Shown: positions 1 through 64,000 of the stretch, piece after piece | Layout: each line of letters starts with the position of its first letter | Position numbering within the stretch: the stretch's first letter is position 1 | Origin: Mycobacterium sp. HUMS_12744610 | GTDB taxonomy: Bacteria; Actinomycetota; Actinomycetes; Mycobacteriales; Mycobacteriaceae | Reading direction: 5' to 3' | DNA: 64,000 bases | NCBI RefSeq assembly: GCF_041206865.1 | Contig: NZ_JBGEDP010000001.1 | Location: 868,001 to 932,000, forward strand | The notes under the pieces: generated by a model | Seen by the model: only the letters and a program-made list of their open reading frames with translations | Told to the model about the DNA's origin: nothing | Database searches by the model: none | Program-made: the position numbers and the translations under genes

Positions 1-689
1 CGGGCCCCCTCAACAAGCAGTTCGCTGATCGCGTCGAACTGTTCGGCACCAGTGGCGGGGTCACCTTGCAGGAACTGAAAATTAGAGGTGATGAAAGCCG
101 GATCCCATCGCCAAATCCACCTGCCATCGTCGCGTTGGCGCAACACTTTTCGCAGTCCGTCCAGGCTTTCGGGACGAGCGCGGTGCGGATTGTATTGGGC
201 GATGACGTCGGCCGCGTCGTCGAGCGTGCCGAATCCGTCGGGATGGGCGGCCATAAATGACACGACGCGGCGTGCACCGTGGAACTCCATTCGCGGGGTG
301 ATGTCGACAAGAACGACTGCTGACCACAAATCGGCTGGTGCCAGCAGATGGGTTCCCAAAATGGTCATGCCACCCAACGACGCACCAACGACCACCGGCG
401 GGCGGTCGTCACTCGCATGTTCGCGCACAGCCAGCAGATCGGATGTGAGTCCTGCGAGTTCGTATCGCCCAGTCGGGTCCCACCCGCTATCGCCGTGGCC
501 TCGGGCATCGTAGGCGACGACGGTGTAACCGCGCGCATGCAACCGGCGCGCCGTGGTGGTCCAAGCGTGGCGATTTTGACCACCACCATGCAGGAGAAGT
601 ACGACGGCGCGGGCGGTGTCGTGCCGGTAGAAATCCGCCGTGAGGGTGACGCCGTCTTCGGTGCGGATTCGCTCGCAGGTAACAGTCAT
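1..689 (-). CDS. alpha/beta hydrolase (cassette A copy), cut by window edge
   Basis: The frame is open from an ATG at 689-687 to the window start, giving 229 codons and no stop, so the C-terminus lies outside. It encodes a soluble alpha/beta-hydrolase fold: an oxyanion-type HGGG stretch near residue 38, a [10 protein letters not shown] strand, and a GASLGG nucleophile elbow (Ser near residue 95). It is highly similar along its whole visible length to the hydrolase at 35151-36047, which is complete at 298 residues. It follows the thioesterase and TetR genes on the same strand, so it is probably the last gene of a small operon. The substrate is unknown; an ester or thioester is likely. Confidence 0.85.
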   Translation of the reverse strand, partial: MTVTCERIRTEDGVTLTADFYRHDTARAVVLLLHGGGQNRHAWTTTARRLHARGYTVVAYDARGHGDSGWDPTGRYELAGLTSDLLAVREHASDDRPPVVVGASLGGMTILGTHLLAPADLWSAVVLVDITPRMEFHGARRVVSFMAAHPDGFGTLDDAADVIAQYNPHRARPESLDGLRKVLRQRDDGRWIWRWDPAFITSNFQFLQGDPATGAEQFDAISELLVEGA

Positions 690-741
690 TTGATTAGGCC
701 GCGATAGCCAATTCGGACGGCACTCGTGCTCAGTCTCGCCA

Positions 742-1182
742 TCAACCGGAATACCCCCTCGGGCTAACCACCGTCACGGTTCCCTGCGCCGCGCATACCG
801 CGCGCCCCGCGTTGGAGACATCGATTCTGGCGACACCGCTACGCTTGCCCAGCGCGATGATCTCGGTGACCGCAACGCACACTCCGCTCGACACGGGCTG
901 CAGCAGATTTAGCTTGAATTCCGTTGTGGCCACCCATGATCCCGCTGGGATAACCGGATAGAACACCACGCCCAGACAGTGGTCTACCATCGCCGACAAG
1001 CATCCGCCGTGCAGGTTGCCGAACGGCGTCATCAGGTCGTCCCGAGCATCCATCTCCACAACCAGACGTCCCGCGGCGAATTCGGTGTGCCGAAATCCCA
1101 AGTAGCTGGACAGCCCACCCGCGGTTGCCGCCGCATTCTGCAACTCGTCGGCAATCTCTTGGCTGAACTGCTCGAACTTCAT
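742..1182 (-). CDS. PaaI-type hotdog thioesterase
   Basis: A 146-residue protein with the single hotdog fold of the PaaI/4HBT family. Features are GNLHGGCLSAMVDHCLG around residues 56-72 (the HGG turn that binds the CoA thioester) and a late beta-sheet. The usual role is hydrolysis of acyl-CoA thioesters in the cytosol. It lies between the TetR gene (49 bp upstream) and the alpha/beta hydrolase and is probably co-transcribed with them. A paralogue of exactly the same length can be rebuilt from the two halves at 31531-31887 and 35015-35098. The specific acyl substrate cannot be read from the sequence. Confidence 0.85.
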   Translation of the reverse strand: MKFEQFSQEIADELQNAAATAGGLSSYLGFRHTEFAAGRLVVEMDARDDLMTPFGNLHGGCLSAMVDHCLGVVFYPVIPAGSWVATTEFKLNLLQPVSSGVCVAVTEIIALGKRSGVARIDVSNAGRAVCAAQGTVTVVSPRGYSG

Positions 1183-1230
1183 GTCTAGAGCCCCTCGTCG
1201 TTCACCGATACTGCTGCCACTAACGAGACA

Positions 1231-1878
1231 TTACTCCGTACTTGTTGCATCAGCGCAAGACCGGGTGGTGGTGAGCAGAGGAGGAAGCAGGAATCTTCGT
1301 AGAAAAGCATCGAGGCCCTCCGGGCTGCGCTGCCTTGGGCCTTCGACCGTGAGTAGGCTGAGGATAGCCCGCAGTATCCACTCGGATGCATCGTCGACCG
1401 ACACCCCACGCTCAAGTTGATCCCAGTGCGCGGCGAAGACAGGGCGAAGGAACTCGGCGACGAGTTCGAACAAAGCCACCGACGTACCCTTGGCCAGCCC
1501 TACGCCGGCGAGTTCGTCGTCACTGCCGAATAGCAATCCGATTATGGGTTCACGGTGGGCCGCACGGAGTGTAACCTCGACGAAATCCAGTATCGCCGAG
1601 CCTAAATCGGCATGCGCTGCGATCCGCGCACTAATGCGGCGGAGGTAGCGTTCGGCTGACCGCAAGATAACACCGGAAATGACGGATTCACGACTCGGAA
1701 AGTAGCGATACACCGTGGCGCGGGACACCCCGGCCTGCCTGGCGATGTCCTCCATCGTGGTGCCCGGTAGCCCCTTGTTCTCGAGGGACGTTGCGGCGGC
1801 ATCGAGCAGATGGTCTCGGGCGATGTCGCGGCTCGCGGCGGTCGCCGTGCCCCATCGCAACGATTTTTTCGTCACCAT
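1231..1878 (-). CDS. TetR-family regulator of cassette A
   Basis: A 215-residue TetR-family repressor. The N-terminal HTH is clear (IARQAGVSRATVYRYFPSRE, residues about 45-64) and is followed by an all-helical ligand-binding domain. Start is ATG at 1878; a GTG two codons on matches the start of the paralogue at 30837. It is transcribed divergently from the thiolase-like gene at 1999, and the 120-bp gap holds a palindrome that is conserved next to the paralogous regulator. It therefore probably represses both its own operon and the thiolase/dehydrogenase pair. The ligand is unknown; an acyl-CoA or a pathway intermediate would be typical. Confidence 0.9.
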   Translation of the reverse strand: MVTKKSLRWGTATAASRDIARDHLLDAAATSLENKGLPGTTMEDIARQAGVSRATVYRYFPSRESVISGVILRSAERYLRRISARIAAHADLGSAILDFVEVTLRAAHREPIIGLLFGSDDELAGVGLAKGTSVALFELVAEFLRPVFAAHWDQLERGVSVDDASEWILRAILSLLTVEGPRQRSPEGLDAFLRRFLLPPLLTTTRSCADATSTE

Positions 1879-1942
1879 TCAAGTATGCCGTCCCGTGCCG
1901 TTCGTGGGCTGACGATCGAAGCAGTTGTCGTATAGCACCTTA

Positions 1943-1968
1943 TGTGACAATATCGCAGATATGTCGCA
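1943..1968. promoter_or_regulatory. putative TetR operator, cassette A
   Basis: An imperfect palindrome with arms TGTGACA (1943-1949) and TGTCGCA (1962-1968) separated by 12 bases. It lies in the divergent TetR/thiolase promoter region. A 26-bp site with the same arms and an almost identical centre occurs at 30744-30769 in the equivalent gap of cassette B, although the surrounding intergenic sequence has diverged. Selective conservation supports an operator. Confidence 0.65.
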
Positions 1969-1998
1969 AAGGCGTCGACGATGACCGCGGCCTGACCG

Positions 1999-3492
1999 TT
2001 GCCGATTCCACGCCGCACTCCGGTCGTCGTCGCAGTTGGTGAGATCACGCACCGCGACGACGGTGTCGTTGACCCCATCGATTTGGCTTCCGAGGCCGTG
2101 CGTCGAGCATTGCAGGACTCGGGCGCTGCTATCGGGCATCGAATCGATATGGTGGCGACGCCCGGAATCTTGATGATTCCGCGTGACAATCCTGCGACGA
2201 GGATTGCCGAAGCGGCTGGGCTGGCGCCAATACGGCGCATCAGTTGTCCGGTTGGCGGTAATACGCCTCAGTACCTCGTTGAGGTGCTCGGCGCCCGCAT
2301 CGCGCGCGGTGTCAGCGACGCGGTGTTAGTCGTCGGAGCGGAGAGCGGCGCGTCAGCTCGTAGGGTTGGATCGGGTCAGGTGCGACGAGACCCGAAACCC
2401 GTTGAGGGCCGGGATGAGTCACTTGGCGATACTCGCCCCGGTCTGAGCGCGGCCGAGATGTGTGCTGGACTGCGTTGGCCGCACCAGGTGTACCCGGTCT
2501 TCGAATCGGCGATTGCGGCTCGATCGGGCCGGACCTTCGATGAGCAGCGTCGCTGGCTGGGAAACCTGATGGCCCCCTTCACGCTCGAAGCATCGAGGCA
2601 TCCCGGCCAGGCATGGTTTCCGCGCGCGCGCACTGCCAGTGAGCTCAGCTCGGTCTCGCCAACTAACCGGATGGTGTGCGAGCCATATCCCAAGATGCTC
2701 AACAGCATTATCACCGTCGATATGGCAGCCGCCTTCGTCATGATGGCTGCCGAAGTCGCCGACGAAATCGGTGTTCCTCGTGACCGATGGGTTTTCCCAT
2801 GGTGCGCGGCCACTTGCAACGACGTGTACTTTCCGGTTCAGCGGCCCGATCTCAGTCGGTCCGCGGGAATTCGCGCTGTCGGACGGGCGCTCCTAGCTGC
2901 CTGCGACCTTTCCGCCGATGACATCGGATGGTTCGATTTGTACTCCTGCTTCCCTTCCGCGGTCGAAGTTGCGATCGAGGCGCTCGATCTCGATCCAGCG
3001 GATCCACGCGGGTTCACGGTGACCGGTGGATTGCCCTACCACGGAGGACCGGGTAACAACTATGTCAGCCACTCGATTGTGGAGATGGTTCGACGCTGCC
3101 GAAGCGAACCGGACGCCCTAGGACTGGTTTCCGGATTAGGTTGGTACATCACGAAGCACTCGTTGGGCCTATGGTCGGCGACGCCGCCGCCGACTGGGTG
3201 GCAGACACCGGACATGGCGGAAGCGCAGGCCGCGATTGATGCGACTGCGGTTCCAGTCGCTTCTGCCGCCGACACATCCGGTAGGGCAACGATCGACGGC
3301 TACACGGTGGTACACGACCGCGACGTTGGCCCTTCGTGGGTGCCTGTTCTCGCGCGTCTACCCGACGGCCGGCGCGTCGCGGCTCGCAACGACGATGCGA
3401 AGGTGGCGAAGGAAATGTCAAAAGAGATGATGGTCGGACGTCAGGTAACTGTGCGGCCCGCTGATCAGCGCGTCGAATTCGAACTGCCATGA
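1999..3492 (+). CDS. thiolase-like protein with C-terminal extension
   Basis: A 497-residue thiolase-superfamily protein of the mycobacterial acetyl-CoA acetyltransferase-like type. The N-terminal half has the thiolase fold (TPVVVAVGEITHR opening, DAVLVVGAE strand). The middle contains the GGLPYHGGPGNNYVSH motif near residues 337-352, which carries the conserved thiolase His region. Residues about 420-495 form the extra domain seen in thiolase-like proteins of type 1. The likely role is carbon-carbon bond cleavage or formation on an acyl-CoA. The start is TTG (1999), the same codon and position as in the truncated paralogue at 30710. Its stop overlaps the next gene's ATG by four bases. Confidence 0.85.
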   Translation: MPIPRRTPVVVAVGEITHRDDGVVDPIDLASEAVRRALQDSGAAIGHRIDMVATPGILMIPRDNPATRIAEAAGLAPIRRISCPVGGNTPQYLVEVLGARIARGVSDAVLVVGAESGASARRVGSGQVRRDPKPVEGRDESLGDTRPGLSAAEMCAGLRWPHQVYPVFESAIAARSGRTFDEQRRWLGNLMAPFTLEASRHPGQAWFPRARTASELSSVSPTNRMVCEPYPKMLNSIITVDMAAAFVMMAAEVADEIGVPRDRWVFPWCAATCNDVYFPVQRPDLSRSAGIRAVGRALLAACDLSADDIGWFDLYSCFPSAVEVAIEALDLDPADPRGFTVTGGLPYHGGPGNNYVSHSIVEMVRRCRSEPDALGLVSGLGWYITKHSLGLWSATPPPTGWQTPDMAEAQAAIDATAVPVASAADTSGRATIDGYTVVHDRDVGPSWVPVLARLPDGRRVAARNDDAKVAKEMSKEMMVGRQVTVRPADQRVEFELP

Positions 3493-4586
3493 AGGCCGAT
3501 GCGCTCGTGCTGACCAAGCCGCGCGCCCTCGAGCGGCGCACTCTTGCGGTACCGCCCGTCGACGGCCACTCCGGAGTCCTTCGGATCGAGGCGTGCGGGC
3601 TCTGCGGAACCGATCACGAGCAGTACAGCGGTCACCTACCAGCGGGCTTCGCCTTCGTCCCGGGACATGAAATCGTCGGTGTCGTTGAGGCAGTCGGTGA
3701 CGCCGCAAGCGCGCGTTGGGGTGTGTCGGCAGGTGATCGGGTTGCGGTCGAGGTTTTTCGATCGTGCCGGGAGTGCGACGCGTGCCGCCGAGGTGAGTAT
3801 CGCAGGTGCTCGCGCAACGGACTGGCCACGATGTTCGGCTTCGTCGACGTAAACATCGATCCCGGCCTGTGGGGAGGGTACGCAACGCACCTGCATCTGC
3901 CCTTCGATTCCATGCTGTTGTCGATTCCAGACAGACTCGACCCGATTGTCGCTACGTTGTTCAACCCGCTGGGCGCGGGAATCAAATGGGCTGCCACGCT
4001 GCCGGAGACCGCGTCAGGCGACGTCGTCGCAGTCCTGGGGCCAGGCATCCGCGGCATCTGCTCGGCCGTAGCAGCGAAGGAATCCGGAGCGGCATTCGTC
4101 GCTATGACCGGACTCGGACCACGCGATCGACCACGGTTAGCCGCAGCGTCCAAGTTCGGCGTGGACCTGACCATTGACGTGACCCGTGAAGACCCGGTCA
4201 AGGCCCTGCAACGAGCGACCGGTCAACTCGCAGACGTCGTCGTCGACGTCACCGCCAAAGCGCCAGGTGCATTCGCTGACGCCGTCGCACTTGCTCGACC
4301 AGGCGGACGCGTGGTGATCGCCGGCACCCGCGGCGGCGGCGGAGCACCAGGCTTCGAGCCAGACCTCCTCGTTTTCAAAGAACTACGCGTCCTCGGCTCG
4401 CTGGGGGTCGATTACCCCGCCTATCAGAGCGCGATCGAATTGCTCGTCTCTGGGCGTTGGCCCTTCGATGAACTATCCCGGGACGTCGCCGGTTTCGCGG
4501 GCCTACCACGATTACTCGACGTCTTAGCCGATGGCGAGCCGGGCACGATTCCGGCCTTGCACAACGTCTTCGTACCGATGGCCTGA
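3489..4586 (+). CDS. zinc-dependent alcohol dehydrogenase (MDR family)
   Basis: A 365-residue medium-chain dehydrogenase. Catalytic zinc ligands are visible in CGLCGTDHE and PGHEIVG. The structural zinc lobe is CRECDACRRGEYRRC. The NAD(P)-binding loop reads VAVLGPGIRG, a GxGxxG variant with Pro. The family oxidises alcohols or diols to carbonyls in the cytosol. Its ATG overlaps the thiolase stop (ATGA), so the two are translationally coupled and likely act in one pathway. There is no equivalent gene in the rearranged cassette B. Confidence 0.9.
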   Translation: MKADALVLTKPRALERRTLAVPPVDGHSGVLRIEACGLCGTDHEQYSGHLPAGFAFVPGHEIVGVVEAVGDAASARWGVSAGDRVAVEVFRSCRECDACRRGEYRRCSRNGLATMFGFVDVNIDPGLWGGYATHLHLPFDSMLLSIPDRLDPIVATLFNPLGAGIKWAATLPETASGDVVAVLGPGIRGICSAVAAKESGAAFVAMTGLGPRDRPRLAAASKFGVDLTIDVTREDPVKALQRATGQLADVVVDVTAKAPGAFADAVALARPGGRVVIAGTRGGGGAPGFEPDLLVFKELRVLGSLGVDYPAYQSAIELLVSGRWPFDELSRDVAGFAGLPRLLDVLADGEPGTIPALHNVFVPMA

Positions 4587-4628
4587 CGTGCCAGCAGTGC
4601 CCAACTGAAAGGACTCTCAATGACGATG

Positions 4629-5837
4629 TCAAGCCGCCGACTGAGTGATCGGGGGTGAGTCGGGTTGCCAGGTGCGGTTGTCGCGGATGAGTGCGTAGAG
4701 GACGTTGGTGCGGCGTCGGGCCAGGCAGATGGTGGCTGGGATGGGTCGTTTGCCTTGGTTTCGTTTGCGTTGGTAGTAGGCGCGGGAGGCCGGGTCGCAG
4801 CGGATGGCGGTCAGTGCGGACATGTACATCACCCGGCGCAGCCGGCGGCTGTAGCGCTTGGGGGTGTGCAGTCGTCCGGTGCGTTTTCCCGAATCTCGAG
4901 ATACCGGTGCGAGCCCGGCCCAGGCGGCGAGCTGGTCGGCCGAGCCGATCAGTTCGGGATCGCCGACGGCGGCCAGGAATTCAGCACCGAGCCGAAATCC
5001 CATGCCTGGGATGCTGGTGATCACTTCGGCCAGTGGATGGCGGCGAAATCGGTCCTCGATGTCGGCATCGGTGGTCTTGATGCGGTCATCGAGGGCAATC
5101 ACCCCCTGCGCCAGATCAGCGATCAGTCCGGCGGCCACTTGTTCGCCGGGCAGTCGGACCGTTTGAGTTTTGGCGGCCGCCACCGCAGCCGCCGCAATGG
5201 CCGCGGCATTACGCACTCCGGCGTCGGCCAGGATCCGGGTCAGCCGCGAAATACCGGTCTGGCGGATGGCTTTGGGGCGCTGGTAGCGCGCCAGCAGCAC
5301 TACCCAGCCCCGGTCAGCGCTGAGCTGGGCGGCCCGCTCCAGCGCCGGACACACCGCAACGAGTTGTTGGCGCAGTCGGTTGATCGTGCGGGTGCGGTCA
5401 GCGACCAGGTCGGCGCGATGAGCGGTGAGCAGCCGCAGTTCGGTGATCAGATCGTCGTCGGGATGCAGCAGTGGCAAGTCATCGCCGCGCATCCGCGACT
5501 GATCAGCGATCACCCGGGCGTCTTTGGCGTCGGTCTTGGCTTCACCACCTCGATAGACCGCCGAGGCTTGCCAGACCGCACGGCCCGCCAGGTAGCGCAC
5601 CGACTTGCCGGCATCAGCCAACACGGTCAACAACAGGGCGGCATACACCGTGGTCAGGTCCACCGTCCAGGCAACCTGATCAGCCAACGAGTCAATCTCG
5701 CCGATCAGCGCACGGATCGGTTGCTCCTCGTTGCCGAGTCTGCGCGACAACACCACCGTGCCGCTGTTGTCGACCACGCACACCCAGTGATGTTCCTTGC
5801 CGACATCAACCCCAGCCCACAACTGGCCCGCTGCCAT
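4629..5837 (-). CDS. IS110-family transposase
   Basis: A 402-residue transposase of the IS110 type. It has an N-terminal DEDD/RuvC-like domain starting WAGVDVGKEHHW, with further acidic residues in KTDAKDARVIADQ. The C-terminal Transposase_20 domain holds IPGMGFRLGAEFLAAVGD and the serine-containing APVSRDSGK segment. The protein appears complete. Elements of this family act as circular intermediates and leave no clear inverted repeats, so I cannot fix the ends. The insertion separates a dehydrogenase on the left from the CMD-family gene on the right. An RBS-like AAAGGA followed by ATG at 4609-4623 may be the displaced start of the interrupted operon. Confidence 0.9.
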   Translation of the reverse strand: MAAGQLWAGVDVGKEHHWVCVVDNSGTVVLSRRLGNEEQPIRALIGEIDSLADQVAWTVDLTTVYAALLLTVLADAGKSVRYLAGRAVWQASAVYRGGEAKTDAKDARVIADQSRMRGDDLPLLHPDDDLITELRLLTAHRADLVADRTRTINRLRQQLVAVCPALERAAQLSADRGWVVLLARYQRPKAIRQTGISRLTRILADAGVRNAAAIAAAAVAAAKTQTVRLPGEQVAAGLIADLAQGVIALDDRIKTTDADIEDRFRRHPLAEVITSIPGMGFRLGAEFLAAVGDPELIGSADQLAAWAGLAPVSRDSGKRTGRLHTPKRYSRRLRRVMYMSALTAIRCDPASRAYYQRKRNQGKRPIPATICLARRRTNVLYALIRDNRTWQPDSPPITQSAA

Positions 5838-6060
5838 CGATCTCCTATCCGCTTGTCTGCCAACACGATCCCCACGGACAACCCCGCCAGCATTTCCTTA
5901 AACAAGCGATCACGTCGCAGATCTCAATCAGCGGCCCGAGGAAGTCCAGGAAGGCCGGGCGGCCAGTCCTTTCAAGCCGCACCACCAGGCCGGCAACCGA
6001 CATGCCGCCTCACCCGACCCACCCGGGTCACAGCACAACGTAACAACACGAAGTAACTGC
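5838..6060 (-). other. IS110 upstream non-coding end, possible bridge RNA
   Basis: About 220 bases upstream of the transposase start hold no convincing gene and precede the next RBS at 6071. In IS110-group elements this non-coding end encodes a structured RNA (bridge RNA) that specifies target and donor. I see GC-rich self-complementary stretches here but did not fold them, so this is inference from family knowledge. Confidence 0.35.
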
Positions 6061-6083
6061 ACCTACGAACTTAAGGACCGACT

Positions 6084-6653
6084 GTGGGCAGTGGAAACCG
6101 CGTCGAAATGCTCGGCCTGACAGACGCGCGCCGGCGCGCTGCTCAATGTGGCATCCCCGAAGCCATAGCGGAGTTGTCGATATTCCGAATCGCGCTTCAC
6201 CAGCCTAGTGTGGCAATGGCCTTGAACGGACTGCTGGAGGCGTTGCTGTGGACCGGGGACCTCGACGCGCGGCTGCGAGAGCTGATCATCATGCGAATCG
6301 GCTGGGTCACCGGCTCGGTCTATGAATGGACGCAACATTGGCGACTCGCACGAATGCTCGACGTGTCCGAGCGTGACCTGCTCGCGGTGCGAGATTGGCA
6401 GAATGCTAACCACTTTGGCGATGCCGAACGTGCTGTACTTGCGGCGACCGATGAGACACTGCGTGACGGCACCATCTCGGATGGCACGTGGGCTGTGTGC
6501 CGAGATGCGTTGCAAGCAGACCCGGGGCTCCTTGTAGAACTTGTCGCGGCGATTGGCAACTGGCGACTCTTTTCTGCGCTCCTGCGATCTCTGGATGTGC
6601 CGCTCGAAGACGGCGTCGACGAATGGCCCCCTGACGGTGTTCGACCATCGTGA
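6084..6653 (+). CDS. carboxymuconolactone decarboxylase (CMD)-like protein
   Basis: A 189-residue AhpD/CMD-fold protein. The family core is RLRELIIMRIGWVTGSVYEW followed by the Gln-His of TQHW. No CxxC redox pair is present, so it is unlikely to be a peroxidase-type AhpD. CMD-fold proteins without CxxC occur widely next to catabolic oxidoreductases; the reaction is undefined. The GTG start at 6084 follows an AAGGA at 6073-6077. It lies immediately downstream of the IS110 element and may once have been the third gene of the thiolase/dehydrogenase operon. Confidence 0.75.
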   Translation: MGSGNRVEMLGLTDARRRAAQCGIPEAIAELSIFRIALHQPSVAMALNGLLEALLWTGDLDARLRELIIMRIGWVTGSVYEWTQHWRLARMLDVSERDLLAVRDWQNANHFGDAERAVLAATDETLRDGTISDGTWAVCRDALQADPGLLVELVAAIGNWRLFSALLRSLDVPLEDGVDEWPPDGVRPS

Positions 6654-6806
6654 CGCAGCGTGTCCAAAATGCCTGCGGTACCGTGCTAACGGTATCGCGC
6701 CGAAGCGGACCGTACTGGCGCTTGGATCGCCCGGCGCGGCTCGCCGTGACCATGAGCTGCACTTTGCCAGGTCGGCATACGCCAAGTTGCTGCGTTCGGC
6801 ACCTTA

Positions 6807-7410
6807 ATGCGGGATTTCTCGTCGTTTAAGGCCGCAATGGCCGAAGTTATCGAACACGTCCAACCGGAAACGAGGCCGCAACCTTGGATGCTCCAAATTC
6901 AACTGAACCGCAACGCCTGCCGTCACACACGCCTACCTGTATGGGTTGCGGGACCCGAGAATTCCAGTGGCCTGCAGCTAGAGGTCTATCGTCTGGACGA
7001 TGAGGTATATGCCGATGTGGCATTCGATGAGCGTCATATCGGTGCGCCCGGCTTGGCGCACGGCGGGGCTATCGCGGCGGCGTGCGACGACCTTTTGGGC
7101 TTCACCCTGTGGATCGCCGGCACGCCTGCGGTCACGCGCAATCTCGCGATCGAGTATCTAGCGCCGGTTCCGCTACACCAGCCCCACCGCATTAGCGCAC
7201 GTATCAGCGTGCGGCAAGGACGTGCCTTACACTGGCGAGGGGGTCGGTGAAGATGGCGTCATTCGTTTCACCGCAACAGCGGTTTTCATCACGGTAGAAC
7301 CCGAACACTTCGCCGCCCACGGCGACATCGCCGGTTTCGGAGAGCTTCTTGACCAGCTCGTCCGCTTCGCTGGACCCAACACCGCTCATGACTCAGATGA
7401 AGGTGCGTAA
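6807..7410 (+). pseudogene. PaaI-type thioesterase, frameshifted
   Basis: The first frame (6807-7250) encodes a hotdog-fold protein with the loop APGLAHGGAIAAACDD near residues 71-86, then runs into a stop. The natural C-terminus continues in another frame from about 7222 to 7410 (GEGVGEDGVIRFTA and so on). A single indel near 7215-7235, next to a run of five G, joins the two frames into about 200 residues. The protein is not closely similar to the thioesterase at 742-1182. The defect may be real or a sequence error. It follows the CMD-like gene on the same strand after about 150 bp. Confidence 0.7.
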
Positions 7411-7441
7411 TCGTCGGTATTTTAGTCAAAATGCAAGAGTT

Positions 7442-9957
7442 TCAAGCGTCCTCACGTTTACGTTGCGGCCACCAGCTGGTCTCACGGAGCAATGTGGCGA
7501 TCGCGGGAACCGTGAGAGTGCGGACAACAAAGGTGTCGAGTAGTAGGCCACAGCCGATGATGAGCCCGGCTTGGATCATGATCGCGACCGAACCGACCAT
7601 AAGGCCGAACATGCTGGCCGCGTAGATGAGCCCGGCGGAAGTGATGACTGAGCCGGTGTTTGCGACCGTGCGCAGTACGCCGACGCGGATGTTGTGAGCG
7701 GATTCCTCGCGTAACCGCGAGATCAGCAGCATGTTGTAGTCGGCGCCCACCGCGATCAAGATGATGAACGCCAAAAGCGGTACCAGCCAAGCGATTTTCT
7801 TACCGAGGCCGTATTGGAAAACGAGCGTCCCGATGCCCAGTGCGGCTGCGTAGTTGAGCACGACCGTACCGAGCAGGTAGAGCGGGGCCACCAAGGCGCG
7901 CAGGAGAACGACGAGGATCAGTCCGACGATGACGAGCGTGGCAATGGCCAGCAGATGGAAGTCGGCCGACAGAAGGCGCTGGATATCGGAGTTGACGGCG
8001 GGGAATCCGGCCATCGATATTTTGGCGTTGGCCAAGGAGGTGTTGGGCGTGCAGCATCGGCAACTTGGGTGATCTTCTGAGCGAGATCCATCGCTTCGCT
8101 GCTGTAGGGGTTGTAGCTGGATTCGATGGCGAAGCGTGCGGTCTTGCCGTCAGCGGACAGGAAGTGCTTTGCCACATCGGAGAACTGGCGATTCTCGAAG
8201 GCGTTAGCCGGGAGGCAAAAGCCGCTGGAGTTGTCCGAACCGGCGCTGGACCGCGCGGAATTCTGTAGTTGGGTGGCGATCTGACTCATGCCGGACAACA
8301 TTTCGATGTTGCTGTCGGCAAGGGTATGCACACCGGTGGCTAGGGCTTGTGCGCCCGATGCGAGCTGGCTGATGCCGTTTTGGAGGCGGCGGATGTTGCC
8401 GGCCATGTCGGCGGGGTCGCCGAGCGCTCCGAACGCCTTGTTCAGCGAGGTGACCGTGTTCTGCAGGTCTGCCATGGTGCCCCCCGCAGTATCGCCGCCC
8501 GGCTGGTACATGTCGCCGAGGTTGGCGAGCTGGCTGAAAAAGCCGCCATCGCGCAAGGTCACCAGAATCCGTACCTGGTCGCGGATCTGGGTGCACTCGG
8601 GTGTGGAGGCAAACCAGGGGGAGGTGTTGAGCGCACCGACCAGCGGGTCGATCGTGGCGATCGCATTCTGAGCTTGTTGAGCTTCTTGACGTAGCCCAGG
8701 TCCGGCTCGGATAGCTTGGTCGATGGTCGGTGTGGTAGTCGAAAGTTGCTGCAGCAGAGGGCGAAAGCGCTGAAATTGCGAGCCGCTGGACTGGGCTTGG
8801 TTAAGGATACCGGTCAGCGGAGTCAACGCTGTGCGAAGGGTGGTGTCAAGTTGCGCCAGGCCGCTGGCGAGTTGGTCGGCACCGCCGGTGAGTTTGGTGA
8901 GATCGGTCTTGTGGGCGTCTCCTTTGGCGACGGCATCGGCCATCTTGTTGCCGATCTGGACGTTTTGCCAAGAGAGCTGTGCCTGATCGAGTCGTGCCCC
9001 GGTGGGCCGGGTGACGCCGGATACTTTGGTGACGCCCGGCAATTGCGACACGCGAGACGCCATCTCATCCAGGTCGGCCAGGCCTTTACCGGTGTGCATA
9101 TCGGTCCGTGATTCCACGACCATGAACTGGGTGATGACGATATCTTTGCGAAAGTGCCTGTCCAGCAGGTGATAACCTTCGTTGCTGGCGGTTGTGTCCG
9201 GCTCTCCTTGGCGGTCGTCGTAGCTCATGCGCATGGTCAGCGCGACAGCCGCTAGCCCTAATACAAGGGCCAGGCTGGCGGCCAGCAGTGGGGTGGGTCG
9301 GCGGACTACGGCCACGGCGATCCAGTTCCAGTAGCGGCGTGTGCGGTCGGCTTTGGGTTCGCCAATGCCGCCGTTTGGCGGCCAGCGCCAATACCGGAGG
9401 GAACAATGTCACGGTGGCCGCGACTCCGACGAAGACGGCTATCGCGCACGCTGGGCCCAGCGCGCCAAAAACGCTCAGCTTTGCAAAGAACCATGGCCAG
9501 AAATGCAAACGCCACAGTCGCGGCGGAGGCCAGGATCACCCGGCCGATGGTGGCGGTTGCGTTGATCACCGCGAGGTCAGCCGAGACGTCCTGGCGGCGC
9601 TGCTCGTGATACCGGCTGATCAAAAATGCCGAATAATCGGTGCCGGCGCCCAACAGAATCGCCGTCATGAACGCGATGGTGAATCGCGACACCGGCATTC
9701 CCGCTTCGCCCAGCGCCGAGAGCACTCCGCGCCCTACCGCAAGGCTGACCCCGATAACCAACAGAGGCAGCAACGCGGTAAACAGTGACCTGTAGATGAC
9801 CAGCAAGATCAGCGCTATCAGCCCGGCGGTCACGACGGAGATGACAATCAAATCCTGCTCAGCCGAATCGATTTGATCGCTGAACGTCGCGGGAGGGCCG
9901 GTTACGCGGACCGTCGTGGATGTGCCGCTAAAGGACTGGGCGGCGATAGCGGTGATG
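7442..9957 (-). pseudogene. mmpL remnant, N-terminus lost and frameshifted
   Basis: Pieces in three frames add up to an MmpL/RND lipid transporter. 9306-9957 gives the end of the first periplasmic domain and TM2-TM5 with GTDYSAFLISRYHE. 7918-9315 gives TM6/7 and the second periplasmic domain. 7442-8040 gives TM8-TM12 with GADYNMLLISRLREE. About 180 N-terminal residues are missing: the remnant begins directly behind the stop codon of the intact mmpL at 9960. Frameshifts lie near 9490, 9360 and 8040. It is on the same strand as the intact mmpS-mmpL pair and may be a second mmpL of that operon that has decayed. Confidence 0.85.
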
Positions 9958-9959
9958 GC

Positions 9960-12893
9960 TTAGTAGTGCGGTGAGGCCGCCGGGAACCGGTCGGTGGTCG
10001 CCGACTGCGGGTCATCTTGCCGGGGCAGCAGGTAGGCGCGAACCGCCGAACGTGGCCCGTAGGGCCGAAGTAGCTGGCTGGCCGGGCGAGTGCGTACCTG
10101 CTGCGGCCACCAGAACCAGCGCCCCAGCAGCGCGGCGACGGACGGCATCATGAATGAGCGCACGATCAGGGTGTCGAACAGCAGACCCAGGCCGATGGTG
10201 GTGCCGACCTGCCCGACGACTTTCAAATCGCTGAATATGAACGAGGCCATGGTGGCGGCGAAGACCAGGCCCGCAGACGTCACCACCGCACCGGTGCCGG
10301 CCATCGAGCGGATGATTCCGGTTTTCAAACCGGCACCGATTTCTTCTTTGAAACGGGACACCAGCAGCAGGTTGTAGTCGGATCCGACGGCCAGCATCAA
10401 GATGATGGACATCGCCAGCACCATCCAGTGCAGTTTGAAGCCGATGATGTCCTGCCACACCAGCACGGACAGTCCGAACGAGGCGCCCAACGAGATCAGC
10501 ACCGTGCCCACGATGGTGACCGCGGCGACCAGGCTTCGGGTGATGATCAGCATGATGATCAAAATCAGGCTGGCCGCAGCTATTGCCGCGATCATCAGGT
10601 CGTATTTGGAGCCGTCGCGCATGTCCTTGTAGACCGCGGCGGTGCCGGCAAGGTAGATCTTGGCGCCCTCCAGCGGAGTTCCCTTGATGGCTTCCTTGGC
10701 TGCGTTCTTGATCGGCTCGACGTGCGAAATGCCTTCCGGGGTCGCGGGATCCCCTTCATGGGAGATGATGAAGCGGGCCGCGTGCCCGTCCGGCGACAGG
10801 AACATCTTCAGACCGCGCTTGAAGTCGGGGTTGTCGAAGACTTCCGGCGGGATGTAGAACGAGTCGTCGTTCTTGGCGGCGTCGAAGGCCTGGCCCATGG
10901 CGGTCGAGTTTTGGCTCATCACGTCCATCTGGTCATACAGCGACGACATCGAGCTGTGCATGGTCAGCATCATTTGCTTCATGGTCGTCATGGTGGCGAT
11001 CATGGGCGGCATCTGCGCCAGCATCTGCGGCATCAAGGCGTCCAGCTGAGATATGTCGCCGGCAAGATAGGTGAATTTTTCGGTGATCTGATCCAGACCG
11101 TCGAGCGCGTCGAAGAGGGATCGCAGCGACCAGCAGCCCGGGATGTCGAAGCAGTGCTTTTCCCAGTAGAAGTAGCTGCGAATCGGCCGGAAGAAATCAT
11201 CGAAGTTGGCGATGTTGTCGCGCAATGTGTTTGTGACATCCAACATTTCATGCGTGAGGCCGTCCATGTGGTGGGTGACCGCGGCCATCTGCGAGGTGAT
11301 GTTGTACATGCGCTGCATGGTGTCGATGGACTGTTGCATCGCGTCGGCCTGCTTGAGCATGTCGTCCATGCGCTGGTGCATGTACTGCTGGTTTTCGACC
11401 TGCGTGGTGTTTTGCATGCTGATCTGGAACGGGATTGAGGTGTGCTCGATCGGCGTTCCCAGCGGCCGGGTGATCGCCTGGACGCGCGCGACACCCGGGA
11501 TGTGGAAGACCCCCCTGGCGATCCGGTCCAACACCAGCATGCCCGCCGGGTTGCGCATGTCGTGATCGGTCTCGATCATCAACAATTCCGGATTCATCCG
11601 GGACGCGGGGAAATGCCGTTCGGCGGCGGCGTAGCCGATATTCGCGGGGACGCTCGGGGGTAAATACAGCCGGTTGTCGTAATTGGTTTGATAACCGGGT
11701 AGGGCGAGTAGACCGATGAGGGCGATCGCGACTGACACCGCGAGAATTGGCCCGGGCCAGCGCACGATCGCGGTGCCCACCCGTCGCCATCCCCGGGTCC
11801 GCATCTTGCGCTTAGGATCGAACAGCTTGAAGAAACTGCCGACGGTCAGGACCGCCGGACCCAAGGTCAGCGCGGCAGCAACGGCGACCAGCATCCCGAC
11901 CGCACAAGGGATACCCATAGTCTGGAAATACGGAAGCCGGGTAAAGCTCAGGCAATACATCGCACCGGCAATAGTCAGGCCAGAGCCAAGGACGACGTGC
12001 GCGGTTCCGTGGAACATGGTGTAGAAGGCTTTTTCGCGGTCCTCGCCTAGGCCGCGCGCCTCTTGATATCGGCCGAGAATAAAGATCGCATAGTCTGTCC
12101 CAGCGGCGATGGCCAACAGCACCAAAATATTAACCGCGAAGGTCGACAATCCCATGATGTTGTTGTAGGCCAGGAAAGCGACAACCCCCCGAGCCGCCAT
12201 CACCTCGATCACCACCATGAACAACGTGCTGAACACGGTGATAATCGAGCGGTATACCCACAGCAACATCACGATGATCACCACGAAGGTGATGATCGTG
12301 ACCTTCTGGAGGCTCTTTTGTCCGGCCGAGTGCTGATCGGCGATCAACGCCCCAGCGCCGGTCACATAGGCCTTGACCCCCGACGGCGCAGGCACGCTGT
12401 CCACGATCTTGCGGACCGCCGCGACAGACTCGCTGGCCAGGCTCTCGCCCTGGTTACCAGCAAGATACGCCTGCACATAGGCGGCCTTGCCGTCGGAGCT
12501 TTGCGAACCGGCGGCCGTCAGCGGATCCCCCCAGAAGTCCTGGACGTGCTGGACGTGTTTCGTGTCAGCCTCGAGTTTGCGGACGATCTGGTCGTAGAAA
12601 TGGTGGGCCTCATCGCCCAGCGGCTTGTCACCTTCCAGCACGATCATGACCGCACTGTCACTGTTGAATTCGTTGAATACTTTGCCGATGTGCTTCATCG
12701 CTTGCATCGACGGCGCGTCCTTGGGGCTCATCGACACGGTGTGTTCTTCGGCGACCGCGTCCAGCGATGGAACCAAGACGCTGAGGACGACGACAAGCCC
12801 CACCCAGGCAAAGACGACGGGCACCGCGAGTTTGTGGACCGTTCGCGCGAAAACCGGCATATGCGGCAGCCCTGCGGCCCGGTCATCGGTCAT
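9960..12893 (-). CDS. MmpL4/MmpL5-like RND lipid/siderophore transporter
   Basis: A 977-residue inner-membrane RND transporter of the MmpL family. It has one N-terminal TM (about residues 24-44), a large periplasmic domain, TM2-6, a second periplasmic domain with the long Met/Gln-rich coiled segment typical of MmpL4/5, and TM7-12. The proton-relay Asp-Tyr pairs are present in TM4 ([16 protein letters not shown]) and TM10 ([15 protein letters not shown]). Such pumps export siderophores, glycolipids or drugs using the proton gradient. Its ATG overlaps the mmpS stop by four bases, so the partners are translationally coupled. The substrate is not deducible. Confidence 0.93.
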
Positions 12894-13309
12894 GCGGACT
12901 TCACTATGCAGAACGTTTGCGCATTCATACCCTGACTCGACCTTTCGTCCTTGACCACCTCGTCCACGATGATCCGGCAGCCGATTTGGTTGCTGTCGCC
13001 CTGCGCGACGATGTTGACGCTCACCGAGGGCAGCGTCGAGGTAACCGAGAGCGTCCAGGGCAAAGGCACGTTGCTAGCTTTCTGGGGCTGGGCATTGATG
13101 TCCAAGTAGTTGATGTTGGCCACCGTCCCCGGGGGACCATAAACCTGGTAAACCACGCGCTTGGGATTGAACGGCTTGATCTCATCGGCGATGCCGCTGG
13201 TCATCGTCTGATCGTCGTGGACGCCGAAAAAGGTGCGAAGCCGCAGTACGCAGAAGCCCGCTACCGCCACCACCGCCACGATGACCAGGACGATCCACAT
13301 TTTCTTCAT
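12890..13309 (-). CDS. MmpS-family accessory membrane protein
   Basis: A 139-residue MmpS protein. It has an N-terminal TM helix (about residues 4-24), then a periplasmic beta-sandwich with the family signatures [19 protein letters not shown] and PLPWTLSVT, and a conserved Cys near residue 113. MmpS proteins sit in the inner membrane and assemble with the MmpL encoded immediately downstream. The stop overlaps the mmpL start (ATGA). The upstream gap to the P450 gene is about 100 bp, so the pair could be read with the P450 from the 14.6-kb promoter. Confidence 0.92.
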
Positions 13310-13413
13310 CGCAGCGCCAACGTGAATCCTCCCCAGCCAACCATCTCCCGCTAGTTGGGCGCCCCACCGCCCATTCGACTGGATCGGTCACAGCCAATTG
13401 GACCGCAGCGCGG

Positions 13414-14607
13414 CTAGTTCGCCGACCAGGAGATCGGCAACGACAAATAGCCTCGGATCGGGCCCGACCGCAGGCGCTGCGCGCGGCCCAAGTCGACTTC
13501 CCAGTTGGGCACGCGGGCCAGCAAGGCGCGCAACGCGATCCGGGCCTCCATCCGGGCCAAGGACGCACCGAGACAGAAGTGAATGCCTCGGCCGAATGCC
13601 ACTTGGTGTTCGGGTTTGCGCCCGATGTCAAACACGTCGGGATCAGCGAACACGCGTTCGTCACGATTAGCCGAGCCGAACAACAACAGCACCGAATCAC
13701 CCGCCGACATTGTGACGCCATGCACTGTCACGTCGCGGGTCAACGTTCGCGAAAGTCCTTGAGCCGGTGAGTCATACCGCAGCAGCTCCTCAACAGCTGC
13801 CCCGAGCAAGCTCTCATCGCCAGCCAGCCGGTGGCGGGTGTCGCGATAGTCGGCCAGTACCACCGCGGCGTTGGCCAGCAGATTCGACGTCGTCTCATGA
13901 CCGGCGATCAGCAGCAGCAGGCAAAAGCCAAGCAGTTCGTCGTCACTAAGGTGCTTTCCGTCGATCTCGGCACACACCAACGCTGACATCAAATCGTCGC
14001 GCGGTTGGCCGCGGCGGTCGGCGAGGAAATCGGTGAAGTAGCCATAGATCGCGGCCGCGGCTGCCAAAGCCTCGCCGGTCTCGCCGTGGGTGGGATTGGA
14101 CTGCACCAACGCGTTCGACCATCGCCGAAATTGTGTACGGTCCTCGCGCGGCACACCGAGCAAATCAGCGATCACCATCGCTGGTAGTACAGCTGCGAAG
14201 TCGGCGACGAAATCGGCCGAACTGGCTTCCTGGATCAGGCCGGCCGTCAACTGATCAGCGAGGTCCTCGATCGCGCACGTCAGCGCCGCGATTCGTCGCG
14301 GGGTGAAGGCCTTGCTAACCAATGCCCGCAGCTGATCGTGTCGCGGGGGATCCATCAAAATCATCATCGGCAGCAGCGATTCGCGAAAAGTCGAGCCCGG
14401 TGGAGTCGGAAATACTCCGTCGACCGACGAGTAGCTGTGATGGTCAAGCAGCGCGCTGATGACATCCGCGTGGCGACTAAGTACCCAGGTGTTGGTATCG
14501 GCGGCGTGATAGACCGGTGCCGCGTCGCGTAGCTGCCGGTAGACGGGGTAGGGGTCGTCCTGAATTTCCGCGTCAAAGGGATCGTAGCGAAGTTGTACCG
14601 TCGACAT
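13414..14607 (-). CDS. cytochrome P450
   Basis: A soluble bacterial P450 of about 397 residues. The I-helix oxygen-binding motif is AGHETTSN, the K-helix ExxR is EELLR, and the heme-Cys loop is FGRGIHFCLGASLARME. I chose ATG at 14607 because an AGGAG lies six bases upstream; a GTG at 14622 is also in frame. It needs a ferredoxin and reductase, and none is adjacent. It is transcribed divergently from a TetR gene across a palindromic operator, so it is very likely controlled by that repressor. The substrate is unknown. Confidence 0.93.
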   Translation of the reverse strand: MSTVQLRYDPFDAEIQDDPYPVYRQLRDAAPVYHAADTNTWVLSRHADVISALLDHHSYSSVDGVFPTPPGSTFRESLLPMMILMDPPRHDQLRALVSKAFTPRRIAALTCAIEDLADQLTAGLIQEASSADFVADFAAVLPAMVIADLLGVPREDRTQFRRWSNALVQSNPTHGETGEALAAAAAIYGYFTDFLADRRGQPRDDLMSALVCAEIDGKHLSDDELLGFCLLLLIAGHETTSNLLANAAVVLADYRDTRHRLAGDESLLGAAVEELLRYDSPAQGLSRTLTRDVTVHGVTMSAGDSVLLLFGSANRDERVFADPDVFDIGRKPEHQVAFGRGIHFCLGASLARMEARIALRALLARVPNWEVDLGRAQRLRSGPIRGYLSLPISWSAN

Positions 14608-14634
14608 AGCGTCTCCTGCCACATTGCAGAACGT

Positions 14635-14659
14635 CGGTTTAGACTGAGAGTTTAAACCG
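14635..14659. promoter_or_regulatory. palindromic TetR operator between P450 and regulator
   Basis: An inverted repeat with arms CGGTTTA (14635-14641) and TAAACCG (14653-14659). The inner bases extend the symmetry (GACT/AGTT). It sits in the 65-bp gap between the divergent P450 and TetR starts, overlapping where both promoters must lie. Confidence 0.65.
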
Positions 14660-14672
14660 AGGGGAGGACTTT

Positions 14673-15254
14673 ATGCGGAAGATTCCCGCTCAGATTGCCG
14701 ACCGGTTGCCTGCCGCGGCCGAACTCTTCGCCGAGCGCGGGCTCAACGACACAAAGATCGAAGACGTCGCCGCGACCACGGGCATCGCCAAGGCCACGCT
14801 CTACTACTACTTCGCCGGCAAAGAAGAAATACTCGCCTTCCTCCTCGAAGACGCCCTACAACACGTCGCGCACGAGGTCACCGCGATCGTCGAGGCAGAC
14901 GGCGCCGCCGCCCAACGCCTGCACGACGTCATCAGTGCCCAACTGCGCGTGATGGCCCAGCGGCCCGCTGTCTGTCGCGCCCTCATAGGAGAACTGGGCC
15001 GCGCCGCCCGCATGCCCGTCATCGCCAACATGATCAGCACTGCCTACTTCGAACCCGTCGAGACCTTGCTTCGCGCGGGCGCTAACGACCGTTCACTCGA
15101 GGCTCTCGACAACCCCAGAGCTGCCGCCATCGCGCTATTCGGTGCAGTCACCACCAGCGCACTGACCTACCTAATCACCGACGATACGCTCGACGAAGAT
15201 CTAATCGCACGAACAATTCACGACGTCGTGTTTACCGGCATACGGCCACGCTAG
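14673..15254 (+). CDS. TetR-family regulator (P450-linked)
   Basis: A 193-residue TetR repressor. The HTH is IEDVAATTGIAKATLYYYF (residues about 30-48), with the usual Tyr-Phe/Lys-Glu linker after it, and an all-alpha C-terminal ligand domain. ATG at 14673 follows a GGGGAGG RBS. It is divergent from the P450 gene with a palindrome between them, which suggests autoregulation and control of the P450 and possibly the mmpS-mmpL genes behind it. It is unlike the other TetR proteins in the window outside the HTH. Confidence 0.9.
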   Translation: MRKIPAQIADRLPAAAELFAERGLNDTKIEDVAATTGIAKATLYYYFAGKEEILAFLLEDALQHVAHEVTAIVEADGAAAQRLHDVISAQLRVMAQRPAVCRALIGELGRAARMPVIANMISTAYFEPVETLLRAGANDRSLEALDNPRAAAIALFGAVTTSALTYLITDDTLDEDLIARTIHDVVFTGIRPR

Positions 15255-15899
15255 CTCCCCCCGCAGACCAATCTGCGACCACGCGTGTGCTCGATAGTCA
15301 ACGACTTTGAGCATTTCTGAACATCTCCTACCGCAACAGCTCACCCCCAGAACGCCCGCGTCCGATGGAGGTTCGCGGCCGGCGAGATCCGGGCACCTGA
15401 CCAGTGCAGCCAGAACGTCGGACCCGAAAACCGCTAGCCCACCACGGCAATACCGCAGGTTTCGAATACGACCACTCCACCAGCACAGTGCCAACACACG
15501 ACTTACACACCGCCCCTTGGTGTTTCGTGCACTGTGCAAAGTCTCGATGGTCGTCGCACACCAACCATGCGCCCGCACACGACGGGTCAAGTAGCCCGTG
15601 GCCGCGGGCAAAATTAGCGTCAGACGGGGGACTTGCCAGGGCTACGGAGGCGTGGCACAGCCTCGAAGCATCCAGGTCTCGAATGGCTCCGCCGGGCGGC
15701 GGCCGCAATAGTCAGATATGGCCAATCCGACCCGCGTCTCGGCAACGTGGGATGTCCACATCGCGATATTCGGTATCGCCGGTGGATCCTCACCCGAAGG
15801 CTGTCCCCGACGGCCTTCCGTTGTGTGGGCCACAGCCGCGAACCTCCGCGACCGGGCTTCCTTGGAGGCGCCGGGGGAGACCTCGACGTGATGGACGCT
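15255..15899. other. intergenic stretch without a supported gene
   Basis: About 645 bases with only mutually overlapping frames of ordinary length for this GC content. One minus-strand frame (15328-15708) contains clustered Cys/His residues (CDDHRDFAQCTKHQGAVCKS), which look zinc-finger-like. It lacks a convincing RBS or typical codon bias, so I do not call it a gene. Confidence 0.4.
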
Positions 15900-16508
15900 C
15901 TACGTCTTGACGTCGGGATCGTCTGTGTCACGCTGCGGGTTGGAAAGTCCTGGCGCGGGTGTATTTGATTGAGCTGCTGGCGGATTCGCCCCAGTCGTGC
16001 CAGTACCAGCAGTGCCAGGCGCCTTTTTCGTAGTGGTGTCTGCTTCGGGTTCAATCGGGTCGCGCAGATCGATCATTTCGGTGCCAGCCTGGGGAGATAT
16101 GGTCTTGGTCGTCCAGGTGGACTTGACCCTCGACGATTTGCCTTTGTGTTCGACGTGTACCTCGATGGCATCGGTTGCACTCGCCCCGCTGGTGAGTGTG
16201 AAGTAGACGCGAATCTTGGCTTTGCCGCCATCGAAGTTGATTGGCCCGGCACCAGTTTTGGAACGTCCGATTAATGGCAGCTTGGTGTTGGTGCCAGCTG
16301 CCATGAGTTCAACCGAATCGACTTGCGCGGCCCCGCTTCCCTCCTTGGCGAGGACGACTTCCACGAACCCGGTCTTGTCGAATTCGCTTGTCACCGTGAT
16401 GTTGGCGCGGTTCTGACGGATGTAGAGGACGACCGGCACGCCGATTGCGGCCCCCAACGTGGCGGCGGCAATGATGACGCCCCAAATAATCCAGTCGATG
16501 CCGAACAT
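15900..16508 (-). CDS. single-TM hypothetical protein
   Basis: About 202 residues from ATG 16508. A strongly hydrophobic TM helix occupies residues about 6-28 (WGVIIAAATLGAAIGVPVVLY). A predicted extracytoplasmic or cytoplasmic beta-rich region follows, and then a Pro/Thr/Ala-rich low-complexity tail from about residue 150. No known family is recognised. Its ATG overlaps the stop of the upstream gene in a TGATG arrangement, so the two unknown genes are translationally coupled and probably function together. Confidence 0.7.
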   Translation of the reverse strand: MFGIDWIIWGVIIAAATLGAAIGVPVVLYIRQNRANITVTSEFDKTGFVEVVLAKEGSGAAQVDSVELMAAGTNTKLPLIGRSKTGAGPINFDGGKAKIRVYFTLTSGASATDAIEVHVEHKGKSSRVKSTWTTKTISPQAGTEMIDLRDPIEPEADTTTKKAPGTAGTGTTGANPPAAQSNTPAPGLSNPQRDTDDPDVKT

Positions 16509-17191
16509 CAGGGACACCCGCACGGAAATGACTGTGCGCCCGTTATGGGGTCCACCTCGATGCCTCTATGACACACCTCGCTGCACCCGACCACCTTGCA
16601 TTGCAAGAGGCCGTTGAAGAATCGTCTGAGATGGCAGCGGTCGTCGTTGTCCTCCCACACGACCTCATACGGGCCCCTCGACGCAGTGCCCACGCGAAAA
16701 TCGATCGCACCCTCGTCGTCATTGCGCGTGGCTCGATAGAACGACACCGCTTCAGGGTGACCCGGATCCGGGGTCAACAGGTAGTCACCGTTGACCAGCG
16801 GAACCGCCGTGTGCCAGATGGCCGCGATGCGCTCGCCCTGACCCCGCTCAACGATGCCCAGACCTGAGCGCGCCTGAGCCCACGATTCTGCGGTGAAAGA
16901 CAATACGGTAGGGGTGTGGAGCGACGGATGATCCGCATCCGAGAACACGATATCTTGTAGCGAGGGTTCTTCCGCTAGACGCTGCGCGAGCTCGACACTC
17001 TCTTCGTCTTGAGCCAATTCATTTCGCACTCTTGGATCTAGCGGTGGCACGATCCCGGCGAGTTCGAGCACGAATGCTGCCATTGTTGCCGGCCACGCCG
17101 GCATGCCTACCCCCGTCATGGCACAAACGATAGGGCGATCGCCGCAGCATGGGGCGCATTTCGGCATTTTCGCAGCGGTGGTCAATTTCAT
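16508..17191 (-). CDS. hypothetical protein coupled to the TM protein
   Basis: Up to 227 residues. An internal ATG 24 codons in (MTGVGMPAWPATMAAF) is a plausible alternative start. The C-terminal third is Cys-rich (CHLRRF, CKVVGCSEVCHRG, SFPCGCP), suggesting a metal-binding or disulfide-stabilised end. No family is recognised. The TGATG junction with the following membrane-protein gene makes a two-gene unit. Acidic stretches (AQDEESVEL, DADHPS) and no signal peptide suggest a cytosolic protein. Confidence 0.6.
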   Translation of the reverse strand: MKLTTAAKMPKCAPCCGDRPIVCAMTGVGMPAWPATMAAFVLELAGIVPPLDPRVRNELAQDEESVELAQRLAEEPSLQDIVFSDADHPSLHTPTVLSFTAESWAQARSGLGIVERGQGERIAAIWHTAVPLVNGDYLLTPDPGHPEAVSFYRATRNDDEGAIDFRVGTASRGPYEVVWEDNDDRCHLRRFFNGLLQCKVVGCSEVCHRGIEVDPITGAQSFPCGCP

Positions 17192-17277
17192 TGATCAACG
17201 CTGCGCCCCTCGCGGTCCGCGGTGTCGGCGGACGGTGGCTACGGTCTCCACCTTGTCGTAGGGAGACGTTCCCAGGT

Positions 17278-17355
17278 CGCTGCTTCGACGAGGCCCACCG
17301 TGATGAGGAAGGGCACGAACATGCGTTGTTGGGCTTCGGGTTGGCGGGCCAAAGC
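17278..17355 (-). pseudogene. short atpE (ATP synthase subunit c) fragment
   Basis: A minus-strand frame (17239-17502) contains [11 protein letters not shown] and ITVGLVEAA. These match, as I recall the mycobacterial F0 subunit c sequence, the loop and second TM helix including the ion-binding Glu (the E of VEAA). About 25 codons are recognisable; the N-terminal helix and the end of helix 2 are absent. It cannot be a functional c-subunit. It is most likely a stray recombined fragment of atpE. Confidence 0.6.
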
Positions 17356-17788
17356 AGGCTCCAATCCCCCGGCGGGGGAGCGGCTGCGCAGTAGGACCAC
17401 AGGCAGGAGCGTTTGCTGGAAACGCCCGCCCGCTCGACCGCTCGCCCGGTTATCGGCCCTAGGAATTGACTCATCGAGTGAATCACAATGCGTTAGTGCC
17501 ACACTCGCTGCATCACGTCGAAACCGGTTGCAAGAGCGTGCGATGCGTATGGCGGCGGATTATCGGGAATGTATAGTGGCGCTCGACTACGTTGAAGTAC
17601 AACCGATTGCGCTATATGCGGTAGTTAACCAACAGTCGACGGGTTCCTGAGCCACCGAGTGGTGTGCGCCAGCCCGTCGAGTGCCTGGACCAGCTGTTGT
17701 GGGCGTGTCCCTGCTGCAAAACCCGCGAATGAAGTGGCATCATCTTTGCCGACTGGATAACTGATCAGCTGATGATTCTTCACTGTGG
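17356..17788. other. upstream region of recombinase operon
   Basis: About 430 bases with no supported gene. The last 40 bases have a strong AGGAGG (17798-17803 region) serving the first recombinase gene. A small dyad TTCACTGTGGGTGAAG at about 17779-17794 overlaps the start of that gene and could be an end or operator of the recombinase module. No tRNA gene is seen here. Confidence 0.35.
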
Positions 17789-18853
17789 GTGAAGTTGAGG
17801 AGGCGTGGGTTGGCTCTGGCTGTCGTGCGGGACCTGAGGGAGCAGCGGGCACCGGCGACCGAGGATGAGCTCGCCGGCTTCGAGACCGATGTGCTGGCCG
17901 GATTCGTCCTTGCCCGGGCATCGGCCGGGTTGGTCGACTCGACCATCCGCAACGACGTGAATCACCTTGAGCTGATCCGGGACTGGTTCGGTCGGCCGCT
18001 GTGGGAGATCCAGCCTGCTGACGCCGACACCTACTTCGGCAAGGTGCTGCGTGATGCCCGGGCGTCGACTCGGACCGGGCGGGCGGCCGCGCTGACGGTG
18101 TACTTTCAGTTCCTCGAACTGCGTCACAAGGTCGAGTTGCACAATCTCAGCGGCCGGGTCATCGAGTGCCCGCTCGATGAGATCAACCGACCGCGGGCGT
18201 GGGTGGATCCGCAGCTGCGCATCCCGCCGACCGCCGACGAGGTGGAGCAGCTGTTCGCGGGGTGGCGCGGGGAGCTGGTCACCTGCCGCAAGTTCGCCCC
18301 GACCGCCCGAAACTACGCCGTGGCTCGCCTGGTGGCCGATGTCGGATTGCGGATCAACGAGGCGCGGATGCTCGACCTGGATGACGTGCGCTGGGAGCTG
18401 GGCCGGTTCGGCAAGCTGAACGTCCGTCATGGCAAGGGATCTCGTCGCAAAGGTCCCAAGCCGCGGGTAGTGCCACTGATCAACGGCGCCGACCGCAGCC
18501 TGCAGTGGTTCATCGAAGACGTGCTGGGCCTGTTCGATGTCGACCCGAAAAACCATGCTGCGCCGCTGTTTCCGTCCGAACGCAAGAACATCGACGGGAC
18601 GTGTATGCGCGCGACCGCCGACGTCTATCGCCGCGCCCTGGCCGAGGCCACCGACCGATATCTGCCGAGGTGGTCGGGGAAGCTGACACCGCATGTGCTG
18701 CGGCATTTCTGCGCATCCCAGCTTTATCTGGCCGGTATGAACCTATTCGCGATCCAGGAACTATTAGGTCACGCCTGGACGGGCACAACGGCTCGGTATA
18801 TCAACTATCAGAAATTGCATCAGACGGGCGCGTCTCCGCTGGTCGCCTGCTGA
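17789..18853 (+). CDS. tyrosine recombinase 1
   Basis: A 354-residue site-specific recombinase. The N-terminal core-binding SAM-like domain spans about residues 25-110 and the catalytic domain about 165-345. Catalytic residues are visible: Arg in GLRINEARML, the Lys hairpin GKGSRRKGPK, HxxR in HVLRHF, His/Trp in LLGHAWTG and the nucleophile Tyr in TARYINYQ. The start is GTG 17789, or TTG 17810 placed six bases after an AGGAGG. It is the first gene of a recombinase operon; 128 bases separate it from recombinase 2. Confidence 0.9.
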   Translation: MKLRRRGLALAVVRDLREQRAPATEDELAGFETDVLAGFVLARASAGLVDSTIRNDVNHLELIRDWFGRPLWEIQPADADTYFGKVLRDARASTRTGRAAALTVYFQFLELRHKVELHNLSGRVIECPLDEINRPRAWVDPQLRIPPTADEVEQLFAGWRGELVTCRKFAPTARNYAVARLVADVGLRINEARMLDLDDVRWELGRFGKLNVRHGKGSRRKGPKPRVVPLINGADRSLQWFIEDVLGLFDVDPKNHAAPLFPSERKNIDGTCMRATADVYRRALAEATDRYLPRWSGKLTPHVLRHFCASQLYLAGMNLFAIQELLGHAWTGTTARYINYQKLHQTGASPLVAC

Positions 18854-18854
18854 A

Positions 18855-19002
18855 GCAGATCTGGCTATGGTGTCATGTCGCCTACAGGACAGGGCGTCCC
18901 ACCTGCATTGCTTGCATATCGCGCCCGTTGGATGCATGATCCTTTCGCCGGACGGTTGCGGGGATTCAGGTTGGAGGCGGCGTGGTGCGGGCAGATCTGG
19001 CT
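18855..19002 (+). repeat. 12-bp direct repeat flanking the recombinase 1/2 junction
   Basis: GCAGATCTGGCT occurs at 18855-18866, just after the stop of recombinase 1, and again at 18991-19002, inside the first codons of recombinase 2. The copies are 136 bases apart. The spacing and position could reflect a past duplication, or a recombination core; chance is not excluded. Confidence 0.4.
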
Positions 19003-20109
19003 GGGTCGGCGCATCTGGAGCTGGTCTCCGGAGTTGTGCAGTTGCGTCCGGAAGACGCTGTGCTGGAGGCGATGTTGCGCGGATGGCGTGCCCAGCAGGT
19101 TGCGCGTGGTTTGCGGGAGGAGACCATCGCGCCGCGGGAGCGGTTGGTGCGCCGGTTTGCGACGTTCACTAACGAGTACCCGTGGCATTGGCTGCCGGGT
19201 CATGTCGACGAGTGGACGCAGTCGTTGATGGCGGAGTCGCATCTGGCACCTTCGACGATTCGCGGCTATCAGACCGAGCTGCGATTGTTCAGCGAGTATT
19301 TGTGCGACGGCCGTTATAGCTGGGTTGCGGTGTGCGAGCAGGAGTTTGGTTCGGGTGTGCATCCGGTGCCGATCTGCCATGAGTGGAACACGATAGAGCA
19401 CCTCAATGGCTACGAGGGCAACCCAGAGGCCCGGCCATTCACCCGCGAGGAGTTGCAGCGGTTTCTCGACTACGCCGACGACCAGGTTGAGCGTGCGGTG
19501 TGCGCGAAACGCAAGGGCGCGTTGGCCGCCTACCGGGATGCGACGTTATTCAAAGTGGTGTATGGGTGGGGCCTGAGGCGGACCGAGACGGCGAAGCTGG
19601 ATGTAGTTGACTGGGGCCGTAACCCGGCGGTGCCGGAGTTCGGCCGGTTCGGGATGCTGCATGTGCGCTATGGCAAGTCGGTGCGCGGGCAACCGCCGCG
19701 GCGACGCAACGTGCCGTCGGTCATGGGGTGGGCGGTGGAAGCGGTCGCCGACTACGTCGACAACATCAGGCCCCGTTTCGGGTGCGAGGACCATCCGGCA
19801 CTGTGGGTGACCGAACGTGGCGGTCGCATCGCCCCGGCAGAGATCAACGCCCGCTTCGTCACATACCGTGACGCGCTCGGGCTACCGAAAACCCTTAGTC
19901 CACATAGCCTTAGGCATTCGTGGGTGACGCACCTTACTGAGGAGGGCGTTGACCGACGATTCATCCAGGAGGCCGTTGGGCATCGCTGCGATACGTCCAC
20001 CGCGATCTACACCCACGTGTCCGGTGACTTCATGAACACCGCGCTGCGCAAAGCCCTGGCGCCGGCGTTCGACACGGCGCCCGACCCCACGAGCGGCAAG
20101 GAGTCCTGA
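18982..20109 (+). CDS. tyrosine recombinase 2
   Basis: A 375-residue tyrosine recombinase. The N-terminal DNA-arm domain spans residues about 20-115. In the catalytic domain: Arg in YGWGLRRTETAKL, basic hairpin HVRYGKSVRG, HxxR in SPHSLRHSW, GHR in QEAVGHRCD and Tyr in TAIYTHVS. All five catalytic positions are present, so it should be active. GTG 18982 (or 18985) follows a GGAGG. Its stop overlaps the next ATG (TGATG at 20107-20111). It differs strongly in sequence from recombinase 1, so the pair is not a recent duplication. Confidence 0.92.
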   Translation: MVRADLAGSAHLELVSGVVQLRPEDAVLEAMLRGWRAQQVARGLREETIAPRERLVRRFATFTNEYPWHWLPGHVDEWTQSLMAESHLAPSTIRGYQTELRLFSEYLCDGRYSWVAVCEQEFGSGVHPVPICHEWNTIEHLNGYEGNPEARPFTREELQRFLDYADDQVERAVCAKRKGALAAYRDATLFKVVYGWGLRRTETAKLDVVDWGRNPAVPEFGRFGMLHVRYGKSVRGQPPRRRNVPSVMGWAVEAVADYVDNIRPRFGCEDHPALWVTERGGRIAPAEINARFVTYRDALGLPKTLSPHSLRHSWVTHLTEEGVDRRFIQEAVGHRCDTSTAIYTHVSGDFMNTALRKALAPAFDTAPDPTSGKES

Positions 20110-20441
20110 TGGCCCGCAAACTCGACTACCGATGGCACCTGCGTCAGGTGATGGCTGCACGCGAGATGTTCAGCACCACCGACCTGATAGAGCCGTTGGC
20201 GCAACGCGGCATCCATCTGTCGTCCAGCCAGGTCTATCGGCTCGTCGTCGAGCGACCCGAGCGGCTGAGCCTGAATATTCTGATGGCGCTGCTGGACGTC
20301 CTGGACTGCCGGATGGACGAGCTGATCGAACCGGTCGCCGCAGCCGCGCCGACGCGCAAGAAACGTGCCGCTGGCGGCGCCGACGCCGGTCTGGGCGGAC
20401 TGCGGCCAAAACGCGCTCGCATCAGCGGCATTGAAAGCTAA
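20109..20441 (+). CDS. small Cro/C1-type HTH protein 1
   Basis: A 110-residue DNA-binding protein. Residues about 5-72 form a Cro/C1-like (HTH_26-type) helix-turn-helix with LRQVMAAREMFSTTDLIEPL, SSSQVYRLVVERPERLSL and LLDVLDCRMDELI. A basic tail (TRKKRAAGG, RPKRARISG) follows. The start overlaps the stop of recombinase 2 and only three bases separate its stop from the next ATG, so it is co-translated with both. It could be the element's regulator or a DNA-targeting subunit. It resembles HTH protein 2 (24611-24934) in fold and position. Confidence 0.8.
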   Translation: MARKLDYRWHLRQVMAAREMFSTTDLIEPLAQRGIHLSSSQVYRLVVERPERLSLNILMALLDVLDCRMDELIEPVAAAAPTRKKRAAGGADAGLGGLRPKRARISGIES

Positions 20442-20444
20442 GCA

Positions 20445-22874
20445 ATGCCAAAGACATTCGCATCTGAGGTGCTCGCCGACCCGATCGGGGTCATCGTCGA
20501 TCTGGTGCTTGGCGAAAAGCCCGGGCTGGATCGACGCACGGTCATCGGACTGGTCGAGGCGATGGCCGGTGGACGAGCGAAACGGCGCCGCCTCGCCCAG
20601 GCATTGCTGGACCGGCCCGCAGTGTTGACCGACGGGCGCTCGCCAGCGCCACGTGGGATTGGTGAGCTGCTGATCGCGCTGAATGCGGCTGGCGCCATGC
20701 ATATTTCGTCTCCGGTTTGCGCAGGTTGCGGCAAGCATCTACACACCCTGCAGCGACGCGGGGATGACTGGTATTGCGCGAAGTGCGGTCCTCGACGAGA
20801 ACCCTGCACAATATGCGGCTCGAGCAGGCCGGTTTACCTTCGCGACCGCGACGGCCGACCCAGGTGTTCACGATGCCTGCCCGATGACGGGCGGGATCCG
20901 ACGCCGCTCATCGTCGACGTCGTGAGGCGAGCAGACCCGAGCTTGTCGGGTGAGGAGATCAACGCGGCAATCGAGGCGGTGGTGCCGCGTGCCGGACGCC
21001 GATACCGATTGGCGTGGGCATTGCAGCAGCGACCCGCCCTGCTGACCGGCGCCGGTGCCGAGGCGTCTGATCCTGCGGTGCTGCGGTTGATCGACCAGCT
21101 CGGGGACGCCGGAGCGAAAGGCATTGTCCACCCGGCCTGCCCCGGTTGTGGTCGAATCATCCACCTGCACCGGCCTATCGGCGGAAAGTGGTTATGCCGC
21201 AGCTGCACCGCCAAGTCCCGTGCCCAACCATGCGCTCGCTGCGGCGCGCTTCGCGAAGCCGCCACCCGTGACGAACAGGGCCAACCCGTGTGTCCGAGCT
21301 GCCTGGTCACCGATCCGATCAACCAGGAAGTCTGCGTGGACTGCGGCCGCCGCCGACCGGTTAGTATCCGCTGCGAGGACGGACCACGCTGCGCCAGTTG
21401 CCGCCCGCCGACGATCGCCGAATGCGCGATCTGCGGACGGACCGCGCCGAGCACGATTTCAATTGCCACCGGCCGCCCGTGGTGCGAAGCCTGCCACAAG
21501 CGGTGGGCCCAATGTATTTCGTGCGGCGAGTTCCGCCCTATCCGCGGCGGCACGCTGGCCGAACCGCTTTGCGCCGAATGCGTTCGTGACGAGTCCGGTT
21601 TCTGGCGCACCTGTCCCGGATGTGGTCAACGCGGCCGCCGGTATACGAGCCGGTGCGCCCGCTGCAACGTGCAGCAGCGGCTGCGCGAGCTGCTCGGCGA
21701 CGCCCGCGGTGACATCCGCCCCGACCTGTGCGACCTCTACGAGGCCCTGGTCGCGGTCGAACGTCCCAACACGGCCGCGGTATGGCTCGATAACGGCGGC
21801 GGTCCCGCCATCTTGCGCGAGCTAGAGGCCGGTCAGCGCGTGCTGTCGCACGAGACGCTCGACGAACTGCCCGCGGGCAAGCCGGTCGAGCACCTGCGCA
21901 GCGTCCTGGTCGCGATCGGCACCCTGCCACACCGCGACGAACAGATGCTGCGGTTGCAGCGCTGGACCGCCGCCCTCATCACCGAACGCGTCGATCCCGA
22001 GGAGCGCGGCCTGCTGCACCGCTACGCCGTCTGGCACGTCATCCGCCGCCTGCGTGCCCGCGTCGGCGACACCGACACCACCTACGGGCAAGCCCGCGCC
22101 GCCAAGCGCTCCATCAGATCTGCAGCTGCCCTACTGGATTGGCTTGCCGCGCATAACCTTAAGCTTGCCACTGCCCGACAGGGAGATCTCGACCGGTGGC
22201 TAACCAGCGCCGCCGCCGGCCAGCGTCGCGACAGCGGCAACTTCGTGCGCTGGGCACGCCGAAACAGGCTCACCCGAGTCGAGCACGCCGCCCAACGATG
22301 GGACGGCCCCAGCGGCGTCATCGACACCGAGACCCGCTGGGAACAAGCACGCTGGCTGCTACACGACGACACGATCGACACCGCCGGCCGTGTCGCTGCC
22401 CTGCTGGTGCTGCTCTATGCCCAAACCGCCGCCGCCATAAGCGAACTGACCATTGATGACATCGAACTCACCGACGAAAGCGTCCGGTTGCGGCTCGGAC
22501 ACGAGCCGATCCTGATCCCAGCACCGCTAGACCGACTGATCCGCGCCCTGGTCTCCACCCGATCACCTCACGCCGCCGTCGGCCGCCCTCGCAGCTCGCG
22601 ATGGCTATTCCCCGGCGGGCAGCCCGGCCGCCACCTCAGCGCCTTCCGCATGGCCGAACGACTCCGTCAACTCGGCATCCAAGCCAGCCGCGCACGTTCC
22701 GCCGCCCTGTTTCAACTCGCCACCGACCTGCCAGCCGCCGTGCTGGCGCGCACCCTGGGAATCCACATCAGCGTCGCCGCGACCTGGCAGCGCGCCAGCA
22801 GCGGCGACTGGACCACTTACGCAGCCGAAATCAGCCGCCGATCACCCACTGAGATAAGGATGCGGGTCACGTGA
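20445..22874 (+). CDS. multi-zinc-ribbon, recombinase-like protein without catalytic residues
   Basis: An 809-residue protein. Between residues 92 and 407 it has sixteen CxxC pairs (for example 92/95, 111/114, 232/235, 251/254, 390/393, 404/407), enough for about eight zinc ribbons. Residues about 25-100 and 165-240 are an internal repeat: a helical segment ending in SSPVCAGCGK and then VHPACPGCGR. The C-terminal 300 residues resemble a tyrosine recombinase (LLYAQTAAAISELTIDDIEL), but Arg I is replaced and there is no HxxR or nucleophile Tyr. It is probably a DNA- or protein-binding structural subunit of a recombination complex. Its stop overlaps the next GTG by four bases. Confidence 0.8.
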   Translation: MPKTFASEVLADPIGVIVDLVLGEKPGLDRRTVIGLVEAMAGGRAKRRRLAQALLDRPAVLTDGRSPAPRGIGELLIALNAAGAMHISSPVCAGCGKHLHTLQRRGDDWYCAKCGPRREPCTICGSSRPVYLRDRDGRPRCSRCLPDDGRDPTPLIVDVVRRADPSLSGEEINAAIEAVVPRAGRRYRLAWALQQRPALLTGAGAEASDPAVLRLIDQLGDAGAKGIVHPACPGCGRIIHLHRPIGGKWLCRSCTAKSRAQPCARCGALREAATRDEQGQPVCPSCLVTDPINQEVCVDCGRRRPVSIRCEDGPRCASCRPPTIAECAICGRTAPSTISIATGRPWCEACHKRWAQCISCGEFRPIRGGTLAEPLCAECVRDESGFWRTCPGCGQRGRRYTSRCARCNVQQRLRELLGDARGDIRPDLCDLYEALVAVERPNTAAVWLDNGGGPAILRELEAGQRVLSHETLDELPAGKPVEHLRSVLVAIGTLPHRDEQMLRLQRWTAALITERVDPEERGLLHRYAVWHVIRRLRARVGDTDTTYGQARAAKRSIRSAAALLDWLAAHNLKLATARQGDLDRWLTSAAAGQRRDSGNFVRWARRNRLTRVEHAAQRWDGPSGVIDTETRWEQARWLLHDDTIDTAGRVAALLVLLYAQTAAAISELTIDDIELTDESVRLRLGHEPILIPAPLDRLIRALVSTRSPHAAVGRPRSSRWLFPGGQPGRHLSAFRMAERLRQLGIQASRARSAALFQLATDLPAAVLARTLGIHISVAATWQRASSGDWTTYAAEISRRSPTEIRMRVT

Positions 22875-24465
22875 CAGACATGCGGGCCGGGCGGATCGGC
22901 GTGATCGGCGCGGGAATTGCGGGCCTGGTCACCGCGAAAGTGCTGCGCGAGGACGGCTTCGAGGTGATCGTGTTCGAGAAGGAGCAGGCGATCGGCGGTG
23001 TTTGGACCCAATCGCGGACCTATCCCGGACTGCGTACCAACAACTCACGCGACACCTACGCATTCTCCGACCATCCCTATGACCGATCAGCCGACATCTT
23101 CCCGAGCGCTGAGCAGGTGCGCGCGTATCTGGCCTCGTATGTGGCCCGGTTCGAGTTGGCCCCGCTTCTTCGGTTATCGACTGAGGTGGTGCGGGTGTCT
23201 CGCCACGGTAACGAATTCACGGTAGAAAGCTGTGGCCCAACGGGTTTGAGCACCGTGGTGTGTGACTTTGCGGTGGTATGCGCGGGAACCTTCTCTGAAC
23301 CGGACATGCCTGCGATCGACGGTGCCGACCGGTTCACCGGGACGGTGGTCCATTCAAGCCAAGCGACCAATCCTGCCCTGTTCGCGGGGCGACGGGTGGT
23401 GATCGTGGGCGCGGGCAAATCCGCGCTGGATTGCGCGGCGTGGGCCGGGTCGCACGCGCAGGAATGCACGCTGGTGTTCCGAAAGGCCCACTGGATGATG
23501 CCCCGCTACTTCCCGGGAGGTATTCCCGCCGACCGGCTGACTCTGGGACGTTCGACCGAGGCGTTCTTCCGCTACCACCACCCCAGCCTGATGGAGAGGT
23601 TGTTGCACGGGCCGGGCAAGCAGCTGACCAACTTGGTCTGGCGGGTGGTGAGTCTGCTGTTTCGATTCCTGCTCAGGATGCCTGCGGCCATGGTGCCTGA
23701 CGAGCCGATGCCTACTGGAATCGAAAACCTGGGGTTCGGCAAGGAGTTCTACGATATGGCCCGCCGCGGTCGGCTGGTCCTGCGGCGTGACTCGGTCGCG
23801 GCCTTTCTCGGCGGACCGCAGGTCCTGCTGGCCAGCGGCGATCAGATCGCTGCCGACATCGTCGTTTTCGCCACCGGCTGGCGCCAGCCGTTGTCGTTTC
23901 TAGCGCCCGAACTGCGGACACCCGTTGTCTCCGACGGGCGATTCCAGCTCTACCGGCATATCCTTCCGCCCACCGAGCAGCGCCTCGGGTTCGTGGGCTA
24001 CGCCTCATCGACCGCGTGTCAGCTCAGCTCAGAAATCTCAGCCCACTGGCTTTCACGATGCTTCCGCGGCGAACTCGCACTTCCCAGTCTCGATGAAATG
24101 CAGACTGGATACGACGCGTGCAGGCCTGGCTGGAGGAGGTCATGCCAGCTCGACCGCAGGGCTATCAAATCGGACCGCACCTGGTGCACCACATCGACGA
24201 CCTGTTGGCCGACATGGGATTACCGACACGGCGAACCAGCAACTTCGTCAGCGAATATTTCGGGTCGTTCTCGCCGACACGCTACCGAAACCTCGCCCAA
24301 GAACGGCGCCCGGCCCGCGGTCGCAAGATCGACCGTCGCCGCTACTACTTGAGCGCCCAGCATGCTCTTGCGGCATTTGCCGCTCTCACCCTGGTTGGTG
24401 TCCTTCGCCGACACAACGCGACCCGGCGCCGGACCAACGAACACCCCGATCGGAACCAGACATGA
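22871..24465 (+). pseudogene. flavin monooxygenase inside the recombinase operon, one frameshift
   Basis: The first frame from GTG 22871 encodes a class B flavoprotein monooxygenase. It has an FAD Rossmann motif GVIGAGIAGL, a GGVWTQSRTYPGL segment, and an NADPH motif VVIVGAGKSALD. After about 24110 the family sequence continues in another frame (VQAWLEEVMPARPQG to LTLVGVLRRH) up to 24465. One missing base in GACGCGTGCAGG restores about 531 residues. GTGA overlap upstream and ATGA overlap downstream lock it into the operon. The frameshift may be a sequence error. Its role in, or as cargo of, the element is unknown. Confidence 0.8.
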
Positions 24466-24614
24466 CACCGACAGACTCGGACCCGACCAACCTGGCATTC
24501 CGACAGTTGCGATATCCGACGTCGCCAGAGCACGTGCACGCCACCCACGTCGAAGATGCCTGGGTCACCGGGCAACGCCGGGTCGCCGATCGATGGAAAG
24601 GACTCGCTCGATGA
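24462..24614 (+). CDS. 50-residue ORF linking FMO and HTH protein 2
   Basis: A short frame from ATG 24462 that overlaps the FMO C-terminal frame by ATGA and overlaps the next gene's ATG by ATGA (24611-24614). The protein is about 50 residues (MTPTDSDPTNLAFRQLRY onward), polar and without a recognised domain. The double four-base overlap is the main evidence that it is translated. It may be a linker or a small accessory protein. Confidence 0.5.
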   Translation: MTPTDSDPTNLAFRQLRYPTSPEHVHATHVEDAWVTGQRRVADRWKGLAR

Positions 24615-24934
24615 AATGGAACCTGCGATTGGCCGCGGCCAATCGCGGCATCTGGAAGGCCAGCGAACTCCAGCGGATGCTCGCCGACCGCGGTCTGGTC
24701 ATCAGCGCCGGCAAGATGTCGGGCCTGTGGTCGGGCAACCCCAACGCCATCAAACTGAACGACCTGGACGTCATCTGCGCCGTCCTCGGCTGCGGGGTCG
24801 ACGAGTTGCTGATTCCCGAACCCGAAACCGTGGCAGCGGCCACGCCCGTCACCGACGACGAGTCAGCGGCGGTCGGTGAGGCCCGGTCGGTCACGCCGCG
24901 CACTCGCGCCGGCAGGTCGCTGCCGCCGCGATGA
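24611..24934 (+). CDS. small Cro/C1-type HTH protein 2
   Basis: A 107-residue protein whose N-terminal 70 residues form a Cro/C1-like HTH (RLAAANRGIWKASELQRML, SAGKMSGLWSGNP, DLDVICAVLGCGVDELL). A disordered, partly basic tail follows. The start ATG 24611 was chosen because it opens the HTH domain, overlaps the 50-residue ORF and is preceded by GAAAGGA. Its stop overlaps the next ATG (24931-24934). It is a positional and structural counterpart of HTH protein 1: both directly precede a zinc-binding recombinase-like protein. Confidence 0.8.
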   Translation: MKWNLRLAAANRGIWKASELQRMLADRGLVISAGKMSGLWSGNPNAIKLNDLDVICAVLGCGVDELLIPEPETVAAATPVTDDESAAVGEARSVTPRTRAGRSLPPR

Positions 24935-26202
24935 ACTGCCTGCACTGCGGGACTGCGCTGCCTGCCAACAGTCGCCGCGACCAAAAATACTGCGGCAGAA
25001 GCTGTTCAAGAAGAGCGTCCTACCAACGCAGAAAGGCGGGACTGCCTCCTCGCCCGCCCCGGCGGCATCCAGCCTTGGAATCCGACGACCCCGTGCTCGC
25101 GGCCGCCGCGATACACGCCCGGGAACTCGGTGCCGCCCACGATTGGTGCGGTGAGACCACAAACCGATGCCTCGACGCCCTGCTCACCCTTCTGGCCGGT
25201 CGGCCCACCGGTGATCGCGTGCCGCTCACCGAGGTTCGAACCCGGCCGCATCGGCTCGCGTCCCGTCGCAGGCTCGTCGAAATCCTATCCCACTTCGACC
25301 TGCTGAAAGACGACACCGAACCTCCGATCCGTGCCTGGATCGACCGCGTCACCGCGGAACTTCCGCCAGGATTCGCCGAGCCGGCCCACCACTGGCTCCT
25401 TACCCTGTTGGTCGGCGGCGCACGTGCTCGCCCACGATCACCGAGGACGCTCTACAGCTACTTCGGCTCGGTCAAGCCCCTTCTCGCGCACTGGTCCACC
25501 TCCTACGAGCATCTCAGGGAGGTCACCAGGGCCGACGTCGACGCGGCGCTGCGGCCGTTTCAGGGAAACCAGCGCCACAATCTGATCAAGGCGCTGCGGT
25601 CGCTGTTCCGGCACGCCAAGAAGAATGCTCTGGTCTTCAGCAACCCAACAGCGGGTTTGAAGAGCCAACCAGTAGACCAGGACCTCCTGCCCATCACCGA
25701 TGACGAGGTGCGCTCGATCGAACAGCTCGCCAGCGAACCGCTTGAACGCCTCGTCGTGGCGCTGAGCGTCGAACATGCCTGCCGCACAGCCGTTATACGC
25801 AAACTCACGCTCGACGACATCGACCTGCCGAACCGGCGGATCACCCTTGCCGGACACAACCAACGGCTCGGTGAGCTCACCCACATCGCGCTGAACACAT
25901 GGCTCGACCACCGCCGGGACAGATGGCCCCACACTCCGAACCGGCACGTTCTACTCACGACGAAAACTGCATTGCGCACAACGCCGGTCAGTCAAAAATC
26001 GGTGAAACCATCGTTGAGCGACAATGGATTCACGATCGAACGCATCCGTGCCGACCGAATCCTTCACGAAGCGCTGACCGCAGGCCCGGACCCACTGCAC
26101 CTGTCTCTCGTCTTCGGCATCTCCCACAACACCGCACGGCGCTACACCACCGTGGCCGAACGGCTGCTCAGCGACGAACTCGAGCAGCCGGTAGAACCGT
26201 AG
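24931..26202 (+). CDS. zinc-finger recombinase-like protein, catalytically degenerate
   Basis: A 423-residue protein. The N-terminus has a four-Cys zinc finger (C3, C6, C21, C25; CLHCG and YCGRSCSRR). Residues about 140-230 look like a recombinase arm domain (YSYFGSVKPLLAHW, LRSLFRHAKKN). Residues 240-410 have the recombinase fold (LTLDDIDLPNRRITLAG) but no Arg-His-Arg-Tyr set: the HxxR region reads RADRILHEAL. Phage-type strand exchange by this protein alone is therefore unlikely. It ends the overlapping operon. It is smaller than the 809-residue protein but built on the same plan of zinc ribbon plus dead recombinase. Confidence 0.78.
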   Translation: MNCLHCGTALPANSRRDQKYCGRSCSRRASYQRRKAGLPPRPPRRHPALESDDPVLAAAAIHARELGAAHDWCGETTNRCLDALLTLLAGRPTGDRVPLTEVRTRPHRLASRRRLVEILSHFDLLKDDTEPPIRAWIDRVTAELPPGFAEPAHHWLLTLLVGGARARPRSPRTLYSYFGSVKPLLAHWSTSYEHLREVTRADVDAALRPFQGNQRHNLIKALRSLFRHAKKNALVFSNPTAGLKSQPVDQDLLPITDDEVRSIEQLASEPLERLVVALSVEHACRTAVIRKLTLDDIDLPNRRITLAGHNQRLGELTHIALNTWLDHRRDRWPHTPNRHVLLTTKTALRTTPVSQKSVKPSLSDNGFTIERIRADRILHEALTAGPDPLHLSLVFGISHNTARRYTTVAERLLSDELEQPVEP

Positions 26203-26376
26203 TGCCACCCAACGCCGCCAGACTCAGGGCCCGCGAACCCGCCGCAGTTATGAACCTTCACAGCCGAAAGGCCGTGGGTTCCAACTGAAATCGCTTCAAT
26301 CCGGCTGAACTCACGGGAAACTCACTGGTAACCCGCCATATTCGATTCGGTCGTATTGCCGCTTGACAGTGTCGGC
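26203..26376. other. gap between recombinase operon and IS30 element
   Basis: About 170 bases without a gene. If the recombinase module has a right end it should lie here; I see no tRNA and no clear repeat of sequence from the 17.7-kb side. Confidence 0.35.
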
Positions 26377-27752
26377 GTCGTCTGAAAACTGACCCCGTGT
26401 CGACGCGGTGGTTTCTAGGTGCGGTCGCAACACTTCTCTAGATTCTGGAGGTTGTGTTGGCATCGTCGCGTCGGGTGAAGAAGGGGCCGGGACGTCGTCC
26501 GCAGTCGGCCAAGCGTCAGCGGTTCATGGAGTTGCGGGCTCGCGGGTGGAGCGTGCGGGCCGCGGCCCGCGAAGTCGGTGTGTCCCGGTCCGCTGCGACG
26601 AACTGGACACGCGGTTACAAGACCTACCGCAACGGCGTCGCGGTCGGGTTCGTCCCGCCGCTAGATCGACTAGCGGTCCGCCAGATCAGCACGCGATACC
26701 TGTCCCAGGACGAGCGCATCGAGATCGCCGATCTGCATCACTCAGGGCTGAGGGTGCGGACGATCGCCACCCGACTCGGTCGAGCGCCGTCGACGATTTC
26801 GAGGGAGCTACGGCGCAACGCACCAGCCGGCCGCGGATATCAGCCCTTCGATGCCCACCGGCGAGCCACCGCGCGACGAGCACGTCACCACCGCCGTCGG
26901 GTCGACACCAACGACCAGCTCGGTAACGCGGTCGCCGAGCTGCTTCTTCAGCGTTGGAGCCCCCAACAGATCAGCCGTCACCTCCGCCACCGCTTCCCCG
27001 ATGATTCATCGATGTGGTTATGCCACGAAAGCATCTATCAAGCTGTCTATCAACCGAATTCACGTTTCATGCGGCCCTCGCGATTAGCGCCGCACCGACG
27101 CTCACCGCTGCGCACCGGTCGAGATCACCGCCGAGCGCATCACCGCCAGAGTTGCCGGCGGCCGCGGTTCCAGCAGCCGATGCTCACCATCCACGACCGG
27201 TCCTTCTCGGCTGTCGACCGGTCTGAAGCCGGCCACTGGGAAGGCGACCTTATCATCGGTAATAACCACCTCTCGGCGATCGGCACTCTGGTCGAACGCC
27301 AGACCCGGATGCTGCGGTTGGTGCATCTGCCTCGCAGTGACGCCGACTCCCTGCACGCGGCCTTGGTGGCCCGCATGAAGGATCTGCCACCCACGCTGAT
27401 GCGGTCGATCACCTGGGACCAGGGCACCGAGATGGCGCGCCACCTTGCCACCACCGACAAGCTCGGCGCGCCCGTCTACTTCTGCGACTCCAGATCACCC
27501 TGGCAACGCGGCACGAACGAGAACACCAACGGACTGCTGCGCGACTACTTCCCGAAGGGCGTCACCCTCATCAGCCACCCGCCGGAGCAGTTGTTGGCCG
27601 TCGAACACGAACTCAACCATCGCCCCCGCATGGTCCTCCAAGACCGTTGCCCCGCCGATCTATTCGCTGCCCTGTTAGTCTCGAGTGATCCGTCGGTGTT
27701 GCGACGTTGAGTAGAACCCACCCCGTCGAAAAGGGGTCAATTTTCGGCCGCC
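26377..27752 (+). mobile_element. IS30-family insertion sequence
   Basis: Imperfect terminal inverted repeats bound this element. The left end GAAAACTGACCCCG (26384 on) and the right end, read on the other strand, GAAAATTGACCCCT (from 27745) match over about 33 bases, including TCGACG and GGTGG further in. It is about 1.38 kb and contains one intact transposase. I could not identify a target duplication, so the outermost few bases are uncertain. Confidence 0.8.
26454..27710 (+). CDS. IS30-family transposase
   Basis: A 418-residue DDE transposase. N-terminal HTH region: AAREVGVSRSAATNW, and LSQDERIEIADLHHSG with TIATRLGRAPSTISREL. The catalytic core has the IS30 signatures GHWEGDLIIG (first Asp), TWDQGTEMA (second Asp) and RGTNENTNGLLRDYFPKG (Glu). 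It appears complete and potentially active. It inserted between the recombinase operon and the excisionase-like gene. Confidence 0.92.
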   Translation: MLASSRRVKKGPGRRPQSAKRQRFMELRARGWSVRAAAREVGVSRSAATNWTRGYKTYRNGVAVGFVPPLDRLAVRQISTRYLSQDERIEIADLHHSGLRVRTIATRLGRAPSTISRELRRNAPAGRGYQPFDAHRRATARRARHHRRRVDTNDQLGNAVAELLLQRWSPQQISRHLRHRFPDDSSMWLCHESIYQAVYQPNSRFMRPSRLAPHRRSPLRTGRDHRRAHHRQSCRRPRFQQPMLTIHDRSFSAVDRSEAGHWEGDLIIGNNHLSAIGTLVERQTRMLRLVHLPRSDADSLHAALVARMKDLPPTLMRSITWDQGTEMARHLATTDKLGAPVYFCDSRSPWQRGTNENTNGLLRDYFPKGVTLISHPPEQLLAVEHELNHRPRMVLQDRCPADLFAALLVSSDPSVLRR

Positions 27753-27796
27753 GTTGACAGCGGTTGTGCTAAGTAGTTGGGTGAGGGCGAATCGCT

Positions 27797-28003
27797 CTAC
27801 ACCCGAGTCGATTCCAGCCAATCTTTGACGTCATCCAGTAACCATCGACGGTGCCGATCGCTAAGCCTGAGGTGATGTGGACCAGGCGCATCAATCCCAC
27901 GTTCCCGCCTGGCCGCCCATTCATGCAGCGTTGAGACCGGAACTCCGGTCATCGCTCGAACTTCATGAGCGGTGAGCATGACCGACGCATTTTCTATCGT
28001 CAT
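27797..28003 (-). CDS. excisionase/MerR-like small HTH protein
   Basis: A 68-residue protein from ATG 28003. It has a winged-helix excisionase-like fold: MLTAHEVRAMTGVPVSTLHEW, then LRLSDRHRRWLLDDVKDWLES. Proteins of this type act as recombination directionality factors or as small regulators. It lies 45 bp beyond the IS30 element and faces the recombinase operon. It may therefore have belonged to the 17.8-26.2 kb element before the IS30 insertion. The longer upstream frame is not needed. Confidence 0.65.
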   Translation of the reverse strand: MTIENASVMLTAHEVRAMTGVPVSTLHEWAARRERGIDAPGPHHLRLSDRHRRWLLDDVKDWLESTRV

Positions 28004-28083
28004 CGTCTCCAACCCCAGTTGCGTCCAGCAGAGTGGTGTACGAGCCGGTGATGACCGGCGTGTCGTAGCCGGATGAATGAAGG

Positions 28084-29405
28084 TCATCGCGTGATTCTTC
28101 GAGGGACCGACCAAAGTCACTCGAGCAAAGGAATCAACGCGATGACCATTGCCCACGATATCGACCTGTCTGCCGTGCTGGCCGAACGACTCACCACCAC
28201 GCACCCTGATGTGCTGCGCGAGTTGTTGGCCGCCTTCATTCACGCCCTGATGGGCGCCGAAGCCGACGCGGTGTGCGGTGCCGGCTACGGCCAGCGCAGC
28301 AGCGAGCGCACCAATTCCCGCAACGGGTATCGGCACCGCGAGTTTGACACCCGCGCAGGCACATTGGATCTGGCGATTCCCAAGCTAAGGCAAGGTTCGT
28401 ACTTCCCGGACTGGCTGCTGGAACGGCGCAAACGCGCCGAGCGGGCCCTGACCACGGTGGTGGCTACCTGCTACCTGCTGGGCGTTTCGACGCGGCGGAT
28501 GGACAAACTCGTCGAGACTCTGGGCATCACCAGCTTGTCGAAGTCCCAGGTCAGCGTGATGGCCAAAGAGCTCGACGCCGCGGTCGAGGCGTTCCGGACC
28601 CGGCCACTGGATGCAGGCCCGTACACGTTCATGGCTGCTGACGCCCTGGTGCTCAAGGTTCGCGAAGCAGGCCGGGTGGTCAACGTGCACGCGCTGATCG
28701 CCACCGGGGTCAACGCCGAGGGCTACCGCGAAATCCTGGGCATCGACGTCACCACCGCCGAGGACGGGGCCGGCTGGCTGACCTTCCTGCGGTCGCTGAC
28801 CGCCCGCGGCCTATCAGGGGTCCGTCTGGTCACTTCCGACGCCCACGCCGGTCTGGTGGCCGCGATCGGCGCCACCCTGCCTGGGGCATCGTGGCAACGG
28901 TGTCGCACCCACTACGCCACCAACCTGATGGCCATCACTCCGAAATCATCGTGGCCGTGGGTACGCACACTACTGCATTCGGTCTTCGATCAACCTGACG
29001 CCGGTTCCGTTGCAGCCCAATATGACCGCATCATCGACGCACTGGCCGACAAGCTCCCCAAGGTCGCCGACCACCTCGAAGACGCCCGCGCCGACCTGCT
29101 CGCCTTCACCGCCTTCCCCAAACAAATTTGGCGGCAGATCTGGTCCAACAACCCACAAGAACGACTCAACAAGGAAATCCGCCGGCGCACCGACGTCGTC
29201 GGAATCTTCCCCGACCGCAACGCCCTAATCCGCCTCGTCGGCGCGGTGCTGGCCGAACAACACGACGAATGGGCCGAATCCCGCCGCTACCTCGGCCTCG
29301 ACGTCCTCAGCAAATCCCGCGCCGACCACACGCCATCAACAGAACAGGAGGACACCCCGGCGGCACTGACCGCCTAAACCACCAAGTCGAAGAATCACAC
29401 GACGA
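28084..29405 (+). mobile_element. IS1081-like element (IS256 family)
   Basis: Terminal inverted repeats TCGCGTGATTCTTCGA (28087-28102) and, at the other end in reverse complement, TCGTGTGATTCTTCGA (29402-29387) bound one intact transposase gene. Size is about 1.32 kb, the size class of IS1081. A target duplication was not found, so the outer bases are approximate. Confidence 0.85.
28142..29377 (+). CDS. IS1081-like transposase
   Basis: A 411-residue mutator-type (IS256-family) transposase. Key residues: Asp in MAADALVLKV, Asp in LVTSDAHAGLVAAIG with the CxxH of WQRCRTHYA, and Glu in NNPQERLNKEIRRR. From memory it closely resembles the IS1081 transposase of the M. tuberculosis complex over its whole length, including TRRMDKLVETLG. 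It is intact and starts at ATG 28142, 55 bp inside the left repeat. Confidence 0.92.
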   Translation: MTIAHDIDLSAVLAERLTTTHPDVLRELLAAFIHALMGAEADAVCGAGYGQRSSERTNSRNGYRHREFDTRAGTLDLAIPKLRQGSYFPDWLLERRKRAERALTTVVATCYLLGVSTRRMDKLVETLGITSLSKSQVSVMAKELDAAVEAFRTRPLDAGPYTFMAADALVLKVREAGRVVNVHALIATGVNAEGYREILGIDVTTAEDGAGWLTFLRSLTARGLSGVRLVTSDAHAGLVAAIGATLPGASWQRCRTHYATNLMAITPKSSWPWVRTLLHSVFDQPDAGSVAAQYDRIIDALADKLPKVADHLEDARADLLAFTAFPKQIWRQIWSNNPQERLNKEIRRRTDVVGIFPDRNALIRLVGAVLAEQHDEWAESRRYLGLDVLSKSRADHTPSTEQEDTPAALTA

Positions 29406-29599
29406 CGTCGTACACCACGTCCCTGGACTTGACCCCAACCCCGTCTCCCGCCGTTGGTACTGGCCGGCAGGTCATACCGAGATCATGAGGCATAGTTTTC
29501 GATTCCCGCTACCAGCAGTGCGACATTCGATCGGAAATGCACCGTCGAGTGCGGTCAGGGGGTCGAATCTGCGAGACCGGCTTTAGGAGAGCGGTCAAG

Positions 29600-29624
29600 C
29601 CCTTCTGGTTGAGGTCCAGAAGGG
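29600..29624. terminator. hairpin, possible terminator
   Basis: A perfect 9-bp stem, CCCTTCTGG / CCAGAAGGG, with a 7-base loop. There is no T-run on either side, so intrinsic termination is only possible. It lies in the 530-bp gene-free stretch (29378-29910) after the IS1081-like element, in which I see no other supported feature. Confidence 0.4.
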
Positions 29625-29910
29625 GTGTCTGAGCTGGTCATATAGCGCCATCGCACACCAAGCGAAACCACCGCGTGCCGACCAGTGCAGATAGCGGGTT
29701 TCAGGCTGCTGTGGTACGGGTCTCGTTGGCATAAGTGTGTCGTAGCGCGTGAACGAGCGCACCCGACCGTTTCCCGGATCGGACAGGTGGTTGTGGTGAG
29801 TGGTGCGGATCGGTGCGGATGTGTTGCATTGGTAGGCAGTCGATTTGGCGACAAAGGGTGCGGACAAATGGGGACACAGATGATGTTGGTCAGGATGGTA
29901 GAGCACGACG

Positions 29911-30250
29911 ATGGGTGCGTCCTATGGTTCCCACGTGGTGAACATCAATTCGAAATCGGCAGCGCGCAAGCGTGTCCGGGAGGCGCAGAACAAGGCCAAC
30001 GAGGCACGTCTGGAGCGTGAGCGTCAAAATGTCGATGACGCTGCGTCGTTCCTCGTCGAGCTTGGGCGGCTGGCCGCCGTCGACGAGTGGGAGCGCAACC
30101 GTATCCTCGAGATACACGCAGAGGGAGAGCGGCGCCGTCACGAACACCGCCAGGCCGGCGCGACAGCGTTGGCCCGGATGCAAGGCCGCGGTGAAAGCCT
30201 CACTGCGATCGCTGAACTGGCGGGAGTCAAAGTCGGTGAGGTAGCACACA
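29911..30250 (+). pseudogene. small accessory gene truncated at cassette B breakpoint
   Basis: The frame opens at ATG 29911 (a GTG at 29935/29938 is equally possible). It encodes a charged helical protein (SAARKRVREAQNKANEARLE) followed by an HTH-like end (GESLTAIAELAGVKVGEVA). This resembles short actinobacterial proteins often found near mobile DNA. At about 30250 the coding sense is lost because the DNA becomes the reverse complement of the thiolase-like gene. The last few residues of the family appear to be missing. Confidence 0.6.
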
Positions 30251-30710
30251 TCTCGGCTGGGCTCAATCCGGGACGTGTGTCGCCAAGTGACTCATCCTGT
30301 GCATCAACGGGTTTCGGATCGCGGAGCGCATGACCCGATTTGACTCTGCGGGCGGACTCGCCGGTCTCGGCTCCGACGACCAGCACCGCATCGCTGATAC
30401 CGCGCACAATGTCCCCACCAAGGACCTCGACGAGGTATTGCGGTGTATTGCCGCCAATCGGGCAGCTGATGCGACGCCGGGGCGCCAGCCCAACCGCTTC
30501 GGCAATTCTCGACGCGGGATTGTCACGCGGAATCATCAGAATGCCCGGTGTCGCCACCGTATCGATCCGATGCCCGATCGCAGCGCCCGCGTCTTGCAAT
30601 GCTCGACGCGCGGCTTCGCAAGCCAAATCGATGGGATCGACGACGCTGTCGCCGCGGTGCGTGATCTCACCGACCGCGACGACAACGGGAGTGCGGGGCG
30701 GAATCGCCAA
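30250..30710 (-). pseudogene. thiolase-like gene fragment, cassette B
   Basis: About 153 N-terminal codons closely match the thiolase-like protein at 1999-3492, from the same TTG start (TPVVVAVGEITHR, MIPRDNPASRIAEA) to GDTRPGLSPAEMC. There the similarity stops abruptly and the frame enters unrelated sequence. Roughly 340 residues, including the catalytic His region, are missing, so it is non-functional. It is divergent from the TetR gene at 30837, as in cassette A. Confidence 0.88.
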
Positions 30711-30743
30711 CGGTCAGGTCACGTTCATCGTCGGCACCTTTGT

Positions 30744-30769
30744 TGCGACATATTTGCGATATTGTCACA
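30744..30769. promoter_or_regulatory. putative TetR operator, cassette B
   Basis: Arms TGCGACA (30744-30750) and TGTCACA (30763-30769), in the divergent TetR/thiolase-fragment gap. It is the inverted counterpart of the site at 1943-1968, with the same 26-bp length and nearly the same centre, while the flanks differ. Confidence 0.65.
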
Positions 30770-30836
30770 TAAGTAGCCATGCGACAACCGGTTGGGTCGT
30801 TAATTCACGATCGGTCCGAGGCTGCATACTTGCTTC

Positions 30837-31481
30837 GTGACGAAGAAATCGTTGCGCTGGGGCACGGCACCTCCCACGACCCGCGACGTCGCCCGAGACC
30901 TCCTGCTCGATGCCGCCGAAGCGTGCCTGGAGGGCAAGGGGCTGCCGGGCACCACCATGGAGGACATCGCCAGACAGGCGGGGGTGTCGCGCGCCACGGT
31001 GTACCGCTACTTTCCAAGTCGTGAATCCGTCGTTTCCGGTGTCATCCTGCGTGCGGCCGAACGCTACCTAGACCGCATGCGTCGACGGATCGCAGTACAT
31101 CGCGATTTGGGCACGGCAATACTCGATTTCGTCGAGGTCACGGTACGCGCCGCTCATCGCGAGCCGACAATCGGATTGCTGTTCGGCAGTGACGAGGAAC
31201 TCGCCGGCGTGGGGTTGGCCAAGGGAACGTCGGTGGCTTTGTTTGAACTCGTGGCCGAGTTCCTTCGACCTGTCTTCGCTGCGCACTGGGACCAACTCGA
31301 GCCCGGGGTGTCGGTCGACGATGCCGCCGAATGGATCCTGCGAACCGTCCTCAGCCTGCTGTCGGTCCGCGGCCCCAGACACCGCAGCCCCGAAGGCCTC
31401 GATGCCTTTTTACGCCGATTCCTGCTTCCAGCTCTGCTCACCAACACCCAGCCTTGCGTCGATGCAACAAGTGCAGAGTAG
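30837..31481 (+). CDS. TetR-family regulator of cassette B
   Basis: A 214-residue TetR protein from GTG 30837, about 85% identical by eye to the regulator at 1231-1878. The HTH (IARQAGVSRATVYRYF) is unchanged, so both could bind the same operator type. Differences cluster in the ligand domain (for example MRRRIAVHRDL versus ISARIAAHADL). It is intact, unlike its flanking thiolase and thioesterase, and so may cross-regulate cassette A. Confidence 0.9.
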   Translation: MTKKSLRWGTAPPTTRDVARDLLLDAAEACLEGKGLPGTTMEDIARQAGVSRATVYRYFPSRESVVSGVILRAAERYLDRMRRRIAVHRDLGTAILDFVEVTVRAAHREPTIGLLFGSDEELAGVGLAKGTSVALFELVAEFLRPVFAAHWDQLEPGVSVDDAAEWILRTVLSLLSVRGPRHRSPEGLDAFLRRFLLPALLTNTQPCVDATSAE

Positions 31482-32717
31482 TGTCTCAAACCATCGCATC
31501 GATATCCGTGGATGAGAAGGGGCGCTAACCATGGAGTTCGCGCAGTTCAATCAGCAGATCGCCAAGGAATTGCAGAACGCGGCGGCAACCACGGGAGGAC
31601 TCTCCAAATACCTGGATTTTCGCCACACCGAGTTCGCCGCCGGGCGGCTGGTTGTGCAGATGGATGCTCGGGACGACCTTTTGACTCCGTTCGGCAATCT
31701 GCACGGCGGATGCCTGTCAGCAATGGTCGACCACTGCTTGGGCGTGGTGTTTTACCCGGTGATCCCCGCTGGATCGTGGGTCGCCACAACCGAATTCAAG
31801 CTGAACTTGCTGCAGCCCGTGTCAAGCGGAGTATGCGTCGCCGTCACCGAGATCATCGCGCTGGGCAAGCGCAGCGGTGTCGCCAGACCTGGATTTTTCA
31901 TCGAATGTGGAGCTCAGGGGTGTCGTTAACGTGAAAGGTGCACTGCCGCAAGGATAATCGGAGTATTCGAGGCTCGGTTATCCAGGATGGGAGTGCACCT
32001 GTCAGATGCAGGCTACTACGGATTGGTCGAAGAATGTCCGAGTTGAGGTCCGTGGCGACGACGTGGTCGGGCACGCCGGTAACGTGATACCCCGGTTGCT
32101 GGCCGACAATCTGGGTTTGACCAGCGGTTTGTCGTCGGTGCTGTCGCGCCCAGAAGTCACCCACGACCGAGGCGCGGTGTTGCGCGATGTGGCGGTATCG
32201 ATCGCCGGCGGCGCGCAGAACCTGGCCGGCACCGCGGTGCTGCGCGATCAGCACCGGTTGTTTCAGGCGGTGGCGTCGGTTCCGACGATGTGGCGGTCCC
32301 TGGGCGAGATCGACGAGCAGAGCATCACCGAGGTCACGGCCGTGCGCAACAAGGTCCGCTCTCGGGTGTGGGAGGCGATCGAGGCCCGCCACGGTGCGAT
32401 CCCGGCTTCGCAGACCTGCTATGGGGACCTCGGGGACACGATCGTGATCCGCATCGACGCGTCGCTGATTCAGTCGCACAGCGATAAGCAGCACGCCGCA
32501 GGCAATTTCAAAGGCGGGTTTGGCTTCCACCCGCTGTTGGCGTGGTGTGACAACACCGGCGAACTGCTGGCGGTGATCGCCCGTGCAGGCAACGCCGGCT
32601 CGAACACCGCGGCCGATCATATCGCGATCATCGACGCCGCGATCGCGGCGATCCCGGCCAAGTGGCGCCGCAAGTTGCTGGTCACCATCGACGGCGCGGG
32701 TTCAAGCCACGCCGTCG

Positions 32718-34135
32718 GAGCCTGTCACGATTTCTGTGTAAGTCAGAGGTGATTTGACTACGAGTTGTATTCTAGCACAATGGGATTCGCCCAGGGAATA
32801 GTCTGGCGAGTGTGTTGAGCGCCACAGTCCAGTTGTGCGTTCCAGTACCCGAATAGCCTCCTCTCTCGCTGGAGATGTTGCGCAGCCCGAGGTACAGCAA
32901 CTTCATCGCGGCGTCCTTGTCCGTGAAATGACCACGGTTCTTGGTGATCTTGCGCAACTGGAAGTTGATCGACTCGATCGCATTGGTGGTGTAGACGATC
33001 TTGCGCAACTCCACCGGATAGTCCAGGAACGGAACGAATTCCCCCCAGGCGTTGTGCCACACGTCAATTGCACCCGGATATTGGGCGCCGAATTGCTGGT
33101 CGAACTCCTTGAGTGCGAGTTCGGCTCCATCGACGGTCGGCGCACTGTAGATCGCCCGCATCGCGGTGGCGACCTTCTTGCGGTCCTTATAAGACACGAA
33201 GCGCATCGCATTCCTAATGACGTGCACGACGCAGGTCTGCACCACGGTATCGGGATAGATCGAGCGGATCGCATCAGGCAGACCGGTCAGCCCGTCGCAG
33301 CAGGCGATGAGGATGTCGCGCACCCCGCGGTTGCGCAGGTCGATGACGACCTTCTGCCAGAACTTCGCCCCCTCGGAGTCCTGGATCCAGCAGCCCAAGG
33401 CGTGTTTGCGGCCCTCCAGATCCACGCCAATGGCCAAATAGGCGACCTTGGTGGTGATGACCCCGTTGTCGCCGATCCGCAGCCGCAGCCCATCGATGTA
33501 GAGGATCGGGTAGACCTCATCGAGCGGGCGGGCCTGCCAGGCCTTGATCTCATCGACCACCACCTCGGTGATATTGGAGATCAACTCCCGCGACACCGAC
33601 GCCCCATAGACCTCCTGCAGGTGGGCTTCGATATCGCGGGTGGTCATTCCCCGTGAATACAGCGACAACACCACCGAATTGATGTTGTTGAGCCGGCGGG
33701 TCTTCTTCGGCACAATCGCCGGCTCAAACGAGCCGTTGCGATCACGCGGCGCATCGATCTGCACCGGGCCGTTGACGGTGGTCACCGTTTTCGGCGTGGT
33801 GCCGTTGCGCGAATTTCCCGATCCGCGTCCGGCCGGATCGCCGGCCTCATAACCCAGATGGTGGGTTAGCTCCGCATTCAGCGCCCGCTCCAGCACGGCC
33901 TTAGTCAGCTGGTTCAGCAAACCGTCCGCGCCGTCGATCGGGGTCCCGGTCTTCACCGCATCCTTAATCAACGAGTCCAGCGTCTCTTCGGTGAACATCT
34001 CGGCCAGCCGCCGCGCCGCGGTCGTCTCCTCAGCCGGCATCTGCATGGTCTTGGTCACAAAACACTCCTTCTGTCCGCCCAACGGCGGTCCGATGATGGA
34101 CCACCCCGGACTTACACAGATGGAATGACACGCCC
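32718..34135 (-). mobile_element. IS256-family insertion sequence (inner)
   Basis: A 1418-bp element with imperfect ends. Left, from 32718: TGTCA and then TCTGTGTAAGTC. Right, reverse complement from 34135: the same two blocks at the same spacing. It is flanked by an exact 8-bp duplication CGCCGTCG (32710-32717 and 34136-34143), the duplication size typical of IS256-family elements. It contains one intact transposase. Confidence 0.92.
32772..34058 (-). CDS. IS256-family transposase
   Basis: A 428-residue mutator-type transposase. The start is GTG 34058, six bases after AAGGAG; frames reaching further upstream would leave the element. Catalytic residues: LYIDGLRLRI (Asp), IACCDGLTGLPDAI (Asp), TTNAIESINFQLRK (Glu), with the C..H of QTCVVHVIRN. 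It is intact. It is clearly a different lineage from the IS1081-like transposase at 28142. Confidence 0.92.
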   Translation of the reverse strand: MTKTMQMPAEETTAARRLAEMFTEETLDSLIKDAVKTGTPIDGADGLLNQLTKAVLERALNAELTHHLGYEAGDPAGRGSGNSRNGTTPKTVTTVNGPVQIDAPRDRNGSFEPAIVPKKTRRLNNINSVVLSLYSRGMTTRDIEAHLQEVYGASVSRELISNITEVVVDEIKAWQARPLDEVYPILYIDGLRLRIGDNGVITTKVAYLAIGVDLEGRKHALGCWIQDSEGAKFWQKVVIDLRNRGVRDILIACCDGLTGLPDAIRSIYPDTVVQTCVVHVIRNAMRFVSYKDRKKVATAMRAIYSAPTVDGAELALKEFDQQFGAQYPGAIDVWHNAWGEFVPFLDYPVELRKIVYTTNAIESINFQLRKITKNRGHFTDKDAAMKLLYLGLRNISSERGGYSGTGTHNWTVALNTLARLFPGRIPLC

Positions 34136-35150
34136 CGCCGTCGTCGAACACCTGGAGAAACTCAATGCCCGGCCGGGGATGTCAGTGGGCTACTCGGTCG
34201 GATTCGACCTCGATGAGCGGGTCCGGGTCGCGATCGGCCAGATGCCCGATGCGGGATGGCAAGCCGCACTGGATGCCACCGGAGCGGCCCGTGACGACGC
34301 CCAGGTCGCCGAGTTGACCGGGCTGCTGCGCCACAGCACCGGAGGGGATCGGCTGGTCGGCTGGCCGGCCGGCATGCGCATCCTGGTGCGGCGCGAAGAA
34401 ATCGAACACGGCACCCAGTTGTCATTGTTCGAGCAGCTGGCCGGCTACCGCTACCAGGTCCTCGCCACCTCGACTGCCGGTGGACAACCCCAGCGACTGG
34501 AAGCCCGCCACCGCGTCCACGCCCGGGTGGAGGGCTTCATCCGCACCGGCAAAGACACCGGCCTGGCCCGCTGGCCCTCACACTCGTTCGCCATCAACAC
34601 CGCTTGGGTCACCGCCGTCGCGATCGCCATCGACCTGCTGTGCTGGATGCGACTGCTACTCCTGGACGGCCCACTGGCCAAAGCCGAACCCGCCACCCTG
34701 CGCTACCGGCTGCTGCACGCCGCGGCCCGGCTGATCAAACGATCCCGCTACCTGATCCTGCGGATCCCCCAAACCTGGCCCTGGGCACAAGAATTCGCCG
34801 ACGCCCTCAACAGGGTCCGCGCCATACCCTGACCCACAGGCCCCTATGCCCTCTCGACCCCAAGAAAGGAGTAACCACCCCCGGGATAAAGGACCCGGCG
34901 TCACCGCACGACACGCGGCGCCGCCGCCTACCCCCAGCCTCAAAACCTCGACAAAGCTGCCGCCCCGCAGACCGCCACAGCAGAACCCGGGCCACCGTGA
35001 AATTCTGAGGCAGAATCGACATCACCAACGACGGGCGCGCGGTATGTGCCGCCCAAGGAACAGTGACCGTCGTTAGCCCTAGGGGGAATTCCTCGTGATG
35101 AAAAGGACCGATGGTATTGTCGTCCGACTTCACAACGGCGAGCGCACCCG

Positions 35151-36047
35151 ATGACCGTTACGCTCGAGCGATTCCGCACCACAGACGGCGTCACCCTCAC
35201 GGCGGATTGCTACCGGCACGACGCTGCCCGCGCCGTTGTGCTGCTCCTGCACGGCGGTGGTCAAAACCGACACGCCTGGGCGACCACAGCGCGCCGCTTG
35301 CACGCTCGTGGGTACACGGTCGTCGCGTATGACGCCCGAGGTCACGGCGACAGCGCGTGGGACCCTACCGGAAGATACGACCTCGGACGGCTAGCGTCCG
35401 ATCTGCTGGCCGTGCGTGAACACGCGAGCACCGACCGCCCGCCGGCCGTCGTCGGCGCATCCTTGGGCGGCATGACCGTCCTGGGCACGCACTTGCTGGC
35501 GCCCGCCGACCTGTGGGGAGCCGTCGTCCTGGTCGACATCACTCCGCGAATGGAGTTTCACGGAGCACGCCGCGTCGTGTCGTTCATGGCCGCCCATCCT
35601 GACGGGTTCAGCACGCTCGACGACGCCGCGGACGTCATTGCCGAATACAACAGACATCGCACTCGGCCCAAGAACCCGGACGGACTCCGTAAAGTCTTGC
35701 GGCAACGCGACGATGGTCGGTGGATCTGGCGATGGGATCCGGCCTTCATCACTTCCAACTTCCAGTTTCTGCAAGGTGACCCCGCGACTGGTGCCGAAAA
35801 GTTCGACGCGATCAGCGAACTGCTTGTTGAAGGGGCCCGCCGCGTGCAGGCACCCACTCTTCTGGTGCGCGGCGTCCTTTCAGATGTGACATCGCAGCAG
35901 TCGGTCGACGAATTCCTCAAGGTCGTACCGCACGCCCAAGCGGTGGACGTCTCCGGCACCGGCCACATGGTCGCAGGCGACGACAACGATGCCTTCACCG
36001 CAGCCGTCGCCGGATTTCTCGACCGCACGATAAGCACTTCAGCGTGA
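35151..36047 (+). CDS. alpha/beta hydrolase (cassette B copy)
   Basis: A complete 298-residue alpha/beta hydrolase. HGGG lies near residue 38, the nucleophile Ser in GASLGG near 104, a likely acid Asp in [11 protein letters not shown], and the catalytic His in DVSGTGHMV near residue 279. It is highly similar to the partial gene at 1-689 and shows its missing C-terminus. The ATG follows the thioesterase 3' fragment by about 50 bp. It may still be transcribed from the TetR promoter or from IS promoters. The IS3 remnant abuts its stop codon. Confidence 0.9.
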
Positions 36048-36839
36048 AAAGCTCTGGGCTATCTGGCGCAGCCCGGGCTGGCCGCGCCAAAATCATGGCC
36101 GAGCTCGGCATCAAGGGGATCAGTCCGCGGAGGTTTAAGACCACCACGGTGGTCGATCCGGCCTCGTTTCCGCCGGATCTGATCGGCCAGCGCTTTGATA
36201 AGGGCCGACTCGACGCGGTGTGGTCCTCGGATATCGAGCGCCGTGAGGCGCTGTTCAACCGAACGGAGGTGAGAGACCACCGTCGCCGAGCCATCGCAGT
36301 GGCCCGGTAGAAGCTGGGGGCAGCCTGATCTAAAGAGACTTTGGTGAGGGTGGGAAGCAGCCCCGACAACGCCGGGACGGCCTGGTACTGCCAGACGGGT
36401 CGGGTCCGGCTAGCGAGACGGGAAGGTGTACGCGAGGAACCAGCGGCTGAACGCCTCTTAAGAGAAGACCACCAGCTCCAACCTGGCGGATGCGGGCTGG
36501 GCAGCGACGCGCACCCGCCCTGAGGGCGGGGAACTCGTGGGCCGGTTGATGTCGCCGGTTCGGGAGGTCACGGTGAAGGACTGCGGCGTAGCCGTGACGA
36601 GGTCGCAGGGGCATAGCTGGACACCTCACCCGTCAAACGGTTGACAGTGAACACGGGAACCACCGCGCCGGTCCCCGGTCAGATCCGGCAGCCAGCCGGG
36701 CTGGAGGGGTAGGCAGTCGTCGGCTGATGCCGGTGTGGTGGGGCGGAGGAGCCGTAGTAGTCCGAGGCCGGGAAAGCCGGTCGCATGGCAAAGGGCTCCA
36801 GCGGGTTCGCGGCGAGTACGCAGACTGTGGAGGTCACTT

Positions 36840-38288
36840 GTGAATACGAGTGCTTTGTGGCCCGACCCGGACACGGCCGAGCTGCGGGTACGCAGGATGC
36901 AACGCAAACTGCACCATTGGGCGGTTGATGAAAGCGACCGCTGTTTCGATGATTTGTACAACCTCGTTTATGACCCCGCATTCCTCACCCTCGCGTGGGA
37001 GCGGGTGCGGACGAACAAGGGTGCGCGCTCAGCCGGTGCCGATGGGACCGCACCGCGGTCTGTCGGTGCGGCAGAGGCGGTCGGACTGCTTCAGCGGCTC
37101 CGCGAGGAACTCAAGGAGCGGATATTCCGGCCGGATCCGGTGCGGGAGGTGATGATCCCGAAGGCGAACGGCAAGCTCCGCCGCCTGGGTATCGCGACCG
37201 TCGCCGACCGGGTCGTGCAAGCTTCGCTGAAGCTGGTGCTGGAGCCCATTTTCGAGGCGGACTTTCATCCGTGCGCATATGGGTTCCGGCCGGGCAGGCG
37301 AGCCCAGGACGCCATCGCTGAGATCCATCACCTCGCCAGCGGCTCACGGGCCTATCACTGGGTTTTCGAGGGAGACATCACGGCGTGCTTCGATGAAATC
37401 TCGCATTCGGCCCTTATGGGCCGGGTGCGGCGACGTGTCGGGGACAAACGCGTTCTGGCCCTGGTGAAGTCGTTCCTCAAAGCCGGGATTCTCTCGAAAG
37501 ATCTCGGCTACCGGGACACCATCACCGGCACTCCGCAAGGCGGAATCCTCTCACCACTGCTCAGCAATGTCGCCCTGTCCGTTCTCGACGAGCACTTCGC
37601 CGCGAAGTGGAAGGCGCTCGGCCCGGAATGGACACGTGCCAAGCATCGACGCGCCGGAGTTCCGACCATGAAAATCGTCCGCTACGCAGACGATTTCTGT
37701 GTCATGGTCCACGGCACTCGCGCTGATGCCGAAGCGCTTTGGGACGAGATCGCAGCAGTGCTCGCGCCGATGGGCCTGCGCCTGTCGGTCGAGAAGAGCA
37801 GGATCTGCCACGTCGACGAGGGGTTCGAGTTCCTCGGCTTCCGCATCCAACGGCAGATCAAAAGGGGCACGACCAAGCACTACGTCTACACCTGGCCGTC
37901 GAAGAAGGCACTTATGTCCATCACCGACAAAGTCAGGAATCTGACGCGGCGACACAAACATCGAACGCTCGCTGATCTGCTGCGCCAACTCAACCCCGTC
38001 CTGCGGGGATGGTGCAATTACTTCCAGCACGGGGTGTCCAAACGCACCTTCGACTACCTCGACCACTTCACATGGTGGCGGGTGGTGACTTGGATGCGCA
38101 AACGGCACCACGGGCTGGCGTGGGGCGTCTTCCATCGACGGTTCCTGCCCAATTGGCAAATCCGCGAAGGCAAGACGGCGATGTTTCGGCCGCAGAAGGT
38201 AGAGGTCACCCGATACCGCTACCGGGGCACGAAAATCATCACCCCTTGGACAGCGAGGCCGACGGACATCACTGCACCAGTGGCCTGA
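36840..38288 (+). CDS. group II intron reverse transcriptase/maturase
   Basis: A 482-residue intron-encoded protein. The reverse transcriptase domain occupies residues about 50-310, with IPKANGKLRRLGI, GFRPGRRAQDAI, GTPQGGILSPLLSN and the catalytic YADDFCVM. The maturase (X) domain follows at about 340-420 (LRGWCNYFQHG). There is no C-terminal HNH endonuclease, so retrohoming probably uses nicked or replicating DNA. I chose GTG 36840 because GGAGG lies six bases upstream and the family begins near there; a longer frame opens at 36735 inside the ribozyme. Confidence 0.92.
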   Translation: MNTSALWPDPDTAELRVRRMQRKLHHWAVDESDRCFDDLYNLVYDPAFLTLAWERVRTNKGARSAGADGTAPRSVGAAEAVGLLQRLREELKERIFRPDPVREVMIPKANGKLRRLGIATVADRVVQASLKLVLEPIFEADFHPCAYGFRPGRRAQDAIAEIHHLASGSRAYHWVFEGDITACFDEISHSALMGRVRRRVGDKRVLALVKSFLKAGILSKDLGYRDTITGTPQGGILSPLLSNVALSVLDEHFAAKWKALGPEWTRAKHRRAGVPTMKIVRYADDFCVMVHGTRADAEALWDEIAAVLAPMGLRLSVEKSRICHVDEGFEFLGFRIQRQIKRGTTKHYVYTWPSKKALMSITDKVRNLTRRHKHRTLADLLRQLNPVLRGWCNYFQHGVSKRTFDYLDHFTWWRVVTWMRKRHHGLAWGVFHRRFLPNWQIREGKTAMFRPQKVEVTRYRYRGTKIITPWTARPTDITAPVA

Positions 38289-38297
38289 ATCCGTGGA

Positions 38298-38331
38298 GAG
38301 CCCGTTGCGGAGAAATTCGCTCGGCGGGTTC
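38298..38331 (+). ncRNA. group II intron domain V
   Basis: A 34-base hairpin ten bases after the maturase stop. It begins GAGCCCG and ends CGGGTTC, with a GAAA-type tetraloop region (GGAGAAATTCG) and the AGC catalytic triad near the 5' side. Length and layout match domain V. Domain VI (CCGGGG paired with CCCCGG) follows before the 3' splice site at 38395. Confidence 0.85.
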
Positions 38332-38760
38332 GGAGGGCGGGCCGGGGAAACGGATCGGTAGAAATGCCGACACCGCGCCCCGGTCCGACCCCTACACCTA
38401 TCTGGGCTGCGGGGAGGGCGACATGTTCTTGTGCGCGATCCGCGACGAGCACTCGCGGCGGGCACTGGGTTGGGCTGTGGATGATCACATGCGCACCGAG
38501 TTGGTCACCGTGGCCGTGCAGCGGGGGGTGTTCGCGCGCGGTGGGCGCTGCGCGGGTAATGCTGGGACAACGTCGGCGCCGAGTCGCTGTGGTCGAGTTT
38601 CAAACAGGAATGCTACTACCGGCACACCCTACGCGACCAAAGCGGAATTGATTGCAGGAGTTGACAATTGGATGAACTTCTACAATAATCAACCAAGGCA
38701 TTAAGCGATCGGGACGCGCTCACCTATCGACTACGAGCGGACGCTGAACCCTGTCGCGGA

Positions 38761-38995
38761 AGCAAGTTATCCGTGTCCATTTTTTCAGGGGAACCCCAGA
38801 CTTCGATCGCGACGTTGGCATCAGCTCGAAGCGTGGCGGTCGCCAAGCCGATGTCGCGAGTTCCACCGGATGATGACAGTGCCATGGTGAGAAGTAGCGG
38901 AACCCGGACAGCCAAACCGGCGAAGTGCATTGTTGTCGGCGTGGTCCTCGATAGCCCCGACGGAACACTTGTGCAAGACGCATATCCTGCTCACC
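38761..38995. other. intergenic stretch between IS3 remnant and TetR gene
   Basis: About 235 bases. A minus-strand frame at 38724-38930 (68 codons, GGTRDIGLATATLRADANVA) reads like a piece of a real protein running into the IS3 remnant. I do not recognise it and it could be a truncated gene end. Promoter elements for the TetR gene must lie at the right side. Confidence 0.35.
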
Positions 38996-39625
38996 ATGCC
39001 AACAGAGTCCGTTCGCCTCTCGTTTCGCCGGCATATGCGTGAGCAAGTCTTGAGGGCTGCCCGGACCCTCACTATCGAGAAGGGCTGGGATCGCGTTCGC
39101 ATGGGTGAAGTCGCAGAGCTTGTCGGCGTGTCCCGCCCGACGCTCTACAAGGAATTCACCGATAAGCAGGGACTGGGCGACGCGCTGGTTGTGGCCGAAG
39201 GCGAACGCTTCTTGAATGGCATTCACGCAGTTTTGGCACAACACGCCGGAGACGTCGGCGGGGGCATCACCGCTGCGGTGTCGTACACACTGAAGGAAGC
39301 GGAAGCGAGCCCGCTCTTGAAGGCGGTGCTGACATCGAACCGGCCTACGGACAGGACGGTCGCTGAGTCAACCGGTATGTTGCCGCTCCTGCCGACCTCT
39401 GCGTCGCTACTGGAGCTATCCTCGGCAGCCCTCGTGACCTGGTTCAACGAGCACTTTTCAGGCCTGGACGCCAATGACGTCAATGATGTCGCCGATGCAC
39501 TGGTAAGGCTGACGGTGAGTCACGTCGTGCTTCCGACCGCCGACGCCGAGACGACCGGGGAGCGCATCTCGCGGATCGCACTTCGCTATTTGGGCGTTCA
39601 TTCCTCCGCAGGCGAGGCGCGTTAA
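38996..39625 (+). CDS. TetR-family regulator
   Basis: A 209-residue TetR protein from ATG 38996. The HTH is MGEVAELVGVSRPTLYKEF with the following TDKQGL linker, and the C-terminal helical domain includes WFNEHFSGLDANDVNDVADA. It lies 87 bp upstream of a P450 gene on the same strand and is likely to regulate the P450-ferredoxin-oxidoreductase set. An AT-rich stretch at 39626-39690 may hold the P450 promoter and operator. The earlier start of the same frame (38930) lacks support. Confidence 0.88.
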   Translation: MPTESVRLSFRRHMREQVLRAARTLTIEKGWDRVRMGEVAELVGVSRPTLYKEFTDKQGLGDALVVAEGERFLNGIHAVLAQHAGDVGGGITAAVSYTLKEAEASPLLKAVLTSNRPTDRTVAESTGMLPLLPTSASLLELSSAALVTWFNEHFSGLDANDVNDVADALVRLTVSHVVLPTADAETTGERISRIALRYLGVHSSAGEAR

Positions 39626-39712
39626 CACTAAGGATTTTATGTTCAAATGTTGACTCTGAAGGAATAATTGTAAACACTTGGAGTGGGGCCGCACGAACCT
39701 TAGGAGATTCTC

Positions 39713-41014
39713 ATGATTGCCAGCACGACGTCCGCACTGAAAACGTCGGCGGAGCGGCGTTCAGCACGTCCATATGATTCTGCCGACTTGTCCTCGACTG
39801 CATTTTGGGCCGGCACCGCCGCCGACCGGGAGAAGACATACGCCGAACTGCGCAAACGTGCTCCCATCAGCTGGCACCCGCGAGTCGAGCACACCATGAT
39901 CGACGACGGGAACGACCGGGGCTTTTGGGCTGTGGTTACGCATCCGTTGCTTGTCGAGGCGACCCGGCGACACGACGATTTCCTGTCAGGTCAGGGCATT
40001 GTCATGGAGTCGATCCCGCAGGAATTGCTCGACACCGCTCAAGGCTTCATTGCGATGGATCCGCCGCGTCATACCAAGATTCGACGATTGCTGGCATCCG
40101 CATTCACGCCGAAGCAGATGCGACTGATCCACCATCAGATCGAGGCCAACGCGAAGCGCGTCGTCGACGACCTGGCTCCACAGGGCAAGGCCGACTTCGT
40201 CGACGAATGCGCGGCGTTGCTGCCGATGCACAACATCTTCGACATGATGGGCGTGCCGGACTCGATGCGCCGCGACATCGCGTGGGAATCACGGTATGCC
40301 GGTGGGTGGAGCGACCCCGAGGTGATGGGCGACGACCCAGTCATACCTCGCCTTTTCCAAGCGATGGGATTCCTAGGCGACGGCGCCCGCGAAATCATCG
40401 CTGCACGTCGCCGGCAGCCCGAAGACGACCTCATGACGAACCTCGTTCAGGCTGAAGTGGACGGTGAAAAACTCACCGAAGATGAGATCGTCTCGTTTTT
40501 CATACTTCTCACGATCGCTGGGAACGACACCACGCGCCAAAGCACCAGTCATGCGATGAAAGCCTTGACCGACTTTCCCGATCAACGAGCGTGGCTGATG
40601 GAGGATTTCGACGGACGAATCAAAGGAGCGGTCGAAGAGTTCGTCCGGTGGGCCACCCCGATCATGACCTTCCGCCGAACGGCAGCTCGCGACTGCGACC
40701 TGGGCGGACAACAGATCACCGAAGGTGACAAGGTCGTACTTTTTTACAGCTCGGCCAACTGGGACACCACAGTGTTCACCAACCCGGAAAAGTTCGATTT
40801 GTCACGGGACCCCAACCCGCACGTGAGCTTCGGAGGTGGAGGTATCCACCACTGCTTGGGCAATCAGCTGGCGCGGCAGCAACTCGCCGCGCTCTTCCGG
40901 GAATTGCTGCACCGCCTGCCTGATATTGAAGTCTGCGGGCCACCCAGCTATACCGTTAGCACTTTCTTCCACGGGGTGAATCATCTTCCCGTCCGCTTCA
41001 CCCCGACTACGTGA
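39713..41014 (+). CDS. cytochrome P450 (CYP124/125/142-like)
   Basis: A 433-residue bacterial P450. The I-helix motif is AGNDTTRQS, ExxR is EEFVRW, and the heme-binding Cys is in FGGGGIHHCLG. The AGNDTT motif and the lipid-type C-terminus recall the mycobacterial CYP124/125/142 group that hydroxylates sterol side chains and branched lipids; this assignment is by general resemblance only. A [3Fe-4S] ferredoxin gene starts 12 bp after its stop and is the probable electron donor. TAGGAGATTCTC precedes the ATG. Confidence 0.9.
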   Translation: MIASTTSALKTSAERRSARPYDSADLSSTAFWAGTAADREKTYAELRKRAPISWHPRVEHTMIDDGNDRGFWAVVTHPLLVEATRRHDDFLSGQGIVMESIPQELLDTAQGFIAMDPPRHTKIRRLLASAFTPKQMRLIHHQIEANAKRVVDDLAPQGKADFVDECAALLPMHNIFDMMGVPDSMRRDIAWESRYAGGWSDPEVMGDDPVIPRLFQAMGFLGDGAREIIAARRRQPEDDLMTNLVQAEVDGEKLTEDEIVSFFILLTIAGNDTTRQSTSHAMKALTDFPDQRAWLMEDFDGRIKGAVEEFVRWATPIMTFRRTAARDCDLGGQQITEGDKVVLFYSSANWDTTVFTNPEKFDLSRDPNPHVSFGGGGIHHCLGNQLARQQLAALFRELLHRLPDIEVCGPPSYTVSTFFHGVNHLPVRFTPTT

Positions 41015-41025
41015 GGCAGCGTGGC

Positions 41026-41217
41026 ATGAAAATCACAGTCGACCGCGATCGATGCTCGTCAATCGGGATGTGTGAAGGCCTGGCTCCCGACTTCTTCGAG
41101 GTCAGTAACGATGGGAAACTCCACATCCTGAATCCTGGGCCACCCGAATGTCACAGGGCACTGATCGAAGATGCCGTGGCGAGTTGCCCCACAGGCGCGC
41201 TCGCGTTGCACGATTGA
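41026..41217 (+). CDS. [3Fe-4S] ferredoxin
   Basis: A 63-residue ferredoxin of the P450-partner type. Cluster cysteines lie in RCSSIGMCEGLAP (C10 and C16, the CX5C spacing of [3Fe-4S] proteins) and in SCPTGAL near the C-terminus. ATG 41026 gives the typical MKITVDRDRC opening; the upstream in-frame start inside the P450 end is unlikely. It passes electrons from a reductase to the P450 encoded immediately upstream. No reductase gene is adjacent. Confidence 0.93.
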   Translation: MKITVDRDRCSSIGMCEGLAPDFFEVSNDGKLHILNPGPPECHRALIEDAVASCPTGALALHD

Positions 41218-41349
41218 CAGACTGGCAGCAGCGAGATCCGGTGCAGCTGTTCGGCACTGGCTTCCGGCCGGTCCACGATGACTGCTCCTCGTCCAACGGG
41301 CTCGCCGACATCGCTCAGGAGCACAACACAACGCAATGGAGCCGCAGTA

Positions 41350-42366
41350 GTGAGTACCTTTGGACTCTCTGTCCTAGCCCCTGACCTTGCCGCGATGAAG
41401 GTCACCGCCACCGCGGCCGACCAGGCCGGGTTCGACGCGGTGTGGGCATCGGAGTTCTATACCCGGTCGGGATCCATCTCGATGGCGGCAATGGCCACCT
41501 CGACTGACAGGTGTCGCATCGGGTCGTCGATTCTCTACGGCGTCGGACGCAGCCCGCTGGTCTTGGCGACCGAGGCGCGCGATCTCGACGAACTGTCCGG
41601 CGGTCGCATCGTGCTCGGCATCGGCAACGGCACCAAACGGATGATGAGCAACTGGCACAGCGTCGCCGATACCAGCGCCCCCGCCCTGCGCGTCGAGGAA
41701 CTCGTACCCCTTATTCGGCGCATCTGGAACCTGCACGAGGGACCAGTCCGCCACGAAGGCCGCTTCTACCAGATGAATCTCATCCCCAGCGGCCCGGTAG
41801 ACCCGCCTGCGCGCGATATTCCGATCATCACCGCCGCGGTGCGCCCGCGGATGTGCGAAGCCGCCGGCCGGGTCGCTGACGGGCTGGCCGGGCATCCGCT
41901 CTTCACGACCGCCTACGTGGAGGAAGTCGTGCGGCCCGCGGTGGCCAAGGGCGCCGCACGCACCGGGCGCGATCCCGACGACGTCGAGATTGTGTCAATG
42001 GTCATGTGCTCCATCCACGACGACCCGGAAATCGCCCGTCGCGAGGTCGCGCAACAGATCGCGTTCTACGCATCAGTCAGAACCTACCAACCGCTGCTCG
42101 ACTTCTGCGGATTCGCCAAACAGGGTGCCGTTATCCGAGAAGCCTTCGCACGCGGTGACTTTGCGGCCATGTTCGACGCGGTGACGGACGACATGATCGA
42201 CGTGATGGGCGTCGCTGGCACCGCCAGCGAGGTGCGCGCCGGGCTGCGCCGCTACGAGGGGGTACTCGACCACATCATGCTCTACCCGCCGTCGGTGGGT
42301 ATCGCACCTGAGCGGGTCGGCCAAAACCTCGGTGAGATGATCAAGCACTGCGCCCCCGGCCAGTAA
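41350..42366 (+). CDS. LLM-class F420-dependent oxidoreductase
   Basis: A 338-residue luciferase-like monooxygenase-family protein with a TIM-barrel fold: FDAVWASEFYTRSG, TSTDRCRIGSSILYG, LDELSGGRIVLGIGNGTKR. In mycobacteria this class normally uses F420H2 or FMNH2 to reduce or oxidise lipophilic substrates. I chose GTG 41350, which follows GGAG by eight bases; the frame opens earlier at 41278 but that part is poor. It is on the same strand behind the ferredoxin after about 130 bp. Confidence 0.85.
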   Translation: MSTFGLSVLAPDLAAMKVTATAADQAGFDAVWASEFYTRSGSISMAAMATSTDRCRIGSSILYGVGRSPLVLATEARDLDELSGGRIVLGIGNGTKRMMSNWHSVADTSAPALRVEELVPLIRRIWNLHEGPVRHEGRFYQMNLIPSGPVDPPARDIPIITAAVRPRMCEAAGRVADGLAGHPLFTTAYVEEVVRPAVAKGAARTGRDPDDVEIVSMVMCSIHDDPEIARREVAQQIAFYASVRTYQPLLDFCGFAKQGAVIREAFARGDFAAMFDAVTDDMIDVMGVAGTASEVRAGLRRYEGVLDHIMLYPPSVGIAPERVGQNLGEMIKHCAPGQ

Positions 42367-42558
42367 CATCCCGGTTCATGTAGGTGCGCCAGCGTCTGTG
42401 TCGACGACAACCCGCGGCGGTGAATGAGTCTCCCGTCTAATTCGAAATGACCGGTTCATCGACGGTGTGCTCCTGCCGGTACCGTAGGGATCGCCTTCGA
42501 CGACGAGTTCGTAAGCCACCTAGTGCCAGTGCTTCTCTGCTCGCGCTCACCGTTGATG

Positions 42559-43428
42559 CTAGACGCGGCTCCCGATTCGCTGGGCGCCATCGGAGTCGAA
42601 GAGTTCTTTGGCCCAGCGTTCGAGGACTTCGGTGCTGTCCCAGTCGTCGGGGTGGAAGCCGGCGCGGGTGTAGGAACGGAAGCGCTGCACCGCGTCCGGG
42701 CTGAACAGTGGGGAACGACGGAAGGCTCGAAGGCTGCGCAGTAAGCGCAGTGGGTTGTAGGCTGCGCGGTCACCCGCCAGAGAGCGAGTGGTCTGGATGA
42801 CCAACTCGGTGAACAAGATGACTGTGGCAATCCGCATTCCCCAGACCCTGGTGCGTTCGGTTCCACCGACCGTCTCGAAGACGTCGAAAGCGACGGCCTT
42901 GTGCTCGGATTCTTCTAAAGCGTGCCAGAGCAGAATCGGCCGGACCTCGGTGTCGCCGATCAGCTCTTGTGCCTCGTCGCTGGTCAGAATGATTTCGGCG
43001 AACGTCGCCGTGTAGTGCTCAAGGGCAGCCGTCACGGCCAGGCGCATCTTCGGAGAGAATCGCTTCTCGAGCCGGTCAACCAACTTCTTGATGTGCCGAT
43101 CGATCCCGTCGGTCGGATAGCCCATCGCTTGGAGCCGCTCGTTAAGCAGCCGATGCTGGTGCCGGTGGGTGGCCTCCTGCGCGATGAATCCCTTGACCGC
43201 CTCTTGGAGGTCGGGGTCGCTGACCTGGTCACGGTACTGGCGCACCGATCGGATGAAGAAGTCTTCGCCCTCGGGGAACGTTGCCGACAAGGTAGAGACA
43301 AAGTGGCTCATCACCAAGTCGCCGTCGACGAAGTGCTGGCGACTGGTCCCAGCAGGCATTGCGAAACGGACACGGCGAGCCTTTGGCAGCACCCTCTTTG
43401 CTGGCCGTGTGGGCGACTCACTGGTCAT
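42559..43428 (-). CDS. predicted metal-dependent hydrolase, ferritin-like helical fold
   Basis: A 289-residue protein of the COG3687/PF10118 type. Carboxylate/His motifs typical of a diiron-like helical bundle are present: EATHRHQHRLLNE (residues about 95-107), EHYTATFAE and EESEHKAVAFDVFE. The reaction has not been settled for this family; it often neighbours P450 and flavoprotein genes in mycobacteria. It is divergent from the TetR gene at 43499 across a perfect palindrome and is therefore probably the direct target of that regulator. Confidence 0.82.
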   Translation of the reverse strand: MTSESPTRPAKRVLPKARRVRFAMPAGTSRQHFVDGDLVMSHFVSTLSATFPEGEDFFIRSVRQYRDQVSDPDLQEAVKGFIAQEATHRHQHRLLNERLQAMGYPTDGIDRHIKKLVDRLEKRFSPKMRLAVTAALEHYTATFAEIILTSDEAQELIGDTEVRPILLWHALEESEHKAVAFDVFETVGGTERTRVWGMRIATVILFTELVIQTTRSLAGDRAAYNPLRLLRSLRAFRRSPLFSPDAVQRFRSYTRAGFHPDDWDSTEVLERWAKELFDSDGAQRIGSRV

Positions 43429-43459
43429 GTGCTACTCCCATCTCCAAGCGGACCTCAAT

Positions 43460-43485
43460 AATCTGACTTTATACCTAGTCAGATT
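43460..43485. promoter_or_regulatory. perfect palindromic operator
   Basis: Arms AATCTGACT (43460-43468) and AGTCAGATT (43477-43485) are exact reverse complements with an 8-base spacer. It lies in the 70-bp gap between the divergent metal-dependent hydrolase and TetR genes, overlapping the likely promoters. Confidence 0.75.
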
Positions 43486-43498
43486 TAGATGACAAACT

Positions 43499-44209
43499 GT
43501 GTCTATGCGTTCAGTCCGGGTGTATCGCGGAGTGTCTGCAGAGCAGCGCCATCAGCACCGGCGTACACGTCTCATCGACGCCGCTATCGAGCTGATCGGT
43601 ACCCGAGGCGTGGCCGCCACCACCGTGACTGCCGTCTGCGCCGAGTCACGTGTCACCTCGCGTTACTTCTACCAGCATTTCTCCGACCGCGACGCGCTCT
43701 TGCGGGCCGTCTACCAGCAGCTCTATGCCACCTTCCAAGACGTAATAGTCCAAGCGATCCCAGACGCCGGCGCGCCACCCGACGTGTTGGCGTATGCCCC
43801 CATCCGCGCACTGGTCAACATGATCGAAGACGATCCTCGGCTGGCCCGCATTTTGTTCGTTGAATCCGCAACGGAGCCACTCCTTCGCGAGTTGCGGAGC
43901 CAATTGATGGCCGGTTTCGCCGACCTCGTGCTGCGCGAGGCCAGACTTCACCTGGATATCGCCGACTCTGCGGTGGGCGTCGCGCATCTGGCTTCAACCC
44001 TCGGTGTCGGAGGACTCTTCGAGGTTCTGCGCCGCTGGCTGGACGGCGAACTGGACTTCAGTACTGATGAACTCGTCCAACACTGCGCAGGTTTCCTGGG
44101 CAGCCTCGGCACCTACGTGCTGCTGCAGAACATAGGCGAGGCGCCGGTTCCTGAATCCGGGGCATCGGCAAACGCTCTATCGGCTCGCGGCCACGCCCGG
44201 CGATGCTGA
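43499..44209 (+). CDS. TetR-family regulator
   Basis: A 236-residue TetR protein. The start is GTG 43499 (ATG 43505 also possible). HTH region: VTAVCAESRVTSRYFYQHFSDRD. A typical C-terminal helical domain follows (ALVNMIEDDPRLARILFVE). A perfect palindrome lies 14 bp upstream of its start. Probable autorepressor and repressor of the divergent ferritin-like hydrolase gene. Confidence 0.9.
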   Translation: MSMRSVRVYRGVSAEQRHQHRRTRLIDAAIELIGTRGVAATTVTAVCAESRVTSRYFYQHFSDRDALLRAVYQQLYATFQDVIVQAIPDAGAPPDVLAYAPIRALVNMIEDDPRLARILFVESATEPLLRELRSQLMAGFADLVLREARLHLDIADSAVGVAHLASTLGVGGLFEVLRRWLDGELDFSTDELVQHCAGFLGSLGTYVLLQNIGEAPVPESGASANALSARGHARRC

Positions 44210-44235
44210 GTGCGTGTCCGGTTTGACGCCCACGA

Positions 44236-44904
44236 TCAGGACGGTAGCGTCCCGGGCACGTCATCGACGCTGAGCGCGTGCACCAGATAACGTTCAGCTA
44301 GGGTTTCGGCGAGCCGACTGGTGTGTTCGACGATCTCCTCCTGACTTACGTCGAGCAAGCCGGCATGCCAGGCGGTGATCAGCTCGACGAAGCCCCCAAC
44401 CGCCACCAAGGTGTCCATGCGGAGCGCGGTTTCATCGGCATCCGGTCTCAGATGGGGCTTGCTCGCCGCGACCACGAGGTGCGTCGCCTCTTGCAGGGCA
44501 ACAGCGCGCCGGTCTTGCAGCGGTGAGCTGCCCACGTGCTGGGTCAGCAAGATCTTTGCCCTGCCGGGATCTTGTGTGATGCGGTCGACCACCATAGAGA
44601 TGGTCATGCGAATAGTCTCGAGGGGCGGCTGCCCGACGCGTTCTGCGAGGGTCGCGGAAACCTCACCGAGCATCTCGTTCCGTACCCCGTCCCAGGCGGC
44701 AACCAGCAACTCGTCGCGGGTCTTGAAGTCTTCATAGAAGTAGCGGTCGTTCAGGCTGGTCCGGGAGCAAACGCCCCTCATGGTGACTGCGGCCCAACCG
44801 CTTTCGCTCCAGATCTCGGTCGCGGCATCGATCAGACGCTGCCGACGTTCCGCGCGGCGTTCCGCGCCGGTACGCCCGCCCCATCGTTTCGCCTTCGTCC
44901 GCAC
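44236..44904 (-). CDS. TetR-family regulator, divergent from SDR operon
   Basis: About 222 residues from GTG 44904 (an ATG at 44925 extends it). HTH: MRGVCSRTSLNDRYFYEDFKTRDEL. The gene converges with the TetR at 43499 (26 bp between stops). It is divergent from the SDR/diiron/BVMO operon that starts at 45039, so it is the best candidate regulator of that operon. The gap shows no perfect palindrome to my eye. Confidence 0.88.
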   Translation of the reverse strand: MRTKAKRWGGRTGAERRAERRQRLIDAATEIWSESGWAAVTMRGVCSRTSLNDRYFYEDFKTRDELLVAAWDGVRNEMLGEVSATLAERVGQPPLETIRMTISMVVDRITQDPGRAKILLTQHVGSSPLQDRRAVALQEATHLVVAASKPHLRPDADETALRMDTLVAVGGFVELITAWHAGLLDVSQEEIVEHTSRLAETLAERYLVHALSVDDVPGTLPS

Positions 44905-45038
44905 ATTTCCATCTTGACAAAGCAACGTAGGTCACACCAAACTGACGGCATGTGCCCACAATGGTGGCTGGTGCCACCAGTTGCTTTCGAGGCAGCGACG
45001 GAATCAACCGTCAGATCGCAGCAACGGCGGATACTCCG

Positions 45039-45875
45039 ATGAGGCTGCTGCCGTTTGGGAATCCCCCCCGCCGGAGTGACCGTGCCGACGCGGTGATCAC
45101 CGGTGCAGGCAGCGGCATTGGCCGCGCATTTGCCGTCGAGCTGGCGCGCCGGGGCGGCCGTGTGGTGTGCGCCGACATCGACGGCATTCGCGCCAAGGAG
45201 ACAGCGGACCTGATCTCCAAGCTGGGCGGTCATGGCATCGGCGTTGTTTGCGACGTCTCAGACGAGCATCAGGTCCGGGATCTTGCCGATTCGGCCGAGA
45301 AGTGGTTCGGCGGCGCTCCCGGACTGGTGATCAACAATGCCGGAATTGGCGCTGGAGGCAACGTCGTCGGTGCGACATCCACGAGCGATTGGTCCGCGAC
45401 GTTGTCGGTCAATCTGTGGGGAGTCATCCACGGCTGCGAAGTCTTTGTCCCGCGGCTCCGGGAACGTGGATTCGGAGGGCTCATCAACGTCGCGTCGGCG
45501 GCAAGCTTCGGTGCGGCCCCCCGCATGGCCGCCTACAACGTGAGCAAAGCGGGCGTACTCGCGCTGTCCGAAACCTTGGCAGCCGAGCTCAGCGGAACCG
45601 GCGTCACGGTGACCGTCCTATGCCCCACCTTCGTCAAAACAAATATCGTCGACAATCCACGCATCGAGGAATCGGCGGCCACGCTAGCCGCCAACTTGAT
45701 GAAGTGGACCGGCGTATCACCAGAGTCGGTAGCACGAACCACCCTGGATGCGCACGACCGCGGCCAGCTATACGTCCTGCCGCAACTCGACGCCAAAATC
45801 CTCTGGCAGCTCAAGAGAACCATGCCGGGTACCTTCACCCACGCGATGGGACTCATCCAGCGAATAACGCGTTGA
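45039..45875 (+). CDS. short-chain dehydrogenase/reductase
   Basis: A 278-residue SDR from ATG 45039. The cofactor motif is TGAGSGIGRAF, then CADIDG (an acidic residue after strand 2, suggesting NAD preference), NNAGIG, and the catalytic Ser-Tyr-Lys in VASAASFGAAPRMAAYNVSK. It probably interconverts an alcohol and a ketone. It is 18 bp upstream of the ferritin-like gene, which in turn overlaps a Baeyer-Villiger-type gene, so it could form the ketone consumed next. Confidence 0.88.
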   Translation: MRLLPFGNPPRRSDRADAVITGAGSGIGRAFAVELARRGGRVVCADIDGIRAKETADLISKLGGHGIGVVCDVSDEHQVRDLADSAEKWFGGAPGLVINNAGIGAGGNVVGATSTSDWSATLSVNLWGVIHGCEVFVPRLRERGFGGLINVASAASFGAAPRMAAYNVSKAGVLALSETLAAELSGTGVTVTVLCPTFVKTNIVDNPRIEESAATLAANLMKWTGVSPESVARTTLDAHDRGQLYVLPQLDAKILWQLKRTMPGTFTHAMGLIQRITR

Positions 45876-45893
45876 CACAACCTAGGAGGAGAC

Positions 45894-46817
45894 ATGGCTT
45901 TCGAATACGGCGATATGCTGCAGACGATTAAAGACCGCCAGTGGGCGCTGGCCGACATCGACTGGGACGCACCGGGTGCCGAGTTGATCACCGACGAACA
46001 GCGCCCCAGCCTGAAACAGTTCATGTCAGACGTGGTATGGATCGAGCATGTCGGTGCCCGCGCTTTCGCGGCCATGGCCCCCAAGGCGCCGTTCGACGCG
46101 TTGGGTGAGATTTACAGGTATTTCCACGCCGAAGAGCAGCGGCACGCCAACGTGGAGCTCGCTCTCATGCATCGCTGGGGGATGCTCGAGGAGGGCGAGA
46201 CTCCGGTGCCGAACAAGAACATCCGGCTGGTCATCGAATGGCTGGACCGATACGCCGAAGCACTTCCGTTGACGGTGATCGGTGCTGCCATACCGGCTTT
46301 AGAAACCGCTCTGGACGGAGCACTGTTGAAGTTTTTGGTGGACGAGGTGTCAGATCCCGTGTGCGGCGAAGTTTTCGCCAAGGTCAACAGCGACGAGTCT
46401 CGCCACCTGGCGGTGGGTTTTCAGGTGCTCAACGACCTGGGCGCCAGCCCAATGAGGATCCATGCGATTCAGACGGTGGGAGCTCTTATCGACCCGAGGG
46501 TACTTACCGGTGCGTTGCTTTACATCCCGCTGCTGACCCGGATGCTGATAAACCTGAACGCCTGGGGCCTGTCCGAGGAAAGGCTGTACAACGCAGTCAC
46601 CCGCTACTCGAACGTCGGCGATCGCAGCGAGCACACCCGCCGTGTTCCCCCCTATCACATCCTCAAGGCCCATATGTCTGCCACGATCAAGCACTCCCAA
46701 CCGCTGCACTTCATCTCGCAGCGCCTCGGTAGGGTGATCGACCACTTCCCCACGCAAGTGCTCGGCAAGACGCCGTCATGGACTGATGAGCTGACCTATG
46801 AACCGGTGGCCAGATGA
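45894..46817 (+). CDS. ferritin-like (putative diiron) protein
   Basis: A 307-residue helical protein with likely iron ligands: E in WIEHVGARAF, EEQRHANVE (residues about 79-87) and the second-half DESRHLAVGF. The paired E/ExxH pattern is that of diiron carboxylate proteins. The exact reaction is unknown; oxygenase, desaturase-like or aldehyde-forming functions are possible. An AGGAGG RBS precedes the ATG. Its stop overlaps the ATG of the flavoprotein at 46814, implying close functional coupling. Confidence 0.78.
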   Translation: MAFEYGDMLQTIKDRQWALADIDWDAPGAELITDEQRPSLKQFMSDVVWIEHVGARAFAAMAPKAPFDALGEIYRYFHAEEQRHANVELALMHRWGMLEEGETPVPNKNIRLVIEWLDRYAEALPLTVIGAAIPALETALDGALLKFLVDEVSDPVCGEVFAKVNSDESRHLAVGFQVLNDLGASPMRIHAIQTVGALIDPRVLTGALLYIPLLTRMLINLNAWGLSEERLYNAVTRYSNVGDRSEHTRRVPPYHILKAHMSATIKHSQPLHFISQRLGRVIDHFPTQVLGKTPSWTDELTYEPVAR

Positions 46818-48460
46818 GCGACACGACCAGTGTTCTGATCATCGGAGCCGGCTTTGCCGGACTTGGCACGGCGATCCAACTACTCAAGCGGGGTATCGAC
46901 GATTTCGTCATCCTGGAGCGCGCGGGCGAGGTCGGAGGAACCTGGCGTGACAATAGCTATCCCGGTGCCGCCTGCGACATTCCGTCATTGTTGTATTCGT
47001 ACTCCTTCGAACCAAATCCGGACTGGTCGCGTGCGTACTCGGGAAGCAGCGAGATACTCGCCTACATCAAGGCCATGGTCGACAAGCACGCGCTGGCGCG
47101 CTTCATCTGTTTCCACGTCAACGTGACCGGCCTGGCGTTCGACGAAGACAGCGGCACGTGGACCGTCGAAACGGATGGCGGGTCAAGCTACCGGTCGCGC
47201 ACGGTGGTGATGGCAAGCGGCCCACTGGCCAATGCAAATTTTCCTGACATTCGCGGACTGCACAGCTACGCAGGCCACAAAATCCACAGCGCGCGCTGGG
47301 ATCACGACTATGACATGAGCGACAAACGTGTTGCGGTAATCGGTACCGGGGCGAGCGCGGTGCAGATTGTTCCGGAATTGGTGAAGACGGCGCGATCAGT
47401 CAAAGTGTTTCAACGGACGCCCGGTTGGGTGCTTCCCCGGCCTGATTTTCCGCACCCCAGTGTTGCCAAGGCCGCGTTTGGTCGGCTACCGATTCTGCAG
47501 AGCGCCGCTCGCCAGGCATGGTTTTGGGCGCACGAAGTCATGGCCGTCGGCATGGTGTGGAACACCCCGGCCACTACCGCCATCGCCTGGGCGGCCAAGG
47601 CGAACCTTCGTCGCCAGGTGAAAGATTCGTGGATGCGGCGACAACTGACGCCCGACTTCCGGCCCGGCTGCAAGCGCATGCTGATGACCAGCGACTACTA
47701 TCCGGCTCTCCGACAGAACAATTGCAAACTCATCACCTGGCCGATCGCGACCATCTCGCCCATCGGCATTCGCACCGCGGACGGCATCGAACACGAGGTG
47801 GATTGCATCGTATTCGCGACCGGCTTCGATGTGTGCAAGGCCGGCACACCGTTTCCCATCACCGGCGTGGACGGTCGAAAGCTTGCGGAGGAATGGTCTA
47901 ACGGCGCCTACGCCTACAAGAGCGTCAGCGTCTCAGGCTATCCCAACCTCTTTTTCACCTTCGGGCCGAATTCCGGGCCAGGACACAACTCGGCCTTGGT
48001 CTACCTGGAAGCGGAGATCCGCTACATCGTCGACGCCATCGGCATAATCATCGAAGGCGGTATTCAGACCTTCGACGTCAAAGAGGACCGGCAGAACAGC
48101 TATCACGCCCAACTCCAGCGTCGGCTTGCCGGCACGACGTGGAACTCCGGATGCAAGAGCTGGTACCTCACCGAAGACGGCTATAACGGGACCATGTATC
48201 CCGGCTTCACCACCCAATTCGCCCGACAACTAGCGAGGGTCGAGCTCGACGATTACTCGATGAGTTCACAGCCCCCTCCCCGCAAGAAGCCCAGGCGGGC
48301 GCGGCCCGAGTTGGCCGCGGAGAGTTCGCACGGCGCAAGCAAAGGAGGACGGCAGCGCAACGACGATCGCGTGTCCGTCGACAAGCGCGAAGGTGTTCGT
48401 TTCTCGGCGCAAACCGCTTCACCCGAGGCAGCATCACCGCGGATGGTGGATCGTGCTTGA
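46814..48460 (+). CDS. Baeyer-Villiger-type flavin monooxygenase 1
   Basis: A 548-residue class B flavoprotein monooxygenase. FAD motif: IIGAGFAGLG near residue 10. GGTWRDNSYPGAACDIPS lies near residues 41-58. The BVMO fingerprint is YAGHKIHSARWDH (residues about 152-164, Tyr for the first Phe). The NADPH motif is VAVIGTGASAVQ. It converts ketones to esters or lactones with O2 and NADPH. The last 55 residues are low-complexity and basic (PPPRKKPRRARP), longer than usual. It overlaps the diiron-protein gene upstream. An IS5-family element sits 20 bp beyond its stop. Confidence 0.88.
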   Translation: MSDTTSVLIIGAGFAGLGTAIQLLKRGIDDFVILERAGEVGGTWRDNSYPGAACDIPSLLYSYSFEPNPDWSRAYSGSSEILAYIKAMVDKHALARFICFHVNVTGLAFDEDSGTWTVETDGGSSYRSRTVVMASGPLANANFPDIRGLHSYAGHKIHSARWDHDYDMSDKRVAVIGTGASAVQIVPELVKTARSVKVFQRTPGWVLPRPDFPHPSVAKAAFGRLPILQSAARQAWFWAHEVMAVGMVWNTPATTAIAWAAKANLRRQVKDSWMRRQLTPDFRPGCKRMLMTSDYYPALRQNNCKLITWPIATISPIGIRTADGIEHEVDCIVFATGFDVCKAGTPFPITGVDGRKLAEEWSNGAYAYKSVSVSGYPNLFFTFGPNSGPGHNSALVYLEAEIRYIVDAIGIIIEGGIQTFDVKEDRQNSYHAQLQRRLAGTTWNSGCKSWYLTEDGYNGTMYPGFTTQFARQLARVELDDYSMSSQPPPRKKPRRARPELAAESSHGASKGGRQRNDDRVSVDKREGVRFSAQTASPEAASPRMVDRA

Positions 48461-48477
48461 GCCGCGACTGGCTCCGG

Positions 48478-49405
48478 CTAGGGCGTGTCTCCCAATTGGT
48501 TGTTTCCGACGCGGGAATGGATTACGGCGCAGGCCAATAGGACACCGCCGAGGTAGGTCAGGGCGTATTTGTCGTAGCGGGTCGCGATACCGCGCCATTG
48601 CTTGAGCCGGTTGTAGCCTCGTTCGACGGTGTTGCGCAGACCGTAGAGCTCGGCGTCGAACGCCGGTGGGCGACCCCCGGCCGATCCCTTGGCCTTGCGC
48701 CGGGCGATCTGGTCTTTGCGTTCGGGAATCGTGTGCTTGATTCTTCGGGAACGTAATTCGGTGCGCGTGCTCGGGTGTGAATACGCCTTGTCGGCGAGCA
48801 ATCGGAAGTCGCCACCGGTCACACCGTGCTCAGCGCAGGCGTGGTCGTAGTCGTCGAGCAAAGGCAGCAACTGCGGATTGTCGCCGGCCTGGCCAGCGGT
48901 CAACCGGACCGCGACAACAGCTTCGCGCTGATCGGTCAGGGTGTGGATCTTGGTGGTCAGCCCGCCTCGCGAACGCCCAATTGCATGGTCGTCGGGTTCA
49001 TCGGCGGATTTCTTGTAATTCGACAGGGCCCCCTTTTGCCAGCGTGTCCGACCGGGCACCCGCCGAATGTTGATGCGCCCGTACGTTCGTCGAATCCACC
49101 GACAACAGCTTCTCGATATCGCCGGCCATCTCGGCGTCGAACCCGAAGGCGTGCGCCACCTGAGCAAACATCACGTCATAGGTGCCATCCAGCGACCATC
49201 GGTGATGACGCTTCCACACCGTTTTCCATGGCCCGAAATCAGCGGGCAGGTCCCGCCACGGGCATCCCGTGCGAAACCGCCAGGCAATCCCCTCCAAAAT
49301 CAACCGGTGATCACCAAACCTCCGGCCCCGCTTGCCCTCATGCGAAGGCATCAACGGCTCAACCACCGCCCAGAACTCGTCAGAAATCACACCAATCCGC
49401 GTCAC
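48478..49405 (-). CDS. IS5-family transposase (two frames, programmed frameshift)
   Basis: Frame A (49405 to 48998, GTG start) encodes VISDEFWAVVEPLMP, HHRWSLDGTYDVMF and FLSVDSTN-like first-Asp region (SVDSTNVRAH). Frame B (about 49030 to 48478) continues DEPDDHAIGRSRGGLTTKIH, LADKAYSHPST (Asp) and NTVERGYNRLKQWRG (Glu). They overlap at a slippery A4G5 run (49037-49029 on the minus strand), as in other IS5-family elements that make the fusion by ribosomal frameshifting. The frame B stop TAG is completed by the flanking target sequence. Confidence 0.88.
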
Positions 49406-49452
49406 CAGCCAATCCTGGCTGGTCAACAGTCGAAAAATTGGGAGACACGCCC
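48481..49452 (-). mobile_element. IS5-family insertion sequence
   Basis: A 972-bp element with perfect 17-bp inverted repeats GGGCGTGTCTCCCAATT at both ends, flanked by TA on each side (CTAG contexts: 48478-48481 and 49452-49455). It sits between the two Baeyer-Villiger-type genes. Excising it puts the second flavoprotein gene about 70 bp behind the first, so it splits one operon. Confidence 0.92.
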
Positions 49453-49508
49453 TAGGCAGTCGGCGACAGGTGCCTGGCATCAGCCCCCAGATAAGCCAGA
49501 AGGACGGT

Positions 49509-51032
49509 ATGGACCACAGCGATAAGCACCGCTTCGAAATCATCGTGATCGGTGCAGGATTCTCCGGGATCGGAATGGGGATAAAACTCCTGAAAGCCGG
49601 CTTTTCGGACTTTCTTATTGTCGATGAGGCAGACGACGTAGGCGGAACGTGGCATTGGAACACCTATCCGGGCATCGCCGTCGACATTCCGTCGTACAGC
49701 TACCAATTCTCCTTCGAAAAACGGTCGTCATGGTCGCGGACGTATGCGCACGGCAACGAGTTGAAGGACTACGCAAGACACTGCGCGCACAAGTACGGTC
49801 TTAGCCCACGAATCCGCTTCGCCGTCAAGGTGACTGAAGCTTGGTTCGATGAGGACGCGACCCTGTGGCGCTTGCACACGGCCGCAGGACAGGACCTATC
49901 CGCGCGCTTCGTGATCAACGCCTCGGGCGTCCTGACACGCCCCAAGCGGCCGGATATCTCCGGTGTCGATGATTTCGGCGGGATCACCATGCATACATCC
50001 CGCTGGGACCACAACGAAGACATCGCCGGCAAGAGGGTGGCTGTCATCGGAACGGGCGCGTCGGCAGTGCAGTTGATCCCGGCAATCGCGAAAGACGTCA
50101 AGGCGCTGACCGTGTTCCAGCGCACACCGATCTGGTGCCTGCCGAAACTGGACTTCCCGGTGCCGCGGCTGGCAAGAGGGTTCCTCAAATACGCTCCCGG
50201 CGGACAACTCGCGGCGCGCGCAGCGAGTCAAACCTTCGTCGAAGTCACGTTCCCTGTCGCCGCTCACTTCCACACCGCCATTCCCTTGGCGTCACTCATC
50301 GAGCGTGCCGCGTTGCGGTACATGCGCAGCCAGGTGACCGACCCCGCCGTCCGTCAAAAACTGACCCCCCGTTACGCGCTCGGGTGTAAGCGCCCAAGCT
50401 TTCACAACGAGTACCTGGCCACATTCAACCGAGACAACGTCCACCTCGAGACCAGTCCGATAAGCCACTTCGATGCCGCCGCCGTCCACACCGTCGACGG
50501 CCGATCGCACGAGATCGACGTCCTCATCCTCGCCACAGGCTTCAAAGTGATGGAACCGGAGAACATGCCGACCTATTCGCTCAGGGGGATCGGTGGACTC
50601 GATCAAGCCAAGTGGTGGGACGAGAATCGGCTCCAAGCGTACGAAGGCGTCAGCGTGCCCGGATTCCCCAACCACTTCTCCATCTTCGGACCCTATGGAT
50701 ACAACGGTTCCTCGTACTTCACGCTCATTGAAGCCCAGACCAGGCACATCGTGCGATGCCTTCACCATGCGCGGTCCCGGCACGCCAACTACGTCGAAAT
50801 AACCCGGCAAGCCAACGACCGCTTCTTCGCCGAAATGCTCAAACGCCGCCACCGCCAAGTCTTTTGGCAACCCAGCTGCGCAACCGCCAATAGTTACTAC
50901 TTCGACAAACACGGCGACGTACCGCTACGCCCGACGACCACCCTCGAATCTTTCTGGCGTAGTCGCACCTTCGACCTTGGTGACTATTCGTTCGAGCGGC
51001 GCACCACTGAAAAGGTACTTAGCTCATCGTGA
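49509..51032 (+). CDS. Baeyer-Villiger-type flavin monooxygenase 2
   Basis: A 507-residue flavoprotein. FAD motif: VIGAGFSGIGMG. GGTWHWNTYPGIAVDIPS lies near residues 45-62. The BVMO fingerprint is FGGITMHTSRWDH and the NADPH motif VAVIGTGASAVQLIP. It shares the plan of monooxygenase 1 but is clearly divergent, so they probably act on different ketones or ring positions. ATG 49509 has AGAAGGA upstream. It was separated from monooxygenase 1 by the IS5-family insertion and is followed by an esterase gene, a typical BVMO partner. Confidence 0.9.
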   Translation: MDHSDKHRFEIIVIGAGFSGIGMGIKLLKAGFSDFLIVDEADDVGGTWHWNTYPGIAVDIPSYSYQFSFEKRSSWSRTYAHGNELKDYARHCAHKYGLSPRIRFAVKVTEAWFDEDATLWRLHTAAGQDLSARFVINASGVLTRPKRPDISGVDDFGGITMHTSRWDHNEDIAGKRVAVIGTGASAVQLIPAIAKDVKALTVFQRTPIWCLPKLDFPVPRLARGFLKYAPGGQLAARAASQTFVEVTFPVAAHFHTAIPLASLIERAALRYMRSQVTDPAVRQKLTPRYALGCKRPSFHNEYLATFNRDNVHLETSPISHFDAAAVHTVDGRSHEIDVLILATGFKVMEPENMPTYSLRGIGGLDQAKWWDENRLQAYEGVSVPGFPNHFSIFGPYGYNGSSYFTLIEAQTRHIVRCLHHARSRHANYVEITRQANDRFFAEMLKRRHRQVFWQPSCATANSYYFDKHGDVPLRPTTTLESFWRSRTFDLGDYSFERRTTEKVLSSS

Positions 51033-51149
51033 CAACCCTTTACTCGGAACAGCATCCGAGCACGGCAAGTTATCTCATCGCGACGTCGGCCCGCGGGATC
51101 CTGCGCCCTGACGCAAGCACTACCGTCTAACCAGTACGGGCTCGCGGTA

Positions 51150-51995
51150 ATGGACCGGGTGCTTCGGGCGGCGCTCATTGCGTCCCGCCCGCGGCGCGGA
51201 TTGCGAGTTGAACAGGTCGACACCGTCTTTGCTGGCGATCGGGTGAGAGGCGACTGGATCGTTGCCCCGGACGTCGACCCGGACGGGCCGCCGATTCTCT
51301 ATATCCACGGCGGCGCCTTTTCCATGTGCTCCCCGCAGACCCATCGTGGTCTGCTAGGCGAACTGTCTGCCGCGTCGCTCAGGCCGGTGTTCGCCGTCCG
51401 CTACCGCCTGGCTCCGCGATACCCGTATCCCGCGGCCGCCGACGACGCACTGAGGGCCTACCGGTGGTTGACCGGCTCTGAAGAATCGGCGTCAAACCGC
51501 ACGGTGGCGATCGCGGGAGATTCGGCGGGCGGCCAACTCGCCGTCGCGACCTCGTTGGGCGCGCTCGCACATCGCTCCCCGCCGCCCGATGGCATGTTAC
51601 TCATGTCCCCCGTCGTCGATCTGACGTGCCAGCTGGCGATGGCACGTGAAACTCGCCGCCGCGATCCTTTCGCATCGGCCCGGTCCGCAACGCGTGCGCT
51701 CAGCCTCTATGTAGGCGATGCCCACCCGACCGACCCCCGCGTCAATGTCCTCGCCGCAGATCTCACCGGCTTGCCGCCGACATTGATCCAGGTCGGTGGA
51801 AGGGAGATGCTGCTCGACGACTCCCGTCAACTCGCCGAGCGCATGCGCGCCGCAGGAGCATCCGTGCGGCTTCAGGTGTTTCGCGGCCAGATTCACGTGT
51901 TCCAAGCCCTGTTTCGACTCTTGCCCGAGGCGCGTCACGCTTTGCACCTCAGCGGAGCGTTTCTCACAGACAGGGCCGAAGACACGTTTCCTTGA
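51150..51995 (+). CDS. HSL-family esterase/lipase
   Basis: A 281-residue alpha/beta hydrolase of the hormone-sensitive-lipase family. Oxyanion motif: YIHGGAFSMCSP. The nucleophile Ser is in GDSAGGQLA near residue 123. Asp is in the DDSRQLAERM region and His in GQIHVFQALF. In this setting it could hydrolyse the ester or lactone made by the neighbouring Baeyer-Villiger enzymes. It starts 117 bp after monooxygenase 2. Confidence 0.88.
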   Translation: MDRVLRAALIASRPRRGLRVEQVDTVFAGDRVRGDWIVAPDVDPDGPPILYIHGGAFSMCSPQTHRGLLGELSAASLRPVFAVRYRLAPRYPYPAAADDALRAYRWLTGSEESASNRTVAIAGDSAGGQLAVATSLGALAHRSPPPDGMLLMSPVVDLTCQLAMARETRRRDPFASARSATRALSLYVGDAHPTDPRVNVLAADLTGLPPTLIQVGGREMLLDDSRQLAERMRAAGASVRLQVFRGQIHVFQALFRLLPEARHALHLSGAFLTDRAEDTFP

Positions 51996-52172
51996 CGCAC
52001 GGGCCGAACGCAGGCAGGCGGCTAGCGCGCAGCAACCGCTTTTGTCACGCCCCACCGCGAAGGACCCGTTTGACAAACAGGGCAATTATGTATAACTATT
52101 AACATTGGTGGCCCAACTGTAAACAGCTGGTCGATCCTCCATCCCACGACGACCACAGGCCGGGGAGCGACA

Positions 52173-53630
52173 ATGGTTAACCCGCTACACGCACCCGTCG
52201 ATAAAGCCCGGGAACGGTTATCTTCGGTCATCTTGATTCCCGCGCCGCAACGGGTGGACGACGGACTTCGCCGGTGGAGTCGGCGGTGGCCAGTGCGTGA
52301 ACTAGCCGCGCCCCCGGCCGGAAGCGGACTGCGACCGGTTCTCGGTGATGCCGGGCTCCCCTTGGTCGGGCACACCCTCGACTACATCCGGTTTGGGTCC
52401 GACCTGGGCAGAGAGCGCTACGAACGGTTCGGATCTGTCTCGTGGATGGGAGCGTTCGGCACCAAAATGGCGGTCATCGCGGGCCCCCAAGCTACCCAGG
52501 AGGCGCTCACCACCAACGCAAAGGCGTTCTCGCAAGACGGCTGGGCCTTTCTCATCGACGCGTTCTTCCACCGCGGATTGATGCTGATGAGCTTTGACGA
52601 ACACCTCATGCACCGGCGCATCATGCAGGAGGCCTTCACGCGGCCGCGACTGGCCGGCTACGTCACCCAAGTGACCCCTTGCGTCCGCGCAACCCTGCCC
52701 ACGTGGCCGACCGGCCCGTCCGTCCGCATGTACCCGCTGTTGAAAAACCTGACCCTCGACATCGCCACCGATGTGTTCATGGGTGGCCGAGGCAAAGACA
52801 GCAGCGACGCCATTAACCAGGCGTTCGTCGCTACGGTACGCGCGGCCAGCTCACTCGTCCGCGCGCCGCTTCCCGGCACCCGCTATCGCGCCGGGATCCG
52901 CGGCCGACGGGTGCTCGAGGAATACTTCGCCCGGCACTTGCCGGCCGCCCGGGCCGGCAACAGCAATGACCTGTTCTCGGCGCTGTGCCATGCCAGCACC
53001 GAAGACGGACAACGTTTCAGTGACTCCGATGTCATCAACCACATGATTTTTCTGATGATGGCCGCTCACGACACATCGACGATCACCACCACCGCGGTAA
53101 CTTATTACCTGGCAAAGCATCCAGAATGGCAAGATCGGGTTCGCGCCGAAAGCGATGCTCTCGGCGACCGATCACCAGAGATCGACGATTTGGAAGCGCT
53201 CAGGTCGCTCGATCTGGTGATCAAGGAATCCATGAGACTCGTGGCGCCGGTCCCGCTAGTCATGCGCAAAACAGTGCAAGACACCGCAATAGACGGCCAC
53301 TACATTCCCCGCGACACGCTTGTGGCGATCACTCCCGCCGTCAACCATTTCGTCCGCGAAGTCTGGCATAACCCGGATCGCTTCGACCCCTTACGTTTCG
53401 ACGACCCGCGCCGCGAGGACCAAGCTCACCGCTTCGCGTGGCTGCCCTTCGGCGGTGGCGCGCACAAATGCATCGGCATGCACTTCGGCACCCTCGAGGT
53501 CAAAGCGATCCTGCACCAGATGCTGCGCACGTTCACCTTCGGCCTCGACACCGACTACCGCATCCGCTGGGACAACACATCGCTGCCGATCCCGGTCGAC
53601 GGGTTACCGATCACGCTGCGCCGCCGATGA
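52173..53630 (+). CDS. cytochrome P450, CYP136-like
   Basis: A 485-residue P450 with a longer N-terminus than the other two. Signatures: PVLGDAGLPLVGH, FFHRGLMLMSFDEH, I-helix MMAAHDTSTI, ExxR KESMR, heme loop FGGGAHKCIGM. The overall sequence recalls M. tuberculosis CYP136 from memory. The substrate is unknown. Its stop overlaps the next gene's ATG by four bases, tying it to a transglutaminase-like protein. The 170 bp upstream are comparatively AT-rich and probably contain a promoter. Confidence 0.9.
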   Translation: MVNPLHAPVDKARERLSSVILIPAPQRVDDGLRRWSRRWPVRELAAPPAGSGLRPVLGDAGLPLVGHTLDYIRFGSDLGRERYERFGSVSWMGAFGTKMAVIAGPQATQEALTTNAKAFSQDGWAFLIDAFFHRGLMLMSFDEHLMHRRIMQEAFTRPRLAGYVTQVTPCVRATLPTWPTGPSVRMYPLLKNLTLDIATDVFMGGRGKDSSDAINQAFVATVRAASSLVRAPLPGTRYRAGIRGRRVLEEYFARHLPAARAGNSNDLFSALCHASTEDGQRFSDSDVINHMIFLMMAAHDTSTITTTAVTYYLAKHPEWQDRVRAESDALGDRSPEIDDLEALRSLDLVIKESMRLVAPVPLVMRKTVQDTAIDGHYIPRDTLVAITPAVNHFVREVWHNPDRFDPLRFDDPRREDQAHRFAWLPFGGGAHKCIGMHFGTLEVKAILHQMLRTFTFGLDTDYRIRWDNTSLPIPVDGLPITLRRR

Positions 53631-54283
53631 AGACAGAATTTGCGCGGTTCCTCGCAGCCACCGAATTCCTCGACTGGAAACACGATGCCGTGCAGCAGTT
53701 CACCGAATCGGCGACACGCAACGCCACCGATTCCGTCGATAAGGCGTGCCGCATCTTCACCGCTGTCCGTGATTCGATCTGGTACGACCCGTATTCCGTC
53801 TCCGACGACCCGCGCCAGTACCGAGCCAGCGCGGTCGCCGTCGCCGAGCGCGCCTACTGTGTCCCCAAGGCGGTGCTCTTGACGGCTGCATGTCGCGCCG
53901 CGGGGATTCCGGCGCGGTTGGGTTTCGCCGACGTCCGCAACCATCTACAGACCGCGAGTCTCCGTGAACGGATGGGTGGTTCGGACGTTTTCGTCTACCA
54001 CGGCTACAGTCAAATACTGCTGAATGGTCGGTGGGTCAAGGCCACACCGGCATTCAACCGCGAGTTATGCGCGCGCTTCCGCGTCGCTCCCATCGAATTC
54101 GACGGTCAGCGAGACGCCATGTTGCACGCCTACACAGGCGACGGCTCTCAACACCTGGAATACCTCCATGACCGTGGTGTTTTCGACGACCTTCCCCTCA
54201 CGGAAATCATCGACGCGCTGCGCGACAATTACGGCGAACTCATCTACGAACCTCCTCCAGTGCCGGACTCATTCACCAACTAG
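53627..54283 (+). CDS. transglutaminase-like protein
   Basis: A 218-residue cytosolic protein with a transglutaminase/protease-like core. Cys is in YCVPKA (residue about 85), followed by CRAAGIPARLGFADVRNH. His is in VYHGYSQI and the third position in GRWVKATPAFN. The C-H-(D/N) order fits the superfamily. No signal peptide is seen. Its role beside P450 and FadD genes is unclear; cleavage or formation of an amide or ester bond in the pathway is possible. ATG 53627 overlaps the P450 stop and the FadD start follows within 20 bp. Confidence 0.82.
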   Translation: MKTEFARFLAATEFLDWKHDAVQQFTESATRNATDSVDKACRIFTAVRDSIWYDPYSVSDDPRQYRASAVAVAERAYCVPKAVLLTAACRAAGIPARLGFADVRNHLQTASLRERMGGSDVFVYHGYSQILLNGRWVKATPAFNRELCARFRVAPIEFDGQRDAMLHAYTGDGSQHLEYLHDRGVFDDLPLTEIIDALRDNYGELIYEPPPVPDSFTN

Positions 54284-54303
54284 CAGTTTGAAGGATTGTG
54301 CCT

Positions 54304-55932
54304 GTGCAAAGCACCATGCAGGATATCCCCTTGACCGTAGCCTCGATCGTCAGGCACGCGACATCCATCCACGCTGACAGCCAAGTCGTCACGCCGACCG
54401 GATCGGGCTACCGCACAACGACCTACGGTGCGCTCAAGCGACGAATCAGCCAGTTGGCCAACGCACTACGGAGTCTGGGCATAACTGACGATCAGCGCGT
54501 GGCCACCTTCCAATGGAGCAATCAGGAACACCTGGAAGCCTACTGTGAGGTGCCGTCGATGGGCGCGGTGCTTCACACCCTCAACCTTCGACTCACCGCA
54601 GAACAACTTGGCTACATTTCAGATCACGCCGACGACAAGGTCATCATCGCGGACGTCTCTGTGGCACCGCTTCTAGCGAAGGCACTGCCGACGATGTCGT
54701 CGGTGCACACCGTGATCGCAGCGGGCGACGGCGACCTGGAGCCGCTGCTGGCCAGCGGTAAAAACGTGCTGCGCTACGAGGACCTGCTTGCTGATCAAGA
54801 CGGCGAATTCGACTGGCCAGAGCTCGATGAGAGGTCGGCCGCGGCGATGTGCTACACCAGCGGCACTACCGGAAACCCGAAAGGTGTTGTCTACAGTCAT
54901 CGTTCCACCTATTTGCACTCGCTGACTGGCTGCACACCCAACGTGCTGTCCATCGGTGAAGAAGACCGCGTCTTGGCGATCGTCCCGATGTTTCACGCGA
55001 ACGCATGGGGGCTGATCTATTCCGCGCTGATGTGTGGAGCCGACCTCGTGCTGCCCGACCGATACCTGCAGGCGGCACCGTTGGTTGCCATCATCGAGGA
55101 CACGCAGCCGACCGTGGCCGGTGCGGTACCGACGATCTGGAATGACGTGCAGCATTTCCTGGAATCCGAACCGGAGCACGATATTTCGTCGCTACGCCTG
55201 GTCGCCTGCGGCGGGTCGGCCGTTCCAAGGTCACTGATGGAGCACTTCGAGAGTGAATTCGGTGTCCCGATCCTGCAGGCCTGGGGGATGACCGAAACCT
55301 CGCCGCTGGCAACCGTGGCGCGCGCGCCGAAGGGGACCAACGGCGAGCGCCAATGGGAGCTACGCGCTTGTCAGGGTCGTCCCGTCTGCGGTGTCGAGAT
55401 TAGGCTGCGTGGCGACGATGGCCGTACCCTGCCCTGGGACGGACGGTCTATCGGCGAGATCCAGGCCCGCGGACCGTGGGTCACCGGCTCGTACTTCGGC
55501 GACAACGACTCCGACAAGCTCGACGAAGGATGGCTGCGCACCGGCGACGTGGGTCGCATCGATCAACACGGCTACCTTACGCTTACCGACCGGGTAAAAG
55601 ACGTCATTAAGTCAGGTGGCGAATGGATTTCCTCGGTCGACTTGGAGAATGCGCTCGTTGCCCATCCAGCCGTGCATGAGGCGGTGGTGATCGGCGTGCC
55701 CGACGAGAAGTGGCAGGAAAGACCCTTGGCGTTGATCGTCACGAAGACCGAAACCAGCTTGGATATCAACGAATTGCGGGTCTTCCTGGACGGCGCGGTC
55801 GCCAAGTGGTGGATCCCGGAGCGCTGGGCGTTCATTGCTGAGGTTCCCCGAACCAGTGTGGGCAAATACGACAAAAAATTGCTGAGAGCACGCCACGGCG
55901 CCGGCGAATACCAGGTCGTGTACTGCGGCTAA
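54304..55932 (+). CDS. FadD-type acyl-CoA synthetase
   Basis: About 542 residues. ANL-superfamily motifs: YTSGTTGNPKGVVYSH (P-loop), GWLRTGDVG, DRVKDVIKSGGEWIS, and the C-terminal Lys in RTSVGKYDKK. It activates a carboxylic acid to acyl-CoA via acyl-AMP. I chose GTG 54304 because AAGGA lies eight bases upstream and the family opens with the MQSTMQD-type sequence found there; GTG 54298 is too close. It forms an operon with the P450 and transglutaminase-like genes and the acyl-CoA dehydrogenase behind it. Confidence 0.92.
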   Translation: MQSTMQDIPLTVASIVRHATSIHADSQVVTPTGSGYRTTTYGALKRRISQLANALRSLGITDDQRVATFQWSNQEHLEAYCEVPSMGAVLHTLNLRLTAEQLGYISDHADDKVIIADVSVAPLLAKALPTMSSVHTVIAAGDGDLEPLLASGKNVLRYEDLLADQDGEFDWPELDERSAAAMCYTSGTTGNPKGVVYSHRSTYLHSLTGCTPNVLSIGEEDRVLAIVPMFHANAWGLIYSALMCGADLVLPDRYLQAAPLVAIIEDTQPTVAGAVPTIWNDVQHFLESEPEHDISSLRLVACGGSAVPRSLMEHFESEFGVPILQAWGMTETSPLATVARAPKGTNGERQWELRACQGRPVCGVEIRLRGDDGRTLPWDGRSIGEIQARGPWVTGSYFGDNDSDKLDEGWLRTGDVGRIDQHGYLTLTDRVKDVIKSGGEWISSVDLENALVAHPAVHEAVVIGVPDEKWQERPLALIVTKTETSLDINELRVFLDGAVAKWWIPERWAFIAEVPRTSVGKYDKKLLRARHGAGEYQVVYCG

Positions 55933-55980
55933 CCCGAAAAGCCGCCAACGTCGTCAGCAGCACCTAACCGAAAGGACACC

Positions 55981-57123
55981 ATGACAGTCGCCTCACCTTG
56001 GCTCAGCCCGGAATTGGAAGCGCTTCGTGATCTCGCCGCAAAGTTCGTTGCCACTGAGATTGCACCCCACTCAGAGCGCTTCGCCGAGCAACACCATGTC
56101 GACCGGGCGGTGTGGGAACGAGCAGGCGAGCTGGGCCTGCTGTGCATGTCGATGCCGGTCGAATACGGCGGCGGCGGCGGGACGTTCGCGCACGAAGCAG
56201 TTCTGCTCGAAGAGCAAGCTCGAATCGGGGACAGTTCGTGGGGCGCCGGCCTGCACAGCGGCATCGTCGCACACTACATCCTGCACTACGCACGGGAAGA
56301 CCTGAAAAGGCAGTGGTTGCCCAAGATGGCGTCGGGCGAATTGATCGGTGCCATTGCGATGACGGAGGCTGGAACCGGATCTGACCTTCAAAGCGTGAAG
56401 ACGCGCGCCGTCCTCGATGGGGACGAGTACGTCATCACCGGCTCGAAGACGTTCATCACCAATGGTCAGCAAGCCGATCTCGTCGTCGTCGTGGCCAAGA
56501 CCGACCATACCCAAGGCGCCAGCGGTATCTCGCTGATCGTCGTGGAAGCCGATCGCCCCGGGTTCCGGAGAGGACGAGTCCTCAGCAAAATAGGTCAGCG
56601 CGGTCAGGACACATCTGAATTGTTTTTCGACGGCGTGCGCGTCCCCAAGACGCATCTGCTAGGCGACACCGAGGGGCAAGGCTTCTTTCAGCTGATGACG
56701 CAACTGCCGCAGGAGCGACTTATCGTCGCGGTCGGAGCGGTTGCCGCCATGGAATTGGCCTTGCACCAGACGATCGAATACACGCGCCAACGAGAAGCAT
56801 TCGGGCGAACGATCTTCGGGTTCCAAAATACCAAGTTCACCCTCGCTGAAGCCGCCACCGAAACAAGGATTGCGCGAGTGTTCCTCGACCACTGCATCTG
56901 TCTGCATCTCGACGGTAAGCTCGACGTGCAAACTGTCGCGATGGCCAAATGGTGGACGACGGAACGGGCGATGAAAGTCCTCGACGACTGCCTGCAGCTG
57001 CACGGCGGGTACGGATACATGACGGAGTATCCGATTTCGCGTCTCTGGGTTGATCAGCGAGTACAGAAAATCTACGCGGGGTCTAACGAAATAATGAAAG
57101 AGATTATTTCGAGGTCGCTTTGA
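55981..57123 (+). CDS. FadE-type acyl-CoA dehydrogenase
   Basis: A 380-residue acyl-CoA dehydrogenase. Signatures: LLCMSMPVEYGGGGG, AMTEAGTGSDL, TGSKTFITNG, TRQREAFGRTI, LQLHGGYGYM and the C-terminal IYAGSNEIMKEII. It introduces the alpha,beta double bond in an acyl-CoA using FAD and ETF. Located 48 bp after FadD with GAAAGGACACC before the ATG. Together they supply the first two steps of beta-oxidation of the acid released in this cluster. Confidence 0.93.
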   Translation: MTVASPWLSPELEALRDLAAKFVATEIAPHSERFAEQHHVDRAVWERAGELGLLCMSMPVEYGGGGGTFAHEAVLLEEQARIGDSSWGAGLHSGIVAHYILHYAREDLKRQWLPKMASGELIGAIAMTEAGTGSDLQSVKTRAVLDGDEYVITGSKTFITNGQQADLVVVVAKTDHTQGASGISLIVVEADRPGFRRGRVLSKIGQRGQDTSELFFDGVRVPKTHLLGDTEGQGFFQLMTQLPQERLIVAVGAVAAMELALHQTIEYTRQREAFGRTIFGFQNTKFTLAEAATETRIARVFLDHCICLHLDGKLDVQTVAMAKWWTTERAMKVLDDCLQLHGGYGYMTEYPISRLWVDQRVQKIYAGSNEIMKEIISRSL

Positions 57124-57509
57124 CAAGATAGCGACGACCGAACGCCCGGTGTATCAACGCAGATGAGGATCTGCTATTCGAGACAGGCAAGCTCCACTGC
57201 AGACAAAAGCCATCCCGGTGCCGTATCGGCGGACACGGCGGATCCGTCAAGCTCCCGCGGTTCCCCCTGGCCTCAGGGCTTATTCGCGGACGAGGAGTGT
57301 CCGGCTGCAGCTGTCCTCTCGCCACGATTCGTTCTCACGACGTGAATCCCGGAATCCGGCAACGCCGTCAGCCCACGTTGCCGACCTCGGCGATCTTGAT
57401 TCCAGTAAGGAAACTTCTCACATGCTGCGTCGGGGGCGTGATGCATCACGTCAAGTTGCCCGCGAAACCTGATCCATGCATCACGTAAGGAATGCCCGCG
57501 AAAACGAGG
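57124..57509. other. gene-free stretch with IS end
   Basis: About 385 bases without a supported gene. The right part holds the palindrome CGTGATGCATCACG (about 57437-57450) and a second partial copy, ATGCATCACG (57477-57486), with repeated GCCCGCGAAA after each. This is probably the outer end of the integrase-type element whose gene fragment starts at 57510. Confidence 0.4.
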
Positions 57510-57825
57510 TCAACTGGCGGTCTTGTTCTGGATGCGGATGCCGGATCTGACCTCGGGTAGGGCGGTGGGGATGGCGGCGAGGTAGAGGTGTTCGGTCTTG
57601 TTCTTGGCGAGTCTGAGCAGGGCGGCTTGTAGATCGGCGATCTGGCGTGCGATCGCGGCGGGGTTCAGGGTGTCGCGGTAGGCAAGCAGCTCCGATTCTT
57701 GGGCTGGCGAGAGGACCCCGGCTGCCAGCAGCCGGTCCAGTGGGGTCATGGGCTCGTCGTAGAGGCGGCGGCGCTGGCCGTCGCGGCCAGCGCCGTAGCC
57801 GATGGGTTTGATGGCTCTTCGTAAT

Positions 57826-59288
57826 TCAGAGTGCATTGACAAGTTGGTGGAGTGCTCCGCTGTGTAGTAGTGAGCGCCAACGGTAGTGGGTGAGGTTGCG
57901 GAATCCGAGGGCGTTGCGGCGCAATGCTTCCAGGCGGCCGTTGATGGCCTCGGTGGGTCCGTTGGAGACGTGGTGGTCGAAGAAGGCCAGGATGTCGGCG
58001 CGGCGGCGCGATAGCGTGCGGCCGAGTTGGGCGATCTCCTCCAATCCGGCGGGTACGCCGCGCCGACTTCCAGGCGGCCGTTGATGGCCTCGGTGGGTCC
58101 GTTGGAGACGTGGTGGTCGAAGAAGGCCAGGATGTCGGCGCGGCGGCGCGATAGCGTGCGGCCGAGTTGGGCGATCTCCTCCAATCCGGCGGGTACGCCG
58201 CGCCGTATCGACTCGATCAGCCTGGTCATTGCCTTCTTGCCGTGACGTCGGTTCGGGTCGGCGTAGGCGGCGATGATCTTCTGATAGATCAGCCAGGCGA
58301 CCTTGACGGCGAGATGGTCGTCGCCGTCGAGCACCTCGGTCAGCCGGGTGTATTGGCGTGGGGAGAGCAGCTGCAGGCGGGTTCGGGCGATGCGCCGGAT
58401 CCCATAGAGCGGGTCACCGGTGTGTCCGCGCCGACCCAGGGTCTGCTGCTGGATGCGTTGGCGGATCAGGTCGAGCTTGGTCCCGGCCAAAGCCACAACG
58501 TGGAAGGGGTCCATCACGGTGACCGCGTCCGGGATGACCTCGGTGGCGGCGGTCTTGTAGCCGGCGAACCCGTCCATCGCAATGACCTCCACGGCCCGGG
58601 CAAAGTCGGTGGGTTGGGCGGCCAACCACGTGGCCAGTGCGGTCGCTGAGCGTCCTTCGACCAGGTCGAGCAGGCGTGCCGGGCCGGTCTGGTCGTGGGT
58701 AGGCGTGAGGTCGATGATCAGCGTGACGAACCCCTCTGTGCCGCGACGCCGAGGCGCCCAGCGATGCTCATCGACACCGATCACCGTCACCCCGGCCAGC
58801 CGATCCGGCCCGGTTGTGGCGATCAGGCCGGCGGTCGCACGCATCGCGATGGAGCTGACAGTATGCCAGGACACCCCGAGTTCGGCGGCGATCGCCGAAA
58901 TGGTGGTGCGGTCGATCATCAACCGCCGCAATACATACCGGGCACAGCGCCGCGTCGTCGATGAGCGCGGGGCCGCCAACTTGCCCAGATCCTGGTTGAA
59001 CACTGCCCGCCCACACGCTGGCGTTGTGCAGCGGTAGCGAGGTAGGGCACCCTGCAGCACCAGCGGGTAGCCGGCCACCGGCAGATCCGTCAACGGCCGA
59101 GTCACAGTGTCGCGGTAGCGGCCCTCCCGGCCGCAGTCCGGACACCTGGCGTCACAGGCCACCGGCCTGCAGAAGATCGTCGTCGTCTTCTCGTCGACCG
59201 CGGCGTCGGTGATCGTCACCCCCAACTCGATGGTGCGCATGATCGTGTCGGCAACAACAGACGGCGGGCAGGCAGTAGCCTCAGGCAA
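57826..59288 (-). pseudogene. ISL3-family transposase, frameshifted by tandem duplication
   Basis: From ATG 59288. An N-terminal zinc-binding region (CDARCPDCGREGRY and YRCTTPACGRAVF), an HTH (ISAIAAELGVSWHTV) and the DDE core IGVDEHRWAPRRRG, IAMDGFAGYKTA, DPFHVVALAG. The final Glu block (SNGPTEAINGRLE) occurs twice because of a 140-bp tandem duplication, which shifts the frame. The native end (HYRWRSLLHSGALHQLVNAL) is then in another frame and stops at 57826. Probably inactive. Confidence 0.9.
57927..58206. repeat. 140-bp exact tandem duplication
   Basis: Bases 57927-58066 are repeated at 58067-58206, beginning CTTCCAGGCGGCCG and ending GTACGCCGCGCCG. I saw no mismatch between the copies. 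It lies inside the ISL3 transposase gene; 140 is not a multiple of three, so it breaks the frame. Confidence 0.92.
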
Positions 59289-60051
59289 GGGTCACCTCGG
59301 TGGTGTTGGTGAAGCGGCGTGTAGGAACCTGAATCGTCACCCACCGAGGCCCCACCTCAGCTCAACGACACGAACCCCCACCGCGGATATCCGCCAACCA
59401 CTGCTGCACGCTCATTTCCGCAGAGCCGGTTTGATGGTGGGCGTCAGGTAGTTGAGCCGGTCGTTGACCAGCCTCCAGAGCCGGTTGAGCACCGCACGTT
59501 CCTCGTCGGTGTCATAGCGGTAGTAGAACCCATACTTGCGGACGAGGTGGTTGTTCTTGGACTCGATTGTGGCCTGATCGTTCTTCTTGTACGGCCGCGA
59601 CCTGGTGAAGAAGATCTCCATCTGCGCAGCCCACTTGATGACGGCCTTGTTGAGGAATTCGGTTCCGTTGTCGAAGTCCAAACCGGTTACCTCGTAAGGT
59701 ATTTCATGGACACCGGCTTTGAGGGCGCCGAGGATGTGAGTGTGGGCGTTGTTGCGTTCGGTGCGGGTGAAGACCCAACCGATATGCATATCGGTGAGGT
59801 TGACGGTCCGGGCGAACTCGCCTTTGAGGGTTGGACCGCAGTGCGCGACGGTGTCGCCTTCGAAGAACCCCGGAGATCCCTCGACCTCGTCGGTTGCCTT
59901 GCGGATCTTGATCGAAGACCGCAGCAACGGGGAGGCCTTGGTGGTCGATTTCCCCTTGATCTGGTCGCGCGCCTTGACCGCACGCAGGTAGCGGTCGATC
60001 GTCGCGCTGCTCATCGCCAACAGCTCGGCACGCACCTGCGGGCTGTAGCGG

Positions 60052-60142
60052 TCCACACCTGCGCGTCCGGCCGGGTTTCCAGCAGGCGAGGTACGACGCG
60101 GCGACCAATAAACCCGGTACCGCCGGTAACGACATAGCGCAT
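60052..60142 (-). pseudogene. acrA1: acrA1 5' fragment (fatty acyl-CoA reductase)
   Basis: From ATG 60142 the minus strand reads MRYVVTGGTGFIGRRVVPRL and continues to QVW, about 30 codons. This is the NAD(P)-binding start of an extended SDR. By sequence and position next to lpqD and htdY it matches the start of the M. tuberculosis AcrA1/Rv3391 fatty acyl-CoA reductase as I remember it. After 60052 the integrase remnant begins. The remaining 600 or so codons are absent from the window, so the gene is destroyed here. Confidence 0.75.
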
Positions 60143-60194
60143 GCAAGCCATCGTGGCGGGTCACACCGCGCACGTCAACCATGCTGTCCAGGCA

Positions 60195-60898
60195 TCAGCC
60201 GGCGAAGTTGCGGATGCCGTCCCAGTCCACCAGCGTCCAGCCGGTCATCGGGTTTCCGGTGATCACCACGCGGCCGACGTTGGGCAGCGGATGACTGGTC
60301 GCCAGGCTGTCCTTGGCGTTCTTCGTGTTCATCAGCGTCCAGTACTCGATGGCGTACAGATGCGAGAACACCACCGGTTGGTTGTGGCCGCTGTTGTAGA
60401 TCTTCTGCACGGCCGCGGTGAACCAGTCGTTGAACTCCTTGCCGGTGATCGACCCGGGGATGCGGTCTCCGACGTCGCCGTTGAGCCAGTCCGCCGGTAC
60501 GTCGAGGGGGCCATCGAGACGGGCTTGCCCTCGTACCAGCCGGCGTTGATCTCTTGGATGCCTTGCAGCACCTCGACTTGCTTGCCGAGTTCGGCGGCCA
60601 ACGGCGCGGCGGTCTGTTGCGTTCGCACCATGGTGGAGGCGTAGACGGCGTCGTACTTGTTGTGGGCGAGTTGGTGCGCGACCTGTTCGGCCTGCCCCTT
60701 GCCCTCCGGGGTCAGGCCCGGGCCCGGCACGTCGGTGTCGATGACGCCGCTGGCGTTGGTCTCGGACTCCGCGTGCCGGACGAACGTCACGGTGATGCTG
60801 TGGGCCTGCGGTGACCCGCCGCAGGCGCCGACGATTACCGTTGCGGCCAGCACGGCTACCGCTTTTGAGGCCTTCCTGATCAAGCTGGGATTGCGCAT
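60195..60898 (-). pseudogene. lpqD: LpqD-like histidine-phosphatase lipoprotein, one frameshift
   Basis: From ATG 60898: a signal peptide with lipobox VGAC (MRNPSLIRKASKAV start), then a phosphoglycerate-mutase fold with FVRHAESETNASG (catalytic RH) and a Glu in QEINAGWYEG. After SMAP the family sequence continues in another frame (LDVPADWLNGDVG) to QPVVFSHLYAIEYW (second His) and ends at 60195. Adding one C to the C5 run at about 60510 restores about 234 residues. This is a homopolymer error or a real frameshift. Position and sequence match Rv3390. Confidence 0.8.
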
Positions 60899-60980
60899 GG
60901 CGATAGCCTGCCCCGCCGACGGTGCCGGTGGGAAGGGTTTGCGATGGTTGGGTGGCAGAAAAGCTTGAAGGGAGACTCGT

Positions 60981-61853
60981 ATGGCGATTGACCCGAGTGC
61001 CGTCGGTGCGACGACGGAGCCGATGCTGTTCGAATGGACGGACCGGGAGACGCTGCTCTACGCGCTCGGTGTCGGCGCCGGAACTGACGACCTATCGTTC
61101 ACCACCGAAAACAGCCACGACATCACCCAGCAGGTGCTGCCCACCTATGCGGTGATCTGCTGCCCGGCGTTCGGTGCGGCGGGCAAGATCGGAAAGTTCA
61201 ACTGGGCCATGCTTTTACACGGGTCGCAGGGCATCCGGCTGCACGCACCGCTGCCGCCGGCGGGCAAGCTGTCCGTGGTCTCCGAGGTCGCGGACATCCA
61301 GGACAAGGGCGAGGGCAAGAACGCGATCATCGTGCTGCGCGGCCGCGGCACCGACCCCGACTCGGGGGAGCTGATCGCCGAGACACTCACCACGTTGGTC
61401 ATCCGGGGCGAGGGCGGGTTCGGGGGAGTGCCGGGTCAGCGGCCGATCGCGCCGGAGTTTCCCGACCGCGAGCCCGATGCCCGGATCGCGCTGCCCACCC
61501 GTGCGGACCAGGCGCTGATCTATCGGCTCTCCGGTGACCGCAACCCGCTGCACAGCGACCCGTGGTTCGCCAGGGACATGGCCGGTTTCCCGAAGCCGAT
61601 CCTGCACGGGCTGTGCACCTACGGGGTGTCGGGCCGCGCGCTGGTCGCCGAGCTGGGCAAGGGCGTGGCCGCCAACGTCACGTCGATAGCGGCGCGATTC
61701 ACCTCGCCGGTGTTTCCAGGGGAGACGCTGACCACGCTGATCTGGCGGACGGAACCGGGCAAGGCGGTGTTTCGGACGGAGGCTTGTGGCGCCGAAAGCG
61801 CGAACGCGCGGATCGTGTTGGACGACGGCGCGGTGGAGTACGCGGAGGCCTAG
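60981..61853 (+). CDS. htdY: (R)-3-hydroxyacyl-thioester dehydratase HtdY
   Basis: A 290-residue MaoC-like double-hotdog hydratase. The hydratase-2 motif YRLSGDRNPLHSDPWFA lies near residues 174-190 and carries the catalytic Asp and His; GLCTYG follows. The opening MAIDPSAVGATTEPMLFEW and overall sequence match HtdY/Rv3389c from memory. It interconverts (R)-3-hydroxyacyl and trans-2-enoyl thioesters. AGGGAG precedes the ATG. It is divergent from lpqD, as in M. tuberculosis. Confidence 0.92.
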   Translation: MAIDPSAVGATTEPMLFEWTDRETLLYALGVGAGTDDLSFTTENSHDITQQVLPTYAVICCPAFGAAGKIGKFNWAMLLHGSQGIRLHAPLPPAGKLSVVSEVADIQDKGEGKNAIIVLRGRGTDPDSGELIAETLTTLVIRGEGGFGGVPGQRPIAPEFPDREPDARIALPTRADQALIYRLSGDRNPLHSDPWFARDMAGFPKPILHGLCTYGVSGRALVAELGKGVAANVTSIAARFTSPVFPGETLTTLIWRTEPGKAVFRTEACGAESANARIVLDDGAVEYAEA

Positions 61854-61987
61854 CCGATGGCTTAGAACCCGGTACGTCGCCCCGGCGCGCAGGCGTTCAC
61901 TGGTGCGCCTGGCCTGCCGTCCAGCCATGACCTGTCCCGCATTCGGCGGGCTTCGGGGGGATCGCTCGGGCGCTAAGCTAAACAGCT

Positions 61988-62007
61988 ATGTGCTACAGTT
62001 AGCACAT
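61988..62007. promoter_or_regulatory. vapBC operator palindrome over the start codon
   Basis: Perfect arms ATGTGCTA (61988-61995) and TAGCACAT (62000-62007) with a 4-base spacer. The right arm includes the first two bases of the vapB ATG (62006). No Shine-Dalgarno sequence is visible, so the mRNA may be leaderless. This is typical of autoregulation by the VapB-VapC complex. Confidence 0.72.
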
Positions 62008-62281
62008 GTCTACGGTGGGCGTTCGTGAGCTGCGGCAGCGGGCCAGCGAACTCCTCCGTCGGGTCGAGGCCGGCGAGACGATCGAGATCACCGACCGTGG
62101 TCGGCCTATCGCCCTTCTCTCGCCGATGCCGGAGGGCGGTCCGTACCAGCAGATGCTGGCAAGCGGCGGGATCGAACGTGCGACGCTTGACTTTGATGAC
62201 CTTCCCGAGCCGGTCCGACTCAAAACGGGTATCGAGCTGCCGTCCGTGACGCTTGCGCGCCTGCGTGAGCACGAGCGTTGA
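62006..62281 (+). CDS. vapB46: antitoxin VapB46
   Basis: A 91-residue antitoxin. The N-terminal Phd/YefM-like DNA-binding domain reads VGVRELRQRASELLRRVEAG, then ITDRGRPIALLSP. The C-terminal part (LPSVTLARLREHER) would wrap the toxin. It matches VapB46/Rv3385c from memory in sequence and in synteny with htdY. Stop and toxin start overlap in TGATG. A palindrome at the start codon suggests autorepression. Confidence 0.9.
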   Translation: MSTVGVRELRQRASELLRRVEAGETIEITDRGRPIALLSPMPEGGPYQQMLASGGIERATLDFDDLPEPVRLKTGIELPSVTLARLREHER

Positions 62282-62673
62282 TGGCGGCCATCTACCTGGA
62301 CTCGTCCGCAATCGTCAAGCTTGCAGTTCGTGAGCCAGAGTCGGATGCGCTGCGTCGCTACCTTCGCACCCGGCTGCCGCGGGTGTCGAGTGCCCTTGCG
62401 CGGACGGAGGTCATGCGGGCTCTGCTCCACAAGGGTGAATCAGCCCGAAGAGCCGGACGCCGGGCGCTCGCGAGCCTAGACCTACTACGCATCGACAACC
62501 GATTGCTCGATCTTGCTGGTGGGCTGCTGCCAATCGAGCTACGCACCCTCGATGCAATTCACCTGGCGACTGCCCAGCGGCTCGGCATGGATCTTGGCCG
62601 GTTGTGCACTTACGACGACCGCATGCGCGACGCCGCCGAGGCGCTCGGCATGGCAGTGATTGCCCCGTCTTGA
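62281..62673 (+). CDS. vapC46: toxin VapC46 (PIN-domain RNase)
   Basis: A 130-residue PIN-domain ribonuclease. Acidic metal ligands: YLDSSAIVKL (Asp6), Glu in ARTEVMRAL, Asp in TLDAIHLATA and Asp in YDDRMRDAA. It cleaves RNA when free of VapB46. ATG 62281 overlaps the vapB stop; a TTG one codon earlier is not needed. The sequence and order match VapC46/Rv3384c. It appears intact. Confidence 0.92.
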   Translation: MAAIYLDSSAIVKLAVREPESDALRRYLRTRLPRVSSALARTEVMRALLHKGESARRAGRRALASLDLLRIDNRLLDLAGGLLPIELRTLDAIHLATAQRLGMDLGRLCTYDDRMRDAAEALGMAVIAPS

Positions 62674-62820
62674 TCGGCTACCTAGGGTGGCGCGTGAGGC
62701 GGCCAACGCTTCATGTCCCGGCATGTCGCGCCAACCTCGTGCCACCGCCGAATGGGGACACCGTCGTGCTGGATCACTCGAATGTTGGCACCCTGAGCGC
62801 CGTTAGAACCGTTGCCGTCG

Positions 62821-63980
62821 CTAATTTACGCGGGCGTCACTTAACCGCTGTGCCAACCTTTCGGTGAACTCGGCGGCGCGCGCGGGACTGTCCAACGCAA
62901 ACAGCGCGGCGGTGGCGCGGTCGCCGTCTTCGCTGTGTCGCACCAGGATCGGGATACCATCATCGCGGACCGCGTCGAACGCGTCCTCGTCGGTGATGTC
63001 GTCGCCGAGATAGATGGGCACCAGCGGACGCGCGTCGGCCTCGCGCAGGTGATCGATCACCCAGCGAAGCGTCTTTCCCTTGTCCCAGTCCATGTCCGGA
63101 CGCAGCTCGATGACTTCGCGACCCGTCGTCACCCGAAGTCCGTCCCGCCGGCCCGCCGCGCGCACCGCCGCGGCAACCTCGCCCACGCGGTCCCGCGCGG
63201 CGTTGCGGTAGTGGACCGCAACGCCAAATCGCTTGTGCTCCATCATAACTCCGGGGATCGAGTCGAGCCGGTCGCGCAGCTCGGCGGCGGCCTGTTCGAG
63301 CACCGGTGTGGCCGCCGCCGCGGCGTCGTTCTGGTGGTGTGTGCCGTCGGGTGCGGTCAGCTCGAAACCGTGGCTGCCGGCATACCAGATCCCGGGCACA
63401 CCGAGGCGCTGTGACACGTCGGCGAGGTCGCGGCCGGACAGAACCGCGACCGGGCATTGCGCGGCCAGCTTCCGCAGCGCCTCGACCGCGGCGGCGACGG
63501 GCCGGGCCGCGGCGGGATCGTCGACGATGTCCGACAGCGTGCCGTCGAAGTCGAAGAACATATGGCCGGCCTCCGGTCGGTGAGGGCACCGAGGGCCTGC
63601 ACAGCATCGGGTAGCTGGGACATCCGGTGGTCCCCGGTGCGCACGGCGACCTCATCCAGATCGCCGACCACGGCGTCGGCGCCGACGCGCCGCAGGGCGT
63701 CACTTTGCCCTGTTCGGTCGGGGCCGATGACCAACGCGAATCCGCCGTCGCGCGCGGCCTGGACGCAAGCCGCGTTGTCGGTAAGGACGGCGCATCGCCC
63801 CGGGCGGACCGACAGCTTGTCTGCTGCCTCACTCAGGGTGTCGCGGACGTTACCGTTCGACGCGAAGACGCCGGTGTCGACGCCGGCTTCGCGCAATCGC
63901 CGGGTCAGCGCCTGGGTGCGGTCCAACGCGGTGTCGAACAGCACCGCGTCATGGCGGCGCGGGTCGATGGTGACCGGCAT
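62821..63980 (-). pseudogene. otsB2: trehalose-6-phosphate phosphatase OtsB2, one frameshift in this sequence
   Basis: From ATG 63980 (MPVTIDPRRHDAVLFD) the first frame encodes the N-terminal HAD-like domain to LGALTDRRPA (about 63570). The catalytic domain continues in another frame: FFDFDGTLSDIVDDP (nucleophile Asp), VLSGRDLADV, WYAGSHGFEL, PIYLGDDITDEDAF, ending at 62821. The indel is in GCCATATGTTC. Total length is about 386 residues, as for OtsB2/Rv3372. The enzyme makes trehalose and is essential in studied mycobacteria, so a sequence error is more likely than a true null. Confidence 0.85.
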
Positions 63981-64000
63981 TGACCAACCTTCTCACGGTG

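Follow-up and report, generated by a model that had tools for sequence, protein, structure and literature searches.

The described systems closest to the element reported here are Tn554, SEs, GInts and RIT elements, characterized below from the consulted sections of the respective sources. Tn554 and the Tn554-like elements, the latter known from Actinomycetota, are site-specific transposons with tyrosine recombinases, and Tn554 encodes TnpA, TnpB and TnpC (PMC3414803). SEs carry cargo, show site preference (one insertion is reported in an IS3 gene), and have an operon of tyrosine recombinases together with a recombinase-fold protein lacking the catalytic residues; the encoded proteins are IntA, Tfp (the degenerate protein), IntB and Srap, and a 6-bp fingerprint is left at attR. 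In GInts, a degenerate recombinase (GinC) adjoins active ones in a conserved 5' operon that is followed by cargo, and the operon comprises three recombinase-type genes and ginD (PMC5385486). RIT elements have tandem, overlapping genes for three recombinases, each with a possible catalytic motif, and some are reported inside a transposase gene; the consulted part of that account does not mention a zinc or HTH subunit (PMC3414803).

The element identified in this study, designated B, shares general features with each of these systems. It is a site-specific element with a tyrosine recombinase like Tn554, has cargo and a putative degenerate-recombinase partner like SEs and GInts, has a preferred site like SEs, and lies in a run of overlapping recombinase genes like those of RIT elements. 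However, its gene content is one PF00589 protein, an HTH_26 protein and a zinc-array protein, and not the three adjacent competent recombinases of RIT elements. Neither the intA-tfp-intB-srap operon nor the TnpA, TnpB and TnpC combination was present in B, and, judged on gene content, nor was the ginABCD operon. B further differs from SEs in its recurring right-terminal bases. Genes of Tn554-like appearance were the ones interrupted by B-type elements at several loci, and DUF6262 genes lay outside the B-type element (two loci).

Nested elements at the locus

The locus lies in a 64,000-nucleotide stretch of the Mycobacterium sp. HUMS_12744610 genome (the window) and comprises eight co-directional open reading frames. 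An earlier note, made from the sequence alone, had described these frames with the same coordinates and junctions (TGATG at rec2/HTH1, a 3-bp gap, GTGA and ATGA three times) and had read them as a single operon of four recombinase-like proteins with HTH partners. The pairs of tyrosine recombinases and HTH proteins that it named matched PF00589 (4.6e-20 for rec1) and HTH_26, respectively. The single operon, however, proved to be two elements, one inside the other: rec2, HTH1 and Zn809 belong to B, while rec1, HTH2 and Zn423 belong to A, a cousin element that B has invaded. The features are as follows, the ends of A being approximate and not base-exact.

17630..18802, +, left part of outer element A: left end (about 17630) and rec1 (from 17789) to one codon past the catalytic Tyr codon
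18803..24530, +, inner mobile element B, whole, 5,728 bp; six copies in its own genome, empty sites in L141 and in L163 (another genome)
18803..18981, +, left end of B; pairwise alignments of relatives begin at or beside base 18803
18982..20109, +, rec2 of B, active-type tyrosine recombinase, 375 aa; PF00589 4.7e-20
20109..20441, +, HTH1 of B, Cro/C1-type, 110 aa; HTH_26 1.1e-14
20445..22874, +, Zn809 of B, array of zinc ribbons followed by a C-terminus that resembles a degenerate recombinase, according to invariant Cys pairs, alignment and profile comparisons
22871..24465, +, flavin-monooxygenase cargo gene of B, broken frame; PF00743 5.1e-39
24495..24530, +, right end of B; located by an approximate pattern that 56 elements share, B among them
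24531..24614, +, severed 3' end of rec1 (A); whole 365-aa protein, 100% identical, in genome G100
24611..24934, +, HTH2 of A; HTH_26 5.9e-10
24931..26202, +, Zn423 of A, cysteine-rich N-terminus and degenerate recombinase-like domain; TIGR02224 7.4e-5, phrog_1 4.1e-13

The six copies of B in its own genome (four full length, two with internal deletions) had identical terminal sequences and four distinct left contexts. Other copies were found in other recombinase genes and, in one case, in an AMP-binding-enzyme gene. The monooxygenase frame, which in the window copy is broken by a one-base length difference, was a full-length open reading frame of 531 aa in three other copies. In rec2, residues R199, H308, R311, H334 and Y343 were invariant among eight aligned sequences, and a Pfam search of the B proteins revealed no second active-type recombinase. 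The first 51 nt of B are in frame with rec1 and substitute for its 3' end (16 codons and a stop), so that the last 16 codons of rec1 as annotated come from the left end of B. At the other junction, the 50-aa frame at 24463 (24463-24614) was rejected as a gene, being a chimera of a start codon in the right end of B and the severed rec1 3' end.

Comparison of empty with occupied sites, which the earlier note had proposed, located the ends of B and showed the rec1 site to be empty in two other places. In L141, a paralog in the same genome in which rec1 has an IS elsewhere, B is absent and the site is empty at the exact base. In L163, the B-less site is flanked by matches of 5,418 bp at 99.98% and 1,835 bp at 100% identity, and the uninterrupted rec1 protein of that genome has 365 aa and is 100% identical. 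The join at the window site is exact, with neither target duplication nor loss. Co-occurrence at many loci, which the earlier note had suggested checking, was seen for the trio of recombinase, HTH and zinc protein genes: the trio persisted while flanks and cargo varied, and this gene order was present in seven annotated plasmid relatives.

These findings bear on the possibility that the four recombinase-like proteins act jointly in a composite element, as the single direction and overlapping junctions of the genes would suggest. B exists alone in its six copies, one of them within the AMP-binding-enzyme gene; the empty rec1 sites refute a fixed unit; and the upstream recombinase changes between loci whereas rec2, HTH and the zinc protein are constant. 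We therefore give the composite reading almost no credence, and rec1 was rejected as a helper of B and partner of rec2, it being the gene that B interrupted. What did find support in the earlier proposal is that the system is mobile, that it is related to recombinase-in-trio elements yet differs from them, and that it pairs an HTH protein with a zinc-rich protein resembling a degenerate recombinase.

Insertion site and ends of B-type elements

The site of insertion was analyzed in relatives of rec2 with 72-89% identity. The set comprised 88 fetched relatives (80 from the search and 8 plasmid loci) and the window; L182, added later, is excluded from all counts. Left ends were located by pattern in 80 cases; the pattern was absent in six (L073, L088, L098, L112, L129 and L124, which has a variant of it), and three were uncounted (L061, a duplicate of L053, and L069 and L077, which start too near a contig end). 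After removal of 14 with less than 150 nt upstream and three lacking a usable ORF (L070, L116 and L132), 63 left ends were scorable, and at 52 of these a tyrosine recombinase on the sense strand, the only strand tallied, was cut directly after its catalytic Tyr codon. The calls were made by a fixed pattern in 41 cases and by eye in 11, and one (L103) is a relic without the Tyr codon; 36 of the 63 upstream ORFs matched PF00589 at E<=1e-3. Clustering at 40% identity, which covered 48 of the 52 interrupted recombinases, gave 26 groups; many of these recombinases belong to other mobile elements. Of the remaining 11 left ends, some adjoined another copy and the others fell in transposase, ligase or unassigned genes, suggesting that the target is a DNA motif and not the gene itself. 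A logo of 71 distinct sites (36 nt upstream, recombinase and other sites, with the three own-genome sites L009, L010 and L014 typed by hand) gave ACSACS-nnGnnCTAYnnn|, corresponding to the codons of T-T-x-x-Y.

Most of the information in the logo is held by T at -6 (97%) and A at -5 (83%), which is what would be expected if B needed a short TAY-like core only and inserted widely, the excess of recombinases reflecting tolerated insertions in mobile DNA. The transposase, ligase and AMP-binding-enzyme targets are also in keeping with this, but tolerance leaves the identical codon position in 52 of 63 cases unexplained. The ACSACS at -18 to -13 is informative too, although protein conservation alone could yield that in a recombinase-rich logo. 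On balance we regard the minimal-core explanation as quite improbable.

The site of the L010 copy was uninterrupted in three other genomes (80-89% identity over 500/500 nt). Two contigs with a left junction and two with a right junction in Streptomyces sp. SM1, whose element measures 4,605 bp, paired to give two continuous recombinase reading frames. Relatives of full length were found for one of the rejoined recombinases (84% identity over 99% of the query; others 98-99%). Of the 90 listed pairwise alignments with the best identity, those reaching the left end started at base 1 or 2, and seven draft contigs had the left end, and six the right end, as their exact terminus, as expected for multicopy repeats. 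The joined frames were open in 42/44 cases at the true junction, compared with 35/44 and 40/44 when the right flank was shifted by 1 and 2 nt; in this GC-rich DNA, where the shifted controls are nearly as open, this is weak evidence. At five loci the junction lay 4 nt further on. Since these loci read another frame and open frames do not discriminate, the in-frame tail NPRELHQTGE was rejected as a selected part of the protein.

Right ends of the relatives were located with an approximate pattern allowing up to 9 mismatches, and in 56 elements they read CCATTA (34), CCAGAG (8), CCGTTA (7), CCATTT (5) or others (2). While the right ends recur, the left flanks differ, being mostly TAYnnn. The fingerprint of SEs and Tn554, in which 6 bp of the donor left flank appear at the new right junction, was not observed: 0/48 right ends equalled their own left flank, in a test of pattern-located ends in which same-genome copies may share a donor.

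The spread of B among cousin elements by homologous recombination of the flanks, independent of its own recombinase, was also considered. L014 has B with a left flank from one element and a right flank from another, as recombination between B copies would produce, and L009, L011 and L013 are copies of a single larger unit. A second outer family, A', is inserted at a single conserved codon of istB genes; for A itself, no common target gene was found in the left flanks of the window, L141 and L164. Against a spread by flanks, the A of the window and the A' elements had no DNA alignment outside B among the alignments listed. Junctions are also exact in recombinase, transposase and AMP-binding-enzyme genes that are unrelated, which refutes flank recombination as the general route. 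We consider that route highly improbable, although individual rearrangements, L014 for example, may plausibly have arisen by homologous recombination.

We conclude that B is very probably a cargo-carrying, site-specific transposon that is inserted by rec2, HTH and the zinc protein one codon past the catalytic Tyr codon of recombinases. In the proposed mechanism, rec2 would cut the target DNA, the zinc and HTH proteins may help to select or hold it, and the feature read would be the DNA encoding the conserved T-T-x-x-Y motif. Movement may be by copy-out, given one active recombinase with a dead partner and the retention of donor copies. No element targeting the catalytic Tyr codon was found in the literature covered, which omits most subscription journals and so does not prove absence. 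Homing introns and inteins, like B, exploit the DNA of conserved active-site codons; they are spliced out, whereas there was no sign that B is.

Probable relationship of the zinc proteins to recombinases

The earlier note had described the zinc proteins as dead recombinases. The loss of H-x-x-R and Tyr was borne out, from an alignment in which these positions are unconserved for the 809-aa protein and from a single sequence for the 423-aa protein, while the proposed fold draws its support from sequence profiles. Zn423 matched the XerC model (TIGR02224) and a phage integrase model (phrog_1) at the values given above, and Pfam at just 0.0083. In the Zn809 family, PF00589 was matched by 4 of 40 members (best 3.6e-4), and three members of the zinc-protein families are publicly annotated as integrases. 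The zinc proteins might instead be unrelated zinc-finger DNA binders: the window Zn809 had no Pfam match, the profile comparison was weak (E 0.006, probability 6%), and searching the PDB with a profile of the Zn809 alignment gave only zinc-finger-type matches and chance hits (E>=0.02). The match was, however, collinear, confined to the C-terminal part, and better than five shuffled controls (E 0.43-0.93) and the N-terminal part (0.68). Together with the model matches and annotations, this makes an unrelated origin unlikely, and we infer that the zinc proteins carry a tyrosine-recombinase-like fold.

Possible homing into active-site codons of mobile elements

Judged from these genomes, the B family is widespread in actinobacteria, repeatedly enters recombinase genes, and seems to parasitize other mobile DNA. 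A broader reading, which we put forward tentatively and with somewhat less than even confidence, is that B belongs to an actinobacterial class of transposons, each of which combines one active recombinase with an HTH protein and a degenerate recombinase bearing a zinc array. The class would home into active-site codons that are conserved in other mobile elements, with the variable zinc/HTH partner as an interchangeable target selector. On this view B would aim at the catalytic Tyr codon of tyrosine recombinases. For A' the site would be the codons that precede E-W in IS21 istB, and for more distant relatives it may be the H-I-H-x-G-(Y/F) codons of a different gene.

Many site-specific elements with conserved gene targets use host housekeeping genes. 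The target of B is an active-site codon of the enzyme class that moves B itself, often in competitors, and if the broader reading is true, the homing strategy would be to use a target that is evolutionarily conserved, abundant and mobile and does no harm to the cell. Insertion at such a codon would explain some annotated actinobacterial "tandem recombinase" clusters as nested insertions. Database entries for recombinases may likewise end in a chimeric C-terminus, with the tail after the Tyr derived from an insert. A recombinase whose target is a readable, protein-coding motif would be on offer, and a natural restraint on mobile elements would become testable.

Element B, its ends and its empty sites

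The open reading frames, directions and junctions described in the earlier note were all present in the window, and Pfam classed rec1 (17789) and rec2 (18982) as tyrosine recombinases and both small HTH proteins as HTH_26. The single operon proposed for them was not upheld. The cluster consists of two elements, with element B (rec2, HTH1, the 809-residue zinc-ribbon protein Zn809 and a monooxygenase cargo gene) inside its cousin, element A (rec1, HTH2 and the 423-residue zinc protein Zn423): only window 18803-24530 is repeated, and the rec1 site is empty elsewhere. A search of the window's own genome found four full-length, 100% identical copies of Zn809 and two close incomplete copies. Locus alignment showed that this unit is all that the six copies have in common (~99.9% identical where aligned). 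The first and last bases of B are identical in 6/6 copies, and the flanks differ.

Targets of the six copies of element B
Window copy: rec1 of element A
L009, L011 and L013: rec1' of A', a diverged relative of A; the three loci share one larger unit
L014: on the left, a tyrosine recombinase (PF00589, 8.2e-17); right flank, that of A'
L010: AMP-binding-enzyme gene, antisense (PF00501, 1.6e-30)

The recombinase interrupted in L014 was taken for a putative Tn554-TnpB-like protein, and the likeliest source of the A' right flank at this locus is recombination between copies of B.

In L141, an A paralog in the window's own genome, GATATATC is directly followed by CACGTCCACGCC, exactly the window flanks with B absent. 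Locus L163, from another genome of the genus, is also uninterrupted and matched the window at 99.98% over 5,418 bp and 100% over 1,835 bp; that genome encodes a whole rec1 protein (365/365 residues identical). The alignment of empty and occupied sites suggested in the earlier note thus fixed B at 5,728 bp, inserted exactly, without duplication or loss. The L010 insertion site is uninterrupted in three genomes (80-89% identity, 500/500 nt).

Window 9365-9958 and 13388-26365 are matched by L163, from another species representative, as nearly the same island without B, and the island was therefore shared recently. The cargo monooxygenase frame (window 22871-24465) is broken in the window copy; L009, L010 and L011 have full-length ORFs. 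Downstream of the nested elements, window 26454-29377 holds two transposase-like genes, which we take to be IS30-like and IS256-like, respectively; the second also adjoins the A paralog in L141.

Target of B-type elements

A scorable upstream ORF was available for 63 of 80 located left ends, and at 52 of the 63 it was a tyrosine recombinase ending just behind the catalytic Tyr, with junctions directly after, for example, LGHAHVQTTLDLYG and LGHWTVSSTMRYV. These calls comprised 41 made by a fixed junction pattern and 11 made by eye, and include a relic without the Tyr codon (L103); two DNA-ligase genes (L133 and L134) that also matched the pattern were excluded. PF00589 was matched at E<=1e-3 in 36/63 upstream ORFs, and the interrupted recombinases formed 26 groups at 40% identity (48 of the 52 clusterable). 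Recombinase targets were sense-oriented in 52/52, in a scan that covered sense recombinases only. The logo of 71 distinct sites, numbered upstream of the left end, exhibited ACSACS at -18 to -13, G at -10 (54%), C at -7 (58%), T at -6 (97%), A at -5 (83%) and C/T at -4. The junction lay 4 nt farther from the Tyr codon in five loci (L058, L081, L085, L097 and L137). The left terminus AAGGCTC is common to four of these five and also occurs in the unshifted L093 and L123.

Upstream ORFs at the remaining 11 of 63 left ends
L072, L075, L102, L114: four ISL3-type transposases; Pfam support for two
L056: IS3-like transposase; no Pfam match
L133, L134: DNA ligases; Pfam support for both
L127, L131: apparent right end of another copy
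L071, L078: no assigned gene; no Pfam match

Beyond the two ISL3 and two ligase rows with Pfam support, the target names are presumptive, from sequence motifs. In L127 and L131 the elements lie head to tail, the left end abutting the apparent right end of another copy; from these loci, a resident right end may be a target for a further element.

In Streptomyces sp. SM1, we read the left-junction contigs L119 and L121 as pairing with the right-junction contigs L118 and L120. One product is an uninterrupted Tn554-TnpB-like frame (PF00589, 5e-11) followed by an ORF that we take to be tnpC-like, and the other is a recombinase, likewise unbroken, with an HTH gene behind it. Whole proteins resembling the HTH-linked recombinase exist at 98-99% identity and, annotated in Streptomyces, at 84% over 99%. 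At the sequence level, the contig pairs and whole relatives provide independent support for recombinase targeting. On three plasmids, the neighbors of B-type elements include recombinase genes plus genes of DUF6262 or "transposase" type resembling tnpA/tnpB/tnpC. Nesting is reversed in L139, where the B-type recombinase gene is split by ~5.2 kb from ~1,150 nt past the element's left end; recombinase-like ORFs are present in the insert, a possible Tn554-like element. A literature search, with subscription journals mostly outside its range, showed among the papers listed no element described as having the catalytic Tyr codon of a recombinase gene as its target.

The B family and its zinc proteins

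DNA matching B was present in 107 plasmid records, and rec2 relatives (72-89% identity) were found in 80 genome contigs; most are from Actinomycetota, and a few are MAGs carrying other labels. The gene order rec-HTH-Zn was observed in 7/7 annotated plasmid loci inspected, an eighth, unannotated locus lying outside the count. What recurs with differing flanks is this trio and not the four-recombinase set of the earlier note. A full-length cysteine-rich ORF was found in 62/88 loci, many of which are short contigs. In the pairwise alignments listed, relatives reaching the left end aligned from its base 1 or 2, and the common core ran to ~4.0 kb in most pairs, with variable sequence beyond. Seven draft contigs begin with the first base of the left end, and six finish with the last base of the right end. 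Both ends could be placed in 56 elements, the right one by an approximate pattern, and these elements range from 4,048 to 7,926 bp.

A search with an alignment of rec2 relatives at a strict cut-off (1e-100) gave a match in 8/396 genomes sampled from the phylum, and Zn809-like proteins occurred in 45/148 genomes of the genus (E<=0.001), the window's own genome being counted in both. Outside that genome, the genus matches listed were mostly at ~30-36% identity. At least 1,012 of 8,000 candidates scored were Zn809-like, and the names available among the 120 matches listed were mostly "hypothetical protein."

Zn809 carries an array of Cys pairs, with 16 CxxC in most full-length relatives. Sequence profiles suggest that the recombinase fold described in the earlier note may apply to both zinc proteins. 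By profile comparison, the Zn809 C terminus was collinear with recombinase catalytic domains at a weak match of E 0.006 and 6% probability, against E 0.43-0.93 for five shuffled controls and 0.68 for the N-terminal part, and its HxxR and Tyr positions are unconserved. The likeness is clearer for Zn423, and Pfam support for a recombinase domain was absent or weak for both. Published work already describes occasional insertions into transposase genes, a dead recombinase-fold partner for SE and GInt (PMC5385486), and multi-recombinase elements, RIT and Tn554 (PMC3414803).

Proposed mechanism and possible other target classes

The ends, exact insertion, target and copies of B are shown. The cuts would be made by rec2, with the zinc and HTH proteins binding and choosing the DNA. 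Pairing a single active recombinase-type protein with a dead one would favor single-strand exchange and copying, and a copying mode would fit the multiple copies retained in the genome. SEs and Tn554 have a reported 6-bp fingerprint (PMC10214605), whereas none was seen in B-type elements, where the right end equaled the element's own left flank in 0/48; the same few right-end forms recur regardless of the left flank.

The A' elements hosting B, each with rec1', an HTH gene and a zinc protein, are themselves antisense insertions into the istB genes of different IS21 elements, placed exactly ahead of the E-W codons.

L009 6023-16916, reverse complement: A', antisense in istB

Both A' flanks were found with two clearly different istB types (L009; L011 and L013), and a third type is present at the A' insertion in L014, right flank only. 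The joined L013 flanks gave a continuous IstB reading, and the L011 fragment matched IstB_IS21 (1.6e-36). In two distant rec2 relatives (L176 and L177), the codons H-I-H-x-G-(Y/F) of a similar gene lie directly upstream, a hint of a further target class; no pattern of this type was seen by eye in five other distant relatives (L173, L174, L175, L178 and L179) or in L181. Together, the A' insertions in istB and the L176/L177 pattern suggest a class of elements in which each member may have its own conserved codons, within genes of mobile DNA, as a homing site.
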